IMG/VR virus record: IMGVR_UViG_3300046675_000257
Span: 1-45,895 of that record
DNA: 45,895 nucleotides
Source of the DNA: a virus
Strand: one strand, 5' to 3'
Below the pieces are notes generated by a model. It was not told the DNA's origin, did no database searches, and saw only the letters and a program-made list of their open reading frames with translations. This document shows positions 1 through 45,895 of this stretch, in pieces. A program made the translations under genes and the position numbers. The first letter of the stretch is position 1, and each line of letters begins with the position of its first letter.

Positions 1-142
1 GCTGGCACCAAGCACTACTATCCGCCGGTCATTCAGGAGCCCACCAACCTGCCGTGGGGCAGCAACGTCAATCTGCATGAAGCGATTGGCCTCATGCCGC
101 TCGAGACCAGCACGCTCTACGAGATCGTCGATTACGACCTGT
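1..142. repeat. Terminal overlap of a circular contig (left copy)
   Basis: These 142 bases match 45754-45895 except at position 127, where G here is A at 45880 (Val versus Ile codon). The reading frame of the split tail hub gene runs through the join without interruption, which fits a circular genome of 45,753 bp. A genuine short terminal repeat is possible but less likely, because the repeat lies inside a coding sequence. Confidence 0.93.
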
Positions 143-1275
143 TCGACAACTCGGTGTTCGTGATCGTCTGGTCGGATGTCGCAGGCACCGTGAAGCGGTT
201 CTATCGTGGCGTCCTGTTGACAGATGCGCTGGGCTACTACTGCCGCACCTACAAGACCAAGATCTACACGGTGGCGGGCGGCACGCTCTATTTCTCGGCG
301 GTCGGCAACGCCTACGACTGGAGCGGTCTCGCGGGCCCGGCGCCGACCAATTTCATCGACCTGTCGCTGGGCGACAGCGACATGACCGACTGTATCGGGC
401 TCGAGGTCTACTACAACAACCTCGCGATCATGAGCCGGACGGCCACGCAGCTGTGGCTGGTCGATCCTGACTTCACCAAGAACCAGTACATCCAGACGCT
501 GCGCCAGGCGGGCACCATGGCATGGCGCAGTGTGCTGCAATACGGCAGCGGCGACGTGATGTATCTGTCGCAAAGCGGCATCCGCTCGCTGCGCGCACGC
601 AACGCTTCGCTGGCCGCTGCGGTGTCCGATATCGGCTCGCCGCTCGACCCGATCATTCAGGCGCTGTTTCGTGAGATGGGCGAGGACTGGATGAGCGGCA
701 CCATTGCCGTGCTGCAGCCGGTCAGCGGTCGGTTCTGGATCATTTTCCCCGACCGCATCTTCATCCTGAGTGCGTTTCCCGGCCCGAAAATTACAGCCTG
801 GAGCGAGTACGACGCAACGTATCAGGGCCTGCCGGATGTCGACGGAAACCCGGTCAGCATGCCGTTCACGATCTCCGCAGCGGCGATCTACCAGAACCGT
901 GTGGTGGTGCGCGGCAACGACAATCGCATCTACGCCTTCGGCGGCACCGATGCGACGGGGCCGATCTACGACAGCTGCCCGGTCGAGATCGTTTTTCCGT
1001 ATCACGGCGGCGAGCAAGCAGCGACGTTCAAGACTTTCAACGGGCTCGACGCCGCGTGCAGCGGTGCGCCGTGGGATGTCTACGCTGCATTCAACGTCGA
1101 GGACGACACCGCCGAGGACTATCTCGGCCAGTTCAACGGGCCGACGTTCCTGCAAGGCACGTTCCCGGTCGAAGGGCACTCGACCCACATGTCGCTGCGG
1201 CTGCGCTCCGAGTATCCGGGGCCGCAGATCCTGTCGAACATGGTGGTGCACTATGCGCTTTCGGAGTCGAGCTGA
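1..1275 (+). CDS. Podovirus tail hub / tail tubular protein B-like, C-terminal part
   Basis: This is the C-terminal 424 residues of a 513-residue protein whose first 89 residues are coded at 45487-45753. The frame is open from base 1 to a TGA at 1273-1275. Its sequence alternates short hydrophobic strands with Trp/Tyr/Gly turns (for example RFWIIFPDRIF and DNRIYAFGG), as in beta-propeller-like hub proteins of short-tailed phages (T7 gp12 or P22 gp10 type). It follows the head-tail adaptor gene and precedes a T7 gp13-like gene, the usual place for a tail hub. The stop overlaps the next ATG by one base (TGATG), implying translational coupling. The exact family is inferred from position and composition, not from a decisive motif. 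Confidence 0.75.
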   Translation, partial: AGTKHYYPPVIQEPTNLPWGSNVNLHEAIGLMPLETSTLYEIVDYDLFDNSVFVIVWSDVAGTVKRFYRGVLLTDALGYYCRTYKTKIYTVAGGTLYFSAVGNAYDWSGLAGPAPTNFIDLSLGDSDMTDCIGLEVYYNNLAIMSRTATQLWLVDPDFTKNQYIQTLRQAGTMAWRSVLQYGSGDVMYLSQSGIRSLRARNASLAAAVSDIGSPLDPIIQALFREMGEDWMSGTIAVLQPVSGRFWIIFPDRIFILSAFPGPKITAWSEYDATYQGLPDVDGNPVSMPFTISAAAIYQNRVVVRGNDNRIYAFGGTDATGPIYDSCPVEIVFPYHGGEQAATFKTFNGLDAACSGAPWDVYAAFNVEDDTAEDYLGQFNGPTFLQGTFPVEGHSTHMSLRLRSEYPGPQILSNMVVHYALSESS

Positions 1276-1787
1276 TGATCGAGATTATCAACGCGGATCG
1301 CGGCATGATCTCTTACGTGCTCGACAACCTGCGCCAGGCGGATCGCGAGGAGATGGAAGCGTGCGAGACCGATCTTGCGATGCTGCCGCGCGCAATCATG
1401 CATCGCCGCACGTTTGCCTACGCGGCCTGCGACATCCAGTACGGGCCGGTGGCGGTGTGGGGCATGGTGCATCGTCGGCACGGCGTCGGCGCAGGCTTTG
1501 CCTTCGGGACGGAGGACTGGGGTCTGGCGTTGCTGCCGATGCTGCGACAGATCCGGCACTTCGTGCTGCCATTCCTGATCGACAATGGCTTCCACCGCGT
1601 CGAGGCCGTTGCGATGGCACACCGCCGCGACGTGGCGCGGTTCATGTCGATAATCGGTGCGCAGCCCGAAGGCGTGCTGCGTGAGTACGGTATCAACGGC
1701 GAAGATTTTGTCTCCTACCGGTGGCTTGCTGATGAACATGATGGCACTGCGGAAGCAGCGGATCGCATCCTCCACGCAACACATTGA
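1275..1787 (+). CDS. T7 gp13-like protein with GNAT-type fold (DUF2833-like)
   Basis: This 170-residue protein starts at the ATG that overlaps the stop of the tail hub gene. Its composition (MISYVLDNLRQADREEMEA near the start, then a central YGPVAVWGM strand, then FLIDNGFHRVEAVAM and a terminal YR strand) matches the DUF2833/T7 gp13 group, small GNAT-like proteins coded next to tail tubular genes in many podoviruses. In T7, gp13 is needed for virion maturation; an acetyltransferase activity has not been shown for it. Role here is therefore virion assembly by analogy. A second GNAT-like gene overlaps its 3' end. Confidence 0.7.
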   Translation: MIEIINADRGMISYVLDNLRQADREEMEACETDLAMLPRAIMHRRTFAYAACDIQYGPVAVWGMVHRRHGVGAGFAFGTEDWGLALLPMLRQIRHFVLPFLIDNGFHRVEAVAMAHRRDVARFMSIIGAQPEGVLREYGINGEDFVSYRWLADEHDGTAEAADRILHATH

Positions 1788-2238
1788 GTTGCGCCTGGGC
1801 AAGGTCGACGACGCCGAGCGGATCGCGGATCTGCTTGGGCGCTTCTTCGACATGACGATCTGGGCGCAGCACATGAAGTTCAATCCCGGCGGTGCGCTCG
1901 ACTATCTGCGTCGCGCAATCGGATCCGGTTTTGCGCCGCATGTGCTGGCGTACGACGGTGACGAGCTGGTCGGGCTGTGCAGCTACCACATGTACGCCTG
2001 CTATACCGACAAGCCGATTGCGGTGATGGACGAGACCTTCGTGCTGCCGCGCCTGCGGCGCACCGACATTGGCCGTCGTCTGGTGTTTCTGGCGATCCAC
2101 CTGGCGAAGGGTGACGGCTGCGCCATCATGAACTTCCCGATTGCGTCCGGCATGAAGGCGCAGACCTCGCTGATGAACATGGTTGCGCGCCACTTCGGCG
2201 CTGAGCCGGTGGGCGTGATCTTCCGAAAGGTGCTGTGA
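1732..2238 (+). CDS. GNAT family N-acetyltransferase-like protein
   Basis: The 168-residue product starts at one of three in-frame ATGs (1732, 1738, 1741), all inside the end of the previous gene. The body has the GNAT order: a substrate-side helix (DAERIADLLGRFF), a strand DGDELVGLCSYHMYA, a strand MDETFVLPRLRRTDIGRRL in which RRTDIGRR occupies the acetyl-CoA pyrophosphate-loop position (usual motif R/Q-x-x-G-x-G/A), and a long helix after it. The second Gly/Ala of that loop is Arg here, so catalysis is uncertain. Similar GNAT proteins sit beside gp13-like genes in podovirus genomes. Substrate unknown. Confidence 0.65.
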   Translation: MNMMALRKQRIASSTQHIELRLGKVDDAERIADLLGRFFDMTIWAQHMKFNPGGALDYLRRAIGSGFAPHVLAYDGDELVGLCSYHMYACYTDKPIAVMDETFVLPRLRRTDIGRRLVFLAIHLAKGDGCAIMNFPIASGMKAQTSLMNMVARHFGAEPVGVIFRKVL

Positions 2239-2558
2239 TGGGTGGCAAGGGTGGTGGCGGCGACGGCGGCGTAGTTCAAGGCAATGGCCCGCCGGGCACA
2301 TTCGGCAGCGTACCGGCCAATGCTTTTGGCACGGGCGATACGCCTGCAGCTGCGCCCGATCCGACGCCCTCATCGCCGCCACCTCCACCCCCGCCGCCAC
2401 CTCCACCTCCACCCCCTCCCCCGGCAGCGGCGCCTGCAGACACAGGTTCAGGCAACACACTGGCCGACGCGACGTTGAACCCGCCGTCGTACTGGGAACA
2501 GGCTGGCATGTCGCCAGCGGCGCGCAACAAGTCGAGCGCGGTGACGACGCAAACGTGA
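2238..2558 (+). CDS. Gly-rich MGGK protein A with polyproline run
   Basis: The 106-residue product starts at the ATG overlapping the previous TGA (TGATG). It begins MGGKGGGGDGG, carries an uninterrupted run of 16 prolines near residues 47-62, and ends in a conserved tail (NATL-type turn, NPPSYWEQAG, then NKSSAV). The next gene codes for a clear paralogue with the same start and same tail but a different middle. No catalytic motif is visible. Its place between tail hub/gp13-like genes and internal virion proteins suggests a small virion or ejection-related structural protein. The DNA of the proline tract is C-rich and prone to slippage, so its length may vary. Confidence 0.75.
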   Translation: MGGKGGGGDGGVVQGNGPPGTFGSVPANAFGTGDTPAAAPDPTPSSPPPPPPPPPPPPPPPPAAAPADTGSGNTLADATLNPPSYWEQAGMSPAARNKSSAVTTQT

Positions 2559-2567
2559 GGATCGATC

Positions 2568-2894
2568 ATGGGCGGCAAAGGCGGCGGCGGCGGCGACTAC
2601 TACGCACAGCAACCAGACACGTCTGGCTACAGCACACCGGAAGAGGCGAAGGCCACGCTCGCGGCGTCGGCACCGCTCGACCTGACGCAGTACCAGCAAC
2701 AGGTCGACACGGTGAAGGCGGCGGCTGATCAGTCGACGGCCCAGGCACCGACCTCGACGCCGACGCCAACGCCTGACCAGAGCACCGGCAACGTGCTGTC
2801 GAACGCGACGTTGGACCCGCCGAACTATTGGCAGAATGCCGGACTGAAGCCGACTGCGCTGAACCGAAGTTCAGCGAAGACGACGACCGAGTAG
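2568..2894 (+). CDS. Gly-rich MGGK protein B, paralogue of the preceding gene
   Basis: This 108-residue product starts MGGKGGGGGDYY and ends with LDPPNYWQNAGLKPTALNRS followed by SAKTTTE, which aligns almost residue for residue with the C-terminus of the preceding protein. The linker is Thr/Pro-rich rather than a pure proline run. The two genes are nine bases apart, so they look like a tandem duplication whose linkers diverged. Function is unknown. Context points to a virion component made in the same transcript as the internal proteins. Confidence 0.78.
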   Translation: MGGKGGGGGDYYAQQPDTSGYSTPEEAKATLAASAPLDLTQYQQQVDTVKAAADQSTAQAPTSTPTPTPDQSTGNVLSNATLDPPNYWQNAGLKPTALNRSSAKTTTE

Positions 2895-2903
2895 GAGAGC
2901 GTC

Positions 2904-3551
2904 ATGGGCGGCAAAGCAGGACCATCGAATAATCAGATGGTCGGTTTCGAAATGCAGCAAGCGCAGGAAGCGAAAGACAAGGAGAACCTGCGTCAGGCGC
3001 GGCTCGATCAGGGCAAGAGCGCCATCGATACCCTGTTCAGCAACGCGAACTTCGGCGACAATTTCTACAACACCTACAACAAGGCCGAACTGGACAGCTC
3101 GCTGCCGCAGCTCGAGGACCAGTACACGACGGCAAAGACCGGTCTCGGCAACGACCTCGCCCGTGCCGGTTTGCTGCGCTCCGGTGCTGCCGGTTACACG
3201 CAGGGTCTCCTGAACAAGCAGCACGACGTGAACGAGGCGAGCCTGCGGGCCAAGGCCGACAGCGACACCGGTCAGCTGCGCTCATCGATCCAAAGCCAGC
3301 AACAGCAGGCCTACAACCAGCTGTTCGCCACCGAGGATCCGTCGGTCGCCGCCAACACGGCAGCAAACAGTGTGGCCAATGCGCAGTATACTCAGCCGAA
3401 CATCGAACCGCTGGGCGCACTGTTCAAGCCGATTGTCGTCGGCGCGAGTGCCGTCGGCGCCCCGATCTACGGTCAGTACCAAGCCAACCAGTACATGAAC
3501 CCGCAATCGCCATTCGGCAGCGGGAGCCTGAACACCCAGAGCCAGACCTGA
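2904..3551 (+). CDS. Putative internal virion protein, MGGK start
   Basis: The 215-residue product is the third in a row to start MGGK, with a good ribosome binding site (GGAGAG) before the ATG. The rest is unlike its neighbours: a long Gln/Ala/Asp-rich helical region (residues 15-60 and 85-145, with a QQQQAYNQLF stretch) followed by a more hydrophobic segment near 170-190 (PIVVGASAVGAP) and a Gln/Ser/Asn-rich tail. Helical, Ala/Gln-rich proteins here in podovirus genomes are usually internal core or ejection proteins. No enzyme motif is seen. Confidence 0.65.
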   Translation: MGGKAGPSNNQMVGFEMQQAQEAKDKENLRQARLDQGKSAIDTLFSNANFGDNFYNTYNKAELDSSLPQLEDQYTTAKTGLGNDLARAGLLRSGAAGYTQGLLNKQHDVNEASLRAKADSDTGQLRSSIQSQQQQAYNQLFATEDPSVAANTAANSVANAQYTQPNIEPLGALFKPIVVGASAVGAPIYGQYQANQYMNPQSPFGSGSLNTQSQT

Positions 3552-3552
3552 C

Positions 3553-4251
3553 ATGTGCGACCCGATCAGCATCATTGGCCTTGGCCTGTCGATTGGCATG
3601 GCGGTGATGAACTACGAAAACCAACAGGACATGGTCGACAAGCAAAATCAGGCCAACGATGCCTGGGTGGCGTATCAGCAGCGCCAGTCGAAGGACTACC
3701 TCGCGCGCGACGAAGAGCTGCGCAAGCAGGCCGACGCGGCGCGTGAGACTTCGCTTAGCGAGCTGACGCCGGACAAGCAGCAAAACGCGCAGAAGAACGA
3801 ACAGGCGCGGCTGCAGGACGTGCTGATGCCGGAACAGCTCAAGGCTCTGGCCGAGGGCGACAAGGCCAGCCTGAACGACGAGCTGATTTCCGGTCAGCAT
3901 GGCGCGAGCGGCCAGACGCAGTCGGCCATCGAGGGCGCGATCCAGCAAGCGGCTATCGAGTCGCGTAAGCGCATCGCCGCTCTCGCTGCCGTGCAGTCGT
4001 ACGGCGGATCGCAATTTGGCCTCACGCAGCGCGCCAACCAGATCTTCAACGCATCCGGTCAGGACATCCGCATGTCCGGCGACATGCGCCAGGGCGGTCT
4101 CGCCGCGTACAACGTCGCGAAGGCGGTCGAGCCGATCAAGATTGTGCAGCAAGGCGGCGGCAGCGCAGCGGGTCCGCTCGCCAACGCAGCATCAAGCTTC
4201 AGCGGCAACCGTCTCGGCACGCAGCTCGCCAGTAGCATGTTCAGCGGATAG
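3553..4251 (+). CDS. Internal virion protein B-like (T7 gp14-like)
   Basis: The 232-residue protein opens MCDPISIIGLGLSIGMAV, a start typical of podovirus internal virion proteins of the gp14 class: short polar cap, hydrophobic helix, then long charged Gln/Ala-rich helices (about residues 25-140, with QQDMVDKQNQANDAW and RKQADAARE). A Gly/Ser-rich tail follows. In T7, gp14 is ejected first and forms the outer-membrane part of the DNA conduit. The hydrophobic N-terminus here would suit membrane insertion. It starts one base after the previous stop. Assignment rests on the N-terminus, composition and location. Confidence 0.7.
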   Translation: MCDPISIIGLGLSIGMAVMNYENQQDMVDKQNQANDAWVAYQQRQSKDYLARDEELRKQADAARETSLSELTPDKQQNAQKNEQARLQDVLMPEQLKALAEGDKASLNDELISGQHGASGQTQSAIEGAIQQAAIESRKRIAALAAVQSYGGSQFGLTQRANQIFNASGQDIRMSGDMRQGGLAAYNVAKAVEPIKIVQQGGGSAAGPLANAASSFSGNRLGTQLASSMFSG

Positions 4252-4260
4252 GAGGGATCG

Positions 4261-5853
4261 ATGGCTGGTCAGTGGGTCGACGATCCGGGTTGGGCCAACA
4301 TCTTCGGCAACATCGCGAGCGACTATTCGAACGCCCCCGCCAAGGCGTTGGGCGCGATGGAGCTGGCGCAGCGTCTCAAGGACCAGCGGGTCAAGGCTGA
4401 CCGCGAGACGCAGGCGTGGCAGGCGGGTCTCGACGCGATCAAGACCGTCGGTCAGAACATCCCCGAGCTGCCGCCGTCGACCGAGCGTGATGTCGCTGGG
4501 CCGTTCGTCGCCGACCCGGCAACGCCCAACACGCCGCCGCCCGACCTCCCAACTGTGACGCTCGACGTGCCGCCGGATCCGCGCACCATCGCGGCGTGGC
4601 AGGGCAACCGTAATCTGGCGCTCGCCGCAACGAAGGCACAGGTGCTGGCTGGCAAGGTCGAGAACATCGTGCCGTCGTTCGCTACCGGCCAGGTGCTGAC
4701 CGGCGGCAGGCCCACCGATCAGGCGGCGCGCGATCAGCAGGAGTTTCTCACCACCGGCAAATGGCCGAAGCACGACGACAGTGAAAACCCGCCGAAGACC
4801 GCGACCATCATTGGGCCCGACGGACAGCCGACTGGGAAGACGTACGGCACGCGCGATTTCAGGAACGACCTGAATGGCATCCCGATCCCGCTGCAGCCGG
4901 GTGAACGTCTGGTGCCATCAACGGCGGTGTCGCCAGCGGCAGTGAACCCGCTCGAGAGCGTCGCGGTCGCGCAAAACCAGTTTCGCATGATCGCCGAGAA
5001 ACTCAGGAACGGCACCGCCACGCCGCAGGACATGACGCTGGCGCAAAGCCTGCGGCCTGTCGGCTGGCCGCAGAGCGTGGAGTTCAAGGAGGATCCCGAG
5101 ACAAAACAATTCAAGCCGTTCGTGAAGTACAATCAGCAACCGCCCGCCGACGGGCCGATGGCCGATCTGTTTCGTATGCTTGATCAGGTGCCGCAACAGC
5201 AGGGCGCCCCGCAACCACCGGCACCGCCGCCGCCCGATCCCAATGCCGTCCCCGGTGTCAGGGTCGGCACCGCGATCACCGCTGGCGATGCGTCGGGGCT
5301 GCGCGATCAGTACAATGCCCTGCCTGCCGTTTCTTTGCTGGAAAAAGCCAAGACCGGCTACTCGTCGATTGTCGCCAACATGCCGTACGACAATCACGCT
5401 TCCGACCTCGCCATCGTTATCGGCGCATCCAAGGTGCTCGACCCGCAGGGTGTTGTGCGACCGACGGAGAGCAAGGAAATGGAGGGCACGCCCGGCCCCA
5501 AGGACCAGATGTACGGGTTCTGGAATTACGTGAACAGCGGCGCGCGTCTCGACACCCGAGCGCGCTACCAGATCATGCAGATGGTGAACGCCAAGCTGCA
5601 AAAGGACATCGAGATGCTGACGCCAGTGCGCCAGCAATACGCTGTCCTGGCGCGTCAGCGAGGTCTCGACCCCGACCAGCAATTCCCGTCATTGCTGCAG
5701 TTGACGCCGCTCGACGCGAAGACGATCAACTCGATCAAGACACCGCCTGAAGTTGGCGGTGATCCCACCGCAGTGCCGTCGGTGCGTCCGCTGCAGCAAC
5801 AGCCGCCCAACCCGTACCAGGATCTCGATGCGAAATTGGGGATTGTGCCGTGA
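4261..5853 (+). CDS. Large putative ejection/internal virion protein, function unknown
   Basis: The 530-residue product has an AGGAGG-like site just before its ATG. The N-terminal 60 residues are helical (FGNIASDYSNAPAKALGAME, then AQRLKDQRVKADRE), a pattern common in podovirus internal proteins. Three proline-rich linkers (near residues 78-100, 320-330 and 500-515) divide it into segments. Residues 345-460 look like a compact globular domain with alternating helix and Trp/Tyr-rich stretches. I recognise no catalytic motif. Position after the gp14-like gene and before two giant genes resembles that of T7 gp15 and gp16. Confidence 0.62.
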   Translation: MAGQWVDDPGWANIFGNIASDYSNAPAKALGAMELAQRLKDQRVKADRETQAWQAGLDAIKTVGQNIPELPPSTERDVAGPFVADPATPNTPPPDLPTVTLDVPPDPRTIAAWQGNRNLALAATKAQVLAGKVENIVPSFATGQVLTGGRPTDQAARDQQEFLTTGKWPKHDDSENPPKTATIIGPDGQPTGKTYGTRDFRNDLNGIPIPLQPGERLVPSTAVSPAAVNPLESVAVAQNQFRMIAEKLRNGTATPQDMTLAQSLRPVGWPQSVEFKEDPETKQFKPFVKYNQQPPADGPMADLFRMLDQVPQQQGAPQPPAPPPPDPNAVPGVRVGTAITAGDASGLRDQYNALPAVSLLEKAKTGYSSIVANMPYDNHASDLAIVIGASKVLDPQGVVRPTESKEMEGTPGPKDQMYGFWNYVNSGARLDTRARYQIMQMVNAKLQKDIEMLTPVRQQYAVLARQRGLDPDQQFPSLLQLTPLDAKTINSIKTPPEVGGDPTAVPSVRPLQQQPPNPYQDLDAKLGIVP

Positions 5854-8036
5854 CAGCTCTCAACGATCAGGAACAGCAACAGCTCGATCAGGCGGCGACC
5901 ACGCTGCGTGGATCGCAGGAAGGCACGCCCGACTACGTCAACGCGGCCTCGACATTCCGCACACTGCGCCAGCGTCAGCTCGCAGGCGATGCGTCTGCGG
6001 CAACACCGGCAACACCGGCAGCACCAGCGGCCCCGGCAGCACCAGCGGCACCGGATCTCCCCGTGCGCCCCGGCGCGGTCGGTGTGCTCGACAGGGTCGC
6101 CAATTTTTTCGTGTCGCCTGAAGCGAAGGCCGCAGCGGCCAACGCAACACCGACCACGACGATTGGCGACGTGCGACGCCAGATCGATCCCAACCCCTAC
6201 AGCGCAGGCAATACCGCCGACCGCGTCTTCACGTCGATGCTGTCGCAGTACCCGGATCTCGCGGCCACCGTCTACAATCAGGTCGGCCCTCGTCTCGGCG
6301 GCCCGCGCATGCCGCTCGCTGGGCCGTCGATGCGCGCCAATGCCGGTGCTGCCGAGCTGCCAGCCGATGCGTCGGCCACGCGCCAGTTGCTCGAGGGCGG
6401 CGCGGCTGCGGCTCTGGGCGGCGGCGCTCGCGGCGCTATCAACACATTGCTGCCGAACGGCATCACCAGTGCATCCGTCCGCGCCCTGTTGCCTGCCGTG
6501 ACCCGTCTGGTCAGCGACGTGGCACTGCCCACGGTCGGCGCCAAGTACGGCGGCGATGCCGGTTACGCTGTCGGCGGTGAGACCGGTGGTCTACTCGGCG
6601 CGATACTCGGTGGCAGCGTCGCAAACCCGACGTTGTGGCGACGTGGCTACGAGAGTGCTGTCGGGTCGCAGGCGAAGCCGAACGCGCCGCAGATCGCTGC
6701 GGCAGCTGAGACGGAAAACGTGCCGACGACGGCTGGCATGCTGGGCAATCAGCGGATCCAGGCGCTCGAGCGTCGTCTGTCCGGCACAGCTGGCGGCGGC
6801 GGCTATACGAACGACGCGCGCAACGCTGCGATGACGGCGATGAACGACCGCATGAACGACATCACCGCACAACGTGGTGCCGTCACCGACAGGCCGACGC
6901 CAGGCACCGTCGGTCAGGACATCACCGATATGGCGGGTAACGCCTCTGACCGGCTGGGCCTTCAGGTGTCGAACCGTCAGCAAGGTTTGCAGGATCGCAT
7001 TGGCGTTCACACGCCGCTCGATGTCACCGACACGCTGAGCGCGTTGCAGACTGCGATCAACTCGACTGACCCTGCCACCGCTGCGCCGCTTGCCGCTCGA
7101 CTGCGTGACTTGCGCCAGATGCTTCTCACCGACACCGATCCGGCGACCGGACAACAGGTCTTGCGGTTGTCCGATCAGGGTGGTCCGCAGGCCATGTACG
7201 GGCCGGTCAAGGATTTCCGCACTAATCAGCGCATCCGTCGCGAGGGCCAGGATCCAGTGCCCGCCCGTTTTTCCGGTCAGGTCTACGACGCGACGACGGG
7301 CGACATGCGCGGCGCGGCTCAACGGGCAGGCATTTCGCCAGCGGACTTCGATGAGATCCAGCGGTTCACCGCCGAGCGCATGGGTCGCGGCGGCCCGGTG
7401 CCGTACTTCGACAAGCTGGCAGGCACGGCACCAGCCGATGGCATGCCGCGCAGCGTCGGCGGTCGCACACCTGAACAGGCCTACAATCTTGTCATCAATC
7501 GCGGCCAGCAAAGCCCCGGCATGATCAGGCCGTTCGCAGACTACGCCAATCCGAACGAGTTCAACGCGGTGATGGGCGACGCACTGCGACAGAAGACGCA
7601 GGCCACACTCGGCAGCGGTGGCGCACCCGCCGGTCGCACCTTCGCGAACTGGTGGAATAGTCTGCCCCCGGAGTCGCAGCGTCTCTTCGGCGGCAGTCAG
7701 ACGAACAGCGTCGGCAACATCGCGACACTCGCCGAAGCCCACAACTATCCGACCAGCCAGACCGGACTGACGCGCGCCTTCGGTGGTCAGGTCGCAGAAC
7801 AGGCAGTCCCGTGGGCGCTGCGCGCGGGCGGCGCGTGGCTTGGTCATCACCTTGGTATTCCCGGCGGCGAGGTCGGTGGCTTTGCCGCAGGCGAGGCCGC
7901 GAGTCGTGGTATCCAGAACCTGCGGGCCCGCCTGTTGCAGAGCGAGATGACGCGCAACGCACTGACTGGCACCCGCACACCGCTCGCGCCACAGATCCCC
8001 GGTATGGTCGGAGCTATCAACGCATCAGGGTATTGA
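5850..8036 (+). CDS. Large putative ejection protein with Gly-rich hydrophobic segments
   Basis: The 728-residue protein probably starts at the GTG that overlaps the previous stop (GTGA). After an Ala/Pro linker (TPATPAAPAAP, residues 51-66) come Gly/Ala-rich hydrophobic stretches at about 185-250 (AAAALGGGARGAIN and GGETGGLLGAILGGS) and again at about 650-690 (WALRAGGAWLGHH and GGFAAGEAAS). Between them is a long helical region with many Arg/Asp/Gln residues (QRIQALERRLSG, DITAQRGAV). This pairing of amphipathic, membrane-friendly segments with helical repeats fits proteins ejected into the envelope with phage DNA. No enzyme signature is visible. Confidence 0.6.
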   Translation: MTALNDQEQQQLDQAATTLRGSQEGTPDYVNAASTFRTLRQRQLAGDASAATPATPAAPAAPAAPAAPDLPVRPGAVGVLDRVANFFVSPEAKAAAANATPTTTIGDVRRQIDPNPYSAGNTADRVFTSMLSQYPDLAATVYNQVGPRLGGPRMPLAGPSMRANAGAAELPADASATRQLLEGGAAAALGGGARGAINTLLPNGITSASVRALLPAVTRLVSDVALPTVGAKYGGDAGYAVGGETGGLLGAILGGSVANPTLWRRGYESAVGSQAKPNAPQIAAAAETENVPTTAGMLGNQRIQALERRLSGTAGGGGYTNDARNAAMTAMNDRMNDITAQRGAVTDRPTPGTVGQDITDMAGNASDRLGLQVSNRQQGLQDRIGVHTPLDVTDTLSALQTAINSTDPATAAPLAARLRDLRQMLLTDTDPATGQQVLRLSDQGGPQAMYGPVKDFRTNQRIRREGQDPVPARFSGQVYDATTGDMRGAAQRAGISPADFDEIQRFTAERMGRGGPVPYFDKLAGTAPADGMPRSVGGRTPEQAYNLVINRGQQSPGMIRPFADYANPNEFNAVMGDALRQKTQATLGSGGAPAGRTFANWWNSLPPESQRLFGGSQTNSVGNIATLAEAHNYPTSQTGLTRAFGGQVAEQAVPWALRAGGAWLGHHLGIPGGEVGGFAAGEAASRGIQNLRARLLQSEMTRNALTGTRTPLAPQIPGMVGAINASGY

Positions 8037-8039
8037 GCC

Positions 8040-10772
8040 ATGGCCTACATGGACGATCAGGCACAGCAGCGCGACGACATCCGCGCCAGGGTGCTGGCAA
8101 GCATGCCGCCCATCGACCCGCGCGCGTTCGCGATCTACGGGGACAACGCACCGAAGCCGGTCAATCTGACGCCGAGCGAACCGCTCAAGGTCCAGCCGCT
8201 CGTCGGCGGGCGGTCTGGTCCGCCACCCGAGGCGCAGCAACAGCAGGACAACTCGCTTGGTGGACTGGGCGGGCTGTTCAATAACTTCAACGTCGCACGC
8301 GACAGTGCGATCAAGCAGATGCTGGCGAAGCGTGAGGAGTATGCCAAGACGCATCCCCCGGCAGGAGTAGCGGCGACTGCGGCGGCAACGCCAGCCGCGT
8401 CCACGCCAGCCGGATCGACGCCAGCCAATCAGGCGAACGTCAGCTGGGCGCCGGGTAAAAATTTCGAAGGCGTCGACAAGCGTTTCGTGCAGGCGTCTCA
8501 GGAGTTCGCCAAGCTCTACACCGATGCCAACCCGGACAAGTCGGTCACCTTCACGTCGGGACAGCGGCACAACAATCCGTCGTCGCAGCACTTCACCGGC
8601 AAGGCCATCGACATGCAGCTGGCCGACAAGTCGACCGGCGCGTTGAAAAACTACCAGCCGAACGATCCCGCGACGTTCAAGGCCTACCAGGACTACGCCA
8701 ACGGATTTCACCAGTACTTGCAGGCCAACTATCCTGACCTTGCAGCTGCGCATCGTTGGGGCGGCTACTTCAGCGGTGGTCCCTCCACCTACGGGTCCAA
8801 CGATGTCATGCATCACGATCTCGGCGGGTCCGAGGGGCGTGCGATGCTGGGCGGCTCCTGGGAAGGCGGCCTGAACCCGCAACAGGCAAAAATCTATGGC
8901 CTGACGCCCGGCAACGGTCTCGCTGGCAAGCCACCGATGCAGGCCGGTAGGCCGCCGATGCAAGCACCGGCACAAGCGCAAGCGGCGGGACCGCGAACGG
9001 CGGGTGTGCCGCCCGAGCTGACGGACTGGGTCGCGAAGAAAGAGAACTTTTCACCGACAGCGTTCAAGGATTACGGCCAGACCAATATCGGCTACGGCAC
9101 CGCAGCCAACGGGCGCACCTCGATCACCGAGCCGCAGGCGCGTGCGGAGATGAATGCCGAACTGACGCGCCACCTGGCGACGATTGATCAGCTCAATCCG
9201 AACACGCCGCCAGCGATCCGCAACTCGCTCGCCTCGCTGCAATTCAACACGGGCGGTAAGGCACTCGATGGCCCGACCGGTCTCGCACAGGCCGTGAAGA
9301 ACGGCGACTGGGCGTCAGCGAAACAGATCTTCACGCAGTACGACAAGGCCGGTGGCCAGCCGCTCGCCGGGCTCACCACGCGGCGTCAGCAAGAGGCGCG
9401 GGCGTTCGACGATCCGAACTATTACAAGAGCGGCCAGGGCACGACGGCAGCGCAGGACTGGGGCGGTCAACAGCGCACACCGCCGCCAGCGGCCACAGCG
9501 GCCCCAGCAGCGGCTGCGCCTGCAGCTGCGCCAGCGGCGCCCGCAAGGCCCGCGCCCGCGCCAGCGAGTCCCGTAGCCCCGGCAGCGACCGCTCCAGCTG
9601 CACCGGCACCGAAGCTTGTCGGAACGCCGCCGCCGAAGGCCGACCCGATGGCGGGCGTGCACTCGATGCTCGACCGCAACGTCGTCGACGCCACCAAGCT
9701 GCTGTTCCCCGGCAACGAAGGTCGGATCCCCGAGGCGCAGTCCAAGATGACGGTGCGCGAGATCCTGAACACCTATCCGTCGATGTTCACCAAGCCCCTC
9801 GTCGAAGGCGCTGCGGTGAAACTCGGTGTCACGCCGAAGCAGATCATGGACGCGGTCCCGCAGGCACCGCCGAAGCCGGGCAAGTCGAGCGAACTCGAGC
9901 CGTCACAGCAGCGTGTGCAAGTCGCGGACGCCAGCGGCCAGACAGTTGCGCAGGCACCGCAGGCGCCGCCCGCGTCGAACCTGGAGCAAGCGACCAAGGA
10001 CATGAACCTGTCGCCGCAGGAGCGTGCGCTCTATCAGCGTCACCTCGACAACCTCAACGGACCCGGCGGCGTCGACAATCCCGACGGCTCGAGGTCGTCC
10101 CTGAAGCAGATCACCGTCGAGAGCGACGGCAAGACCTACAGCATCCCGACCGTGTACGACGGCAAGATCGTGTCCAACGAAGAGGCGATCAAGCGAGCCG
10201 GGGCCGAGGGGTTCGACAAGTTTCCGTCGTATGCCACCGAGCAAGAGGCGCAGGCGCGTTACGATCAGCTGCACGGCTACATGGACAAGGACACCGGGCA
10301 GTACATGGCCGCGAAGGGGGGACCGCAGTCCCAGGGTGTCACGCCAGGCATCGCGAAGGCCGTGGTCGACGCCGTGAAGCCCGAGACGGGGACGCTGCCC
10401 GCACCGCCGCCACCGGCCAACGCCGCACCGGTCATGCCAGCCGAGCTGCCGCCGCCACCGCAAGGCCAGCCGGGCACGCCTGGTCTGCCGGGTGCGCTCG
10501 CGCCGTCACCGCAGGGTGGTGGGCCGGTGACGACCAACGCGCCGATGCCGGTGCAGACCGCCGACATGTCGACGCCGCTGTTGCAGGCGTCGGCAACATC
10601 AACGCCGCAGTCACCGTTCTCGATGTGGCAACCGCCGATCCCGTGGGACACGCTGCAAGGCTGGGGCTGGGGTGGCTCTGGCGGCGGCGGGTTCGACACC
10701 GCCAGTGCCGGGTTCGATACCGGCGGCGGTTTCGGTCTGGGTGGCTTCGACTTTGGAGCGATGACGGGCTGA
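8040..10772 (+). CDS. Virion-associated peptidoglycan hydrolase: M15-type peptidase plus GH24 lysozyme
   Basis: This 910-residue protein has two recognisable cell-wall domains. Residues about 165-275 carry an M15 (VanY/L-alanyl-D-glutamate peptidase) zinc signature: SQHFTGKAIDM with H184 and D191, then MHHDLGG with H258/H259. Residues about 325-460 are a T4-type muramidase (GH24): KKENFSP with catalytic Glu335, an IGYGT strand, LQFNTGG, and a closing GLTTRRQQEA. Ala/Pro linkers flank both. Residues about 655-755 (IPTVYDGKIVSNEEAIKRAG, then FPSYATEQEAQARY) form a domain I associate with T7-like internal virion proteins. The C-terminus is Gly/Trp-rich. It probably opens the wall during DNA entry, as T7 gp16 does with a transglycosylase; a lysis role cannot be excluded because no separate endolysin is apparent. 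Confidence 0.85.
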   Translation: MAYMDDQAQQRDDIRARVLASMPPIDPRAFAIYGDNAPKPVNLTPSEPLKVQPLVGGRSGPPPEAQQQQDNSLGGLGGLFNNFNVARDSAIKQMLAKREEYAKTHPPAGVAATAAATPAASTPAGSTPANQANVSWAPGKNFEGVDKRFVQASQEFAKLYTDANPDKSVTFTSGQRHNNPSSQHFTGKAIDMQLADKSTGALKNYQPNDPATFKAYQDYANGFHQYLQANYPDLAAAHRWGGYFSGGPSTYGSNDVMHHDLGGSEGRAMLGGSWEGGLNPQQAKIYGLTPGNGLAGKPPMQAGRPPMQAPAQAQAAGPRTAGVPPELTDWVAKKENFSPTAFKDYGQTNIGYGTAANGRTSITEPQARAEMNAELTRHLATIDQLNPNTPPAIRNSLASLQFNTGGKALDGPTGLAQAVKNGDWASAKQIFTQYDKAGGQPLAGLTTRRQQEARAFDDPNYYKSGQGTTAAQDWGGQQRTPPPAATAAPAAAAPAAAPAAPARPAPAPASPVAPAATAPAAPAPKLVGTPPPKADPMAGVHSMLDRNVVDATKLLFPGNEGRIPEAQSKMTVREILNTYPSMFTKPLVEGAAVKLGVTPKQIMDAVPQAPPKPGKSSELEPSQQRVQVADASGQTVAQAPQAPPASNLEQATKDMNLSPQERALYQRHLDNLNGPGGVDNPDGSRSSLKQITVESDGKTYSIPTVYDGKIVSNEEAIKRAGAEGFDKFPSYATEQEAQARYDQLHGYMDKDTGQYMAAKGGPQSQGVTPGIAKAVVDAVKPETGTLPAPPPPANAAPVMPAELPPPPQGQPGTPGLPGALAPSPQGGGPVTTNAPMPVQTADMSTPLLQASATSTPQSPFSMWQPPIPWDTLQGWGWGGSGGGGFDTASAGFDTGGGFGLGGFDFGAMTG

Positions 10773-10963
10773 AAAATTTTTTCGGTGTTCGAACTTCACG
10801 AAGAAAAAAGTAGTGCGCGGCGGCCCCAGAGGAAACAGAGGAAGACCCCTGTGCCGCCGCTGCGGGTGTTGTTTCCATGCAAGGACACCGCCCGCTGGTC
10901 CTTGTCGCAGCCTCAACGTGTCGGGGTATCCGGGCCGACACATTCCCCCTGCGCTGGGGTTAT
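10773..10963. other. Non-coding gap between convergent modules, several hairpins
   Basis: This stretch separates the end of the virion operon from the end of the minus-strand replication operon. It holds inverted repeats at 10817-10823/10854-10860 (GCGGCGG with CCGCCGC), 10881-10886/10898-10903 (AAGGAC with GTCCTT) and 10918-10924/10935-10941 (GTGTCGG with CCGACAC). T- and A-tracts at 10777-10782 and 10804-10809 flank another weak hairpin. Termination from both directions is likely here, but none of the hairpins has a clean stem followed by a U-tract. Confidence 0.5.
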
Positions 10964-12265
10964 TCAGTCGCGGGACACATTAGAAGTGTCCTGGTGTGAG
11001 TAATCTGTCCGCCAGATCCTAAGCTTCCCATCTGCAAGGGTAATTTGGCCGATTGCGCGGGACACAAGGCACGCCTTCATGGCGCGGGCATAGGCCTTGC
11101 GGATGGTGTCCAGGCGCTGCGGCCCGTCCTCGTCGGTGGCTGGGTGACACACCCTGAACTTCTCACGGATCAGGCCTTCGTCGACCGCGCGAAAGGCATG
11201 CGCGCCGTTCTTGACCATCTCCCACTGCGCTGGCAGCGCGTCGAGCAACGCATTGTCGATGGCCATCATCAGGAGCGGGTGCCTGCGGTTCTGCGCCGCC
11301 GGGCCTCTGCCCTGGCGCAGCTTGGCCGAGGCGACATCCCACTTCACGACGACGCCGTCGCGCCGATGCCCTTCCTCGTCGCGCGGCATCACCACCGGCT
11401 GCAGCGAGAACATGACCCGCTTGTTGATGGCGCCGCCGCGAAGCTTGCGCACCACCATGGCCGTGTTGCTGACGATGCCCTCGTCGCTGACCGTGCCGGT
11501 GACGGTGAGCACAACGTCGGCGCTCGCTTCCTTGGCTGTCGATCCGCGCGTGCCGCGCGCGGTGTCCTTGCCCATGTGGTCGACCACCAGCACGAAGCAG
11601 TCCAGCTCGCGTGACAGGCGGTGCAGCCGCGTGAAGATCTGTTGGTTGGTGCCTGCGGCGTTGGTCTGGTCGTCCGACAGATCCGTCGCCGCCGTGTAGG
11701 TGTCGATGATCGCTAGACCGAGACCGCTATAGTCGGCGCCGACATGACTGCGCTGGCGCATGGCCACGGTGACGAGGCGGGTACGATATTGTTCGTACGC
11801 ATCAGCGAGCGTCAGGCGCGGCACCTGGTCGACGCAGGTTGCCGGGTAATAGCTGTCGGGTGGCAAGCCGTACATCTGCCGGTACGGCGTAATCTTCGAC
11901 ACCTCGATCACGTCCCACCGGGGGATCACATCGTCCTGGCCTTCGGCAGCGAACAGCACCACACCGCAGCCGATGCGCTCGACCGCGAAGCCAGCGAACG
12001 GCTCGCCGAGCACCACACTGGCCATCAGGTCGAGCACGATGTGCGTCTTGCCGACGCTCGACTGGCCACTGAGGATGCCGACTCCACGACGCGGCACGAG
12101 ATCCTCGATCAGCCATTCGCGGCGGATCTTGCCGCGCGAGTGACGCTCCGAGAGGTCGTAGAAGCCGAGATCGTCCGGCGCGTGCCCATTGGCCTTGGGG
12201 CGCGGCGTGTCGTCCCTGAAGCCCTCTTCGTTGTTAAAGTCGGGCAAGACGGGCCCTCCAAACAT
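10964..12265 (-). CDS. RepA-type replicative helicase / AAA ATPase
   Basis: The 433-residue product has a Walker A motif GQSSVGKT at residues 67-74, a Walker B strand LAIIDTYT at about 184-191, and the sensor segments VVDHMGKD (227-234) and RGTRGSTAK (about 237-245) typical of RepA/AAA_25 hexameric helicases from plasmids and phages. An N-terminal extension of about 45 residues precedes the ATPase. The C-terminal third (YARAMKACLVSRAIG) looks like a small winged-helix region. I place the start at the ATG giving MFGGPVLPD; a longer in-frame extension exists but lies within the upstream primase gene. The 32-base overlap with that gene fits co-expression. It should unwind DNA at the phage origin. 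Confidence 0.82.
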   Translation of the reverse strand: MFGGPVLPDFNNEEGFRDDTPRPKANGHAPDDLGFYDLSERHSRGKIRREWLIEDLVPRRGVGILSGQSSVGKTHIVLDLMASVVLGEPFAGFAVERIGCGVVLFAAEGQDDVIPRWDVIEVSKITPYRQMYGLPPDSYYPATCVDQVPRLTLADAYEQYRTRLVTVAMRQRSHVGADYSGLGLAIIDTYTAATDLSDDQTNAAGTNQQIFTRLHRLSRELDCFVLVVDHMGKDTARGTRGSTAKEASADVVLTVTGTVSDEGIVSNTAMVVRKLRGGAINKRVMFSLQPVVMPRDEEGHRRDGVVVKWDVASAKLRQGRGPAAQNRRHPLLMMAIDNALLDALPAQWEMVKNGAHAFRAVDEGLIREKFRVCHPATDEDGPQRLDTIRKAYARAMKACLVSRAIGQITLADGKLRIWRTDYSHQDTSNVSRD

Positions 12266-13121
12266 CAGCAGCGTCCGCGCCTTCTTCGGTTGGAATACCA
12301 ATGGTGACGAGACGCCCGGCGGCCTGCCAGCGTTCGCAACAGACGTGTGCAGCCTTGATGCCGGGCGCGTCATTCTCCTCCCAGATCACGAGATGCTCAA
12401 CATCATCGAGCACCGGCATCGCCTGGATGTTGGAGGTCGAGCCGAGCGCCCACACCGGTCCATGATCGAGGCATAAAATACTGAGGCCGGTCTCGAGACC
12501 TTCGCAGATATTCAGCGTTGCGGGCTCGTCGAGAAGGCCGGGCATGTGCTCGAGCTGCAGCCGCATCGCGGTGCCGCTGACCGCACCGAGCATCATGGGC
12601 TTGCCGTCCTTGATGGTCGCGCCAAACGGATCCCGGCGCAGGTAGATCCGCTGCACCGCCTGCACATCGCGCGAATAAAAACTGCGCATGGCGACGATGA
12701 TCGCAGGCACACGTTCAGTCTTGCGCGGTGTCGTCGGGCAGAACCGGATGTCGTCGATGAACTGCCCGGCGCACCAGATTTCACGCCGTTCGAGGTAGTC
12801 CTGCGCCATCGTGTCGGCGCAGGGGATCGAGCGGTCGAACAGCGAGCGCGCGAACTTGATGTTGAGGTCGCGATCCGTTTCACGTGAAACAGGTTTGCGT
12901 ACTTTTTCTTCGCTCTTTTCAACAGTCCAGAGGCCTCGCCTGCGCAGCTCCGCGATGATGTCGGCGGGTTCGCACAGGGCCAGGCATCGCACCTGAACCT
13001 GTTCGCGCCCGTCGAACACGATCATCGACGGCTCAGCGTCGTCGTGCACCACACAACGACACTTCCATTGCCGCCCTGATTTCACCCCGCCGAGTGCGCG
13101 GGCGAGATCCTCTGCGATCAC
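12234..13121 (-). CDS. Toprim-domain primase with CHC2-like zinc ribbon
   Basis: The 295-residue protein starts at a GTG overlapping the upstream stop (GTGA). Residues 21-50 form a degenerate CHC2-type zinc ribbon (C21, C23, H26, C46, C50, with the HDDAEPS element). The segment DIIAELRRRGLW follows, as in phage and integrative-element Toprim proteins. The Toprim fold is at about 203-260: NICEGLETGLS supplies the conserved Glu (207), and VIWEENDAPGIKAA supplies the second motif. There the usual Asp-x-Asp reads Glu249-Asn-Asp251. It should prime DNA synthesis alongside the helicase coded downstream. Confidence 0.8.
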   Translation of the reverse strand: MIAEDLARALGGVKSGRQWKCRCVVHDDAEPSMIVFDGREQVQVRCLALCEPADIIAELRRRGLWTVEKSEEKVRKPVSRETDRDLNIKFARSLFDRSIPCADTMAQDYLERREIWCAGQFIDDIRFCPTTPRKTERVPAIIVAMRSFYSRDVQAVQRIYLRRDPFGATIKDGKPMMLGAVSGTAMRLQLEHMPGLLDEPATLNICEGLETGLSILCLDHGPVWALGSTSNIQAMPVLDDVEHLVIWEENDAPGIKAAHVCCERWQAAGRLVTIGIPTEEGADAADVWRARLARL

Positions 13122-13912
13122 TTGAAGACCTTGGCAATTTCGGTGAGGCGCTGCTCGATCTTGTCGGCGACTGCGAACAGACGCTGCACGTCGGGCCGGA
13201 TGAGGTTGATGTCTTTGAGCACCGCCGTTGCTTCGGCGATCTGTTCGCGGATGTCCTCGTTGGTGATCTCGTCGCCGAAGTTTTCGTCGCGGATCTGCTT
13301 CACCCAGGCGCGCGGCACACCGAGATCTGTCGCGACCTTCTCGTCGGTCCAGCCCTTGGTGTAGCCCGCACGGTCGTCGACATAGACCTCGTTGAGCTTT
13401 TCGAAAATGACTCGGCGGTCCTCGCGCGACATGGGCCGCGATGCCGGTGGTGGTGCTGCGCCACCCGATACGACTTGCAGCGTCGGTACGTCTGGAGTTT
13501 TTGCCATTGCCACACCTTCCCTGTTTTCGTTGGACTTCCTGATCGCTGCGAACCTCGCCCCACTGAAGCACCGCGCGCAGCGATGCGCGGTCTTGCTCTT
13601 GCCTGCATGCCAACCGAGGCGCTGCATCTTCTTCGCGACGTGCAGCCACTCGCCTTCGTCATCGTTGCCGTATTGCTGCGTGTTGACCGGGATCTTGATC
13701 TCGAGGCCGCAGTGGCCGCACACCGCGACGATGCCGCGCACCTTCTTGTCCCCGTAGATGACGTTCGTGTAGTCGAATGCTGCCAGTGGATCTCGTCTCA
13801 TTTTTCGCAGTCCCCGATATCTGGAAAAAAACCTTCTGTGCTGTTTCATCGTCGCTTCGGCTTGTGACCACACCAGAGCGGGCGTCTCCATCATCTCGTC
13901 GATGAGTTTCAT
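13118..13912 (-). CDS. Zinc-ribbon protein with C-terminal HTH-like domain, replication module
   Basis: The 264-residue product has a strong GGAGGG site before its ATG. Residues 65-68 (CGHC) and 112-115 (CARC) could bind zinc. A proline-rich linker follows, then residues about 162-215 (MSREDRRVIFEKLNEVYVD, then WTDEKVATDLGVPRAWVKQI) look like a helix-turn-helix DNA-binding domain, ending in a coiled-coil-like helix. A second possible internal start (MAKTPDVPTL, ATG after AGGGAAGG) would give the C-terminal half alone. Its place before the primase suggests a part in replication initiation or control. I do not recognise the family. Confidence 0.62.
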   Translation of the reverse strand: MKLIDEMMETPALVWSQAEATMKQHRRFFSRYRGLRKMRRDPLAAFDYTNVIYGDKKVRGIVAVCGHCGLEIKIPVNTQQYGNDDEGEWLHVAKKMQRLGWHAGKSKTAHRCARCFSGARFAAIRKSNENREGVAMAKTPDVPTLQVVSGGAAPPPASRPMSREDRRVIFEKLNEVYVDDRAGYTKGWTDEKVATDLGVPRAWVKQIRDENFGDEITNEDIREQIAEATAVLKDINLIRPDVQRLFAVADKIEQRLTEIAKVFK

Positions 13913-13932
13913 CGCTACCCTCCGTCAAGCGT

Positions 13933-14157
13933 TCACTGAATGTCGGCACCGGCACGACCCCCGTTGATTTCCGGCACAGCCTTGACCCGCTTCGAACGAC
14001 GAACCGGAGCTGCCTCGCGGTGCATCAGCGACAGCGCATAGCGCAGGAGCTGGCGCGTGGTGGTGTCGATCTCGGCGTGATCGATGACGTGCTGGATCAC
14101 CACACGGGCGAGCGGCACCTTGGGGACGATGTTGGTAGTGGTAGGCTTCTTCATCAT
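13933..14157 (-). CDS. Small basic protein of unknown function
   Basis: The 74-residue product starts at the ATG that overlaps the stop of the upstream nuclease gene (ATGA), which decides the start against a longer open frame in the same phase. It is Lys/Arg-rich at both ends (MMKKPTTTN; RRSKRVKAV) with a central helical segment (VIQHVIDHAEID, then RQLLRYALSLMH). No family is recognised. Translational coupling to the VRR-NUC gene suggests an accessory nucleic-acid role. Confidence 0.6.
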   Translation of the reverse strand: MMKKPTTTNIVPKVPLARVVIQHVIDHAEIDTTTRQLLRYALSLMHREAAPVRRSKRVKAVPEINGGRAGADIQ

Positions 14158-14567
14158 TGCACCTCGATGTTTGCGCGCAGGATGCCGAGGCCTTTCAGCG
14201 CCTGGATTGCCTCGTTGACGTTCGACGTACACAGGTAGGGAAAGTCGCAGCGACCAAAGTGCGCGGCGATGTCGATCTGGTTGTCGCTGAGCCGACCGCC
14301 TTTGCGCTTCAGCTCGAGCCAGAACATCTGGCGGCGCGGGCCAACGAACATGAAGTCGGGCCAGCCAGGTGTGACGCCCATGCGCTTGAGCCGCATCGCG
14401 GTTGCTGGATGACGTTGCTCGCCGAACGGCAGATGAGTGAAACGCCACTGCGGCATCAGCCAGCGGCGACAGATGTCGGCGATGACGACGTGCGATCCGA
14501 ACTCAAGCGGCGGCGGCGCGCGAACACCGCGCTGACGATTGCCCTTGAACAACGAGAGCTGTCGCAT
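14154..14567 (-). CDS. VRR-NUC domain nuclease
   Basis: This 137-residue protein is a minimal VRR-NUC (PD-(D/E)xK) nuclease. The core reads GWPDFMFV with Asp71, then FWLELKRKGGRLSDNQ with Glu85 and Lys87, and the preceding FGEQRHPATAMRLKRMG segment is typical of phage members. Stand-alone VRR-NUC proteins in phages are structure-specific nucleases thought to resolve branched DNA during replication or recombination. A GGAG sits nine bases before the ATG. It lies between a small HTH-like gene and the rest of the replication genes, with a four-base overlap downstream. Confidence 0.85.
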   Translation of the reverse strand: MRQLSLFKGNRQRGVRAPPPLEFGSHVVIADICRRWLMPQWRFTHLPFGEQRHPATAMRLKRMGVTPGWPDFMFVGPRRQMFWLELKRKGGRLSDNQIDIAAHFGRCDFPYLCTSNVNEAIQALKGLGILRANIEVQ

Positions 14568-14579
14568 CGTCGGCTCCGC

Positions 14580-14825
14580 TCATGCCGACTTGCTGAAGTG
14601 ACCGACGAAGCCGAACAGGTCGAGGGGCGCGTAGAAACCCTTCTCCTCGAGCGCGAACTTGATCAGCCAGTAGTACTTCGGCGGAAAGCGAGCGGTGCCG
14701 CCTGCGCCTTTCTTCGTCCGACGCCATCCGCACACGGCGGACGCCGGATTGTTGGTCAGTCGACCGACGGCACTCGGACCACCGAGCGCCTTCACGACCT
14801 CGTCGAAATCCCACAGTGGTGTCAT
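14580..14825 (-). CDS. Small HTH-like DNA-binding protein, first gene of the minus replication operon
   Basis: The 81-residue product reads like a Cro/YdaS-type helix-turn-helix protein: FDEVVKALGGPSAVGRLTN, a turn, then SAVCGWRR and a basic RFPPKYYWLIKFALE helix. The same FDEV-GGP-SA-WR-RFP-K pattern recurs in the gene at 26426-26725, so the phage carries two paralogues. Being promoter-proximal and next to a divergent control region with inverted repeats, it may regulate the replication or recombination operon. Direct evidence for repressor or activator function is lacking. Confidence 0.65.
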   Translation of the reverse strand: MTPLWDFDEVVKALGGPSAVGRLTNNPASAVCGWRRTKKGAGGTARFPPKYYWLIKFALEEKGFYAPLDLFGFVGHFSKSA

Positions 14826-14833
14826 TGCGATGC

Positions 14834-14874
14834 TCGCTAAGAAACGCAGCGAACATTGATCGAAATCTTAGCGA
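14834..14874. promoter_or_regulatory. Candidate operator: 9-bp perfect inverted repeat
   Basis: TCGCTAAGA at 14834-14842 and TCTTAGCGA at 14866-14874 are perfect inverted copies 23 bases apart, just upstream of the minus-strand HTH gene. The right half carries ATCTTA, the half-site also found in palindromes at 19524-19534 and 28671-28683. It could be a repressor operator pair or a hairpin in the leader RNA. Confidence 0.5.
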
Positions 14875-14882
14875 CGACAAAT

Positions 14883-14899
14883 CGGTGACATCATCACCG
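14883..14899. promoter_or_regulatory. Candidate operator: CGGTGA-N5-TCACCG
   Basis: A perfect six-base inverted repeat with a five-base spacer, nine bases to the right of the 9-bp repeat. Size and symmetry suit a dimeric HTH regulator. No second copy was seen. Confidence 0.4.
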
Positions 14900-15177
14900 C
14901 ACGCAATCTCACCCGCACGTTCAGCCGATTACGTTTCTCTACCAAACGATGTGATTGGATCGACGGCGGCCATTCTGGTGTTGAAAACTACGTAAAAAAT
15001 CTTCTTGAAAAACCCTAACAGCAAGGTCAGGCTAGCAACACAACGAGGGCCCTGCGGTGGTGCGGCGCGGCGAGACCCTCCAAGAAATAACAACAAGACA
15101 CGGTACAAACCGGGCCCTTTGCTGACAGCCTTGTGTAGTCGAACGTCCGAAATCAACGGACAACGGGGAACGCCGCC

Positions 15178-15969
15178 ATGTTCTCGCCTGAAGAGCGCGC
15201 CGGGTTTATCGGCGCCAGCGATGTCAACGTGTTCATGGGCAACGCCAGTGAAGAGACGTTGCTGCGCTGGTGGGAGGTCAAGGTCGGGATCCGCGACCCG
15301 GAACCGCAGACCTGGGCGATGCGACTCGGCGCCGCAGTCGGTGATCTGATCCTCGATGAGTTCGAACGCCAGAACAGCGTGGCGATCACGCGCCGTCAGG
15401 AGGTCGTGCCGTCACCTGGCAACAAGCGTTTTCGCGCAACGCTCGACGGCTGGATGGGTGATCGCAACGCCGTAGCCGAGGCTAAATTTTCATCACCGTT
15501 CCTGTCGCGCGAACAGATTTACGCGATGTACTACCCGCAAGTCGCGTTCCAGATGCACTGCACCGACGCCAGCGTTGGCTTTCTGATTGTTTGTCAGGGC
15601 ACCAACGACCCCATCGAGTTCGAGTGTCCACGCGATCCCGATTACGAGCGCGAGGTACTGGCCCGGTGCGGATCCATGCTTGAGCTGATCGACACCCTGA
15701 CGCCACCGGTCGTAATGCCCGCGCCCGTGCCGCCCGAAAAGTGGCGCACGGTCGACCTGGCGTTCGAACAGCCGAACTGGGGGCCCGAGGTGATGGCCGC
15801 TCTGGTCGAGTACGACGAGACCGACGCCGCAGCCAAGGCGCACGAGGCGTGGGGCAAGCTGGTCCGTGAGCGCATTCCCGACGATGTCGGCAAGGTCCAC
15901 ACCGGCTCGTTCACCATCTCCCGCAACAAACGCGGCACCCTGGCGATCACGCGAAAGGCCGCAGCATGA
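15178..15969 (+). CDS. YqaJ-family (lambda Exo-like) recombination exonuclease
   Basis: The 263-residue product has the YqaJ viral recombinase layout: RAGFIGASDVNVFMG at the N-terminus, the GAAVGDLILDEFER helix (Glu61 region), then the PD-(D/E)xK core with Asp90 in RATLDGW and Glu101/Lys103 in VAEAKFSS. The family degrades one strand of double-stranded ends to leave 3' single strands for an annealing protein. That partner, ERF, is coded two genes downstream in the same operon. The ATG follows GGGGAA. It opens the rightward operon. Confidence 0.88.
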   Translation: MFSPEERAGFIGASDVNVFMGNASEETLLRWWEVKVGIRDPEPQTWAMRLGAAVGDLILDEFERQNSVAITRRQEVVPSPGNKRFRATLDGWMGDRNAVAEAKFSSPFLSREQIYAMYYPQVAFQMHCTDASVGFLIVCQGTNDPIEFECPRDPDYEREVLARCGSMLELIDTLTPPVVMPAPVPPEKWRTVDLAFEQPNWGPEVMAALVEYDETDAAAKAHEAWGKLVRERIPDDVGKVHTGSFTISRNKRGTLAITRKAAA

Positions 15970-16232
15970 CGGACAACCGGTTTCCTTTCGGCGTCTCCGA
16001 TGCCGACGTGGCGCGGGCGACCAAGCTGTTCAGGGCCATCGACGACGCACTGGACGAGATCTTTGGTGACGACCCCGACACCATGGTGCTTCCGGTGCTG
16101 ACCACTTGTCTGGCCGAACGGGTCGTGAGCTGCGCTCGCAGCAAAAGGCACGCTCAACGCTACGCCGATATATTCGAGGGCGTGCTTGGCAGGGTCTGGG
16201 ATCGCCTCAACAACCACGAGAGCACATCATGA
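15966..16232 (+). CDS. Small hypothetical protein between exonuclease and ERF genes
   Basis: The 88-residue acidic N-terminal, basic C-terminal product overlaps both neighbours by four bases (ATGA each). It is mostly helical (DVARATKLFRAIDDALDEIF; RHAQRYADIFEGVLGRVW). The tight coupling between exonuclease and annealing protein genes suggests an accessory recombination role. No family is recognised. Confidence 0.7.
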   Translation: MTDNRFPFGVSDADVARATKLFRAIDDALDEIFGDDPDTMVLPVLTTCLAERVVSCARSKRHAQRYADIFEGVLGRVWDRLNNHESTS

Positions 16233-17104
16233 ACAACGACATCACCGTTATGACTCCGCCGACCGGCCTGATGGCGATTATCGACCGCGCCGCCACCGAT
16301 CCCAACTTCGACATCGACAAGCTGCAGCGCCTTCTCGATATGCACGAGGCTGGCGAACAGCGTGCCGAACAGCACGCCTTCACGGCTGCGCTGACCGCAG
16401 CCGAGGCCGAGATGGACACCATCCGAACCGACATGTCGAACCCCCAGACGCGCAGCCGCTACGCCTCGTTTGCCCAGCTCGACCGGGCGGTGCGCCCGAT
16501 TTACACCCGCCATGGTTTTGCGCTGTCGTTTACGACCGAGCCGATGGGAACGCCCGACAGCATCATGGTGGTCTGCACGCTGTCGCATGCGCAGGGCTAC
16601 GCCAAGCGCATCCAGTTGCCGGTGCCGATCACCACGACCGGGTTCAAGGGTCAGCAGATGATGACGCCGGTTCACGCCATGATGGCGGCGGTGTCGTACG
16701 GCAAGCGCAACTGCGAGAGCATGGCGTTCAACCTTCAGGTCGGCGATGCCGACGACGACGGCAATGGTCCGCGTCGCAGCGCACCGCCGCTCAACCAGGC
16801 GCGGCAACAGCAAGAGCGTCCGCCGATGGACATCACCGACGACGCGACCGGCGAGATCACCCGCGTTGCCACCGATACCAACAAGATCAACCCCTGCAAG
16901 ATCACCTGGATTGCGACCGACGACTGGCGGTCGTGGGGTGAGAAGCTGATGTGGGGCGTGCGCAAGTCGGAGTCGGTCGAGGAGATCGACGAGTGGCTGA
17001 AGCTGAACCACGAGCGCCTGACCATCATGGAGAACGACAAGGCCGCGCTCTACAAGACGCTGCTGAGCGCGGTCGCCGCAGTGAAGGAAGGGTTGCTGCA
17101 GTGA
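16229..17104 (+). CDS. erf: ERF-family single-strand annealing protein
   Basis: The 291-residue protein carries the ERF core: an N-terminal helix-rich part (AEQHAFTAALTAAEAEMD), then SRYASFAQLDRAVRPIYTRH followed by GFALSF, LSHAQGYAKRIQLPVP, and the AVSYGKRNCESMAF segment with the Tyr-Gly-Lys-Arg of the family. The C-terminal 110 residues are more variable. ERF proteins form rings that anneal complementary strands. Paired with the upstream YqaJ exonuclease this gives a two-component recombination system able to circularise or repair phage DNA. The start overlaps the previous stop (ATGA). Confidence 0.87.
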   Translation: MNNDITVMTPPTGLMAIIDRAATDPNFDIDKLQRLLDMHEAGEQRAEQHAFTAALTAAEAEMDTIRTDMSNPQTRSRYASFAQLDRAVRPIYTRHGFALSFTTEPMGTPDSIMVVCTLSHAQGYAKRIQLPVPITTTGFKGQQMMTPVHAMMAAVSYGKRNCESMAFNLQVGDADDDGNGPRRSAPPLNQARQQQERPPMDITDDATGEITRVATDTNKINPCKITWIATDDWRSWGEKLMWGVRKSESVEEIDEWLKLNHERLTIMENDKAALYKTLLSAVAAVKEGLLQ

Positions 17105-17529
17105 AGTTCGTGCCTGCCCCGCATAAAGGTCAGCTCTGCCTCGTGGCTCACGACAAGGCGGCGTTCGATTTCATGAAGCAGGTTCGCGACGCCGAGCCGC
17201 TCGAGCTCGAACCGCTGTTCGAGCGCGACATGATCGAACATCGCAAGGTGTTCGCGCAGATCAACGAGGTGGCGAAGGCGCTGCACATCACGCCCGAATG
17301 CCTGCGTGCCCGCCTGCTGTTCGAGACCGGCAATTTCACGGTGCTGGGCGAGATGTACGGCAAGACGTTCGTCGCGGTGTCGTCGATGAGCCGTCACGCC
17401 ATGCGCGACCACGAGCTGCACACGTTCTGGGCCGAAGCCAAGGAGGTGGTGAAGACCAAGCTGTTGTCGAATGTGTCTGATCCGGCTGAGCGCGAAAGCT
17501 TGGCCGCGATGTTGTCGGAGGTTGGGTGA
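17101..17529 (+). CDS. DUF1367-like phage protein
   Basis: The 142-residue product starts at a GTG overlapping the ERF stop (GTGA). The pattern QLCLVAHDKAAFDFMKQV, then PLFERDMIEHRKVFAQINEV, resembles DUF1367 proteins found next to recombination genes in lambdoid and other phages, where a modest N-terminal strand precedes an RN/H-x-x-F-F type helix. The match is partial and DUF1367 has no known biochemical activity. Operon position suggests a recombination or replication accessory. Confidence 0.6.
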   Translation: MKFVPAPHKGQLCLVAHDKAAFDFMKQVRDAEPLELEPLFERDMIEHRKVFAQINEVAKALHITPECLRARLLFETGNFTVLGEMYGKTFVAVSSMSRHAMRDHELHTFWAEAKEVVKTKLLSNVSDPAERESLAAMLSEVG

Positions 17530-17531
17530 AT

Positions 17532-17556
17532 GTCAGGCCCCTGCCCAGAGCCTGAC
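17532..17556 (+). other. RNA hairpin GTCAGGC/GCCTGAC
   Basis: A perfect 7-bp stem (17532-17538 with 17550-17556) begins three bases after the stop at 17529. Its loop side contains GGCCCCTGCCCAGAGC (17536-17551), nearly identical to 28646-28661 in another non-coding gap. No U-tract follows. Confidence 0.45.
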
Positions 17557-17571
17557 CTTCGGCGATCCAAA

Positions 17572-17604
17572 CCCTGCCGGTCACCCGCACGGTGGTCGGC
17601 AGGG
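17572..17604 (+). other. Strong RNA hairpin in the recombination operon
   Basis: CCCTGCCG (17572-17579) pairs with CGGCAGGG (17597-17604). Inside it CACC (17582-17585) pairs with GGTG (17591-17594), separated by a symmetrical GT/GT internal loop. Twelve pairs in total make this the most stable small hairpin in the module. It lies between two genes transcribed the same way and lacks a U-tract, so processing, stability or Rho-related roles are as likely as intrinsic termination. Confidence 0.5.
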
Positions 17605-17653
17605 GGCGGATAATCTTCCCGTAGGCCGTTTTGTCAATCGAAAGGGGACTGCA

Positions 17654-18010
17654 ATGCAACAGGACAATCTCTCGACCGCCGAGCAACAGGCAATCCGCGA
17701 CATCCGCGACATTCAGGACAAGCGCCTGGCGGTCGTCGAGACACCGCCGCTCGAGGAGCAAAGCCACCTTGCGATGCACGCGATGGTCGACAAGCTGGTC
17801 GACCAGTGGGTCGCCGAGTTCGCGCGCACCCGTGAACAGACGGTCGTGCTCGAGCAAATGGTGATCAGTCAGGCGGCCAAAGTGAAGAACGAGATCACCC
17901 GCATGCACCTGTTGGGGATCCAGACGATGCGCGAGGCCGAGCACGCCCACGAAGTCAACCAGCACATCGCCGACGAACTCGACAGCATGATGGAGAACGA
18001 ACATGGCTGA
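17654..18010 (+). CDS. Helical hypothetical protein
   Basis: The 118-residue product follows an AAAGGGG site. It is almost wholly helical and charged (TAEQQAIRDIRDIQDKRLAV; MVDKLVDQWVAEFARTREQ; EQMVISQAAKVKNEITRM), with coiled-coil potential in the second half. A hairpin-rich leader of about 120 bases separates it from the recombination genes, so it may be separately expressed. It overlaps the next gene by eight bases. No family is recognised. Confidence 0.68.
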   Translation: MQQDNLSTAEQQAIRDIRDIQDKRLAVVETPPLEEQSHLAMHAMVDKLVDQWVAEFARTREQTVVLEQMVISQAAKVKNEITRMHLLGIQTMREAEHAHEVNQHIADELDSMMENEHG

Positions 18011-18275
18011 CAACAAGGTGCCACGCGGCGAAGAGATCGAGATCGTGGTCCCGCCGGAAATCCAGGCGCAGCTCGACGCCGATCCGAAGAAGGCTGAGTT
18101 CGTTCGCGAGATGAGTGCCAAGATCCGTCAGGCGCTCGACGGTGTCGCGACCGGCAAGTTCGCCGATGCCGACGAGGCGATGCGTTCTATCGGCGCCGAG
18201 AAGGTCAACAAAAGCGAGCACCCGTTTGGTTTCGATGTCGACGCCCTCGATGATGATGAGGACAACGATGGCTGA
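18003..18275 (+). CDS. Small acidic hypothetical protein
   Basis: The 90-residue product has a helical middle (DPKKAEFVREMSAKIRQALD) and a very acidic C-terminus (VDALDDDEDNDG). It overlaps both neighbours by eight bases, so it belongs to one translationally coupled series (17654-18868). Function unknown. Confidence 0.68.
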   Translation: MADNKVPRGEEIEIVVPPEIQAQLDADPKKAEFVREMSAKIRQALDGVATGKFADADEAMRSIGAEKVNKSEHPFGFDVDALDDDEDNDG

Positions 18276-18597
18276 CGACGAAGAGTTCAACCCCGCCGAT
18301 CCGTTCAAGCAGCTCGAGCCGCATCTTAGCGACGTGAAGATCGCACCGGCTCATGGCATCGCCGCAATCGCACTGTCGCTGGCGATGAAGTACCACGACA
18401 TTGCGACCATCAAGGACGGCGCGATGTACCAGCAATATAAGCTGGAGGGTCGCAACATCCGCGAAATCAACCTCGACACCGTGTTCGAGACCGCGATCAG
18501 GATCGAGATGCACTTACTGGCCTCGTCCGAGCGCATCGCCAAAATCGTGGTCGACGTGATCGCCGAGCTGCCCGAGGAGGAGTTTCCTCATGATTGA
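18268..18597 (+). CDS. Hypothetical protein in the small-gene operon
   Basis: The 109-residue product starts at an ATG eight bases inside the preceding gene. A hydrophobic helix (HGIAAIALSLAMKYHDIATI) is followed by an acidic amphipathic helical region (FETAIRIEMHLLASSERIAK). It ends in an acidic EELPEEEFPHD-type tail. No motif identifies a function. Confidence 0.66.
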   Translation: MADDEEFNPADPFKQLEPHLSDVKIAPAHGIAAIALSLAMKYHDIATIKDGAMYQQYKLEGRNIREINLDTVFETAIRIEMHLLASSERIAKIVVDVIAELPEEEFPHD

Positions 18598-18868
18598 GCG
18601 GATCGAGGCGACATTCGAGTTCAAGTCGGTCGAGGACGTGCCGCTGCGATTGCGCGCGGTCGCGACCGCGATCTTGTTCCTGATCAAGGGGCTCGACTAC
18701 GACGACGAGCTGTCGGTGCTGACCTCGCTGATGTTCGACACCTTGCGTCGCCTGCACGCAGCGAGCGACGGCATGGCCGACCCCGACGAGATCATCGAGG
18801 AGGTCACAGCGGGGCTGCACGCGATGTGGGCGCGCTACCAGCTCGCCCACGGGGTCACCAAGCAATAA
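18590..18868 (+). CDS. Hypothetical helical protein
   Basis: The 92-residue product is compact and helical (VPLRLRAVATAILFLIKGLD; ELSVLTSLMFDTLRRLHAA), rich in Asp/Glu. It overlaps the previous gene by eight bases and ends 36 bases before the excisionase-like gene. No family is recognised. Confidence 0.65.
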   Translation: MIERIEATFEFKSVEDVPLRLRAVATAILFLIKGLDYDDELSVLTSLMFDTLRRLHAASDGMADPDEIIEEVTAGLHAMWARYQLAHGVTKQ

Positions 18869-18904
18869 CAAAACCGGGGCGTGCGGGCCCATTGGGGAAA
18901 CAAG

Positions 18905-19099
18905 ATGCCGAAGCGCAAACACCGCCCGCAACCGCCGCCCGATCTCGAGTATCTCACCATCGAACAGACCGCTGGCCTGACCGGACTCGGCGCCTGGACG
19001 ATCCGCCAGATGGTCAAGACCGGCAAGTTGCACTCGACCCGCGTCGGGGTCCGCATCGTGATCCGGCGCACCGATGTCCAGAAGGCGTTCCAGCCATGA
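18905..19099 (+). CDS. Excisionase-like / MerR-type HTH protein
   Basis: The 64-residue product reads YLTIEQTAGLTGLGAWTIRQ then MVKTGKLHSTRVGVRIVIRR, the winged-helix pattern of small excisionase (Xis/HTH_17) proteins that bend DNA at att sites. The start ATG follows GGGGAAAC. Its location one gene away from the presumed attP and the integrase supports a recombination directionality role. It could equally be a transcription regulator. Confidence 0.72.
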   Translation: MPKRKHRPQPPPDLEYLTIEQTAGLTGLGAWTIRQMVKTGKLHSTRVGVRIVIRRTDVQKAFQP

Positions 19100-19362
19100 C
19101 GTTCAAGATCAAGTGGGTCGACGCTGGCCGCGAGCCGACGCAGACGCCGAACCCGGACTATCCCGAGGGCATCGACATCGACCTGACCAAGGATGGCGAG
19201 CCGAGCTGTCACACCGAGCTGCCGTACCCGGCCAAGCGGTGCGGCTACTACTACGTCGAGTGTCGGGTGTGCGGGCGCAACGCCGCGATCACGACGGCTG
19301 GCCGACCGGACGATCCCCGGTCGGTGAGGTTGCCTTGCAAGGTCATTACGACCGGGGCATGA
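19096..19362 (+). CDS. Small protein with possible zinc ribbon
   Basis: The 88-residue product overlaps the HTH gene by four bases (ATGA). It carries CGYYYVECRVCGRNAAITTA, and a further Cys near the C-terminus (LPCKVITTG), a spacing compatible with a zinc ribbon. Many phages encode similar small proteins of unknown role. It is the last gene before the attP candidate region. Confidence 0.66.
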   Translation: MTFKIKWVDAGREPTQTPNPDYPEGIDIDLTKDGEPSCHTELPYPAKRCGYYYVECRVCGRNAAITTAGRPDDPRSVRLPCKVITTGA

Positions 19363-19397
19363 TCCATGCGCTGGACGCGGCGAAGAAAAGCTTAATA

Positions 19398-19416
19398 TCC
19401 ACCGGAATGTCCACGG
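19398..19416 (+). repeat. 19-bp direct repeat, left copy (possible integrase arm site)
   Basis: TCCACCGGAATGTCCACGG. It matches the copy at 19617-19635 in 15 of 19 positions, with both TCCAC half-elements intact. The TCCAC element also resembles part of a DnaA box, so an alternative reading is replication-protein binding. Confidence 0.5.
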
Positions 19417-19523
19417 CCAAAAACCGCTCATGAATAGTGCAATGATTTCAGCACGTTCTCGCTATAGCGGGCTCTGCAAGGAAAAGCCGTTTCCCTGATT
19501 TGCGGGCGTCAATCGCGAAGAAA

Positions 19524-19534
19524 ATCTTAAAGAT
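19524..19534. promoter_or_regulatory. Palindrome ATCTTAAAGAT (candidate operator)
   Basis: A perfect 11-bp palindrome in the integrase upstream region. It shares the AAGAT/ATCTT half-site with 28671-28683 and with the right arm of the 14834-14874 repeat. Confidence 0.42.
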
Positions 19535-19616
19535 ATGCCTGCGGCGCAGGGCTTTCCTCAACTCCACACCAAACCACCGCACACCACCTCACAGCACTAA
19601 AAACCCCCTCGATTTG

Positions 19617-19635
19617 TCCACCGATCTATCCACGG
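19617..19635 (+). repeat. 19-bp direct repeat, right copy (possible integrase arm site)
   Basis: TCCACCGATCTATCCACGG. It lies about 60 bases before the integrase start and pairs with 19398-19416 (15 of 19 identical, same orientation). Confidence 0.5.
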
Positions 19636-19642
19636 GCTATAA

Positions 19643-19674
19643 CGGTGTTTGCCGCTGCAACAGCGGCATAACCG
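19643..19674 (+). promoter_or_regulatory. Hairpin in the integrase leader
   Basis: GCCGCTG (19651-19657) and CAGCGGC (19661-19667) form a tight stem with a CAA loop, extended outside by CGGT/ACCG (19643-19646/19671-19674). It ends 18 bases before the integrase GTG, so it may affect integrase translation or stop incoming transcripts. Confidence 0.45.
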
Positions 19675-19692
19675 AAAGCAGAGGGGACTACC

Positions 19693-21009
19693 GTGAGCAA
19701 AGATCTCGGCAAGAAAGACGACGACAAGACCAACGCCAGGCTGGCGACGCTGGCCGCTGGCACCGATCACTCGGACGGCGACAACCTGTACCTGTCGGTG
19801 CGCCCGAGCGGGTCGCGTTCGTGGGTGCTGAAGTTCACATGGCGCGAGCCCGGCGAGGCCAAGGGCTCGCCGAAGAAGGTCGGCGGCGGATCCTATCCGG
19901 CGGTCGGTCTCACCGCTGCGCGCAAGTGGGCCGCCGAACAGATGGAAGGGTTGGCTCGCAACCCGTCGGTGATGCCGAAGGCACTCGGCTATGTCGACCC
20001 TGCGCTCAAGCTGGCCAACATGACGCTGGGCGAATACGCCCGCACCTACCTCGACGAGATCCGCCTGCCCGGCATCAAGAGCAAGAAATGCCGCGACCAG
20101 TGGGAAGCGACCTACACGCTGATCGCCAAGCTGCACGGCAAGCGTCTGCGCGATGTCGTGGTCGACGACATCCGCAAGGCGCTCGCTGGCAAGTGGCTGG
20201 CCTCGCCCGTGATGGCTGGCGTGCACCGCATGCAGTTGCACGCGATCTTCAAGACCGCCGCCTCGCAGGGCTACTGCGACCGCGACAAGAACCCGGCCAA
20301 CGAGGACACTTTCGTCGAGCTGATGCCCGCGCAGACGCACTCGCCGAAGGGCCGCAAGGCGCTGCCCTATGCCGAGATGCATGACTTCTGGGCCGAGCTG
20401 GTCGGGCGCGTGAACACCGCGCGCGGCGCCAACGTGATTGGCTGGGCGGCGCAGGCCATGGTGCTGACCGCGACCCGCTGCGGCGAGGTGCGCCAGATGC
20501 AGTGGACGCAGATCGACCGCAAGCGCCGCCGCTGGGTGATCCCGGACAAGGTCATGGGCAAGAACGGCCACGAGGCCGACATCCCGCTGTCGGTGGCGAT
20601 GCTGGCGCTGCTTGACCGCGTCGAGAAGTGGCAGAACGAGAACCGCATCCAGTCGCCTTACGTGTTCCCCGGCAGCGGCGCCGACGGCATGATTGGCGAC
20701 GGCGCATTGCTGGTGCTGATCAAGATCCGTCTCGGCTACGATGCCACCGCGCACGGGTTCCGCTCGACCTTCAAGACGTGGTGTCAGCAGGAGACCTTGC
20801 ACCAGGACGAGGCCACCGAGATGTGCCTGCACCACATCAAGGACGATGCGACCCGCGAGGCCTATGCGCGCGGCGACATGTGGGACAAGCGCCGCGATGC
20901 GCTCGAGCATTGGGCGCTCTACGTGCAGGGTTTGCCGATGCCGTCGCAGTTCATGAAACCGACCATGTCGCAGGTTGGCTGGGACCAGTGGAACGTCGTG
21001 GCGGGTTAA
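19693..21009 (+). CDS. int: Tyrosine-family integrase (P4-type, DUF4102-like N-terminus)
   Basis: The 438-residue product starts at a GTG preceded by GAGGGG. Residues 1-90 hold the arm-binding domain (DNLYLSVRPSGSRSWVLKF, then GSYPAVGLTAARKWA). Residues about 112-200 are the SAM-like core-binding domain. The catalytic domain has Arg262 (TATRCGEVRQ), a conserved KNGHEADIPL lysine strand, His354-x-x-Arg357 (HGFRSTFKTW), His381 (CLHHIKDDATREAY) and nucleophile Tyr391. The tail AYARGDMWDKRR, then LEHWALY, is the P4 integrase pattern. It recombines phage attP with a host attB, often in a tRNA gene. A strong terminator follows. Confidence 0.93.
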   Translation: MSKDLGKKDDDKTNARLATLAAGTDHSDGDNLYLSVRPSGSRSWVLKFTWREPGEAKGSPKKVGGGSYPAVGLTAARKWAAEQMEGLARNPSVMPKALGYVDPALKLANMTLGEYARTYLDEIRLPGIKSKKCRDQWEATYTLIAKLHGKRLRDVVVDDIRKALAGKWLASPVMAGVHRMQLHAIFKTAASQGYCDRDKNPANEDTFVELMPAQTHSPKGRKALPYAEMHDFWAELVGRVNTARGANVIGWAAQAMVLTATRCGEVRQMQWTQIDRKRRRWVIPDKVMGKNGHEADIPLSVAMLALLDRVEKWQNENRIQSPYVFPGSGADGMIGDGALLVLIKIRLGYDATAHGFRSTFKTWCQQETLHQDEATEMCLHHIKDDATREAYARGDMWDKRRDALEHWALYVQGLPMPSQFMKPTMSQVGWDQWNVVAG

Positions 21010-21062
21010 GAAAAAAATACTGCGATCAGAACTCCACCGCAAACTACCAAACGCAACAGCAA

Positions 21063-21093
21063 GCCCGGCCCCGTTGGCCGGGTTTACTTTTTT
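21063..21093 (+). terminator. Rho-independent terminator after the integrase
   Basis: CCCGGCC (21064-21070), loop CCGTT and GGCCGGG (21076-21082) form a 7-bp GC stem, followed by TTTACTTTTTT. It isolates the integrase transcript from the small genes downstream. Confidence 0.88.
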
Positions 21094-21133
21094 CTGCGTA
21101 GGCGCACGCTTCCATCTCGCATGAGGTGTGGCC

Positions 21134-21511
21134 ATGCTGACCCGTTCCATCATCGCACGTTGCCTGATCGTCTGCGCGGCCCTGTGGTGCGTTGCCGGGA
21201 TCGCCGCCAGTTTCGTGCAGGGCGATCCTGAAAACGTCTCGGCGGTCACGGCTGTCGATCTGGCAGGGTTTCAGGACCGGTGGGTCGATGTCACGTTTGT
21301 GCCAGGGCAGGAGCCAGGCGCGAAGGCGGATCGATTAATCGCCTTTTTGGGACGTGAACAGGTCAAGGCCGAACCGTCGCCATCACGGCAACAGACCGGC
21401 AACGCGGCGCCGGAAAAAGAAATCGTTTCGCACCAGGTCGACTCGGTCTGCGGTGTGCGCGGTCGCCGCTGGTATGGCCATCGTCACCGTCGCTGGCGGT
21501 GCCGCCGATGA
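21134..21511 (+). CDS. Secreted or membrane-anchored small protein with basic Cys-containing tail
   Basis: The 125-residue product has a signal-peptide or membrane-anchor N-terminus (SIIARCLIVCAALWCVAGIA) and an ordinary soluble middle. It ends in a Cys/His/Arg/Trp-rich stretch (VCGVRGRRWYGHRHRRWRC), a tail I associate with small exported proteins in rhizobial prophages. I place the start at ATG 21134, after GAGGTG; a GTG six bases upstream is possible. It is coded by the first gene after the integrase terminator. Envelope role only inferred. Confidence 0.6.
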   Translation: MLTRSIIARCLIVCAALWCVAGIAASFVQGDPENVSAVTAVDLAGFQDRWVDVTFVPGQEPGAKADRLIAFLGREQVKAEPSPSRQQTGNAAPEKEIVSHQVDSVCGVRGRRWYGHRHRRWRCRR

Positions 21512-21855
21512 AGCATCGCCACGACGAGGAGACTGGCGACCTCTTCGGCTATCTGCCGTATGGTGGGGCCGCACCGTCGCAGCGTCATAGCCGGACGAGC
21601 CGCGAGGCTGCGGAGAAGATCCGCAAGCACATTGGCCCGCTGCACCGGAAGATCTTGGACTACCTCGCCCGGCACCCGAACGGCGCGTCCGACGAGCGCA
21701 TGTCCGACGCCCTCGAGATCATTCAGAACACGTTTCGCCCGCGCCGCCGCGAGCTGGAGCTGATGGGTTACATTGTCGACAGCGGTCGCATCGAGCAGGT
21801 GCGGTCGGGTCGCGACGCCGTCGTCTGGATCCTCACCCCACAGGAGCGCCGATGA
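21508..21855 (+). CDS. Winged-helix DNA-binding protein
   Basis: The 115-residue product starts at an ATG overlapping the previous stop (ATGA). Residues about 46-95 read PLHRKILDYLARHPNGASDE, then RMSDALEI and RPRRRELELMGYIVDSGRIE, a clear winged-helix (MarR/PhdYeF-like) arrangement with a hairpin wing. Likely a transcription regulator for early genes, but the target is not evident. Confidence 0.72.
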   Translation: MKHRHDEETGDLFGYLPYGGAAPSQRHSRTSREAAEKIRKHIGPLHRKILDYLARHPNGASDERMSDALEIIQNTFRPRRRELELMGYIVDSGRIEQVRSGRDAVVWILTPQERR

Positions 21856-22085
21856 TCACAAAACTCCCCGCCCAGGCGGAACGGGTCGAGACCGGGCCGC
21901 TGCAATTCGGCGACGACTGGCCAGGGGTGTTCATCCGGGGCGACAACGCCCTGTTCTATGCCCGCGCACTCGCTGCCGTCATCGATACGATTCCCGAAAA
22001 GCACTGGACCGTCGAGGGTGTGCTGCGCGGCCTGTTGAGCGATCTGCAATCCTGTTCAGTCGGCGACACCGGGTGGCCACCATGA
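21852..22085 (+). CDS. Small hypothetical protein
   Basis: The 77-residue product overlaps both neighbours by four bases (ATGA). It has a phage-protein-like pattern (DDWPGVFIRGDNALFYARAL, then TVEGVLRGLLSDL), seen in small genes of early regions in other phages. No function is assigned. Confidence 0.68.
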   Translation: MITKLPAQAERVETGPLQFGDDWPGVFIRGDNALFYARALAAVIDTIPEKHWTVEGVLRGLLSDLQSCSVGDTGWPP

Positions 22086-22342
22086 TCAGCAGCGCCATGA
22101 AGCTTGCCTGCATCGAACGCGAACTGCGCATGCGGCGGCGCGTCTACAGCCACCTCGTGGCGCGCGGCCAAATGAGCGAGGCCGAGGCCGACCGCGAGAT
22201 CGCAACCATGGTGGCCATCGCTGCCGACTATCGCCAGGCCGTCGCACACGAACAGCTCGAGCTGTTCAGCACAGGGGGATCCGTCAATGATGTCACGCGC
22301 CAACATGGCCCGCATGGTCTGCAGGGTGGCAGAAAAACATAA
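22082..22342 (+). CDS. Conserved-type small helical phage protein
   Basis: The 86-residue product contains CIERELRMRRRVYSHLVARG, then MSEAEADREIATMVAIAADY, a pattern common in small helical proteins of temperate phages. It overlaps the previous gene by four bases and the next by 56. Function unknown. Confidence 0.72.
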   Translation: MISSAMKLACIERELRMRRRVYSHLVARGQMSEAEADREIATMVAIAADYRQAVAHEQLELFSTGGSVNDVTRQHGPHGLQGGRKT

Positions 22343-22628
22343 GACGACGCGCGCCGTCGTCATGGGCAGATCACACCATCCGAACCTCGTCGCAGTCCGT
22401 ATCGAGATCGCCCGCCAGCTCGATGCCCTGGGCATCCCCATGCTCGAAATCGGGCGCCAGATTGGCCGTCACCACGCCACCGTGATGTACTATTTGGGCC
22501 GAACCCATGCTGAGAGGGCGGTGATGAAAGACAGGCCCAAGCAAGTGCGGGGACACCTTTTAGGACGGGACACACCGACGGGACACGACAGGAATGCTGA
22601 CGTATTGAAAATGGAAAAAGTGCTGTAA
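22287..22628 (+). CDS. Stand-alone DnaA domain IV-like DNA-binding protein
   Basis: The 113-residue protein is essentially one DnaA C-terminal helix-turn-helix domain: VAEKHKTTRAVVMGRSHHPN, then VAVRIEIARQLDALGIPMLE, then IGRQIGRHHATVMYYLGR. In host DnaA the last element is the DHTTV signature that reads the DnaA box; here it reads HHATV. No AAA domain is present, so it would bind DNA without ATP control. It may recognise a phage origin or compete with host DnaA. AGGGGGAT precedes the double ATG. Its 3' end contains three GGGACAC repeats. Confidence 0.8.
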   Translation: MMSRANMARMVCRVAEKHKTTRAVVMGRSHHPNLVAVRIEIARQLDALGIPMLEIGRQIGRHHATVMYYLGRTHAERAVMKDRPKQVRGHLLGRDTPTGHDRNADVLKMEKVL

Positions 22629-22712
22629 TATCAATGAAGGCTAACGGGACACTTCTACTCTCTCACTATAGGGAGAGAGTACTGTCCGGTGCGAATGTTC
22701 AGATGTCCGGTG
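22550..22712. repeat. Cluster of GGACA/TGTCC motifs
   Basis: GGGACAC occurs at 22550-22556, 22567-22573, 22580-22586 and 22646-22652, and TGTCCGGTG at 22683-22691 and 22704-22712 (21-base period). The shared core is GGACA or its complement. The cluster spans the end of the DnaA-like gene and the leader of the next gene, with a hairpin inside. It may be a binding array for a phage DNA-binding protein. Confidence 0.45.
22657..22680 (+). promoter_or_regulatory. Hairpin containing a T7-promoter-like segment
   Basis: ACTCTCTC (22657-22664) and GAGAGAGT (22673-22680) form a perfect 8-bp stem with loop ACTATAGG. The interval 22662-22676, CTCACTATAGGGAGA, is identical to positions -9 to +6 of the T7 class III promoter, but the upstream recognition part is absent. 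No phage RNA polymerase gene was found. Confidence 0.55.
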
Positions 22713-22727
22713 TTGCAGGAATACAAC

Positions 22728-22997
22728 ATGGCTGGCGGGTCAGGAAATGCAGCGTGGAAGGCAGCGGCAATCGCTAACCAGATCGCGCCTGGGCGATGGA
22801 ACCGACGACTTTGCGTTGCTCGTAAGCGAGGCACCGACATCCAGTGCGGACAACTCGCCATGAGCGGCGTCTCATGCTGTCACTTCCACGGTGGTCGAGG
22901 TCAGACCGTCTGGCGCAAGCGTCGGGAACAACGAAATGCCGAAGAAGCCAGGACGCGAAGAAAAATCCAACGTCGAGTCCAAGAGTTCACTGCGTGA
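22728..22997 (+). CDS. HGGxT-type small phage protein
   Basis: The 89-residue product has a good GCAGGA site. The centre reads RRLCVARKRGTDIQCGQLAM, then SGVSCCHFHGGRGQTV. The Cys pairs plus the HGG motif match a widespread group of small phage proteins (C-x-x-A-x-x-G-x-x-x-C-x-x-HGG), thought to bind metal. The C-terminus is Arg-rich and helical. Role unknown; in other phages such genes are often close to terminase small subunits. Confidence 0.72.
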   Translation: MAGGSGNAAWKAAAIANQIAPGRWNRRLCVARKRGTDIQCGQLAMSGVSCCHFHGGRGQTVWRKRREQRNAEEARTRRKIQRRVQEFTA

Positions 22998-23193
22998 TCA
23001 GGTGAAGGACGCTCTAATGTCGGTAATCACTGACGTTTCTGCCTCTGCGGCAGCAAAAGCGAGCGCCGGGCGCACGCTGATGGAGTTCTTCGGCGACGAC
23101 AGCATCGACGGTAGAAGCGGGCGCAGATCGACAGAGCTGACCGCTGACGAGCTGGACGATGAGATCGCACGCTTGACGCCCCGGAAGAATTGA
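22936..23193 (+). CDS. Small hypothetical protein, terminase-small-like composition
   Basis: The 85-residue product overlaps the preceding gene by 62 bases in another frame. It reads LRDQVKDALMSVITDVSASA, then AAKASAGRTLMEFFGDD and ELTADELDDEIARLTPRK. Pairing an HGG protein with such an Ala-rich, D/E-ending helical protein is common near small terminases, but there is no HTH, and the large terminase is 14 kb away. I treat it as hypothetical. Confidence 0.62.
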   Translation: MPKKPGREEKSNVESKSSLRDQVKDALMSVITDVSASAAAKASAGRTLMEFFGDDSIDGRSGRRSTELTADELDDEIARLTPRKN

Positions 23194-23207
23194 CCGCTTG
23201 TAGGGGC

Positions 23208-23282
23208 GCCGCTGGCCGCTCAACGGTTTTGTCCACACCCAAACCGCGTTGCAGCCCCCTCTGCCTTCGGTCGGCCAGCGGC
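23208..23282. repeat. 11-bp perfect inverted repeat with 53-base loop
   Basis: GCCGCTGGCCG (23208-23218) and CGGCCAGCGGC (23272-23282) are exact inverted copies. The loop contains the DnaA-box variant TTGTCCACA. The structure lies 15 bases after the stop of the upstream gene. Confidence 0.6.
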
Positions 23283-23415
23283 ACATGGCTTCCTATCGAA
23301 GAGCCATCTCAGCACGATAACCCATTGATATACCTGGCGGTTAGCTCGAGTCGTGTGAGGTCGTGGATGTTTTGGTGGACATGGGCGTCGCCCCTGGGAT
23401 GACCAGGCTGACGCT

Positions 23416-23432
23416 GCGGCAGGCCCTGCCGC
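23416..23432 (+). other. Hairpin GCGGCAG-GCC-CTGCCGC
   Basis: A 7-bp GC-rich stem with a three-base loop. No U-tract follows, so it is not a classic intrinsic terminator. Confidence 0.45.
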
Positions 23433-23581
23433 CCGACCCGCTTCCCGCCCCCTGGCGCCCCCCAAACCGCGCCATGCGTGGGGACACAACCCACCCCGCC
23501 AAATTTTTTCAACACCTGATTTGACTCTGGTGCTGGCTGGAGTCAGCCTTGATGCAGGGGCCTGCAACATGAGGGTGTGAC

Positions 23582-24058
23582 ATGTACAGATCGAAGACGA
23601 AGCGGAAGAGTGGTCCGCGCACGTACAAGGGGTTACCGGTGAAAGATGCGAAGCGTCCGTACCACTGGGTGATCAGTCAGGACGACTGCAACAAGGGCAA
23701 GCCGAACGAGCCGGGCAAGTGTGCGGCGGCGGTATCGTTGCGGCGGACGCATCCAGATCATCCGAAGGAAGTGCTGGTGCATCGGGCGGTGACGTTTCTG
23801 ATTTTCGAGGATCATGCGGTGAGGTACACGACACCGCATGCGCTGCGGGATCAGCAGTTGCGGTACGACGGGCCGAACAACAAGTTCGATCCGGGTGTGT
23901 ACACGCTACTTCCGCCGTCGCCGTCGCTGATCAAGGCCAGAGGTGCGCAGCATTCACCGCCTGACCGCAAGCATGGTGATCCGGCATCACCGAAGCGGCG
24001 GAAGGCGGCGAGGCGGCACATTGGGCGTGCCGAGTTTCATTTCAGTGGCGCGGTGTGA
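23582..24058 (+). CDS. Basic hypothetical protein
   Basis: The 158-residue product starts after GAGGGTGTG. It is basic and rich in Lys/Arg/Pro/His, with a possible compact core (RPYHWVISQDDCNKGKPNE, then VLVHRAVTFLIFEDHAVRYT) and a Lys/Arg-rich tail (SPKRRKAARRHIGRAEF). It may bind nucleic acid. No family is recognised. It is the first of two plus-strand genes that face a long minus-strand operon. Confidence 0.6.
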   Translation: MYRSKTKRKSGPRTYKGLPVKDAKRPYHWVISQDDCNKGKPNEPGKCAAAVSLRRTHPDHPKEVLVHRAVTFLIFEDHAVRYTTPHALRDQQLRYDGPNNKFDPGVYTLLPPSPSLIKARGAQHSPPDRKHGDPASPKRRKAARRHIGRAEFHFSGAV

Positions 24059-24264
24059 TTGAGATCCTTGCCCAGATCGAGAGCGAAGGCCCGCCGAAAT
24101 TCACGGCGGGTCTGGTGTTGCAGGATGACGTTGTGGTCGAGGCGGCGCCGATCATTCGTTTCATGATGACGAAGCACTACACGCGCGCCGAGGTCAGGGC
24201 TTACTGCCGTCACCGGGGCTGGAAGATTTGTGTGGTACACCGGCTCGAGCGAGCCCCTCCTTGA
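24055..24264 (+). CDS. Small hypothetical protein, tail-to-tail overlap with the minus operon
   Basis: The 69-residue product starts at a GTG overlapping the previous stop (GTGA). It has an alpha/beta look (AGLVLQDDVVVEAAPIIRFM, then YTRAEVRAYCRHRGWKICVV). Its last 71 bases overlap, on the opposite strand, the end of the gene at 24194-24541. Function unknown. Confidence 0.58.
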   Translation: MIEILAQIESEGPPKFTAGLVLQDDVVVEAAPIIRFMMTKHYTRAEVRAYCRHRGWKICVVHRLERAPP

Positions 24265-24541
24265 ACTGCTCGATGAAGGTTTGCAGCTCCTGATCGATCA
24301 GGCTCATGCGATTGAGGTCGGCCTCCGTCGGCTCCTTGTCCTCAGTCATGATGGCGTTGATCGATCCGAACAGGTGTTGCGCGCCAGCGAAGAATGCGAG
24401 GCGCATGTCCTCCAGCTGCTGAGCTGGAGCACCGGGGCGAATGACGGCCTTGCGAAACATCACCCATCCGGCTGCGATGAGTTTGCCTTCGTCCACGAGT
24501 CGGCGGGCGAGTTTGTCGAGAAAATCGCGATCAGCCATCAT
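24194..24541 (-). CDS. Helical hypothetical protein, last gene of the minus operon
   Basis: The 115-residue product starts at an ATG overlapping the upstream stop (ATGA); a second ATG lies one codon in. It is helical throughout (FLDKLARRLVDEGKLIAAGW; EDMRLAFFAGAQHLFGSI; NRMSLIDQELQTFIEQFKEG) and resembles small conserved proteins in alphaproteobacterial prophages. Function unknown. Its 3' end overlaps a convergent gene by 71 bases. Confidence 0.7.
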   Translation of the reverse strand: MMADRDFLDKLARRLVDEGKLIAAGWVMFRKAVIRPGAPAQQLEDMRLAFFAGAQHLFGSINAIMTEDKEPTEADLNRMSLIDQELQTFIEQFKEGLARAGVPHKSSSPGDGSKP

Positions 24542-24981
24542 CAGTGTTTCCTTTTGCGCAGGCCCAAGCGTTCTTCGATTGCGGCAGCGACGGGGTTGTT
24601 GGAGGCATCGCGGATGTCGGCGCGCGACAGGCCAGCGTGTTCGTAATCGCGGCACAGCTCGAGCACCTCGATGGCGAGTTGAGAGGCGAGCCTGGTGTTC
24701 TCGACGAGCGCCGCCTGTTCGATGGCGAGCAATTTGGGGTTCAGCTCCGCGATAAACTGTTGCTTCAGGCTAAGGGGGCCATCGTGGGGGTTCTTCTTTC
24801 TGAACGCTGCGATCCGTTCGTGCCAGTCGGGTGGTGGTGGCACACCGAGTGTTGTCGGCCCGCGTTCGCAGCCGACGCAGATGGGCCGGTCGCCGAGGCC
24901 GACGGCAAAGCACATATCACCGTCCTTCAGTACGCACGGTGTCATGTCGGATTTGGCGTAAGGGCATTTGTCCAGCGTCAT
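24541..24981 (-). CDS. Cys-rich N-terminal hypothetical protein
   Basis: The 146-residue product carries two Cys clusters near the N-terminus (DKCPYAKSDMTPCVLKDGDM followed by CFAVG, then ICVGCERGP), compatible with a zinc site. A helical C-terminal half follows (LLAIEQAALVENTRLASQLA), ending in a basic RLGLRKRKH. Start ATG overlaps the upstream stop (ATGA). No family is recognised. Confidence 0.68.
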   Translation of the reverse strand: MTLDKCPYAKSDMTPCVLKDGDMCFAVGLGDRPICVGCERGPTTLGVPPPPDWHERIAAFRKKNPHDGPLSLKQQFIAELNPKLLAIEQAALVENTRLASQLAIEVLELCRDYEHAGLSRADIRDASNNPVAAAIEERLGLRKRKH

Positions 24982-25382
24982 TGTTCGCTCCTGATAGTGC
25001 CGCCGGGCACTTTGGTCTTGATGTCGTCGAGCATGGCGCGGACCTCGTCGCACATCGCCGCGTGACCGGCTTCGGCGTCCTTCCACGAACTGTAGCGCCA
25101 GGTCTCGCCGATGGAGGGATGGGTCTCGCGCCCGAACGCCAGCGTGCCGTCGGTCGGCCCGAAGCACATCGTCTCGAACAGCACGGGATCGCCACGCCCA
25201 AGAAAATTGTGATCGAGCCCGAGGAACACGGTCGACACCCACACCCCCAACGCCTCGTCGATCACCGTCCTGGCGACGCGGCGCCGATCACCATCGTTGA
25301 ACCACCGCGCCCACGTCATCAGGTCGACGGCGAACGGCACGCGGTCCACGAGGATGTAGTAGCGCGGGAAGCGGTCGGTCAT
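24978..25382 (-). CDS. Conserved-type prophage hypothetical protein
   Basis: The 134-residue product has a distinctive pattern shared with many temperate-phage proteins: DLMTWARWFNDGDRRRVART, then VWVSTVFLGLDHNFLGRGDP and LFETMCFGP, then RYSSWKDAEAGHAAM. I recognise the pattern from phage annotation but know of no biochemical role. Overlaps are four bases at the downstream end and one base at the upstream end. Confidence 0.74.
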   Translation of the reverse strand: MTDRFPRYYILVDRVPFAVDLMTWARWFNDGDRRRVARTVIDEALGVWVSTVFLGLDHNFLGRGDPVLFETMCFGPTDGTLAFGRETHPSIGETWRYSSWKDAEAGHAAMCDEVRAMLDDIKTKVPGGTIRSEQ

Positions 25383-25642
25383 CACCGCTCCCACCCCGGC
25401 GAGTTCGTCCATGTGCCGCCGCCTGCGCTCTCGCGGTCGACCGGTTGCGCCAGCACCACGCTCCCTGGCGGGCCGACCGGCGACAGCACGATGACGAAGC
25501 GGGCGCGGCACGGGATCGCGGCGCACTCGACCGACAGGCCGGATCCGCCGCGTGGTCCGAGCACAAAGCCCCGGTGGGCGCAGTCGGGGCAATGGCCTGC
25601 GGTCAGCAGTGCGAGGCCCGCGTCGTCGATCAACTCGCTCAT
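25382..25642 (-). CDS. Small hypothetical protein with CPDC zinc-like motif
   Basis: The 86-residue product contains AGHCPDCAHRGFVLGPRGGS then VECAAIPCRARFVIVLSP. The CxxC plus a second Cys pair suggests a zinc ribbon. The start ATG overlaps the upstream stop (ATGA). Function unknown. Confidence 0.68.
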   Translation of the reverse strand: MSELIDDAGLALLTAGHCPDCAHRGFVLGPRGGSGLSVECAAIPCRARFVIVLSPVGPPGSVVLAQPVDRESAGGGTWTNSPGWER

Positions 25643-25881
25643 TGTTGTTGCTTCCTTCGCCACGCCAGAAAGTCCTCGACCATGCGCGAGGTGGTGTGCA
25701 CGGTGTTGTTGTTCATCAGGTGGGCGGCACATTTCAGGCAGCGCCGCTTGCCCTTCGGCGCGTGCGGTCGGTGCTGCACGGCCCAGCCGCACGCATCGCA
25801 TGTGCTGATGACGTTGTCGGGCAGCAGCAGCGGGTCGGTGATGCGCGCACACACCACGATGATCTGGTCTTTCTTGCTCAT
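25639..25881 (-). CDS. Small zinc-ribbon protein
   Basis: The 80-residue product has CDACGWAVQHRPHAPKGKRR then CLKCAAHL, a CxxC-x16-CxxC spacing typical of zinc ribbons, and a basic helical C-terminus (RMVEDFLAWRRKQQQ). I chose the ATG at 25881 because it overlaps the upstream stop (ATGA); a GTG at 25893 is possible. It may bind DNA or RNA. Confidence 0.7.
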   Translation of the reverse strand: MSKKDQIIVVCARITDPLLLPDNVISTCDACGWAVQHRPHAPKGKRRCLKCAAHLMNNNTVHTTSRMVEDFLAWRRKQQQ

Positions 25882-25970
25882 CGCGCTAACCACAGCACGA
25901 TGATCATGCCCATCAGGTTGAGGAGCACGAGCACGACGGAGATCTTCAGCATTGCGTCGGGCGACAGCAT
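25878..25970 (-). CDS. 30-residue single-span membrane peptide
   Basis: The tiny product is mostly one transmembrane helix (ISVVLVLLNLMGMIIVLWLA). It fits exactly between neighbours: its ATG shares one base with the upstream stop (TGATG), and its stop overlaps the next ATG (ATGA), so it is probably translated. Without this gene the operon would have an unexplained gap of about 90 bases. Role unknown. Confidence 0.62.
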   Translation of the reverse strand: MLSPDAMLKISVVLVLLNLMGMIIVLWLAR

Positions 25971-26176
25971 CACAGCTTCCTGATCGTCTGGCGGTACGCG
26001 AACGGCGGGTCGACGTTGAGCACGTTCTCCATCTCGTCGACGGTCGCCGTCGGCGCGTCGATGGAAATCCGAAACATGCATTCGCCGGAATGCGCGATGT
26101 CGAACGCGCGCACGAGCTGGATAAACTCTTTGGCGGTGTCGTTGTCGCCGATGTGGCCGATGGCGGTGACTTTCAT
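25970..26176 (-). CDS. Small alpha/beta hypothetical protein
   Basis: The 68-residue product reads KVTAIGHIGDNDTAKEFIQL, then HSGECMFRISIDAPTATVDE, like a small ferredoxin-like fold. The start overlaps the upstream stop (ATGA). No function is assigned. Confidence 0.66.
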   Translation of the reverse strand: MKVTAIGHIGDNDTAKEFIQLVRAFDIAHSGECMFRISIDAPTATVDEMENVLNVDPPFAYRQTIRKL

Positions 26177-26433
26177 TTTGGCTCCTTTGCGATCCAGCCC
26201 TTGAAGTTCAGCGGATAGGTGACGCCGACGTGGCGTTGCCATTCGAACACGGTGTTGTCGCCGCCGTCGGTAATGATGATGCGGCGGACACTGGAGGTCG
26301 GGCGACAGGCCTGCCGCGCGCATTTCGACGCGATCTCGACCGCCTCGCGCGCACCGATGAAACGTGCGACGGGGTGCGAGGTGTCGTCGTAGAAAAATTC
26401 GTAGACCGAAAATTCGAGGCGGTCGTCAGCCAT
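26173..26433 (-). CDS. Small hypothetical protein
   Basis: The 86-residue product has strand-rich ends (LEFSVYEFFYDDTSHPVARF; RRIIITDGGDNTVFEWQRHV) around a helix with two Cys (ASKCARQACRP). It overlaps the upstream gene by eight bases. No family is recognised. Confidence 0.66.
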   Translation of the reverse strand: MADDRLEFSVYEFFYDDTSHPVARFIGAREAVEIASKCARQACRPTSSVRRIIITDGGDNTVFEWQRHVGVTYPLNFKGWIAKEPK

Positions 26434-26725
26434 TGGGCCGCCTCCGCTTGCGTGGCTTCACGACAACACGATCTCCAGGCCGGAACACGAGTGGCTGCTG
26501 GCCCCACAGCTGTGGCGGTGCACGGTAGCCGCGCCGCGCCAGCTCGTCGGTCATCGCCTTGAAAAACTTGCTGGGAAACCGACCGCGCCTGGTGCGCCAG
26601 TTCCACATTGCACTCGGACGCTTGTGGGTCATCCGGCTGAGATTGGTCGGCCCGCCGAATGCATCGAGCACCTCGTCGAAGGTGGACAGCTTCTCGAGCC
26701 GCGTGTCGTGCGTGTCGTCGCTCAT
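26426..26725 (-). CDS. HTH-like protein, paralogue of the 14580-14825 product
   Basis: The 99-residue product contains FDEVLDAFGGPTNLSRMTHK, then PSAMWNWRTRRGRFPSKFFK and AMTDELARRGYRAPPQ. These align with FDEV, GGPSAVGRLT, SAVCGWRR, RFPPKY and GFYAPLDL of the protein at 14580-14825. A basic tail (VVKPRKRRRPNG) is extra. A Cro/YdaS-like DNA-binding role is likely. Its position mid-operon contrasts with the promoter-proximal place of its paralogue. Confidence 0.68.
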   Translation of the reverse strand: MSDDTHDTRLEKLSTFDEVLDAFGGPTNLSRMTHKRPSAMWNWRTRRGRFPSKFFKAMTDELARRGYRAPPQLWGQQPLVFRPGDRVVVKPRKRRRPNG

Positions 26726-26946
26726 TGCACCACGCTGACCCTGACGCGCTTGCGCTCGTCGTTTTCGATGGCTTCAATAACGATTTCACGACCGACTGGA
26801 GCGCCGGACAGGATGGCGCGGATCAGCTTGGAGTCGTCCTTGCTGACGGCGAGGATGTCGCCCGACCCCAACCAGTAGAGCGCCGCATCCTTCGGCAAGG
26901 GCGGCTGCAGCGGCGTCACCACCACCGAATTGGGATTGTCGCTCAT
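26722..26946 (-). CDS. Small hypothetical protein
   Basis: The 74-residue product (ALYWLGSGDILAVSKDDSKL, then RAILSGAPVGREIVIEAIEN) has alternating strands with an acidic middle. The start ATG overlaps the upstream stop (ATGA). No family is recognised. Confidence 0.64.
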   Translation of the reverse strand: MSDNPNSVVVTPLQPPLPKDAALYWLGSGDILAVSKDDSKLIRAILSGAPVGREIVIEAIENDERKRVRVSVVQ

Positions 26947-27134
26947 GACATCCACACCTCCGCCTGACCTCGCCGGATTACCTCAGCCAGCAGCTGCAGC
27001 GCCGCCATCTCAACGTCGAGTGTGCGCGCGAAGCGGTGGTCGCGGCTTTTCCATTTGGCGCGGATTTTCTCGATCCCCGCAATTCTTGCCTCGACCTCAG
27101 CGATGGTAATCGGCGGTGTGATCTCGATCTTCAC
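26943..27134 (-). CDS. Small helical hypothetical protein
   Basis: The 63-residue product starts at a GTG overlapping the upstream stop (GTGA), in preference to a GTG two codons earlier. It is a predicted helical hairpin (TIAEVEARIAGIEKIRAKWK, then RTLDVEMAALQLLAEVIRRG). Function unknown. Confidence 0.64.
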   Translation of the reverse strand: MKIEITPPITIAEVEARIAGIEKIRAKWKSRDHRFARTLDVEMAALQLLAEVIRRGQAEVWMS

Positions 27135-27448
27135 AGCCACGTCTCCACGATTTGCGGTTCGTCGGTCGGATCACGCTGGATCCTGGTCAGCCCTGCGCGC
27201 ACGAAGACGCGGCGCAACAGTGCCAGCCCAAGGCGGTTGCCGGGGGCTTGAATGATCTGGTCGGTACGGTGCGGCGCGCCCCTGGCCCGTCCGACCTCGA
27301 ACCGGCGCGCGACGAAATTGTCGGGGAAGTCGAGCGGACGGCGATACACCGTCCACAGGTTCAGCACGCCGCCGCGCACGATGGCAGCGGCCTGCGCTTG
27401 CATCACCTTAAGCGCCATCTCCTCGACGGCGTTGTCGAGATCGCTCAT
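27131..27448 (-). CDS. Hypothetical protein, first gene of the coupled minus operon
   Basis: The 105-residue product opens with an acidic helix (DLDNAVEEMALKVMQAQAAA), followed by a strand- and Arg-rich half (VLNLWTVYRRPLDFPDNFVA; GLALLRRVFVRAGLTRIQR). It begins the run of overlapping genes down to 24194. Its promoter should lie in the 27449-27521 gap or further upstream. No family is recognised. Confidence 0.64.
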   Translation of the reverse strand: MSDLDNAVEEMALKVMQAQAAAIVRGGVLNLWTVYRRPLDFPDNFVARRFEVGRARGAPHRTDQIIQAPGNRLGLALLRRVFVRAGLTRIQRDPTDEPQIVETWL

Positions 27449-27482
27449 CGCACATCACCGTGCTAAGGGTGAACCGCTCACG

Positions 27483-27508
27483 GACCCGCTCATGTTTCTC
27501 GGCGGGTC
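27483..27508. other. Hairpin GACCCGC/GCGGGTC
   Basis: A perfect 7-bp inverted repeat (27483-27489 with 27502-27508) in the leader of the minus operon, seven bases from the stronger hairpin at 27516-27535. Together they could attenuate the minus transcript. Confidence 0.5.
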
Positions 27509-27515
27509 AACTTAA

Positions 27516-27542
27516 CCCCGGCTACGCAGCCGGGGCTTTTTT
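27516..27542 (+). terminator. Plus-strand intrinsic terminator antisense to a minus-strand gene end
   Basis: CCCCGGCT (27516-27523), ACGC, AGCCGGGG (27528-27535), then CTTTTTT. It is a textbook terminator for rightward RNA polymerase, yet the flanking genes are on the minus strand. It overlaps the last codons (KKAPAA and stop) of the gene at 27522-27899. For the leftward transcript the same hairpin is followed only by TTAAGTTG. Confidence 0.85.
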
Positions 27543-27899
27543 GCGAACGCGCGATGTGCGTTTCTTCTGCTTCTCGGCCTGCTTGATGCGGAATGCCCTG
27601 CGCTCCTGCTTGGCCGCCTCGATCTCGGCATCGTAATCGACCTTGCCGTTCTCGATGGGGCGCAGCACGAACTCATGGTGCATCGCTGCCGCAAGCTTTT
27701 CGTAGGTGAGATGCTGGGGCCGACGGGTCTGTCCGCCGAACATGTTTTTAACCGTGGATGTCGACAATCCGGCCAGTGCCGCAAGCGAGTCCTCCTTGAT
27801 GTGCACCTTCTGATAAATGGTGCGGAAGACATCGATCTTGGGATCCTTCGAAACCTGATTATACGACCACCGCAGATTCAGAATGCCGCTGCGTGCCAT
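27522..27899 (-). CDS. XRE-family HTH regulator
   Basis: The 125-residue protein has a helix-turn-helix in the middle (DSLAALAGLSTSTVKNMFGG, then QTRRPQHLTYEKLAAAM), the Cro/C1-type pattern, and a long basic C-terminal helix (KQERRAFRIKQAEKQKKR). It ends at a plus-strand terminator and starts two bases after the stop of the gene upstream on its strand. A lysogeny or early repressor role is plausible; possible operators are the palindromes at 28671-28683, 19524-19534 and 14834-14874. Confidence 0.75.
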   Translation of the reverse strand: MARSGILNLRWSYNQVSKDPKIDVFRTIYQKVHIKEDSLAALAGLSTSTVKNMFGGQTRRPQHLTYEKLAAAMHHEFVLRPIENGKVDYDAEIEAAKQERRAFRIKQAEKQKKRTSRVRKKAPAA

Positions 27900-27901
27900 G
27901 G

Positions 27902-28609
27902 TCAGGCATCCGCAGCGACGGTGGCGATCTCGACCGGCTCAGGCGGCGCCACACCGTTGGGCTTGCGGGCCGGCGTCAGCTTCTTGATCCCCGCCTTCGC
28001 GGTCAGTTCGTAGGAGCCGGTGTCGGTGCGCCGGATCAGCTTGTCCTTCATCAGCTTGTTGATGCACGGCCCGACGCCAGTCGGCTTGCGGCCCTGCACC
28101 GAGAAGTGCTTCTTCGCCAGTTCGCTGGTGAATTTGCCGTGGTTGCGACGACCGATTGACAGCAACGCAGCTTCGGCATTGATCTCGAACTTGTGCTGCG
28201 TTGCCTGCTTGGCGATCTTGGTCTCCGTCTTCTTCTTCGGCGGCGCGATGTGCTTCACGTCGGCGCGCGAGTACTGGGCGGGGCCGAGTTTCTTCAGGAA
28301 GCCTTCGTCGACCAGAGCCGACATCGCCGGATAGGCCGCACCCTTGCTGCGACCATCCGTCTCGAAAAACTTGACCGCATCGATGGCCTTGAAGGTCGGG
28401 TTGGTCTCGGTCCACTTGCGTAAAAACTCGACGCTGTTGATGCCGTCTTTCGGCGGCGCGTTGCGTGCGAACGAGCGCACGTCGGTGATCATGTCGAATG
28501 TGATGTTGTCGAAACCCATCCGCGTCAGCGTTGCGATGGTCTCGCCCAGGTCGACGATCTCGACCTCGCAGCTGATCTTGAAACGCTCTCGTTGCGATAG
28601 CTTTGGCAT
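27902..28609 (-). CDS. Protein with two winged-helix-like segments
   Basis: The 235-residue protein starts MPKLSQRERF after an AAGGGGA site. Residues about 85-125 (FFETDGRSKGAAYPAMSALV, then DEGFLKKLGPAQYSRADVK) and about 155-210 (LLSIGRRNHGKFTSELAKKH, then INKLMKDKLIRRTDTGSYEL) each have the helix-helix-wing pattern of a winged helix. Residues 35-60 are strand-rich. It is the leftward gene at the divergent 28.6-28.8 kb control region and likely a regulator or partition-type DNA-binding protein. No family is recognised. Confidence 0.65.
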   Translation of the reverse strand: MPKLSQRERFKISCEVEIVDLGETIATLTRMGFDNITFDMITDVRSFARNAPPKDGINSVEFLRKWTETNPTFKAIDAVKFFETDGRSKGAAYPAMSALVDEGFLKKLGPAQYSRADVKHIAPPKKKTETKIAKQATQHKFEINAEAALLSIGRRNHGKFTSELAKKHFSVQGRKPTGVGPCINKLMKDKLIRRTDTGSYELTAKAGIKKLTPARKPNGVAPPEPVEIATVAADA

Positions 28610-28847
28610 TTGCTGAAATTCCCCTTGGCTTCGGTTCTGCAGTGTGGCCCCTGCCCAAAGCACCCAGCATTAAGATTATCTTAGTACCATTCCACCCGGA
28701 AAACGCGAGTCTGAAAGTTGCGCAGGAACCGTCCCGGCGGGATTTTCCTTTCCCAAAGCCTAAACCGGTGCCATAAATCCGCCGCTCGCAACGGCCCCGG
28801 CAGGCCCGGCCAAGCTTCTGGCCAATCACCGAAGCGCACTGCACAAC
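28610..28847. promoter_or_regulatory. Divergent control region before the tail fibre cassette
   Basis: This 238-base gap separates the leftward regulator genes from the rightward tail fibre cassette. It holds the palindrome 28671-28683, the 16-base segment 28646-28661 nearly identical to 17536-17551, and a TCCC/GGGA mini-hairpin before TTTTCC near 28735. No clear -35/-10 pair is visible. Confidence 0.55.
28671..28683. promoter_or_regulatory. Perfect palindrome TAAGAT-T-ATCTTA (candidate operator)
   Basis: A 13-bp perfect palindrome in a divergent promoter gap, about 60 bases from the start of the leftward regulator gene. Its AAGAT/ATCTT half-site recurs at 19524-19534 and in the 14834-14874 repeat. 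Confidence 0.55.
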
Positions 28848-30248
28848 GTGCCGAGCATCTCGCGGCCCAGCCGCATTTTCTCCTTTGCCGACTGGAGTCG
28901 AACGCGCCCGAAGGAACCTCCTCCGGGTGATCGCCTCGATGCGCAGATCGCCAACCTGATCGACGCGATCCACTCCACCCAGCTCGCGCTCGCCGACATC
29001 CGGCGCGACGACGGCAAGCTGATCAACGCCAGCGTCGCGCTCGAACAGCTGGCGCCCGCCGTCGAACAGCATTTTACCAAGGACGTGCGCTCATCGACGC
29101 TGGCCAATGCGGTGCGCGCCGAGGGCGGTGCCGCAGTCACCGCTGCAAGCGAACAAAGCGCACAATTGTTCGCCCAGGACGCCGAGGCCGCCGCGATCTC
29201 GGCGGCGCGGTTTCTAAGCGCCGCCAATACTGCGCAAAAAATTGTCGAAGCCCACACGGGCCGCGTTGAGACCCTGTCCGATACGGTCGAGGCCGAGACC
29301 ATCGAGGCGCAGGACTGGGCCAATTACTCGCACGCGCAGGCCGACAACGCGATTGCCGCCAAGGACGAGGCGCTGCAGTGGGCGGAATATCTCGCCGGTC
29401 CCGTCGTCGACAGCGAGGATGCGCCTGCCTACATCGCCGACTCGGCATTCCCGCACGGGCTCTATTACCAGCCGGTCGAGGGCTACGGCGGCGTCGCCGG
29501 GCTGTGGTCGGCAAAGTGGTGGGCGGTGTACGCCGCGCAGCTCGTCGGCGCCTGGAATTTTTATTATCTCGGCGCGTGGCCTGCGCCGCCGATGCCTGGC
29601 AACGCCAACCCGGCGACCGGCGTCAAGGTGCCGAACCCGCTCGCGGTCGGCTCGTTCTATTACGACACCACCACCGGCCAGCTCTATGTCTGGGACGGGT
29701 CGGCGTGGATCACGCCGTTTGGTCTCGCGCCCGGTTACCAGAACCAGTTCGTCTATCAGGCGACCGCAGGCCAGACCACGTTCTCCGGTCCCGACTATAA
29801 CGGCAAGACGCCGGTCGTCGGCACCTCGCCGTCGGACGTGCACCTCAATGGCGTGCGGCTCGTCCACGGTATCGACTACGTCATCGTCGGCGATGCGCTC
29901 GAGCTCGAAAACATCGTGCCCAGCATCAACTCGGTGCTGCAGTGGGATCTCCTCGTATCGAGCGACAAGCTGATCCCCGGCGTCGTGTTCGCGTTCAAGT
30001 GCACGCTCGCGCCAGCTCCCGACGGCGTCACCACGCACTTCACGCTGACCTATCCCAATCCATCGAGCGGCACGCAGCCGGTCAACGCAACGTCGAACGC
30101 GCAGATGCTGGTCTCGGTCGACGGCATCGTGCAGGAGCCCGGCGTCGATTACACGGCGGCGGGCAACACGCTGATCATGGCGACGGCGCCGACGGCTGAT
30201 GCACATTTCTGGGCCTCGTGGCTTGCCAACGCGACGTTGACATCATGA
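28848..30248 (+). CDS. Tail fibre protein with T7 gp17-like N-terminus
   Basis: The 466-residue protein probably starts at a GTG. The first 65 residues ([20 protein letters not shown], then [20 protein letters not shown], then [13 protein letters not shown]) match the virion-attachment segment of podovirus tail fibres. A helical Ala/Glu-rich stalk follows (residues about 85-180, many ASEQSAQ and [10 protein letters not shown]-like repeats). Then come beta-rich modules with repeated Gxx[25 protein letters not shown] and [20 protein letters not shown] units. It should anchor the fibre to the tail, with later proteins extending it. The stop overlaps the collagen-like gene (ATGA). Confidence 0.78.
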
Positions 30249-30655
30249 CCCAGAACGCCCGCGTCGCATTGTGGATCCCGACCACCGAGCCGACCGCAAA
30301 CGAGGTGGTCGAGGCACTGGGTCCGTCCGGCACCGGCAAGGTGATCCCGACCGTCTTCGGTCTCGGCACCGGCCCGCCAGGTCCGCCAGGTCCGCAAGGC
30401 GCGCCCGGCAGCACCGGCCCGAAGGGCGATGTCGGCCCGTCCGGCGGGCCCGGCCCGCAAGGCATTCCCGGTCCCGTCGGACCGCCGGGTCCGCAAGGCG
30501 ATGTCGGCCCGCAAGGACCGCAAGGGATCATGGGCGCGACCGGCGGCACGTTTCCCGACGCACCGAGCGACGGCCAGCAATACGCCCGCGAAGACGCTGG
30601 CTGGACCGTCGTCGACACTTCACTGCCTGCCGTCATCGACGGCGGCACATTTTAG
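30245..30655 (+). CDS. Collagen-like (Gly-X-Y) tail-associated protein
   Basis: The 136-residue protein has an N-terminal globular piece ([20 protein letters not shown]) that may dock to its neighbour. Residues 43-102 are an uninterrupted run of about 20 Gly-X-Y triplets ([31 protein letters not shown] and similar). A short C-terminal cap follows ([18 protein letters not shown]). Phage collagen-like segments form triple helices that act as rigid spacers in trimeric fibres. Coding between fibre genes supports that role. Confidence 0.85.
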
Positions 30656-30665
30656 GAGAGCAAAC

Positions 30666-31109
30666 ATGCCGAACTACGAAGTCCCCGAAGGCAAGGTGAT
30701 GACGCTCGCCGGTCCCGCCAACGTCACCATCAAGGGTGGCGAGATGCCGATCATCGTCGACAGTCTCGCCGAACTCGAGGCCGCAGCACCCGTGCTCGCA
30801 AGCCTCGATCCGACCGAGGCCGAACTCGGCGGTGAGGATTTTCCGCTGGTCGTGACCGGCGACAATCTGACCGCCTCGAGCGTCCTGGTGTTCGCCGGTC
30901 AGGACGAGCCGACCACGCTGTCGGAAGACGGTGCGTCGGTCTCGACGCTGATCGCCATGGCGTACTGGCACGGCCCCGACACCATCGAGGTCAAGGTCCG
31001 CAACGGCCCGGCCTACTCCAACGCGCTCGACTTTACCTTCACCGATCCGGGTGCCGCTGCACGCGACACCAAGAGCGAGCACGGCCACCACCGTCGAAAG
31101 CATCGCTGA
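30666..31109 (+). CDS. Ig/IPT-like domain tail protein
   Basis: The 147-residue protein starts after AGGAGAG. Residues about 45-130 read like an IPT/TIG-type immunoglobulin fold: SLDPTEAELGGEDFPLVVTG then VFAGQDEPTTLSEDGASVST and DTIEVKVRNGPAYSNALDFT, the pattern of an initial proline/Gly turn and a V-x-N-G-P strand. The C-terminus is basic and His-rich (KSEHGHHRRKHR). Such domains decorate phage tails and may bind carbohydrate. Role inferred from fold and location. Confidence 0.7.
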   Translation: MPNYEVPEGKVMTLAGPANVTIKGGEMPIIVDSLAELEAAAPVLASLDPTEAELGGEDFPLVVTGDNLTASSVLVFAGQDEPTTLSEDGASVSTLIAMAYWHGPDTIEVKVRNGPAYSNALDFTFTDPGAAARDTKSEHGHHRRKHR

Positions 31110-31369
31110 TGCCTGCATCGCCGCCAGGGTGGATGGACAATCAGTCGGTGCCGGGACCGCCGTGGACGTTCACTGCGCCCGTCTCGCGCATATTCAAGCC
31201 TGCCGCAGTCGGCGTCGATCCGATTGAGTTCGCGGGCCCGATCAACGTGCTCAACGAACTCTATGGCGGTGCCGTCGCGCTCGTCGGCGCCGCTCATGTC
31301 CGCGACGAGTTTCTCCTGATCTATCCGCCTGACGTGCCGACGCCCGCTACCAAACCGGCTGTGCCATGA
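31109..31369 (+). CDS. Small proline-rich tail-cassette protein
   Basis: The 86-residue protein (SPPGWMDNQSVPGPPWTFTA, then PINVLNELYGGAVALVGAAH) starts at an ATG sharing one base with the previous stop. It has several Pro/Gly turns and a short hydrophobic middle. Its stop overlaps the next ATG (ATGA). It is probably a fibre connector, but nothing in the sequence proves it. Confidence 0.62.
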   Translation: MPASPPGWMDNQSVPGPPWTFTAPVSRIFKPAAVGVDPIEFAGPINVLNELYGGAVALVGAAHVRDEFLLIYPPDVPTPATKPAVP

Positions 31370-33132
31370 CCTCGCGCTATCGTCATCGCCGCTCATCGAA
31401 CGCGGCCATCGCATTTCCGAACCCGCTCGAGCCTGGCGAGATCGCGGTCAATACCGCCAATCGTCAGATCGCTGCCGGTGACGTGGTCAGCGCCGCGCCG
31501 CTCGATCTCATCGCGGTGCGGTTCTTCGACACGCACGCCATCTACAAGGTCAACGACATCGTCGACTACAACGGCAACCTGTACCGCTGCACTGTCGCCA
31601 ACGGTCCAGGCGCGTTCAATGGTGCCAACTGGACTGCCAACGGCACGCAAGTGTTCTTCGGCGACACCGCGCCGCCCACTGCGCTCGATGGTTCGTTCTT
31701 CTGGGAGACCGACAGCGGCACGCTGTTCGTTAGGTACAATGACGGCAATTCCAGCCAGTGGGTGATCGCGTCCCCGCAGCCTGATCCCTCGACCTTCGTG
31801 CTGCGTGCTGGCGATGTCATGGGCGGTCCGCTGACGCTGGTTAGCGATCCGACGACGCCGATGATGGCGGCGACCAAGCAGTACGCCGATGCGCAGCTGA
31901 CGGCGGCCAAGGCCTACGCCGATGCCGGTGACCTCACCACCGGCAACGCTGGTGCCGCAGCTGTCGCGCTCAAGGTCGCCAAGGCTGGCGACACCATGAC
32001 AGGGCCGCTCGTGCTGCCGGGCAACGCGGCAACTGCGCTGCAGGCGGTGCCGAAGCAGCAACTCGACACGGCGTTGCTCGCGGCAGCTTCGCTCGACGCG
32101 CTCGCGTTCAACGGCATTCAGACCAACGGCTCGTTCGAGGTCAGCCAAGAACGCGCCGCTGGCGTGGTGGTCAGCGGCTCCGGTTATGTGTGCGACGGCT
32201 GGCAGCATGCTGGCCAAGGCACATTTGCCGTGCAGACCTTCACGACACTGGCAGCCAGCGGGCTGGGCAACATGATGATGTCCAACATCACCACGGCTGA
32301 GCCAACGCTGGGTGCGAATGATTATCTGATGTACCAGAACCTGATCGAAGGCTACCGCATCAGGCGATTGGGCTTTGGGAGCGCCGGTCCTCAACCGCTG
32401 ACGGTCGCCTTTTATTCGGCACATCATCGAACAGGGCTCTACAGCGTCGCGGTGCGCAACAAGGATGCGACGCGCAGCTGTGTGATGACCTATACGCACG
32501 CCGTCGCCGATGCCTATCAGTACAACGTCATCACGTTCCCCGGTTGCCCCGACGGCGTGTGGGACGCCACCAACGGCCTTGGCATGCAGCTGGTCTTCAC
32601 GCACGCTTGCGGCGCGACCTTCACCGCGCCTGCCACTGGCGGATGGTACAATGCAAATTATCTCGGCGCGCCCGGTCAGGTGAACGGTGTCGGCACCACG
32701 GCAGATGTTTCCCGCATCGCCTGCGTGCTCGCACTGCCCGGCACGCTGGCACCGACCGCAGCACGCGCACCGCTGATCACGCGGACCTACGATCATGAGT
32801 ACTTGCTGGCGCGCCGCTATTGGTGGTGCAGCAATCCGAGGACGCCGAAGGGTGAAGCTGTCGGCTCAGTGTCCGGGGAAAGCTACCAGAACAATGTGGT
32901 CGGGTTGGTCCCGTGGCGCTTCACGGTGCCGATGCGGATCGTGCCAGCGATGTCGGTCTGGAATAACGGCGTGCAGAACCAGCTGCGCAACACAATCACT
33001 GGCGCGCTGTCTGCCGGTGGCGGCATCTCCATCTCCTACCTGTTTCAGGAAGGCGGCTGCATTCTCGGCATCAACACCCTGCCTACAGGCAATTGGTTCG
33101 ACTTCGATCTCATCGCGGATGCGAGGTTCTGA
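31366..33132 (+). CDS. Large tail fibre / receptor-binding protein
   Basis: The 588-residue protein begins with a phage-fibre attachment-like part (NPLEPGEIAVNTANRQIAAG). It then has a chitin-binding-like YKVNDIVDYNGNLYRCTVAN segment, and typical fibre repeats (AGDVMGGPLTL, AGDTMTGPLVLPG) around residues 150-215 flanking a helical stretch. From about 255 the sequence is a large beta-rich C-terminal domain (NGIQTNGSFEVSQERAAGVV, GYVCDGWQ), the likely receptor-binding head. No chaperone domain is evident at the end. It should recognise the host surface. Confidence 0.8.
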   Translation: MTSRYRHRRSSNAAIAFPNPLEPGEIAVNTANRQIAAGDVVSAAPLDLIAVRFFDTHAIYKVNDIVDYNGNLYRCTVANGPGAFNGANWTANGTQVFFGDTAPPTALDGSFFWETDSGTLFVRYNDGNSSQWVIASPQPDPSTFVLRAGDVMGGPLTLVSDPTTPMMAATKQYADAQLTAAKAYADAGDLTTGNAGAAAVALKVAKAGDTMTGPLVLPGNAATALQAVPKQQLDTALLAAASLDALAFNGIQTNGSFEVSQERAAGVVVSGSGYVCDGWQHAGQGTFAVQTFTTLAASGLGNMMMSNITTAEPTLGANDYLMYQNLIEGYRIRRLGFGSAGPQPLTVAFYSAHHRTGLYSVAVRNKDATRSCVMTYTHAVADAYQYNVITFPGCPDGVWDATNGLGMQLVFTHACGATFTAPATGGWYNANYLGAPGQVNGVGTTADVSRIACVLALPGTLAPTAARAPLITRTYDHEYLLARRYWWCSNPRTPKGEAVGSVSGESYQNNVVGLVPWRFTVPMRIVPAMSVWNNGVQNQLRNTITGALSAGGGISISYLFQEGGCILGINTLPTGNWFDFDLIADARF

Positions 33133-34229
33133 TGCTCGACTTCCCCAACGCACCGACGGTTGGTCAGAAGTATCCTCCGACACCGGTTGGCGGTGTGCCG
33201 ACCTATGTGTGGGACGGCGAGAAGTGGACGACTATTGGCGGCGCTCCAGCGGTTGGCCTGCCGCCCTCCGACGTTGTGCCGCTGATGGACGGCGTAGGCG
33301 CGTCAGGCGTCTCGACCAACTATTCGCGCGGTGATCATCGCCATCCGACCGACACGTCGCGCGCTCCGATCAATGCGCCGGTCTTCACGGGCGGCGTCAC
33401 CACCAACACGCTTTCCGTCACCGGCACCGCATCGTTTGGCGGTGCGATCACTGCCGTCTCGATCACGACTACCGGCAACGCCGCAATCGGCGGTGTGGTC
33501 AGCGCACCGCAAGTGAACATTGGCGGCAGCGCCAGTGCTGCGCCGCTGGCTGTCCGGCCTGCCGCCAACGAAAACCTGGTCGTCTTCAACAACTCAGGCA
33601 TGCTGACGGTCTCGGCGCTGAACGATGCTGGCGCTGCGACGCCGATGACCTTGTCGGCCTCGACGCTCGCGATCCTTGGTGCAGCCTCGTTCAACCTGTC
33701 GCCGATTGCACCGACGCCGACGCTTGGCGACAACTCGACCAAGGTCGCGACCACGGCGTTTGTGCTCGCCAACATGCCTGCCCCCGGCGGCTTCCTGCCG
33801 CTGAGCGGCGGCACGCTGACCGGTGCACTCGTTGTCAACGCCGACATGGCCTCGTCGGTCGGCAGCATCACGACGCGCGGCTGGAGCGGTAATCAGGCGA
33901 CTGGCCTGATCTTCTTCGGCAACACGGGTGCGCGCTACTGCTACTACGACGGCAGCAACTTCACCTTCAATGGTGGAGTCATCAGCGCCGCCAACGGTCG
34001 ACTGTGGGGTGCCGCCGATGCACTGCCGGTCCCCGGCGGTGCGTTCAGCAACGCGCGGATGGCGTTCGCGGGTGATGTGGGTGCCACTGCGGGTTACATG
34101 CAGGAGCCCTACGGCGGTGCCGCCATCACCGGCATTCAGGCCGACAACACCGGGTCTTACATCCTCTACTACCGCTGGCGCTACATGCAATTCTACACCA
34201 CCAGCTGGTGGACGGTGGGGTACGCATGA
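33132..34229 (+). CDS. Second tail fibre protein
   Basis: The 365-residue protein opens with DFPNAPTVGQKYPPTPVGGV, then PTYVWDGEKWTTIGG, an N-terminal fibre module. Residues about 85-235 contain repeated Val/Ala/Thr-rich strands (NTLSVTGTASFGGAITAV, STKVATTAFVLANM, LPLSGGTLTGALVV) seen in fibre shafts. A beta-rich tip ends it. The previous gene's stop and its ATG share a base, and its stop overlaps the next ATG. It may be an alternative or accessory receptor-binding fibre. Confidence 0.76.
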   Translation: MLDFPNAPTVGQKYPPTPVGGVPTYVWDGEKWTTIGGAPAVGLPPSDVVPLMDGVGASGVSTNYSRGDHRHPTDTSRAPINAPVFTGGVTTNTLSVTGTASFGGAITAVSITTTGNAAIGGVVSAPQVNIGGSASAAPLAVRPAANENLVVFNNSGMLTVSALNDAGAATPMTLSASTLAILGAASFNLSPIAPTPTLGDNSTKVATTAFVLANMPAPGGFLPLSGGTLTGALVVNADMASSVGSITTRGWSGNQATGLIFFGNTGARYCYYDGSNFTFNGGVISAANGRLWGAADALPVPGGAFSNARMAFAGDVGATAGYMQEPYGGAAITGIQADNTGSYILYYRWRYMQFYTTSWWTVGYA

Positions 34230-34672
34230 ACGTCATCGAGCACGGCAGCTGGGTCCGCTATCAACCCAGCACAATTCCAGACGATGCGCCGCCCAATGCG
34301 CTGTTCTGCCGACGCGAGAGCGACGGCATGGACTGGTACGCCTACGTGCATCCCGGCACCAACTTCGGCGCTGACACGGTGAAGTTTGCCGCGATCATGC
34401 GCGACGGCGTCGGCTATGTCGTCGGGCCCGCGACCACCGACGCGACCGCGATGTTTCCCGCCGATCACCTCGTTGGAGAGATCACCGATTATGTGGGCAC
34501 CGATCCGCAGGGCGACCTTGGCAACAAGGTGTTCGATCCAGCGACTGGCGCGTTCACTGATCAGCCACCTCCGCCAGCTCGTCAGGTGGAGACCGCCGCC
34601 GAAAAGCTGATCCTCCAGACGCTTGGCCAGCTCGCGAAGCGGCTCGACGCCCTCGAGAAAAGGAAGGGCTGA
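34226..34672 (+). CDS. Tail fibre-linked hypothetical protein
   Basis: The 148-residue protein has a strand-rich N-terminal part (IEHGSWVRYQPSTIPDDAPP, then MDWYAYVHPGTNFGADTVKF) and a helical C-terminal tail (AAEKLILQTLGQLAKRLDAL). Genes in this position often encode fibre assembly factors, but no chaperone motif is seen. It is coupled to both neighbours by 1-4 base overlaps. Confidence 0.62.
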   Translation: MNVIEHGSWVRYQPSTIPDDAPPNALFCRRESDGMDWYAYVHPGTNFGADTVKFAAIMRDGVGYVVGPATTDATAMFPADHLVGEITDYVGTDPQGDLGNKVFDPATGAFTDQPPPPARQVETAAEKLILQTLGQLAKRLDALEKRKG

Positions 34673-36804
34673 TGGCTGATGATCTCGGCACGCTTGCAGC
34701 TGACGCGGTCGTCGATCCGCCAGTGCAGACGGCTGATGGCTGGTGGGTGTGGAAGGACACGCCAGATGGTCCGACGCGGATGTCAGCGCATCCGCCGCCT
34801 GGCACCGTGGCTGCAGCGCCAGCTGCAGCGCCGACGGTAGCAGCGCCACCGACTGCGCCTGCAACACCTGTGATGCCGAGCCTCGCCGAAGATCTGTCGC
34901 GCTCGAGCGTGTTGCCGCCGGGTGCTGGCAGCACCGTGCCCGCGCAGTTCTCTGAGCCGCTGCGCAAGGCGTATCCGCAGCCCGAGGCCTCGACCTACTA
35001 TCCGACCGTCAGCGAAAAACTCGGCGATGCCGTGCGTTCAGGCATGACCTCCGCAGGCTTCACGCCGCAGGCCGCGCAGCATTTCGGCGAGCGCACCACC
35101 GACGCCGCTGGCTACGTGCCTGGTCTCGGCACCGCCGTTGCCGCTGGCGACACCACACGCGATCTCGCACTCGGCGACTATCCAGGCGCTGCGATCTCCG
35201 CTGCCGGTCTGATCATCCCCGGCGCCAGCAAGGCCAAGGGTGCGATCAAGAAAGGTGCGAAGGCTGTCGAGCAAGCGGTGGCGTCGACCGGCGAGCACCT
35301 CGCCGACGCGATCCCCGGCATTGGCCACAACGCACCGCCGACCGGGAAACTGAACCCGCTCGCAAACGAGGCGGTGACGTTCAGAGGCAAGCAACCCGGC
35401 GAGATGACGCCGGAAGAGTATCAGGCCTTCGGCCAGCACTACGGTGTGCCGGACCTTGGTCCGCTGTCGCCAGTGCAGACGCTGACCGATGCGAGCGGTC
35501 GACAGTTTCAGGTGCCGGGCGGCACCGAGGGCAAGTGGACCTACTACGATCTGCTGCACATGAAGGCGAACCCGATCAATCCGGCGCAGATGGATCGCGA
35601 GCTGCACCAGCAAATGCAGCTCAAGCTTGGCCGTACGCACACGCCCGAGAACCTCACCGATGCCGACGTGTGGAACGGTCTCGTCTTCGGCATGACATCG
35701 CCGAACAATCCGCTGTTCCCCAACCAGATGGCGGCGAGTCGGCTGCGGTTGCGCGATCCGCAGATGCTCGACGACCTCGCCTCGATGATCCCGTGGAAGC
35801 CTGGCGAAACACCGACGCCGCAGGCACGCAAGCTCGTCAACGACAACATCGCTGCACGCTTTGGTCTGCAAGCGGCGCCGAAGGGTGGTCTCGGTGTGCG
35901 CGGCACCGCCGATTATTCGCGCGTCGGCGAAATGGCGCAGCTGTTCAAGCAGGATCCGAGTTTTTTCCGCAAGCAACCGAACGAGGACTGGGGCCAGGCG
36001 GTCGAGCGCATCTCCTCGCAGCTGCCCGGCCTGTCGATGAAGACCGGATCCTTCGGCACCGTGTGGCAGGATCCCGCCAACGCCGCGATCTCGGCCATCG
36101 ACCGCCACATGGCACGCGAACTCGAGTTACGCGGTGGCCTGTTCGAAACGCCAGAGGCGCGCACCGCCTGGGAAAATCGCGGCGTCAATCTGTGGAATAA
36201 CCGGATCGACAAGGAGACAGTCGACAACGCCAAGAAGGGTCTGCCGCCGTCGGCCAGAGAGAAGGCCACGAGCTGGAGCGATCTGCTGTCGAAGCAGGGG
36301 TCCGATGGTTTCGTCGGCGAGATGCTGCTTAGCCATGTCGGTGCGGCGGGCGAGCCAAAATTCCGGCTGAAGAGCGGTGAGATCAATCCAGACCTTCCCA
36401 CCCATCTTGCGCAGGCAACGTGGGTGCGGGAGCCCGACAGCGTCTTCAAGATGGGTCAGGCCTACAAGCGTGCGCTCCAGCTCAATCAACAGATTGCCGA
36501 TGAGAACGGGCTCAACCTGTTCATGTCGCAGTGGATGGAATGGGACCGCATCCGCAACCGGTTCGAGCCGCACGAAAACATGTTTCCGGGTCTCAAGAAC
36601 ATGCCCGCGATGTCGACCGACCAGCTGCAGGGGGTCGATGCCGCGCACCGGGCGACCGGCCACAAGACCTACACCAAGGACGACGAAGCGAAGCTGCCAC
36701 CGACGCGGACGTTCAAGGGCCTGCCATCCAAGATGGGCTACCTGGGGCTAGGCGGCGCGATGGTGCCAATGATTTCGGGAAAACAGGATGACACCGCGAA
36801 CTAA
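34672..36804 (+). CDS. Large putative ejected protein with HhH-GPD DNA glycosylase-like signature
   Basis: The 710-residue protein shares one base with the previous stop. Residues 45-75 are Ala/Pro-rich; about 85-205 are helical with Gly-rich hydrophobic stretches, like internal virion proteins. From about 285 to 560 the sequence changes character. VWNGLVFGMTSPNNPLFPNQ precedes LPGLSMKTGSFGTVWQDP, and AISAIDRHMAREL follows. That order matches HhH-GPD glycosylases (LPGVGRKTA, then VDTHV-R), with a Lys at 457 and an Asp at 477, at the positions of catalytic Lys120 and Asp138 of endonuclease III (spacing 20 versus 18). The glycosylase reading is inference. A structural-only protein remains possible. 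Confidence 0.6.
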   Translation: MADDLGTLAADAVVDPPVQTADGWWVWKDTPDGPTRMSAHPPPGTVAAAPAAAPTVAAPPTAPATPVMPSLAEDLSRSSVLPPGAGSTVPAQFSEPLRKAYPQPEASTYYPTVSEKLGDAVRSGMTSAGFTPQAAQHFGERTTDAAGYVPGLGTAVAAGDTTRDLALGDYPGAAISAAGLIIPGASKAKGAIKKGAKAVEQAVASTGEHLADAIPGIGHNAPPTGKLNPLANEAVTFRGKQPGEMTPEEYQAFGQHYGVPDLGPLSPVQTLTDASGRQFQVPGGTEGKWTYYDLLHMKANPINPAQMDRELHQQMQLKLGRTHTPENLTDADVWNGLVFGMTSPNNPLFPNQMAASRLRLRDPQMLDDLASMIPWKPGETPTPQARKLVNDNIAARFGLQAAPKGGLGVRGTADYSRVGEMAQLFKQDPSFFRKQPNEDWGQAVERISSQLPGLSMKTGSFGTVWQDPANAAISAIDRHMARELELRGGLFETPEARTAWENRGVNLWNNRIDKETVDNAKKGLPPSAREKATSWSDLLSKQGSDGFVGEMLLSHVGAAGEPKFRLKSGEINPDLPTHLAQATWVREPDSVFKMGQAYKRALQLNQQIADENGLNLFMSQWMEWDRIRNRFEPHENMFPGLKNMPAMSTDQLQGVDAAHRATGHKTYTKDDEAKLPPTRTFKGLPSKMGYLGLGGAMVPMISGKQDDTAN

Positions 36805-36904
36805 CCTTCCCACGGCGGCACTTGCGCACACGTCTGTCGCAACGCTGCTGGCACTCAGTTCAAGTCCACGGTGTCGAAGAAAAACTTAGCAACAGGAGAA
36901 GCCA

Positions 36905-37171
36905 ATGGCAAGTCGCCTTCAACGCCCGCCGCCGTTCCAGCCGGTCAAGGGGCCGACAGTAAAGCCGCCGCCGGTCTCGAACACACACGACAATTTTTCG
37001 CACAACACATCGCCGACGCAGGGCCCGCAGATGGGTCCACCCGAGCTGACGCCAGCAACGTCGGCGCCGCGCGCGACGATCAAGACACTCCCCGACGTGC
37101 CGATGCACGTCACCAAGCATCCCAACCCCGTTGGTCGCCCGAAGGGCAGCAGCAATGGTGATGGTTACTGA
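36905..37171 (+). CDS. Proline-rich protein with AT-hook-like C-terminus
   Basis: The 88-residue product has a good AGGAG site. It is Pro/Thr-rich and disordered-looking, ending HPNPVGRPKGSSNGDGY. GRPKGS is an AT-hook-like or small-terminase-like N-terminal motif, so a DNA-binding helper for packaging is possible, but the domain that usually follows it is absent. Its end overlaps the terminase start by 17 bases. A longer frame starting at 36871 lacks a ribosome binding site and was not chosen. Confidence 0.6.
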   Translation: MASRLQRPPPFQPVKGPTVKPPPVSNTHDNFSHNTSPTQGPQMGPPELTPATSAPRATIKTLPDVPMHVTKHPNPVGRPKGSSNGDGY

Positions 37172-38732
37172 GGCGGATCGATACCTGCTTCTGCTTCGGC
37201 GCAAGCGGGCGATCATCGCTGCGCGCAATGATCTCATTGCGTTTACGCAGCTGATGATGCCTGACCCGAACGCGGACGAAGATCCGACGTTCTCGCTCTA
37301 CAAGCCGCAGCGTTTCCACAAGGTCATTGGTGCTGCGCTCGAGGAGGTCGAGCGCGGCGACTATCGGCGGCTGATGATCAACGTCGGTCCCCGCATGGGC
37401 AAGACGACGCTGGCGTCGGCGATGTTTCCCGCCTGGTACATGGGTCGCCATCCCGACCGCTCGATCATCGTCGCCACCTACAACGAACACTACTCGTGGG
37501 ATCTCGGTCGCCACATCCGCGACATTATGGTGACGCCGCAGTATCGCCAGGTCTTCCCCGAACTCGACATCAAGGTCGGCGCCTGCACCGTCAATCGCAT
37601 CCAGACCACGCGCGACGGCATCGTGTTCTCGGTCGGTCGCGGTTCGTCCATCACCGGTCGCGGTGGTCACTGCATCCTGCTTGACGATCCGATCAAGGAC
37701 CGCAACGAGGCCGACTCGCCAAACATCCGCGAGAAGCTTTGGCAGTGGTGGCTGCAAGTGCTGCGCACCCGCCTGATGGATGCCACCGGCACCATCGTGC
37801 TGATCCAGACGCGGTGGACCGAGGACGACCTCGTCGGTCGCCTGATCGATCCCCGCTCGCCCTACTACAACGTCGACGAAGCCAAGCTGTGGCGGAAGAT
37901 CGATCTGCCTGCGCTCGCCGAAGAGGACGACATTCTCGGTCGGCAGAAGGACGAGCCGTTGTGGCCCGACCGTTTCGGCAAGGCGTATCTCGAGGAGATC
38001 CGCAACACCGACCCCCGTGGCTTCGCTGCGCTCTATCAGGGCCGCCCGGCACCGCGCGAAGGCGCGTTCTTCAAGGCCGCCGACCTCGTGCCGTACAACC
38101 GCATGGACGAGATGCCAGCGTTCCACAAGATGCGGTTCTACGGCGCGAGCGATCACGCGGTGTCGACCGAACAACGCGCCGACAAGACCTGTCTGATGGT
38201 CGTCGGTGTCGACGAACAGGACCACATCTGGATCATGCCCGACGTGATCTGGCAGCGGCTCGATAGTCAGCAAGCCATCGAGTCGATGATCGTGCTGATC
38301 AAGAAGTACAAGCCGACGTTCTGGTGGGCCGAGCGCGGCGCCATCGAGAAATCGCTGGGCCCGTTCCTGCGCAAGCGCATGGTCGAGCGGCAGGCCTACT
38401 GCGCTATCGATCCGATCACGCCAGCCGTCGACAAGGAGCAACGTGCGCAGGCGATCCAGGCGCGCACCGGGATGCACATGGTGCACTTCCCGACCTTCAC
38501 GCGGTGGTGGGCCGACGCACAGGATCAGGTGCTGAAGTTTCCGCACGGCCCGAAAGACGACTTCGTCGATGCGCTGGCGCTGATTGGCCTTGGCCTTGCC
38601 AAGATGCACGGTCGTGTTCGCATCGTGAAACCGCAGCCCGATGTGGTGAGCGGTACGTTCCGAGATTTGTGGGCAAAGACGAAACGACGAGAGGGGTCTG
38701 AGCGACGGGCGAGGAGCCTGCGAGGATGGTAG
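37155..38732 (+). CDS. terL: Terminase large subunit
   Basis: The 525-residue protein has the ATPase motor motifs: Walker A GPRMGKTT with Lys83, Walker B ILLDD at 174-178, and a coupling-type QTRWTEDDLVGRLID segment. The C-terminal nuclease holds the Asp triad: Asp333 (ASDHAV), and Asp468/Asp469 with Asp472 (KDDFVDAL). It cuts and pumps DNA into proheads with a small terminase partner I could not identify. Start at ATG 37155; 37161 is possible. It is coded directly before the portal gene, overlapping it by seven bases. Confidence 0.93.
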   Translation: MVMVTEADRYLLLLRRKRAIIAARNDLIAFTQLMMPDPNADEDPTFSLYKPQRFHKVIGAALEEVERGDYRRLMINVGPRMGKTTLASAMFPAWYMGRHPDRSIIVATYNEHYSWDLGRHIRDIMVTPQYRQVFPELDIKVGACTVNRIQTTRDGIVFSVGRGSSITGRGGHCILLDDPIKDRNEADSPNIREKLWQWWLQVLRTRLMDATGTIVLIQTRWTEDDLVGRLIDPRSPYYNVDEAKLWRKIDLPALAEEDDILGRQKDEPLWPDRFGKAYLEEIRNTDPRGFAALYQGRPAPREGAFFKAADLVPYNRMDEMPAFHKMRFYGASDHAVSTEQRADKTCLMVVGVDEQDHIWIMPDVIWQRLDSQQAIESMIVLIKKYKPTFWWAERGAIEKSLGPFLRKRMVERQAYCAIDPITPAVDKEQRAQAIQARTGMHMVHFPTFTRWWADAQDQVLKFPHGPKDDFVDALALIGLGLAKMHGRVRIVKPQPDVVSGTFRDLWAKTKRREGSERRARSLRGW

Positions 38733-41374
38733 ACACCACATTCGGCGATGCCATGGACGGCATGCTGGGCGGCGATAGTCCCGACGCCAGCGGCGGGCCC
38801 GACATCAATGCATCGACCGGCGAGCAAAACTCGATCCCGCGCGACCAGCCGGACCCACCGGAGCGGCGCAAGCGCCTGATTTCGGCGTGGACCTCGCGCG
38901 TCAAGCAGGCCAAGACGTTCTGGAAGCCTGCGTTCGACCGCATGCGCGAAGATCAGGAATTTTGCTTCGGCAAGCAGTGGTCGAAGGAGAAGGACGAGAG
39001 TCGCTACGTCGCCAACCTGACGCTGCGCCTGGTCGCACAGAAGACGGCGTTCCTGTACGCAAAAAATCCCAAGGCGGTCGCCAAGAAGCGGCAGCGCATG
39101 AACGCGACGAGCTGGGACGAGAGCCAGAGCACGCTGACCCAGCTGATGCAGTCCGGCGCGATGATGATGGGCCAGATGCAGGGCGCGGTGCAGCAAGGCC
39201 AGATGCCGCCGCCGCAGATGAGCCAGATGCTCGACATGGCGCAGGGCGTGATGAGCCACGCGATGCCGATGGCCACCGGTCAACCGCCGCAGCCCGGCCC
39301 GCCGTCGCCGATGCTGAATGGCGGGACGCCACCCGGCATGCCGTCGATGACGCCGCCGTCGCTGCAGCCGTCACCGTCACTCAATGCGATCTCAGGATCC
39401 GTCGGCGCCGCGATGGGCGGTGCGACGATGCCCGGCATGGGCGCGGGCCCGATCCCCGGCAGCATGCAGGGTGCACCCGGTCTCGGCGACCAGATGAGCA
39501 TGGCCGCTGGCGGTCAGGCTGCGGCCAACATTCCCGGCGTGTCGCCGATGATGGCGCAGGCCGTCGGCAGCGGCATGGACATCATGATGGACGCCGCCAA
39601 GGTGAAGAACGAAAACATCATGATGGACAAGCTCGCGCGCACGCTCGAGCTGCTTTACGCCTACGAGGTCGACAACCAGCCACACCCGTTCAAGTCGATG
39701 CTCAAGATGACCGTGCGTCGCGCCGTCACCAACGGCGTGGCCTACATCAAGCTGGGCTACGAGCGGGTGATGGAAGAGCGGCCCGACCTGGAGAAGGGGG
39801 TCGCCGATGCGTCGGAGAAGCTCGCAACGCTGGAGCGGCTCGCTGCCGATGCGAAGGACGACATCACCGACGACAACGACAAAGAGGCCGAACAGCTGCG
39901 CCTGTTGCTGGCCGATCTGGCGAAGCAGACCGGCGTCGTGGCTCGCGAAGGCCTGACGTTCGATTACCCGCTGTCGACGCGCATCATCCCCGACGTTAAG
40001 TGCATCGAGCTGAAAAACTGGGTCGCTGCCGACTGGGTCGCCGAGGAGTTCGTGCTGTCGACCGACGAGATCGAGGAGGTCTACGGCGTCGATGTGCGCG
40101 GCCATTGCAACGAGTACACGATGGACGATTACGGCGGGCCGGATCCGATTGCGATGGCGCGCGAGTGGCAGTCGGGAGCCTGGAGCACGCAGCGCGGTCG
40201 CGAGTGGGACGACCGGGCGCAGAAGAATGCGGTGGTGTGGGAGATCTACAGCCGCAAGGACGGTTTGGTCTACGTGGTGTGCGACGGCTACAACGACTTC
40301 CTGCGCGAACCGGCGGGGCCCGACATTTTCAACGAGCGGTTTTACCCGTGGTACGCACTGCTGTTCAACGGCATTGAAGACGAACGCGAGCTGTTTCCGC
40401 CGAGCGACGTGCGGCTGATGCGCGACATGCAGCTCGAATACAATCGCTGCCGTGAAGGTCTCAAGGAACAGCGTATCGCGGCGCGTCCGTTTATCGGTGT
40501 GGTGTCGGGGAGCCTCGACGAGGAGGATCTCACCAAGCTGACCAACCGCGCCGCCAACGATGTCGTCGAGCTGAACGCCCTGCAGCCCAATCAGGACATC
40601 AAGCAGCTGCTGCAGGCGTACGCCGGTCCCGGCGTCGACCCGAACCTGTACGAGGTCAACCCGGTCTACGAAGACATCCTGCGCACCACCGGCATCCAAG
40701 AGGCCAATCTCGGCGGCACCTCGAACACCACCGCAACGCAGGCCCAGATCGCCGAGGGTTCGCGCATGACCTCGATGGGGTCGAACATCGACGACCTTAA
40801 CGATCTGTTGTCGCAGCTCGCCCGCAATGGCGGACAGATCCTGTTGCGCGAGATGAGCCAGGACCGCGTCAAGCAGGTTATCGGTCAGGGAGCGGTGTGG
40901 CCCGCGAGTCCGAGCGCGCAGGACATCGCCAACGACATCCTGCTTGAGATCGAGGCGGGCTCGATGGGCCGCCCGAACCAGGCGCAGGAGATCGCGAACG
41001 CGCAGCGCCTCTACCCGCTGCTGATCCAGCTGCCCGGCATCGACCCGGAGTTCTTGGCGAAGGACGTTCTTCGCCGCCTCGATGACCGTCTCGACCTCAC
41101 CGAAGCGTTCAAGTCGCAGCTGCCCTCGATTGTCGCCATGAACGGCATGGCGCAAGGCACGGGCGCTGCGGGTGAGGGCGGGCCTGCCGGGCCGACGATG
41201 CCCGGCGCAGGAGCCGGGCCGGGTGCGATGATGGGCGCACTGGGCAAGTCGAACGCACCGAACCCTGGTGGACCGGCGCCGGGCGGTGCGCCGGACGCCC
41301 AGACGACGCTGTCGGGAGCACCGCCAGCTCGTCCTCATCCGATGCCGGGGCAAATGCCGTCGATGCCGCAATAG
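38726..41374 (+). CDS. Portal protein with Met/Pro/Gly-rich insertion
   Basis: The 882-residue protein is a phage portal: RKRLISAWTSRVKQAKTFWK, the EFCFGKQWS region, then the long helical stem/wing segments (EIEEVYGVDV, PGPDIFNERFYPWYALLFNG, MQLEYNRCREGLKEQRIAAR), and the usual helical C-terminal part. Between KNPKAVAKKRQRMN (about 113-126) and NIMMDKLARTLELLYAYE (about 297-314) sits a roughly 150-residue segment with about 26 Met plus many Gln/Pro/Gly (residues 141-290). A similar Pro/Gly/Met tail ends the protein. This makes it longer than many podovirus portals. It forms the dodecameric DNA gate. Confidence 0.9.
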   Translation: MVDTTFGDAMDGMLGGDSPDASGGPDINASTGEQNSIPRDQPDPPERRKRLISAWTSRVKQAKTFWKPAFDRMREDQEFCFGKQWSKEKDESRYVANLTLRLVAQKTAFLYAKNPKAVAKKRQRMNATSWDESQSTLTQLMQSGAMMMGQMQGAVQQGQMPPPQMSQMLDMAQGVMSHAMPMATGQPPQPGPPSPMLNGGTPPGMPSMTPPSLQPSPSLNAISGSVGAAMGGATMPGMGAGPIPGSMQGAPGLGDQMSMAAGGQAAANIPGVSPMMAQAVGSGMDIMMDAAKVKNENIMMDKLARTLELLYAYEVDNQPHPFKSMLKMTVRRAVTNGVAYIKLGYERVMEERPDLEKGVADASEKLATLERLAADAKDDITDDNDKEAEQLRLLLADLAKQTGVVAREGLTFDYPLSTRIIPDVKCIELKNWVAADWVAEEFVLSTDEIEEVYGVDVRGHCNEYTMDDYGGPDPIAMAREWQSGAWSTQRGREWDDRAQKNAVVWEIYSRKDGLVYVVCDGYNDFLREPAGPDIFNERFYPWYALLFNGIEDERELFPPSDVRLMRDMQLEYNRCREGLKEQRIAARPFIGVVSGSLDEEDLTKLTNRAANDVVELNALQPNQDIKQLLQAYAGPGVDPNLYEVNPVYEDILRTTGIQEANLGGTSNTTATQAQIAEGSRMTSMGSNIDDLNDLLSQLARNGGQILLREMSQDRVKQVIGQGAVWPASPSAQDIANDILLEIEAGSMGRPNQAQEIANAQRLYPLLIQLPGIDPEFLAKDVLRRLDDRLDLTEAFKSQLPSIVAMNGMAQGTGAAGEGGPAGPTMPGAGAGPGAMMGALGKSNAPNPGGPAPGGAPDAQTTLSGAPPARPHPMPGQMPSMPQ

Positions 41375-41383
41375 GAGAATGCC

Positions 41384-41626
41384 ATGTGCTTTTCGTTGGG
41401 CTGGCTCGAGCAACTATTCGTCTGGCTGATCATCGTCAGTGCGGTCGTCGCACTGATCCGGCTGTTGTTGCCGTACCTCACGAGCCTGATTGGCATCCCG
41501 CTGATCACGCAGGCCCTCAACATCGTGCTGTGGGCCGTGGTCGCCATCATGTGCGTCTACATCATCTTCGCGCTGATCTCCTGCCTGATTGGTTCCGGGG
41601 GTGGCCTGCTTCACTTTCCCCGGTGA
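41384..41626 (+). CDS. Small membrane protein with two transmembrane spans
   Basis: The 80-residue protein starts after AGGAG. It has two hydrophobic spans (VWLIIVSAVVALIRLLL and ALNIVLWAVVAIMCVYII) and a Gly-rich end. Small membrane proteins sit at this position in some related phages. A holin-like role is possible, since no other holin is apparent, but the location among head genes is unusual for one. Confidence 0.68.
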   Translation: MCFSLGWLEQLFVWLIIVSAVVALIRLLLPYLTSLIGIPLITQALNIVLWAVVAIMCVYIIFALISCLIGSGGGLLHFPR

Positions 41627-41716
41627 TCAACAGTCTCAGGTTGACCCGTTGCCGCCGGTCCCGCAGCGTCCGCCTGACATCTGCCGAGGTTGCTAACGCG
41701 CGAAGGGAGTGCCGCG

Positions 41717-41920
41717 ATGACCGAAACCGAAGCCGACGTGCTGGCCGTGTATTCGACGCCGGGCCTGCGCAAGTGCGGGTTCACCCGCGAAGGTAAGCGG
41801 GACTGGCTGGCCTACGCCTACCCGACGATGCCGCGCGAGGAGGTCGTAAAATTGCTCGACGAACTCTACGGCGATGAGGTCTACGGGATGGTCGTCGATC
41901 CCGCGCGAAGATTTTCCTAA
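41717..41920 (+). CDS. Small hypothetical protein in the head module
   Basis: The 67-residue protein starts after AAGGGAG. It has an alternating helix/strand pattern (DVLAVYSTPGLRKCGFTREG, then YPTMPREEVVKLLDELYG). No family is recognised. Between 41627 and 41716 I see nothing else of note. Confidence 0.62.
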   Translation: MTETEADVLAVYSTPGLRKCGFTREGKRDWLAYAYPTMPREEVVKLLDELYGDEVYGMVVDPARRFS

Positions 41921-41991
41921 TATGTTCACGCGCAGTTTTTAAGCGTAAGGGTCGAAACACAGACGGGGAACGACGCGAGGAAAGTTAGCCA

Positions 41992-43074
41992 ATGGCTGAC
42001 GACTCCCCGCTTTCGACTGAACAACCGTCGCTCCCCACATCCGGCGAAACAGCACCGTCGCCAAGTGCACCGTCCGGCGAAACCGCGCCCTCGCCAAGCG
42101 CCGACCATGGCGAAACCAAAGAGAGCCTTCTCGAGGCCGTGCAGCGCGCAGTCCCTGAACTGCGTCAGTCCACGGAAGAGGAGGCGACCGATGGTGGATC
42201 TGGAGCCCCGCCCGCTCAAGTCGCTAAGGACAAGACTGCAGCATCCGACGACGACCCAGACCTTCCCGACGAGGTCAGCGCCGAGGAGCTGGCGAAACTT
42301 TCGCAGAGCGCCAAGCGTCGCATCAACAAGCTGAACAAGCAGCGCCAGAAGTTGGCGGGCGAAGTCGAGCGGTTGAAGACGCTGGAGCCCAGTGCACAGG
42401 CCGCCGAGAGCGTCACGAAATATCTCCGCGACAACGACATCAGTCGCGAAGACTTTTTGCTCACGCTCGAGCTTGCCAGTGCAATGCGTCGCGGTGACTT
42501 CCACACCTTCTACGAGGGCGTAAAGCCCTACATGAAGTTGGCGGAGGAATATCTCGGCGTGTCGTTGCCGCCCGATCTGCAGCAACAGGTCGCGCAGGGT
42601 CAGATGACGACCCAGGCTGCGATGATGTACTCGAAAGAGCGCATGGATCGCGCGATGGCGCAGACGAATTTTGCTCGTACGCGGCAAGCGTCACAGCAGT
42701 TCGTCCAGACCACGCAACAGCAGCAACAGCAGGTAGCGAAAGAACAGCTGGCCAACTCGGTGCGTGACACCGTCAACGCCTGGGAACAGCGGATCATGCA
42801 ATCCGATCCCGACTATGCGGCGAAGAAACCCGCTGTTCAGGACACGATGTGGGCTGTTGTGCGCGAACAAGGCGTACCGCAGTCACCTGATCATGCCGTC
42901 AAGATTGCCGAAGAGGCCTTGCGGCGTGTGAACGAGCGTTTTCGCTCATGGGCACCCCAGAGACGCCCAACATCGCGATCACCGAGCAGCACTGGTCGAA
43001 CCGCAGGCGTGTCGCCAGAGCCCAAGTCGCTGAAGGAAGCGATCCAGTTCGCTCGACAAGGTGCACGCCTCTGA
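41992..43074 (+). CDS. Scaffold-like head assembly protein
   Basis: The 360-residue acidic protein lies between the portal and major capsid genes, as podovirus scaffolds do. The first 45 residues are Ser/Pro/Thr-rich with a repeated SGETAPSPSA unit. Residues 100-150 (LAKLSQSAKRRINKLNKQRQ, KLAGEVERLKTLE) and 195-260 (Gln-rich, with AMAQTNFARTRQASQQ) form coiled-coil-like helices. The C-terminal 60 residues are basic (RRPTSRSPSSTGR; LKEAIQFARQGARL) as in scaffolds that bind the capsid shell. No protease domain is visible. Confidence 0.78.
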   Translation: MADDSPLSTEQPSLPTSGETAPSPSAPSGETAPSPSADHGETKESLLEAVQRAVPELRQSTEEEATDGGSGAPPAQVAKDKTAASDDDPDLPDEVSAEELAKLSQSAKRRINKLNKQRQKLAGEVERLKTLEPSAQAAESVTKYLRDNDISREDFLLTLELASAMRRGDFHTFYEGVKPYMKLAEEYLGVSLPPDLQQQVAQGQMTTQAAMMYSKERMDRAMAQTNFARTRQASQQFVQTTQQQQQQVAKEQLANSVRDTVNAWEQRIMQSDPDYAAKKPAVQDTMWAVVREQGVPQSPDHAVKIAEEALRRVNERFRSWAPQRRPTSRSPSSTGRTAGVSPEPKSLKEAIQFARQGARL

Positions 43075-43091
43075 TCCCATAGAGGCGATCA

Positions 43092-44213
43092 ATGCCGACC
43101 TATACGGCACCGTTGCTGAACCACATCACCACCGCTGCGCTCGATTGGTGGATGAACAAGGGCACAGCATTCCAAGAGGCCATTCAGGAAAAGCCGCTGC
43201 TTGCTCAGATGGAGAGCAAGAAGAAGACGTTTCCCGGTGGCAAGGGCAACATCATCATCTCGGTGAAGGGCGACTTCGGAAACACCGCCGCACCGGGCAC
43301 CGCCGATCAGGTCGTGGGCTACCAGCTCGACGACGTGGTCACGTACTACACGCCTGCGAACCTCACTCAGGCGGTTCTGCCCTGGAAGGAGCATCACATT
43401 GGTCTGATGCTCACGCACTCGGAGCTGAAGAGCGACGGCATCACCGTCGTTGACTCCGGTGCTGACGACAGCCGCACCACCGAACACTCCGGTCGCGACG
43501 ATACCGTGCTTGTCGGTATCCTCGAGGACGCGCTGCAGGATTTGTCCGAGCAATACGCTCGCGGCATGAACAACCTGCTGTGGGGCGACGGTGTTGCGGA
43601 TCCGAAGGCGCTTGCTGGTATGCGTGCGCTCGTCACCGACGATCCGACGGCTGGCACCGTTGCTGGTATCGACCGTGCGGCGAAGACCTGGTGGCGCAAC
43701 CGCGCTTACACCACGGCGATGGGAGCCAAGGTTACCGGCACCCCGGCGCTCGCGGCGTGGGGCGGCGGCCCGATCACGTCGGCAACGACCAACGGTGGTG
43801 CGCTGATCACGCTGTTGCAGAACGAGTATCGGCAGCTGACCCGCTACGGCGGCAAGCCCAACACTGCGTTCTGCGGCTCGAGCTGGTTGTCGGCACTGGA
43901 GACCGAACTCCGCGCCAACGGCAATTACTCGATGCAGGGCTTCGCTGGCGGCAAGGACGTGAGCGTTGGTCAGATCTCCTACATGGGGACTGACTTCGAA
44001 TACGACCCGTCGCTCGACGCTCTCGGCAAGGCCAAGCGTTGTTACTGGTACGACAACCGCGACATCTACCTCGTCGCAATGCAGGACGAGTGGCGTCACC
44101 AGCACTCCCCCGACCGGACCCCGGACAAGTACGTCCTCTATCGGTCGCTTACCTCGACCGGGCAGTTGTGTGCGCGGCGGCTGAACTCAGCTGTCGTGAT
44201 CGACATCGCCTGA
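43092..44213 (+). CDS. Major capsid protein (HK97 fold)
   Basis: The 373-residue protein follows the scaffold-like gene. It reads NHITTAALDWWMNKGTAFQE, then KKTFPGGKGNIIISVKGDFG, with later spine-helix and A-domain type segments (GRDDTVLVGILEDALQDLSE; TTNGGALITLLQNEYRQLTR; KPNTAFCGSSWLSALETELR) and strand endings as in HK97-fold capsid proteins of the phage N4/P22-like short-tailed group. A terminator directly follows, consistent with very high expression. I cannot assign a closer family. Confidence 0.88.
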   Translation: MPTYTAPLLNHITTAALDWWMNKGTAFQEAIQEKPLLAQMESKKKTFPGGKGNIIISVKGDFGNTAAPGTADQVVGYQLDDVVTYYTPANLTQAVLPWKEHHIGLMLTHSELKSDGITVVDSGADDSRTTEHSGRDDTVLVGILEDALQDLSEQYARGMNNLLWGDGVADPKALAGMRALVTDDPTAGTVAGIDRAAKTWWRNRAYTTAMGAKVTGTPALAAWGGGPITSATTNGGALITLLQNEYRQLTRYGGKPNTAFCGSSWLSALETELRANGNYSMQGFAGGKDVSVGQISYMGTDFEYDPSLDALGKAKRCYWYDNRDIYLVAMQDEWRHQHSPDRTPDKYVLYRSLTSTGQLCARRLNSAVVIDIA

Positions 44214-44220
44214 TCGCGAG

Positions 44221-44260
44221 ACCGGAGCGCAGCGCCGAACACGAGGCGCTCCGGTTTTTC
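44221..44260 (+). terminator. Rho-independent terminator after the capsid gene
   Basis: ACCGGAGCGC (44221-44230) pairs exactly with GCGCTCCGGT (44246-44255) across a 15-base loop, followed by TTTTC. Terminators after the major capsid gene often set its dosage above the downstream tail genes. Confidence 0.88.
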
Positions 44261-44280
44261 TCCAACCCAAGGACTGCGCA

Positions 44281-44739
44281 ATGGCGAAGATCCAGTACTG
44301 CACATGCCGCGTGAACCTGAGCGGCCAGAATTGTCACATCGTCGAGTACACCCAATTCAATCCGGTGACGTGGCCCGAAGTGCAAGTGATGATGGCACTG
44401 CACGGCGAAGAGAACATCATGAACATCATGCCGGTATCCATCGCCGATGTTTATCCGACGAACGAGAAGGAGCGTCTGGTCGCGCTCTATGGCCGTCGTG
44501 TTGTCGAAGCAGTTTTCCCCGGTCGCGCCTTCCGCATGGATCTGATGATGACCGGCGATGAGAACCTGCCGCCCTACGTCGAGGGCCAGGCGCCGTCGAC
44601 CAAGGTGCACGAGAACGGCGGTGACGACGACGAAGACGACGATGATAACGGCATCAAGGAGCCGCCGACGGGCGGTCCCGTATTCAAGCCCGGTCGGCAT
44701 TCGCGTCCTAACCCTGCCGAGTCCAAGCTGGAGGTCTGA
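44281..44739 (+). CDS. Hypothetical head-tail region protein with acidic stretch
   Basis: The 152-residue protein has an N-terminal domain (KIQYCTCRVNLSGQNCHIVE, then TWPEVQVMMALHGEENIMNI) with several Cys, then a helix-strand part ending near residue 105. An acidic run GGDDDEDDDDNGI is at about 115-127, and a basic Pro-rich tail (FKPGRHSRPNP) ends it. It starts 21 bases after the capsid terminator region. It may be a head completion or decoration protein. No family is recognised. Confidence 0.62.
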   Translation: MAKIQYCTCRVNLSGQNCHIVEYTQFNPVTWPEVQVMMALHGEENIMNIMPVSIADVYPTNEKERLVALYGRRVVEAVFPGRAFRMDLMMTGDENLPPYVEGQAPSTKVHENGGDDDEDDDDNGIKEPPTGGPVFKPGRHSRPNPAESKLEV

Positions 44740-45479
44740 TGCCCGTCAACGTGCCGCTGTCTGAGCTGCGGCGCGAACTCCGCGCCGAGACCGGGACCAG
44801 CCTGAACATGGCGCAAGGTGTTCAGGCGCAGGCCACGCTCGACCTCGTCCTGGCGCGGCAACAGGCCGAGCTGTGGGACGCCTACAACTGGCAGCATTTG
44901 CGGTTCTGGAAGGACATGCCGGTCGCGCATTCACAGGCGGCTTACGATTATCCGCCGGAAATGGGCTTCGAACAGATCCTCGACATCTACATTGCGATGG
45001 CCCCGTCGTCGCAATGGAAGCGGCTGAGCTACGGCATCAAGCCGTGGCAGATCCGGCTGACCGGTCCACCGAGCGGGACGCCGACGCACTGGCGCAACGT
45101 CGTCACGGTCGACACTTCCGGTGCGGCGCCGATCACCAACCCGATTGGCCAGTTCGAGATCGTGCCGACGCCGAGTAGCGACACCATGCAGCTGCGGTTG
45201 TCGGGTCTCGCGCCGCTCAATCCGCTGATCGCCGACACCGACAAGTGCATGATCGACAGTCGCGTCATCGTGCTGTTTGCCGCCGCCGAGATGCTGGCGG
45301 TGCAGAAGAGCGAAGGCGCACCGATGAAGCTGACCAAGGCGCAAAACTATCTGCGCCGGATCTTGCAGGATCAGGGCGGCGACAAGCGCACCAACTACAA
45401 CATGGGCGGCAAGTATCGCGGCGGTGCGAACCCCGACGCCCGGTACCAGGTGCCCTACATCGACTACATTCCGCAGTGA
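44739..45479 (+). CDS. Head-to-tail adaptor (tail tubular protein A-like)
   Basis: The 246-residue protein reads SELRRELRAETGTSLNMAQG, then LARQQAELWDAYNWQHLRFW, a recognisable pattern of podovirus adaptor proteins (helical N-terminus, then ydW-type strand). A long beta-rich middle (RLSYGIKPWQIRLTGPP) follows, and a helical tail includes SRVIVLFAAAEMLAVQKSEG. It should connect the portal to the tail hub coded next. It overlaps the previous stop by one base (TGATG). Confidence 0.78.
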   Translation: MPVNVPLSELRRELRAETGTSLNMAQGVQAQATLDLVLARQQAELWDAYNWQHLRFWKDMPVAHSQAAYDYPPEMGFEQILDIYIAMAPSSQWKRLSYGIKPWQIRLTGPPSGTPTHWRNVVTVDTSGAAPITNPIGQFEIVPTPSSDTMQLRLSGLAPLNPLIADTDKCMIDSRVIVLFAAAEMLAVQKSEGAPMKLTKAQNYLRRILQDQGGDKRTNYNMGGKYRGGANPDARYQVPYIDYIPQ

Positions 45480-45486
45480 GGTACGC

Positions 45487-45895
45487 ATGCCGTACTTCAC
45501 GATCACCGATTTCGCGGCAGGCCTCGATCTCCGACGCTCGTCGCTGACGGCCCCGGCAGGCACGCTGCGGGTCTTGAAGAACGCGCACATCACGCCCGGC
45601 GGCGAGATCGAAAAGCGGATGGCGTTCGTGCCGTTCGCGTCGGTGCCGCCCGAGACCAAGGGCCTCGTCGAGTGCAACCAGAAACTCTACGTCTTCGGAC
45701 CTGGTGGCGTGGCTGGGCCGATTGCCGATCCCCCTGTCGTTGCTGGCGAGCCCGCTGGCACCAAGCACTACTATCCGCCGGTCATTCAGGAGCCCACCAA
45801 CCTGCCGTGGGGCAGCAACGTCAATCTGCATGAAGCGATTGGCCTCATGCCGCTCGAGACCAGCACGCTCTACGAGATCATCGATTACGACCTGT
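45487..45895 (+). CDS. Tail hub / tail tubular protein B-like, N-terminal part
   Basis: The start of the split tail hub gene (PYFTITDFAAGLDLRRSSLT, then PGGEIEKRMAFVPF), after GTACGC. Residues 1-89 are unique to this end. From 45754 on it repeats bases 1-142. The complete protein has 513 residues across the join. The opening TDFAAGLDLRRS, then LKNAHITPGGEIEKR pattern is typical of hub proteins that list a tail baseline before the propeller. Confidence 0.75.
   Translation, partial: MPYFTITDFAAGLDLRRSSLTAPAGTLRVLKNAHITPGGEIEKRMAFVPFASVPPETKGLVECNQKLYVFGPGGVAGPIADPPVVAGEPAGTKHYYPPVIQEPTNLPWGSNVNLHEAIGLMPLETSTLYEIIDYDL
45754..45895. repeat. Terminal overlap of a circular contig (right copy)
   Basis: It matches 1-142 except 45880 (A versus G at 127). 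The mismatch changes a Val codon to Ile, a conservative change, which suggests natural strain variation or a sequencing or assembly difference rather than a biological repeat. Confidence 0.93.

What the first reader, a model, noticed from the sequence alone, without database searches (positions are those of the whole stretch)
34672..36804. Possible DNA glycosylase domain in a large protein of the tail cassette
The 710-residue protein contains LPGLSMKTG followed by AISAIDRHMAREL. In HhH-GPD enzymes the order is LPG-x-x-x-KT, then V-D-T-H-x-x-R-V, with a catalytic Lys and Asp. Lys457 and Asp477 are both present here, 20 residues apart (18 in endonuclease III). The N-terminal part looks like an ejected internal virion protein, and the gene ends the tail fibre cassette. 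A base-excision or AP-lyase-like domain delivered with phage DNA would be unusual: it might repair or alter incoming DNA or attack host modified DNA.
Basis: partly seen in the sequence, partly recalled or inferred. Interest (0 to 1): 0.78.

Follow-up and report, generated by a model that had tools for sequence, protein, structure and literature searches.

The report
Phage virion-cassette protein with glycosylase-like domain
A soil- and water-virus protein family, encoded among the genes for the virus particle, carries what looks like a DNA-base-removing repair enzyme of the 8-oxoguanine glycosylase type; if it is packaged and injected as its gene position suggests, the virus would bring its own base-excision tool into the cell with its DNA.

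Summary
The ORF (34672-36804, +, 710 aa) and its LPG-x3-KT ... D-R-H motif are real. No Pfam, PHROG, NCBIfam or PDB sequence match exists, and no isolated phage has a relative, but an alignment of 30 sequences down to about 30% identity was built from IMG/VR. In all 30, K457, T458, D477, R478 and H479 are invariant. An AlphaFold2 model from these 30 (pLDDT 90, pTM 0.88) puts the motif in a helix-hairpin-helix with D477 starting the next helix. Across the PDB the best Foldseek matches by probability are all OGG2-type 8-oxoguanine glycosylases (0.69/0.47/0.14; E-values not significant). Profile-profile alignment to OGG2 pairs K with K and D with D, score 37.6 against at most 21.3 in 150 column shuffles. 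The gene lies among virion genes in every context that could be read. One relative carries LPD23 and an N-terminal region shared with a Pseudomonas phage protein annotated as found in the virion by mass spectrometry. It lacks the C-terminal lysine that defines OGG2. Activity, substrate and packaging are untested.

The parts
34672..36804 (+). 710-aa protein: variable N-terminal region plus conserved C-terminal domain with an HhH-GPD-like core
   Evidence: ORF and translation; 24 then 37 related loci in IMG/VR
34672..35340 (+). Variable Pro/Ala-rich N-terminal region, residues 1-223, with a hydrophobic stretch, ending in a short GHNxPP motif (35323-35340); replaced by unrelated and often longer regions in relatives
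   Evidence: comparison of relatives; motif scan
35341..36741 (+). Conserved domain, residues 224-690, containing the glycosylase-like fold
   Evidence: alignments A1-A3; AlphaFold2 pLDDT 90, pTM 0.88
35989..36129 (+). HhH-GPD-like motif: helix 440-450, hairpin LPGLSM, helix 456-466 with K457 (36040-36042), loop, D477 (36100-36102), helix 478-486
   Evidence: model secondary structure; invariant residues; HHalign K-to-K and D-to-D with OGG2
36517..36576 (+). C-terminal helix and following residues with invariant Q620-x3-W624, D625, R628, R630 and H634; in register with the base-contacting D194/W198 pair of MjaOGG2
   Evidence: conservation 28 of 28; sub-optimal HHalign alignment, not significant alone; OGG pocket residues from PMC3397491

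Best explanation
The gene encodes a virion-associated protein of a temperate podovirus-like phage. A variable N-terminal part serves in packaging or ejection, and the conserved C-terminal part is a divergent HhH-GPD DNA glycosylase/AP-lyase closest to OGG2. Proposed action: the protein is built into the particle and enters the cell with the DNA. The HhH hairpin grips the duplex backbone; a damaged or modified base, most likely a purine, is flipped into a pocket lined by Q620/W624; K457 attacks C1' with D477 as acid/electrostatic partner; the base leaves and the strand may be nicked by beta-elimination. Likeliest role: immediate repair of oxidised or abasic lesions in the incoming genome. Shown: ORF, motif, invariance, predicted HhH fold, location among virion genes. 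Inferred: packaging, catalysis, substrate, role.
For: K457/T458 and D477/R478/H479 are invariant in 30 sequences down to about 30% identity. AlphaFold2 pLDDT 90, pTM 0.88, with a helix-hairpin-helix at the motif. Best PDB matches by probability are all OGG2 enzymes (3knt 0.69, 3n0u 0.47, 3fhg 0.14; other listed hits at most 0.06). Viral 3-methyladenine glycosylases appear weakly in BFVD. Two relatives hit Pfam Ogg-HhH at E about 0.1 (L041 at E 0.14 over the motif region). HHalign score 37.6 to OGG2 against a shuffle maximum of 21.3. The gene lies beside terminase, portal, tail/internal virion or ejection genes in divergent phages. LPD23 in relative L018; its N-terminal region is homologous to part of Pseudomonas phage H66 protein H66_0060, noted as virion by mass spectrometry.
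Against: No curated family reaches its cut-off. Foldseek E-values are 0.5 or worse and target TM-scores 0.39-0.46. A first model from 19 sequences (pLDDT 79) left the motif disordered and found no glycosylase. The second hairpin glycine is Ser in most members. No OGG2-type C-terminal lysine. No significant match to Nth-type sequences. No proteomics or assay.
Confidence: 0.52

Rival explanations
1. The HhH-GPD domain is active but works in the producing cell at packaging time: it clears lesions or nicks DNA before or during translocation, and is not injected.
For: Gene next to terminase (window, L001, L010, L034) or portal (L004, L018, L020, L038, L041); related phages keep nuclease genes beside terminase.
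Against: In other lineages it sits with tail, internal virion or DNA-ejection proteins instead (L023, L025). Fusion with LPD23 and HEIQH regions of virion polyvalent proteins fits delivery better.
Confidence: 0.18
2. The fold is HhH-GPD-derived but repurposed: a DNA-binding virion protein, or an enzyme that builds rather than removes modified bases (like the glycosylase-fold enzymes of phage thymidine hypermodification, recalled from memory and not tested).
For: Large insertions relative to OGG2, altered hairpin glycine, a conserved extra C-terminal part (R..EPHENMFPGL), no OGG2 C-terminal lysine.
Against: Both catalytic residues invariant; Q/W pair invariant. No base-hypermodification genes found among the window genes scanned.
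Confidence: 0.15
3. Unrelated all-helical virion structural protein whose conserved KT...DRH segment resembles HhH-GPD by convergence.
For: No significant sequence or fold E-value against any glycosylase in library searches.
Against: Three methods point to the same family, OGG2, and the two sequence methods do so over the motif, in register.
Confidence: 0.15

Closest known systems
OGG2-type 8-oxoguanine DNA glycosylase/lyase (Pfam PF22175 Ogg-HhH; PDB 3knt, 3n0u, 3fhg)
   Same: HhH with Lys nucleophile and Asp in register, D/Q-x3-W pocket pair in register, best PDB fold match
   Different: Much larger, insertions between the Asp helix and the C-terminal helix, conserved N-terminal extension with a beta hairpin, no C-terminal Lys, fused to a virion-type N-terminus, below the Pfam cut-off
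Polyvalent proteins of phages (Iyer et al. 2017, PMC5512222)
   Same: Late/virion gene neighbourhood; LPD23 and a zincin-like HEXXH motif in relatives
   Different: The word 'glycosylase' does not occur in that paper's main text, whose abstract counts 131 domains; the window protein itself has only one recognisable domain
Brig1 anti-phage DNA glycosylase (PMC11078745)
   Same: DNA glycosylase in phage-host conflict
   Different: Host-encoded, uracil-DNA-glycosylase superfamily, monofunctional; acts on phage glucosyl-hmC
T4 endonuclease V (pyrimidine-dimer glycosylase)
   Same: Phage-encoded backbone-cleaving glycosylase (PMC7824862)
   Different: Different fold, and by general knowledge synthesised early in the cell rather than encoded in a virion cassette

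Membership tests
HhH-GPD superfamily | Helix-hairpin-helix followed by a loop with catalytic Asp | tested here: met
   Predicted helices 217-227 and 233-243, D254 before helix 255-263 of the domain, block pLDDT 88-96; predicted, not solved
HhH-GPD superfamily | Catalytic Asp, and Lys in bifunctional members, conserved | tested here: met
   30 of 30 for both
HhH-GPD superfamily | Profile match above curated cut-off | tested here: not met
   No match to PF00730; PF22175 at best E 0.097 in relatives
HhH-GPD superfamily | Significant fold similarity | tested here: inconclusive
   OGG2 ranks first, probability 0.69, but E 0.5 and TM 0.41
OGG2 | Strictly conserved C-terminal lysine that senses 8-oxoG (PMC3397491) | tested here: not met
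   Chain continues well past the pocket helix; C-termini end ...DDTAN...EEGAR and so on
OGG2 | Base-stacking Trp four residues after an Asp | tested here: inconclusive
   Q620-x3-W624 invariant in 28 of 28 and in register, but Gln replaces Asp and the alignment of this segment is not significant alone
OGG2 | 8-oxoG excision | not testable with these tools
   needs biochemistry
Phage polyvalent protein | Located among late virion genes | tested here: met
Phage polyvalent protein | Several disparate domains in one polypeptide | tested here: inconclusive
   Met in L018 (LPD23 E 5.9e-9, HEIQH motif); L021 LPD23 just below cut-off; window protein has no second recognised domain
Phage polyvalent protein | Present in virion and injected | not testable with these tools
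   Only indirect: homology of the L018 N-terminal region to H66_0060, annotated as virion by mass spectrometry

The most novel reading that the evidence does not exclude
An ejected base-excision enzyme: a podovirus family packages an OGG-like glycosylase/AP-lyase as one module of swappable polyvalent virion proteins, so base excision begins on the incoming phage genome, or on modified or host DNA, before any phage gene is expressed.
Probability: 0.42. Interest if true: 0.8.

Novelty: new variant of a known kind. Interest (0 to 1): 0.62.

Why it matters
Phage polyvalent proteins thought to be injected are known to carry proteases, transferases, nucleases and polymerases; I found no description of a DNA glycosylase among them in the papers held here. 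If true, extracellular phages of soil and water could enter with their own base-repair tool, or with a weapon against modified DNA. Both can be tested with one purified domain and a panel of oligonucleotides. It also suggests a fold for a family with no annotation in Pfam, PHROGs or NCBIfam.

Tried and rejected
Direct family scans of the window protein (Pfam, PHROGs, NCBIfam) and PDB sequence search gave nothing usable. Isolated phage records gave no relative. A profile search of about 400 bacterial genomes found only a degraded copy in a Roseomonas MAG and short low-score stretches, and did not pull out cellular glycosylases. In a first shuffle control one shuffle scored 135.9, which I take to be an artefact of shuffled gap columns; the control was repeated on gap-filtered columns with 150 shuffles, maximum 21.3. 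Alignment to Nth-type HhH-GPD sequences was not above shuffles. The C-terminal pocket alignment was tested alone and is not significant (8.9 against shuffles up to 18.1). Pfam MinC_N hits (best E 0.00064, three relatives) cover only about 16 residues where their extent was seen, and were rejected as spurious.

Full report
Observation. The ORF 34672-36804 (+) encodes 710 residues. It has the codon usage of the phage's late genes. The window is a whole IMG/VR record of 45,895 bases, which may still be a fragment of a genome. The gene overlaps by one base the end of a tail-fibre-assembly gene (34208-34672, phrog_136) and precedes the large terminase (37131-38732, phrog_38 E 4e-102), the portal (38726-41374) and the major head protein (43092-44213). 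The window also encodes an integrase, ERF and YqaJ recombination proteins and a DnaB-like helicase, so the phage is probably temperate; a short-tailed morphology is inferred from the gene set.

Family. The protein has no match in Pfam, PHROGs or NCBIfam, no usable match in PDB sequences, and none in 50,697 phage records. Scans of IMG/VR returned 12, 24 and 37 loci, the last reaching 29-30% identity. The conserved part is residues 224-690; residues 1-223 are replaced by unrelated and often much longer regions in relatives. In a 30-sequence alignment of this part (A3), K457, T458, D477, R478, H479, T342, S343 and G453 are identical in all 30. Q620, W624, D625, R628, R630 and H634 are identical in all 28 that reach that far.

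Fold. An AlphaFold2 model from 19 sequences gave pLDDT 78.6 with the motif disordered and no glycosylase match. With 30 more diverse sequences it gave pLDDT 90.2, pTM 0.88, and a clear helix (217-227), hairpin, helix (233-243), loop, helix (255-263) in domain numbering, with K457 on the second helix and D477 just before the third. Foldseek against the PDB then ranked M. jannaschii OGG2 (3knt) first, with T. maritima (3n0u) and S. solfataricus (3fhg) OGG2 also listed. Probabilities were 0.69, 0.47/0.38 and 0.14, against at most 0.06 for the other listed hits. E-values (0.5-2.9) and TM-scores (0.39-0.46 on the target) are not significant in themselves. In the viral library the only strong match is an uncharacterised member of the same family; medusavirus and pandoravirus 3-methyladenine glycosylases appear weakly.

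Sequence link to OGG2. Pfam Ogg-HhH appears in two relatives at E about 0.1. Nine OGG2-like sequences, recovered with PF22175 from genomes of the phylum of the Roseomonas MAG, were aligned to A3 by HHalign. The best alignment pairs K457 with the catalytic Lys and D477 with the catalytic Asp, score 37.6, P 4e-4. Among 150 column shuffles the maximum was 21.3. The link to Nth-type sequences is not above shuffles. A second, collinear segment pairs Q620/W624 with the Asp/Trp pair that contacts 8-oxoG in OGG2 (D194/W198 of MjaOGG2; PMC3397491), but it is not significant alone. [quoted passage not shown] it is an OGG-like HhH-GPD domain of a new family. Since that lysine is the 8-oxoG sensor, the substrate may differ from 8-oxoG.

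Delivery. In the window, L001, L010 and L034 the gene neighbours terminase; in L004, L018, L020, L038 and L041 it is next to or follows the portal; in L025 it lies between tail and internal virion genes; in L023 it lies downstream of a DNA-ejection-protein gene. In the Pfam scan of eight relatives L018 carries LPD23, a polyvalent-protein-associated domain, above the Pfam cut-off, and L021 carries it just below. L018 and L019 also show an HEIQH motif in that region. The N-terminal region of L018 is homologous to part of Pseudomonas phage proteins including H66_0060, whose record says it was verified by mass spectrometry as part of the virion. Iyer et al. (PMC5512222) describe phage polyvalent proteins as typically lying near late virion genes and propose that they are injected; the word glycosylase does not occur in the main text of that paper.

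Interpretation. The best account is an ejected virion protein whose C-terminal domain is a divergent, probably active HhH-GPD glycosylase/AP-lyase. Immediate base excision on the incoming genome is the simplest role; attack on modified or host DNA, or lesion clearing during packaging, are alternatives. Steps shown: ORF, motif, invariance, predicted fold, gene context. Steps inferred: packaging, catalysis, substrate, biological role.

Noticed in passing
window 35323-35340; L002 10091-11359, L004 11612-12931, L012 6803-8080, L017 10390-11817: A short motif G(H/D)NxPP ends the variable N-terminal part of this protein and also occurs in a scaffold-like protein of several relatives (in L017 encoded directly upstream of the major head protein); it could be a shared capsid-docking signal.
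   Followed up: partly
L018 4189-7449 and relatives L019-L022, L024: Some relatives have a long extra N-terminal region; in L018 it holds LPD23 and an HEIQH zincin-like motif and is homologous to part of giant virion proteins of Pseudomonas phages such as H66_0060.
   Followed up: partly
L031 3526-6000: A relative carries an 825-residue N-terminal region without any match in phage records or a significant one in Pfam.
   Followed up: partly
L029 7386-8333 (Roseomonas mucosa MAG): A C-terminal remnant of this protein in a bacterial contig, probably a prophage relic; it may point to Acetobacteraceae-like hosts.
   Followed up: no
window 8040-10772: 910-residue late protein with an internal phage lysozyme domain, probably a structural (entry) lysozyme.
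   Followed up: partly
window 15178-21009: YqaJ recombinase, ERF single-strand annealing protein and tyrosine integrase: the phage appears temperate with its own recombination module.
   Followed up: partly
window 37131-38732: Terminase is closest to Microcystis phage Mae-Yong1326-1 (50%) and Rhizobium phage RHph_N65 (43%), which show other genes in the glycosylase-like gene's position.
   Followed up: partly
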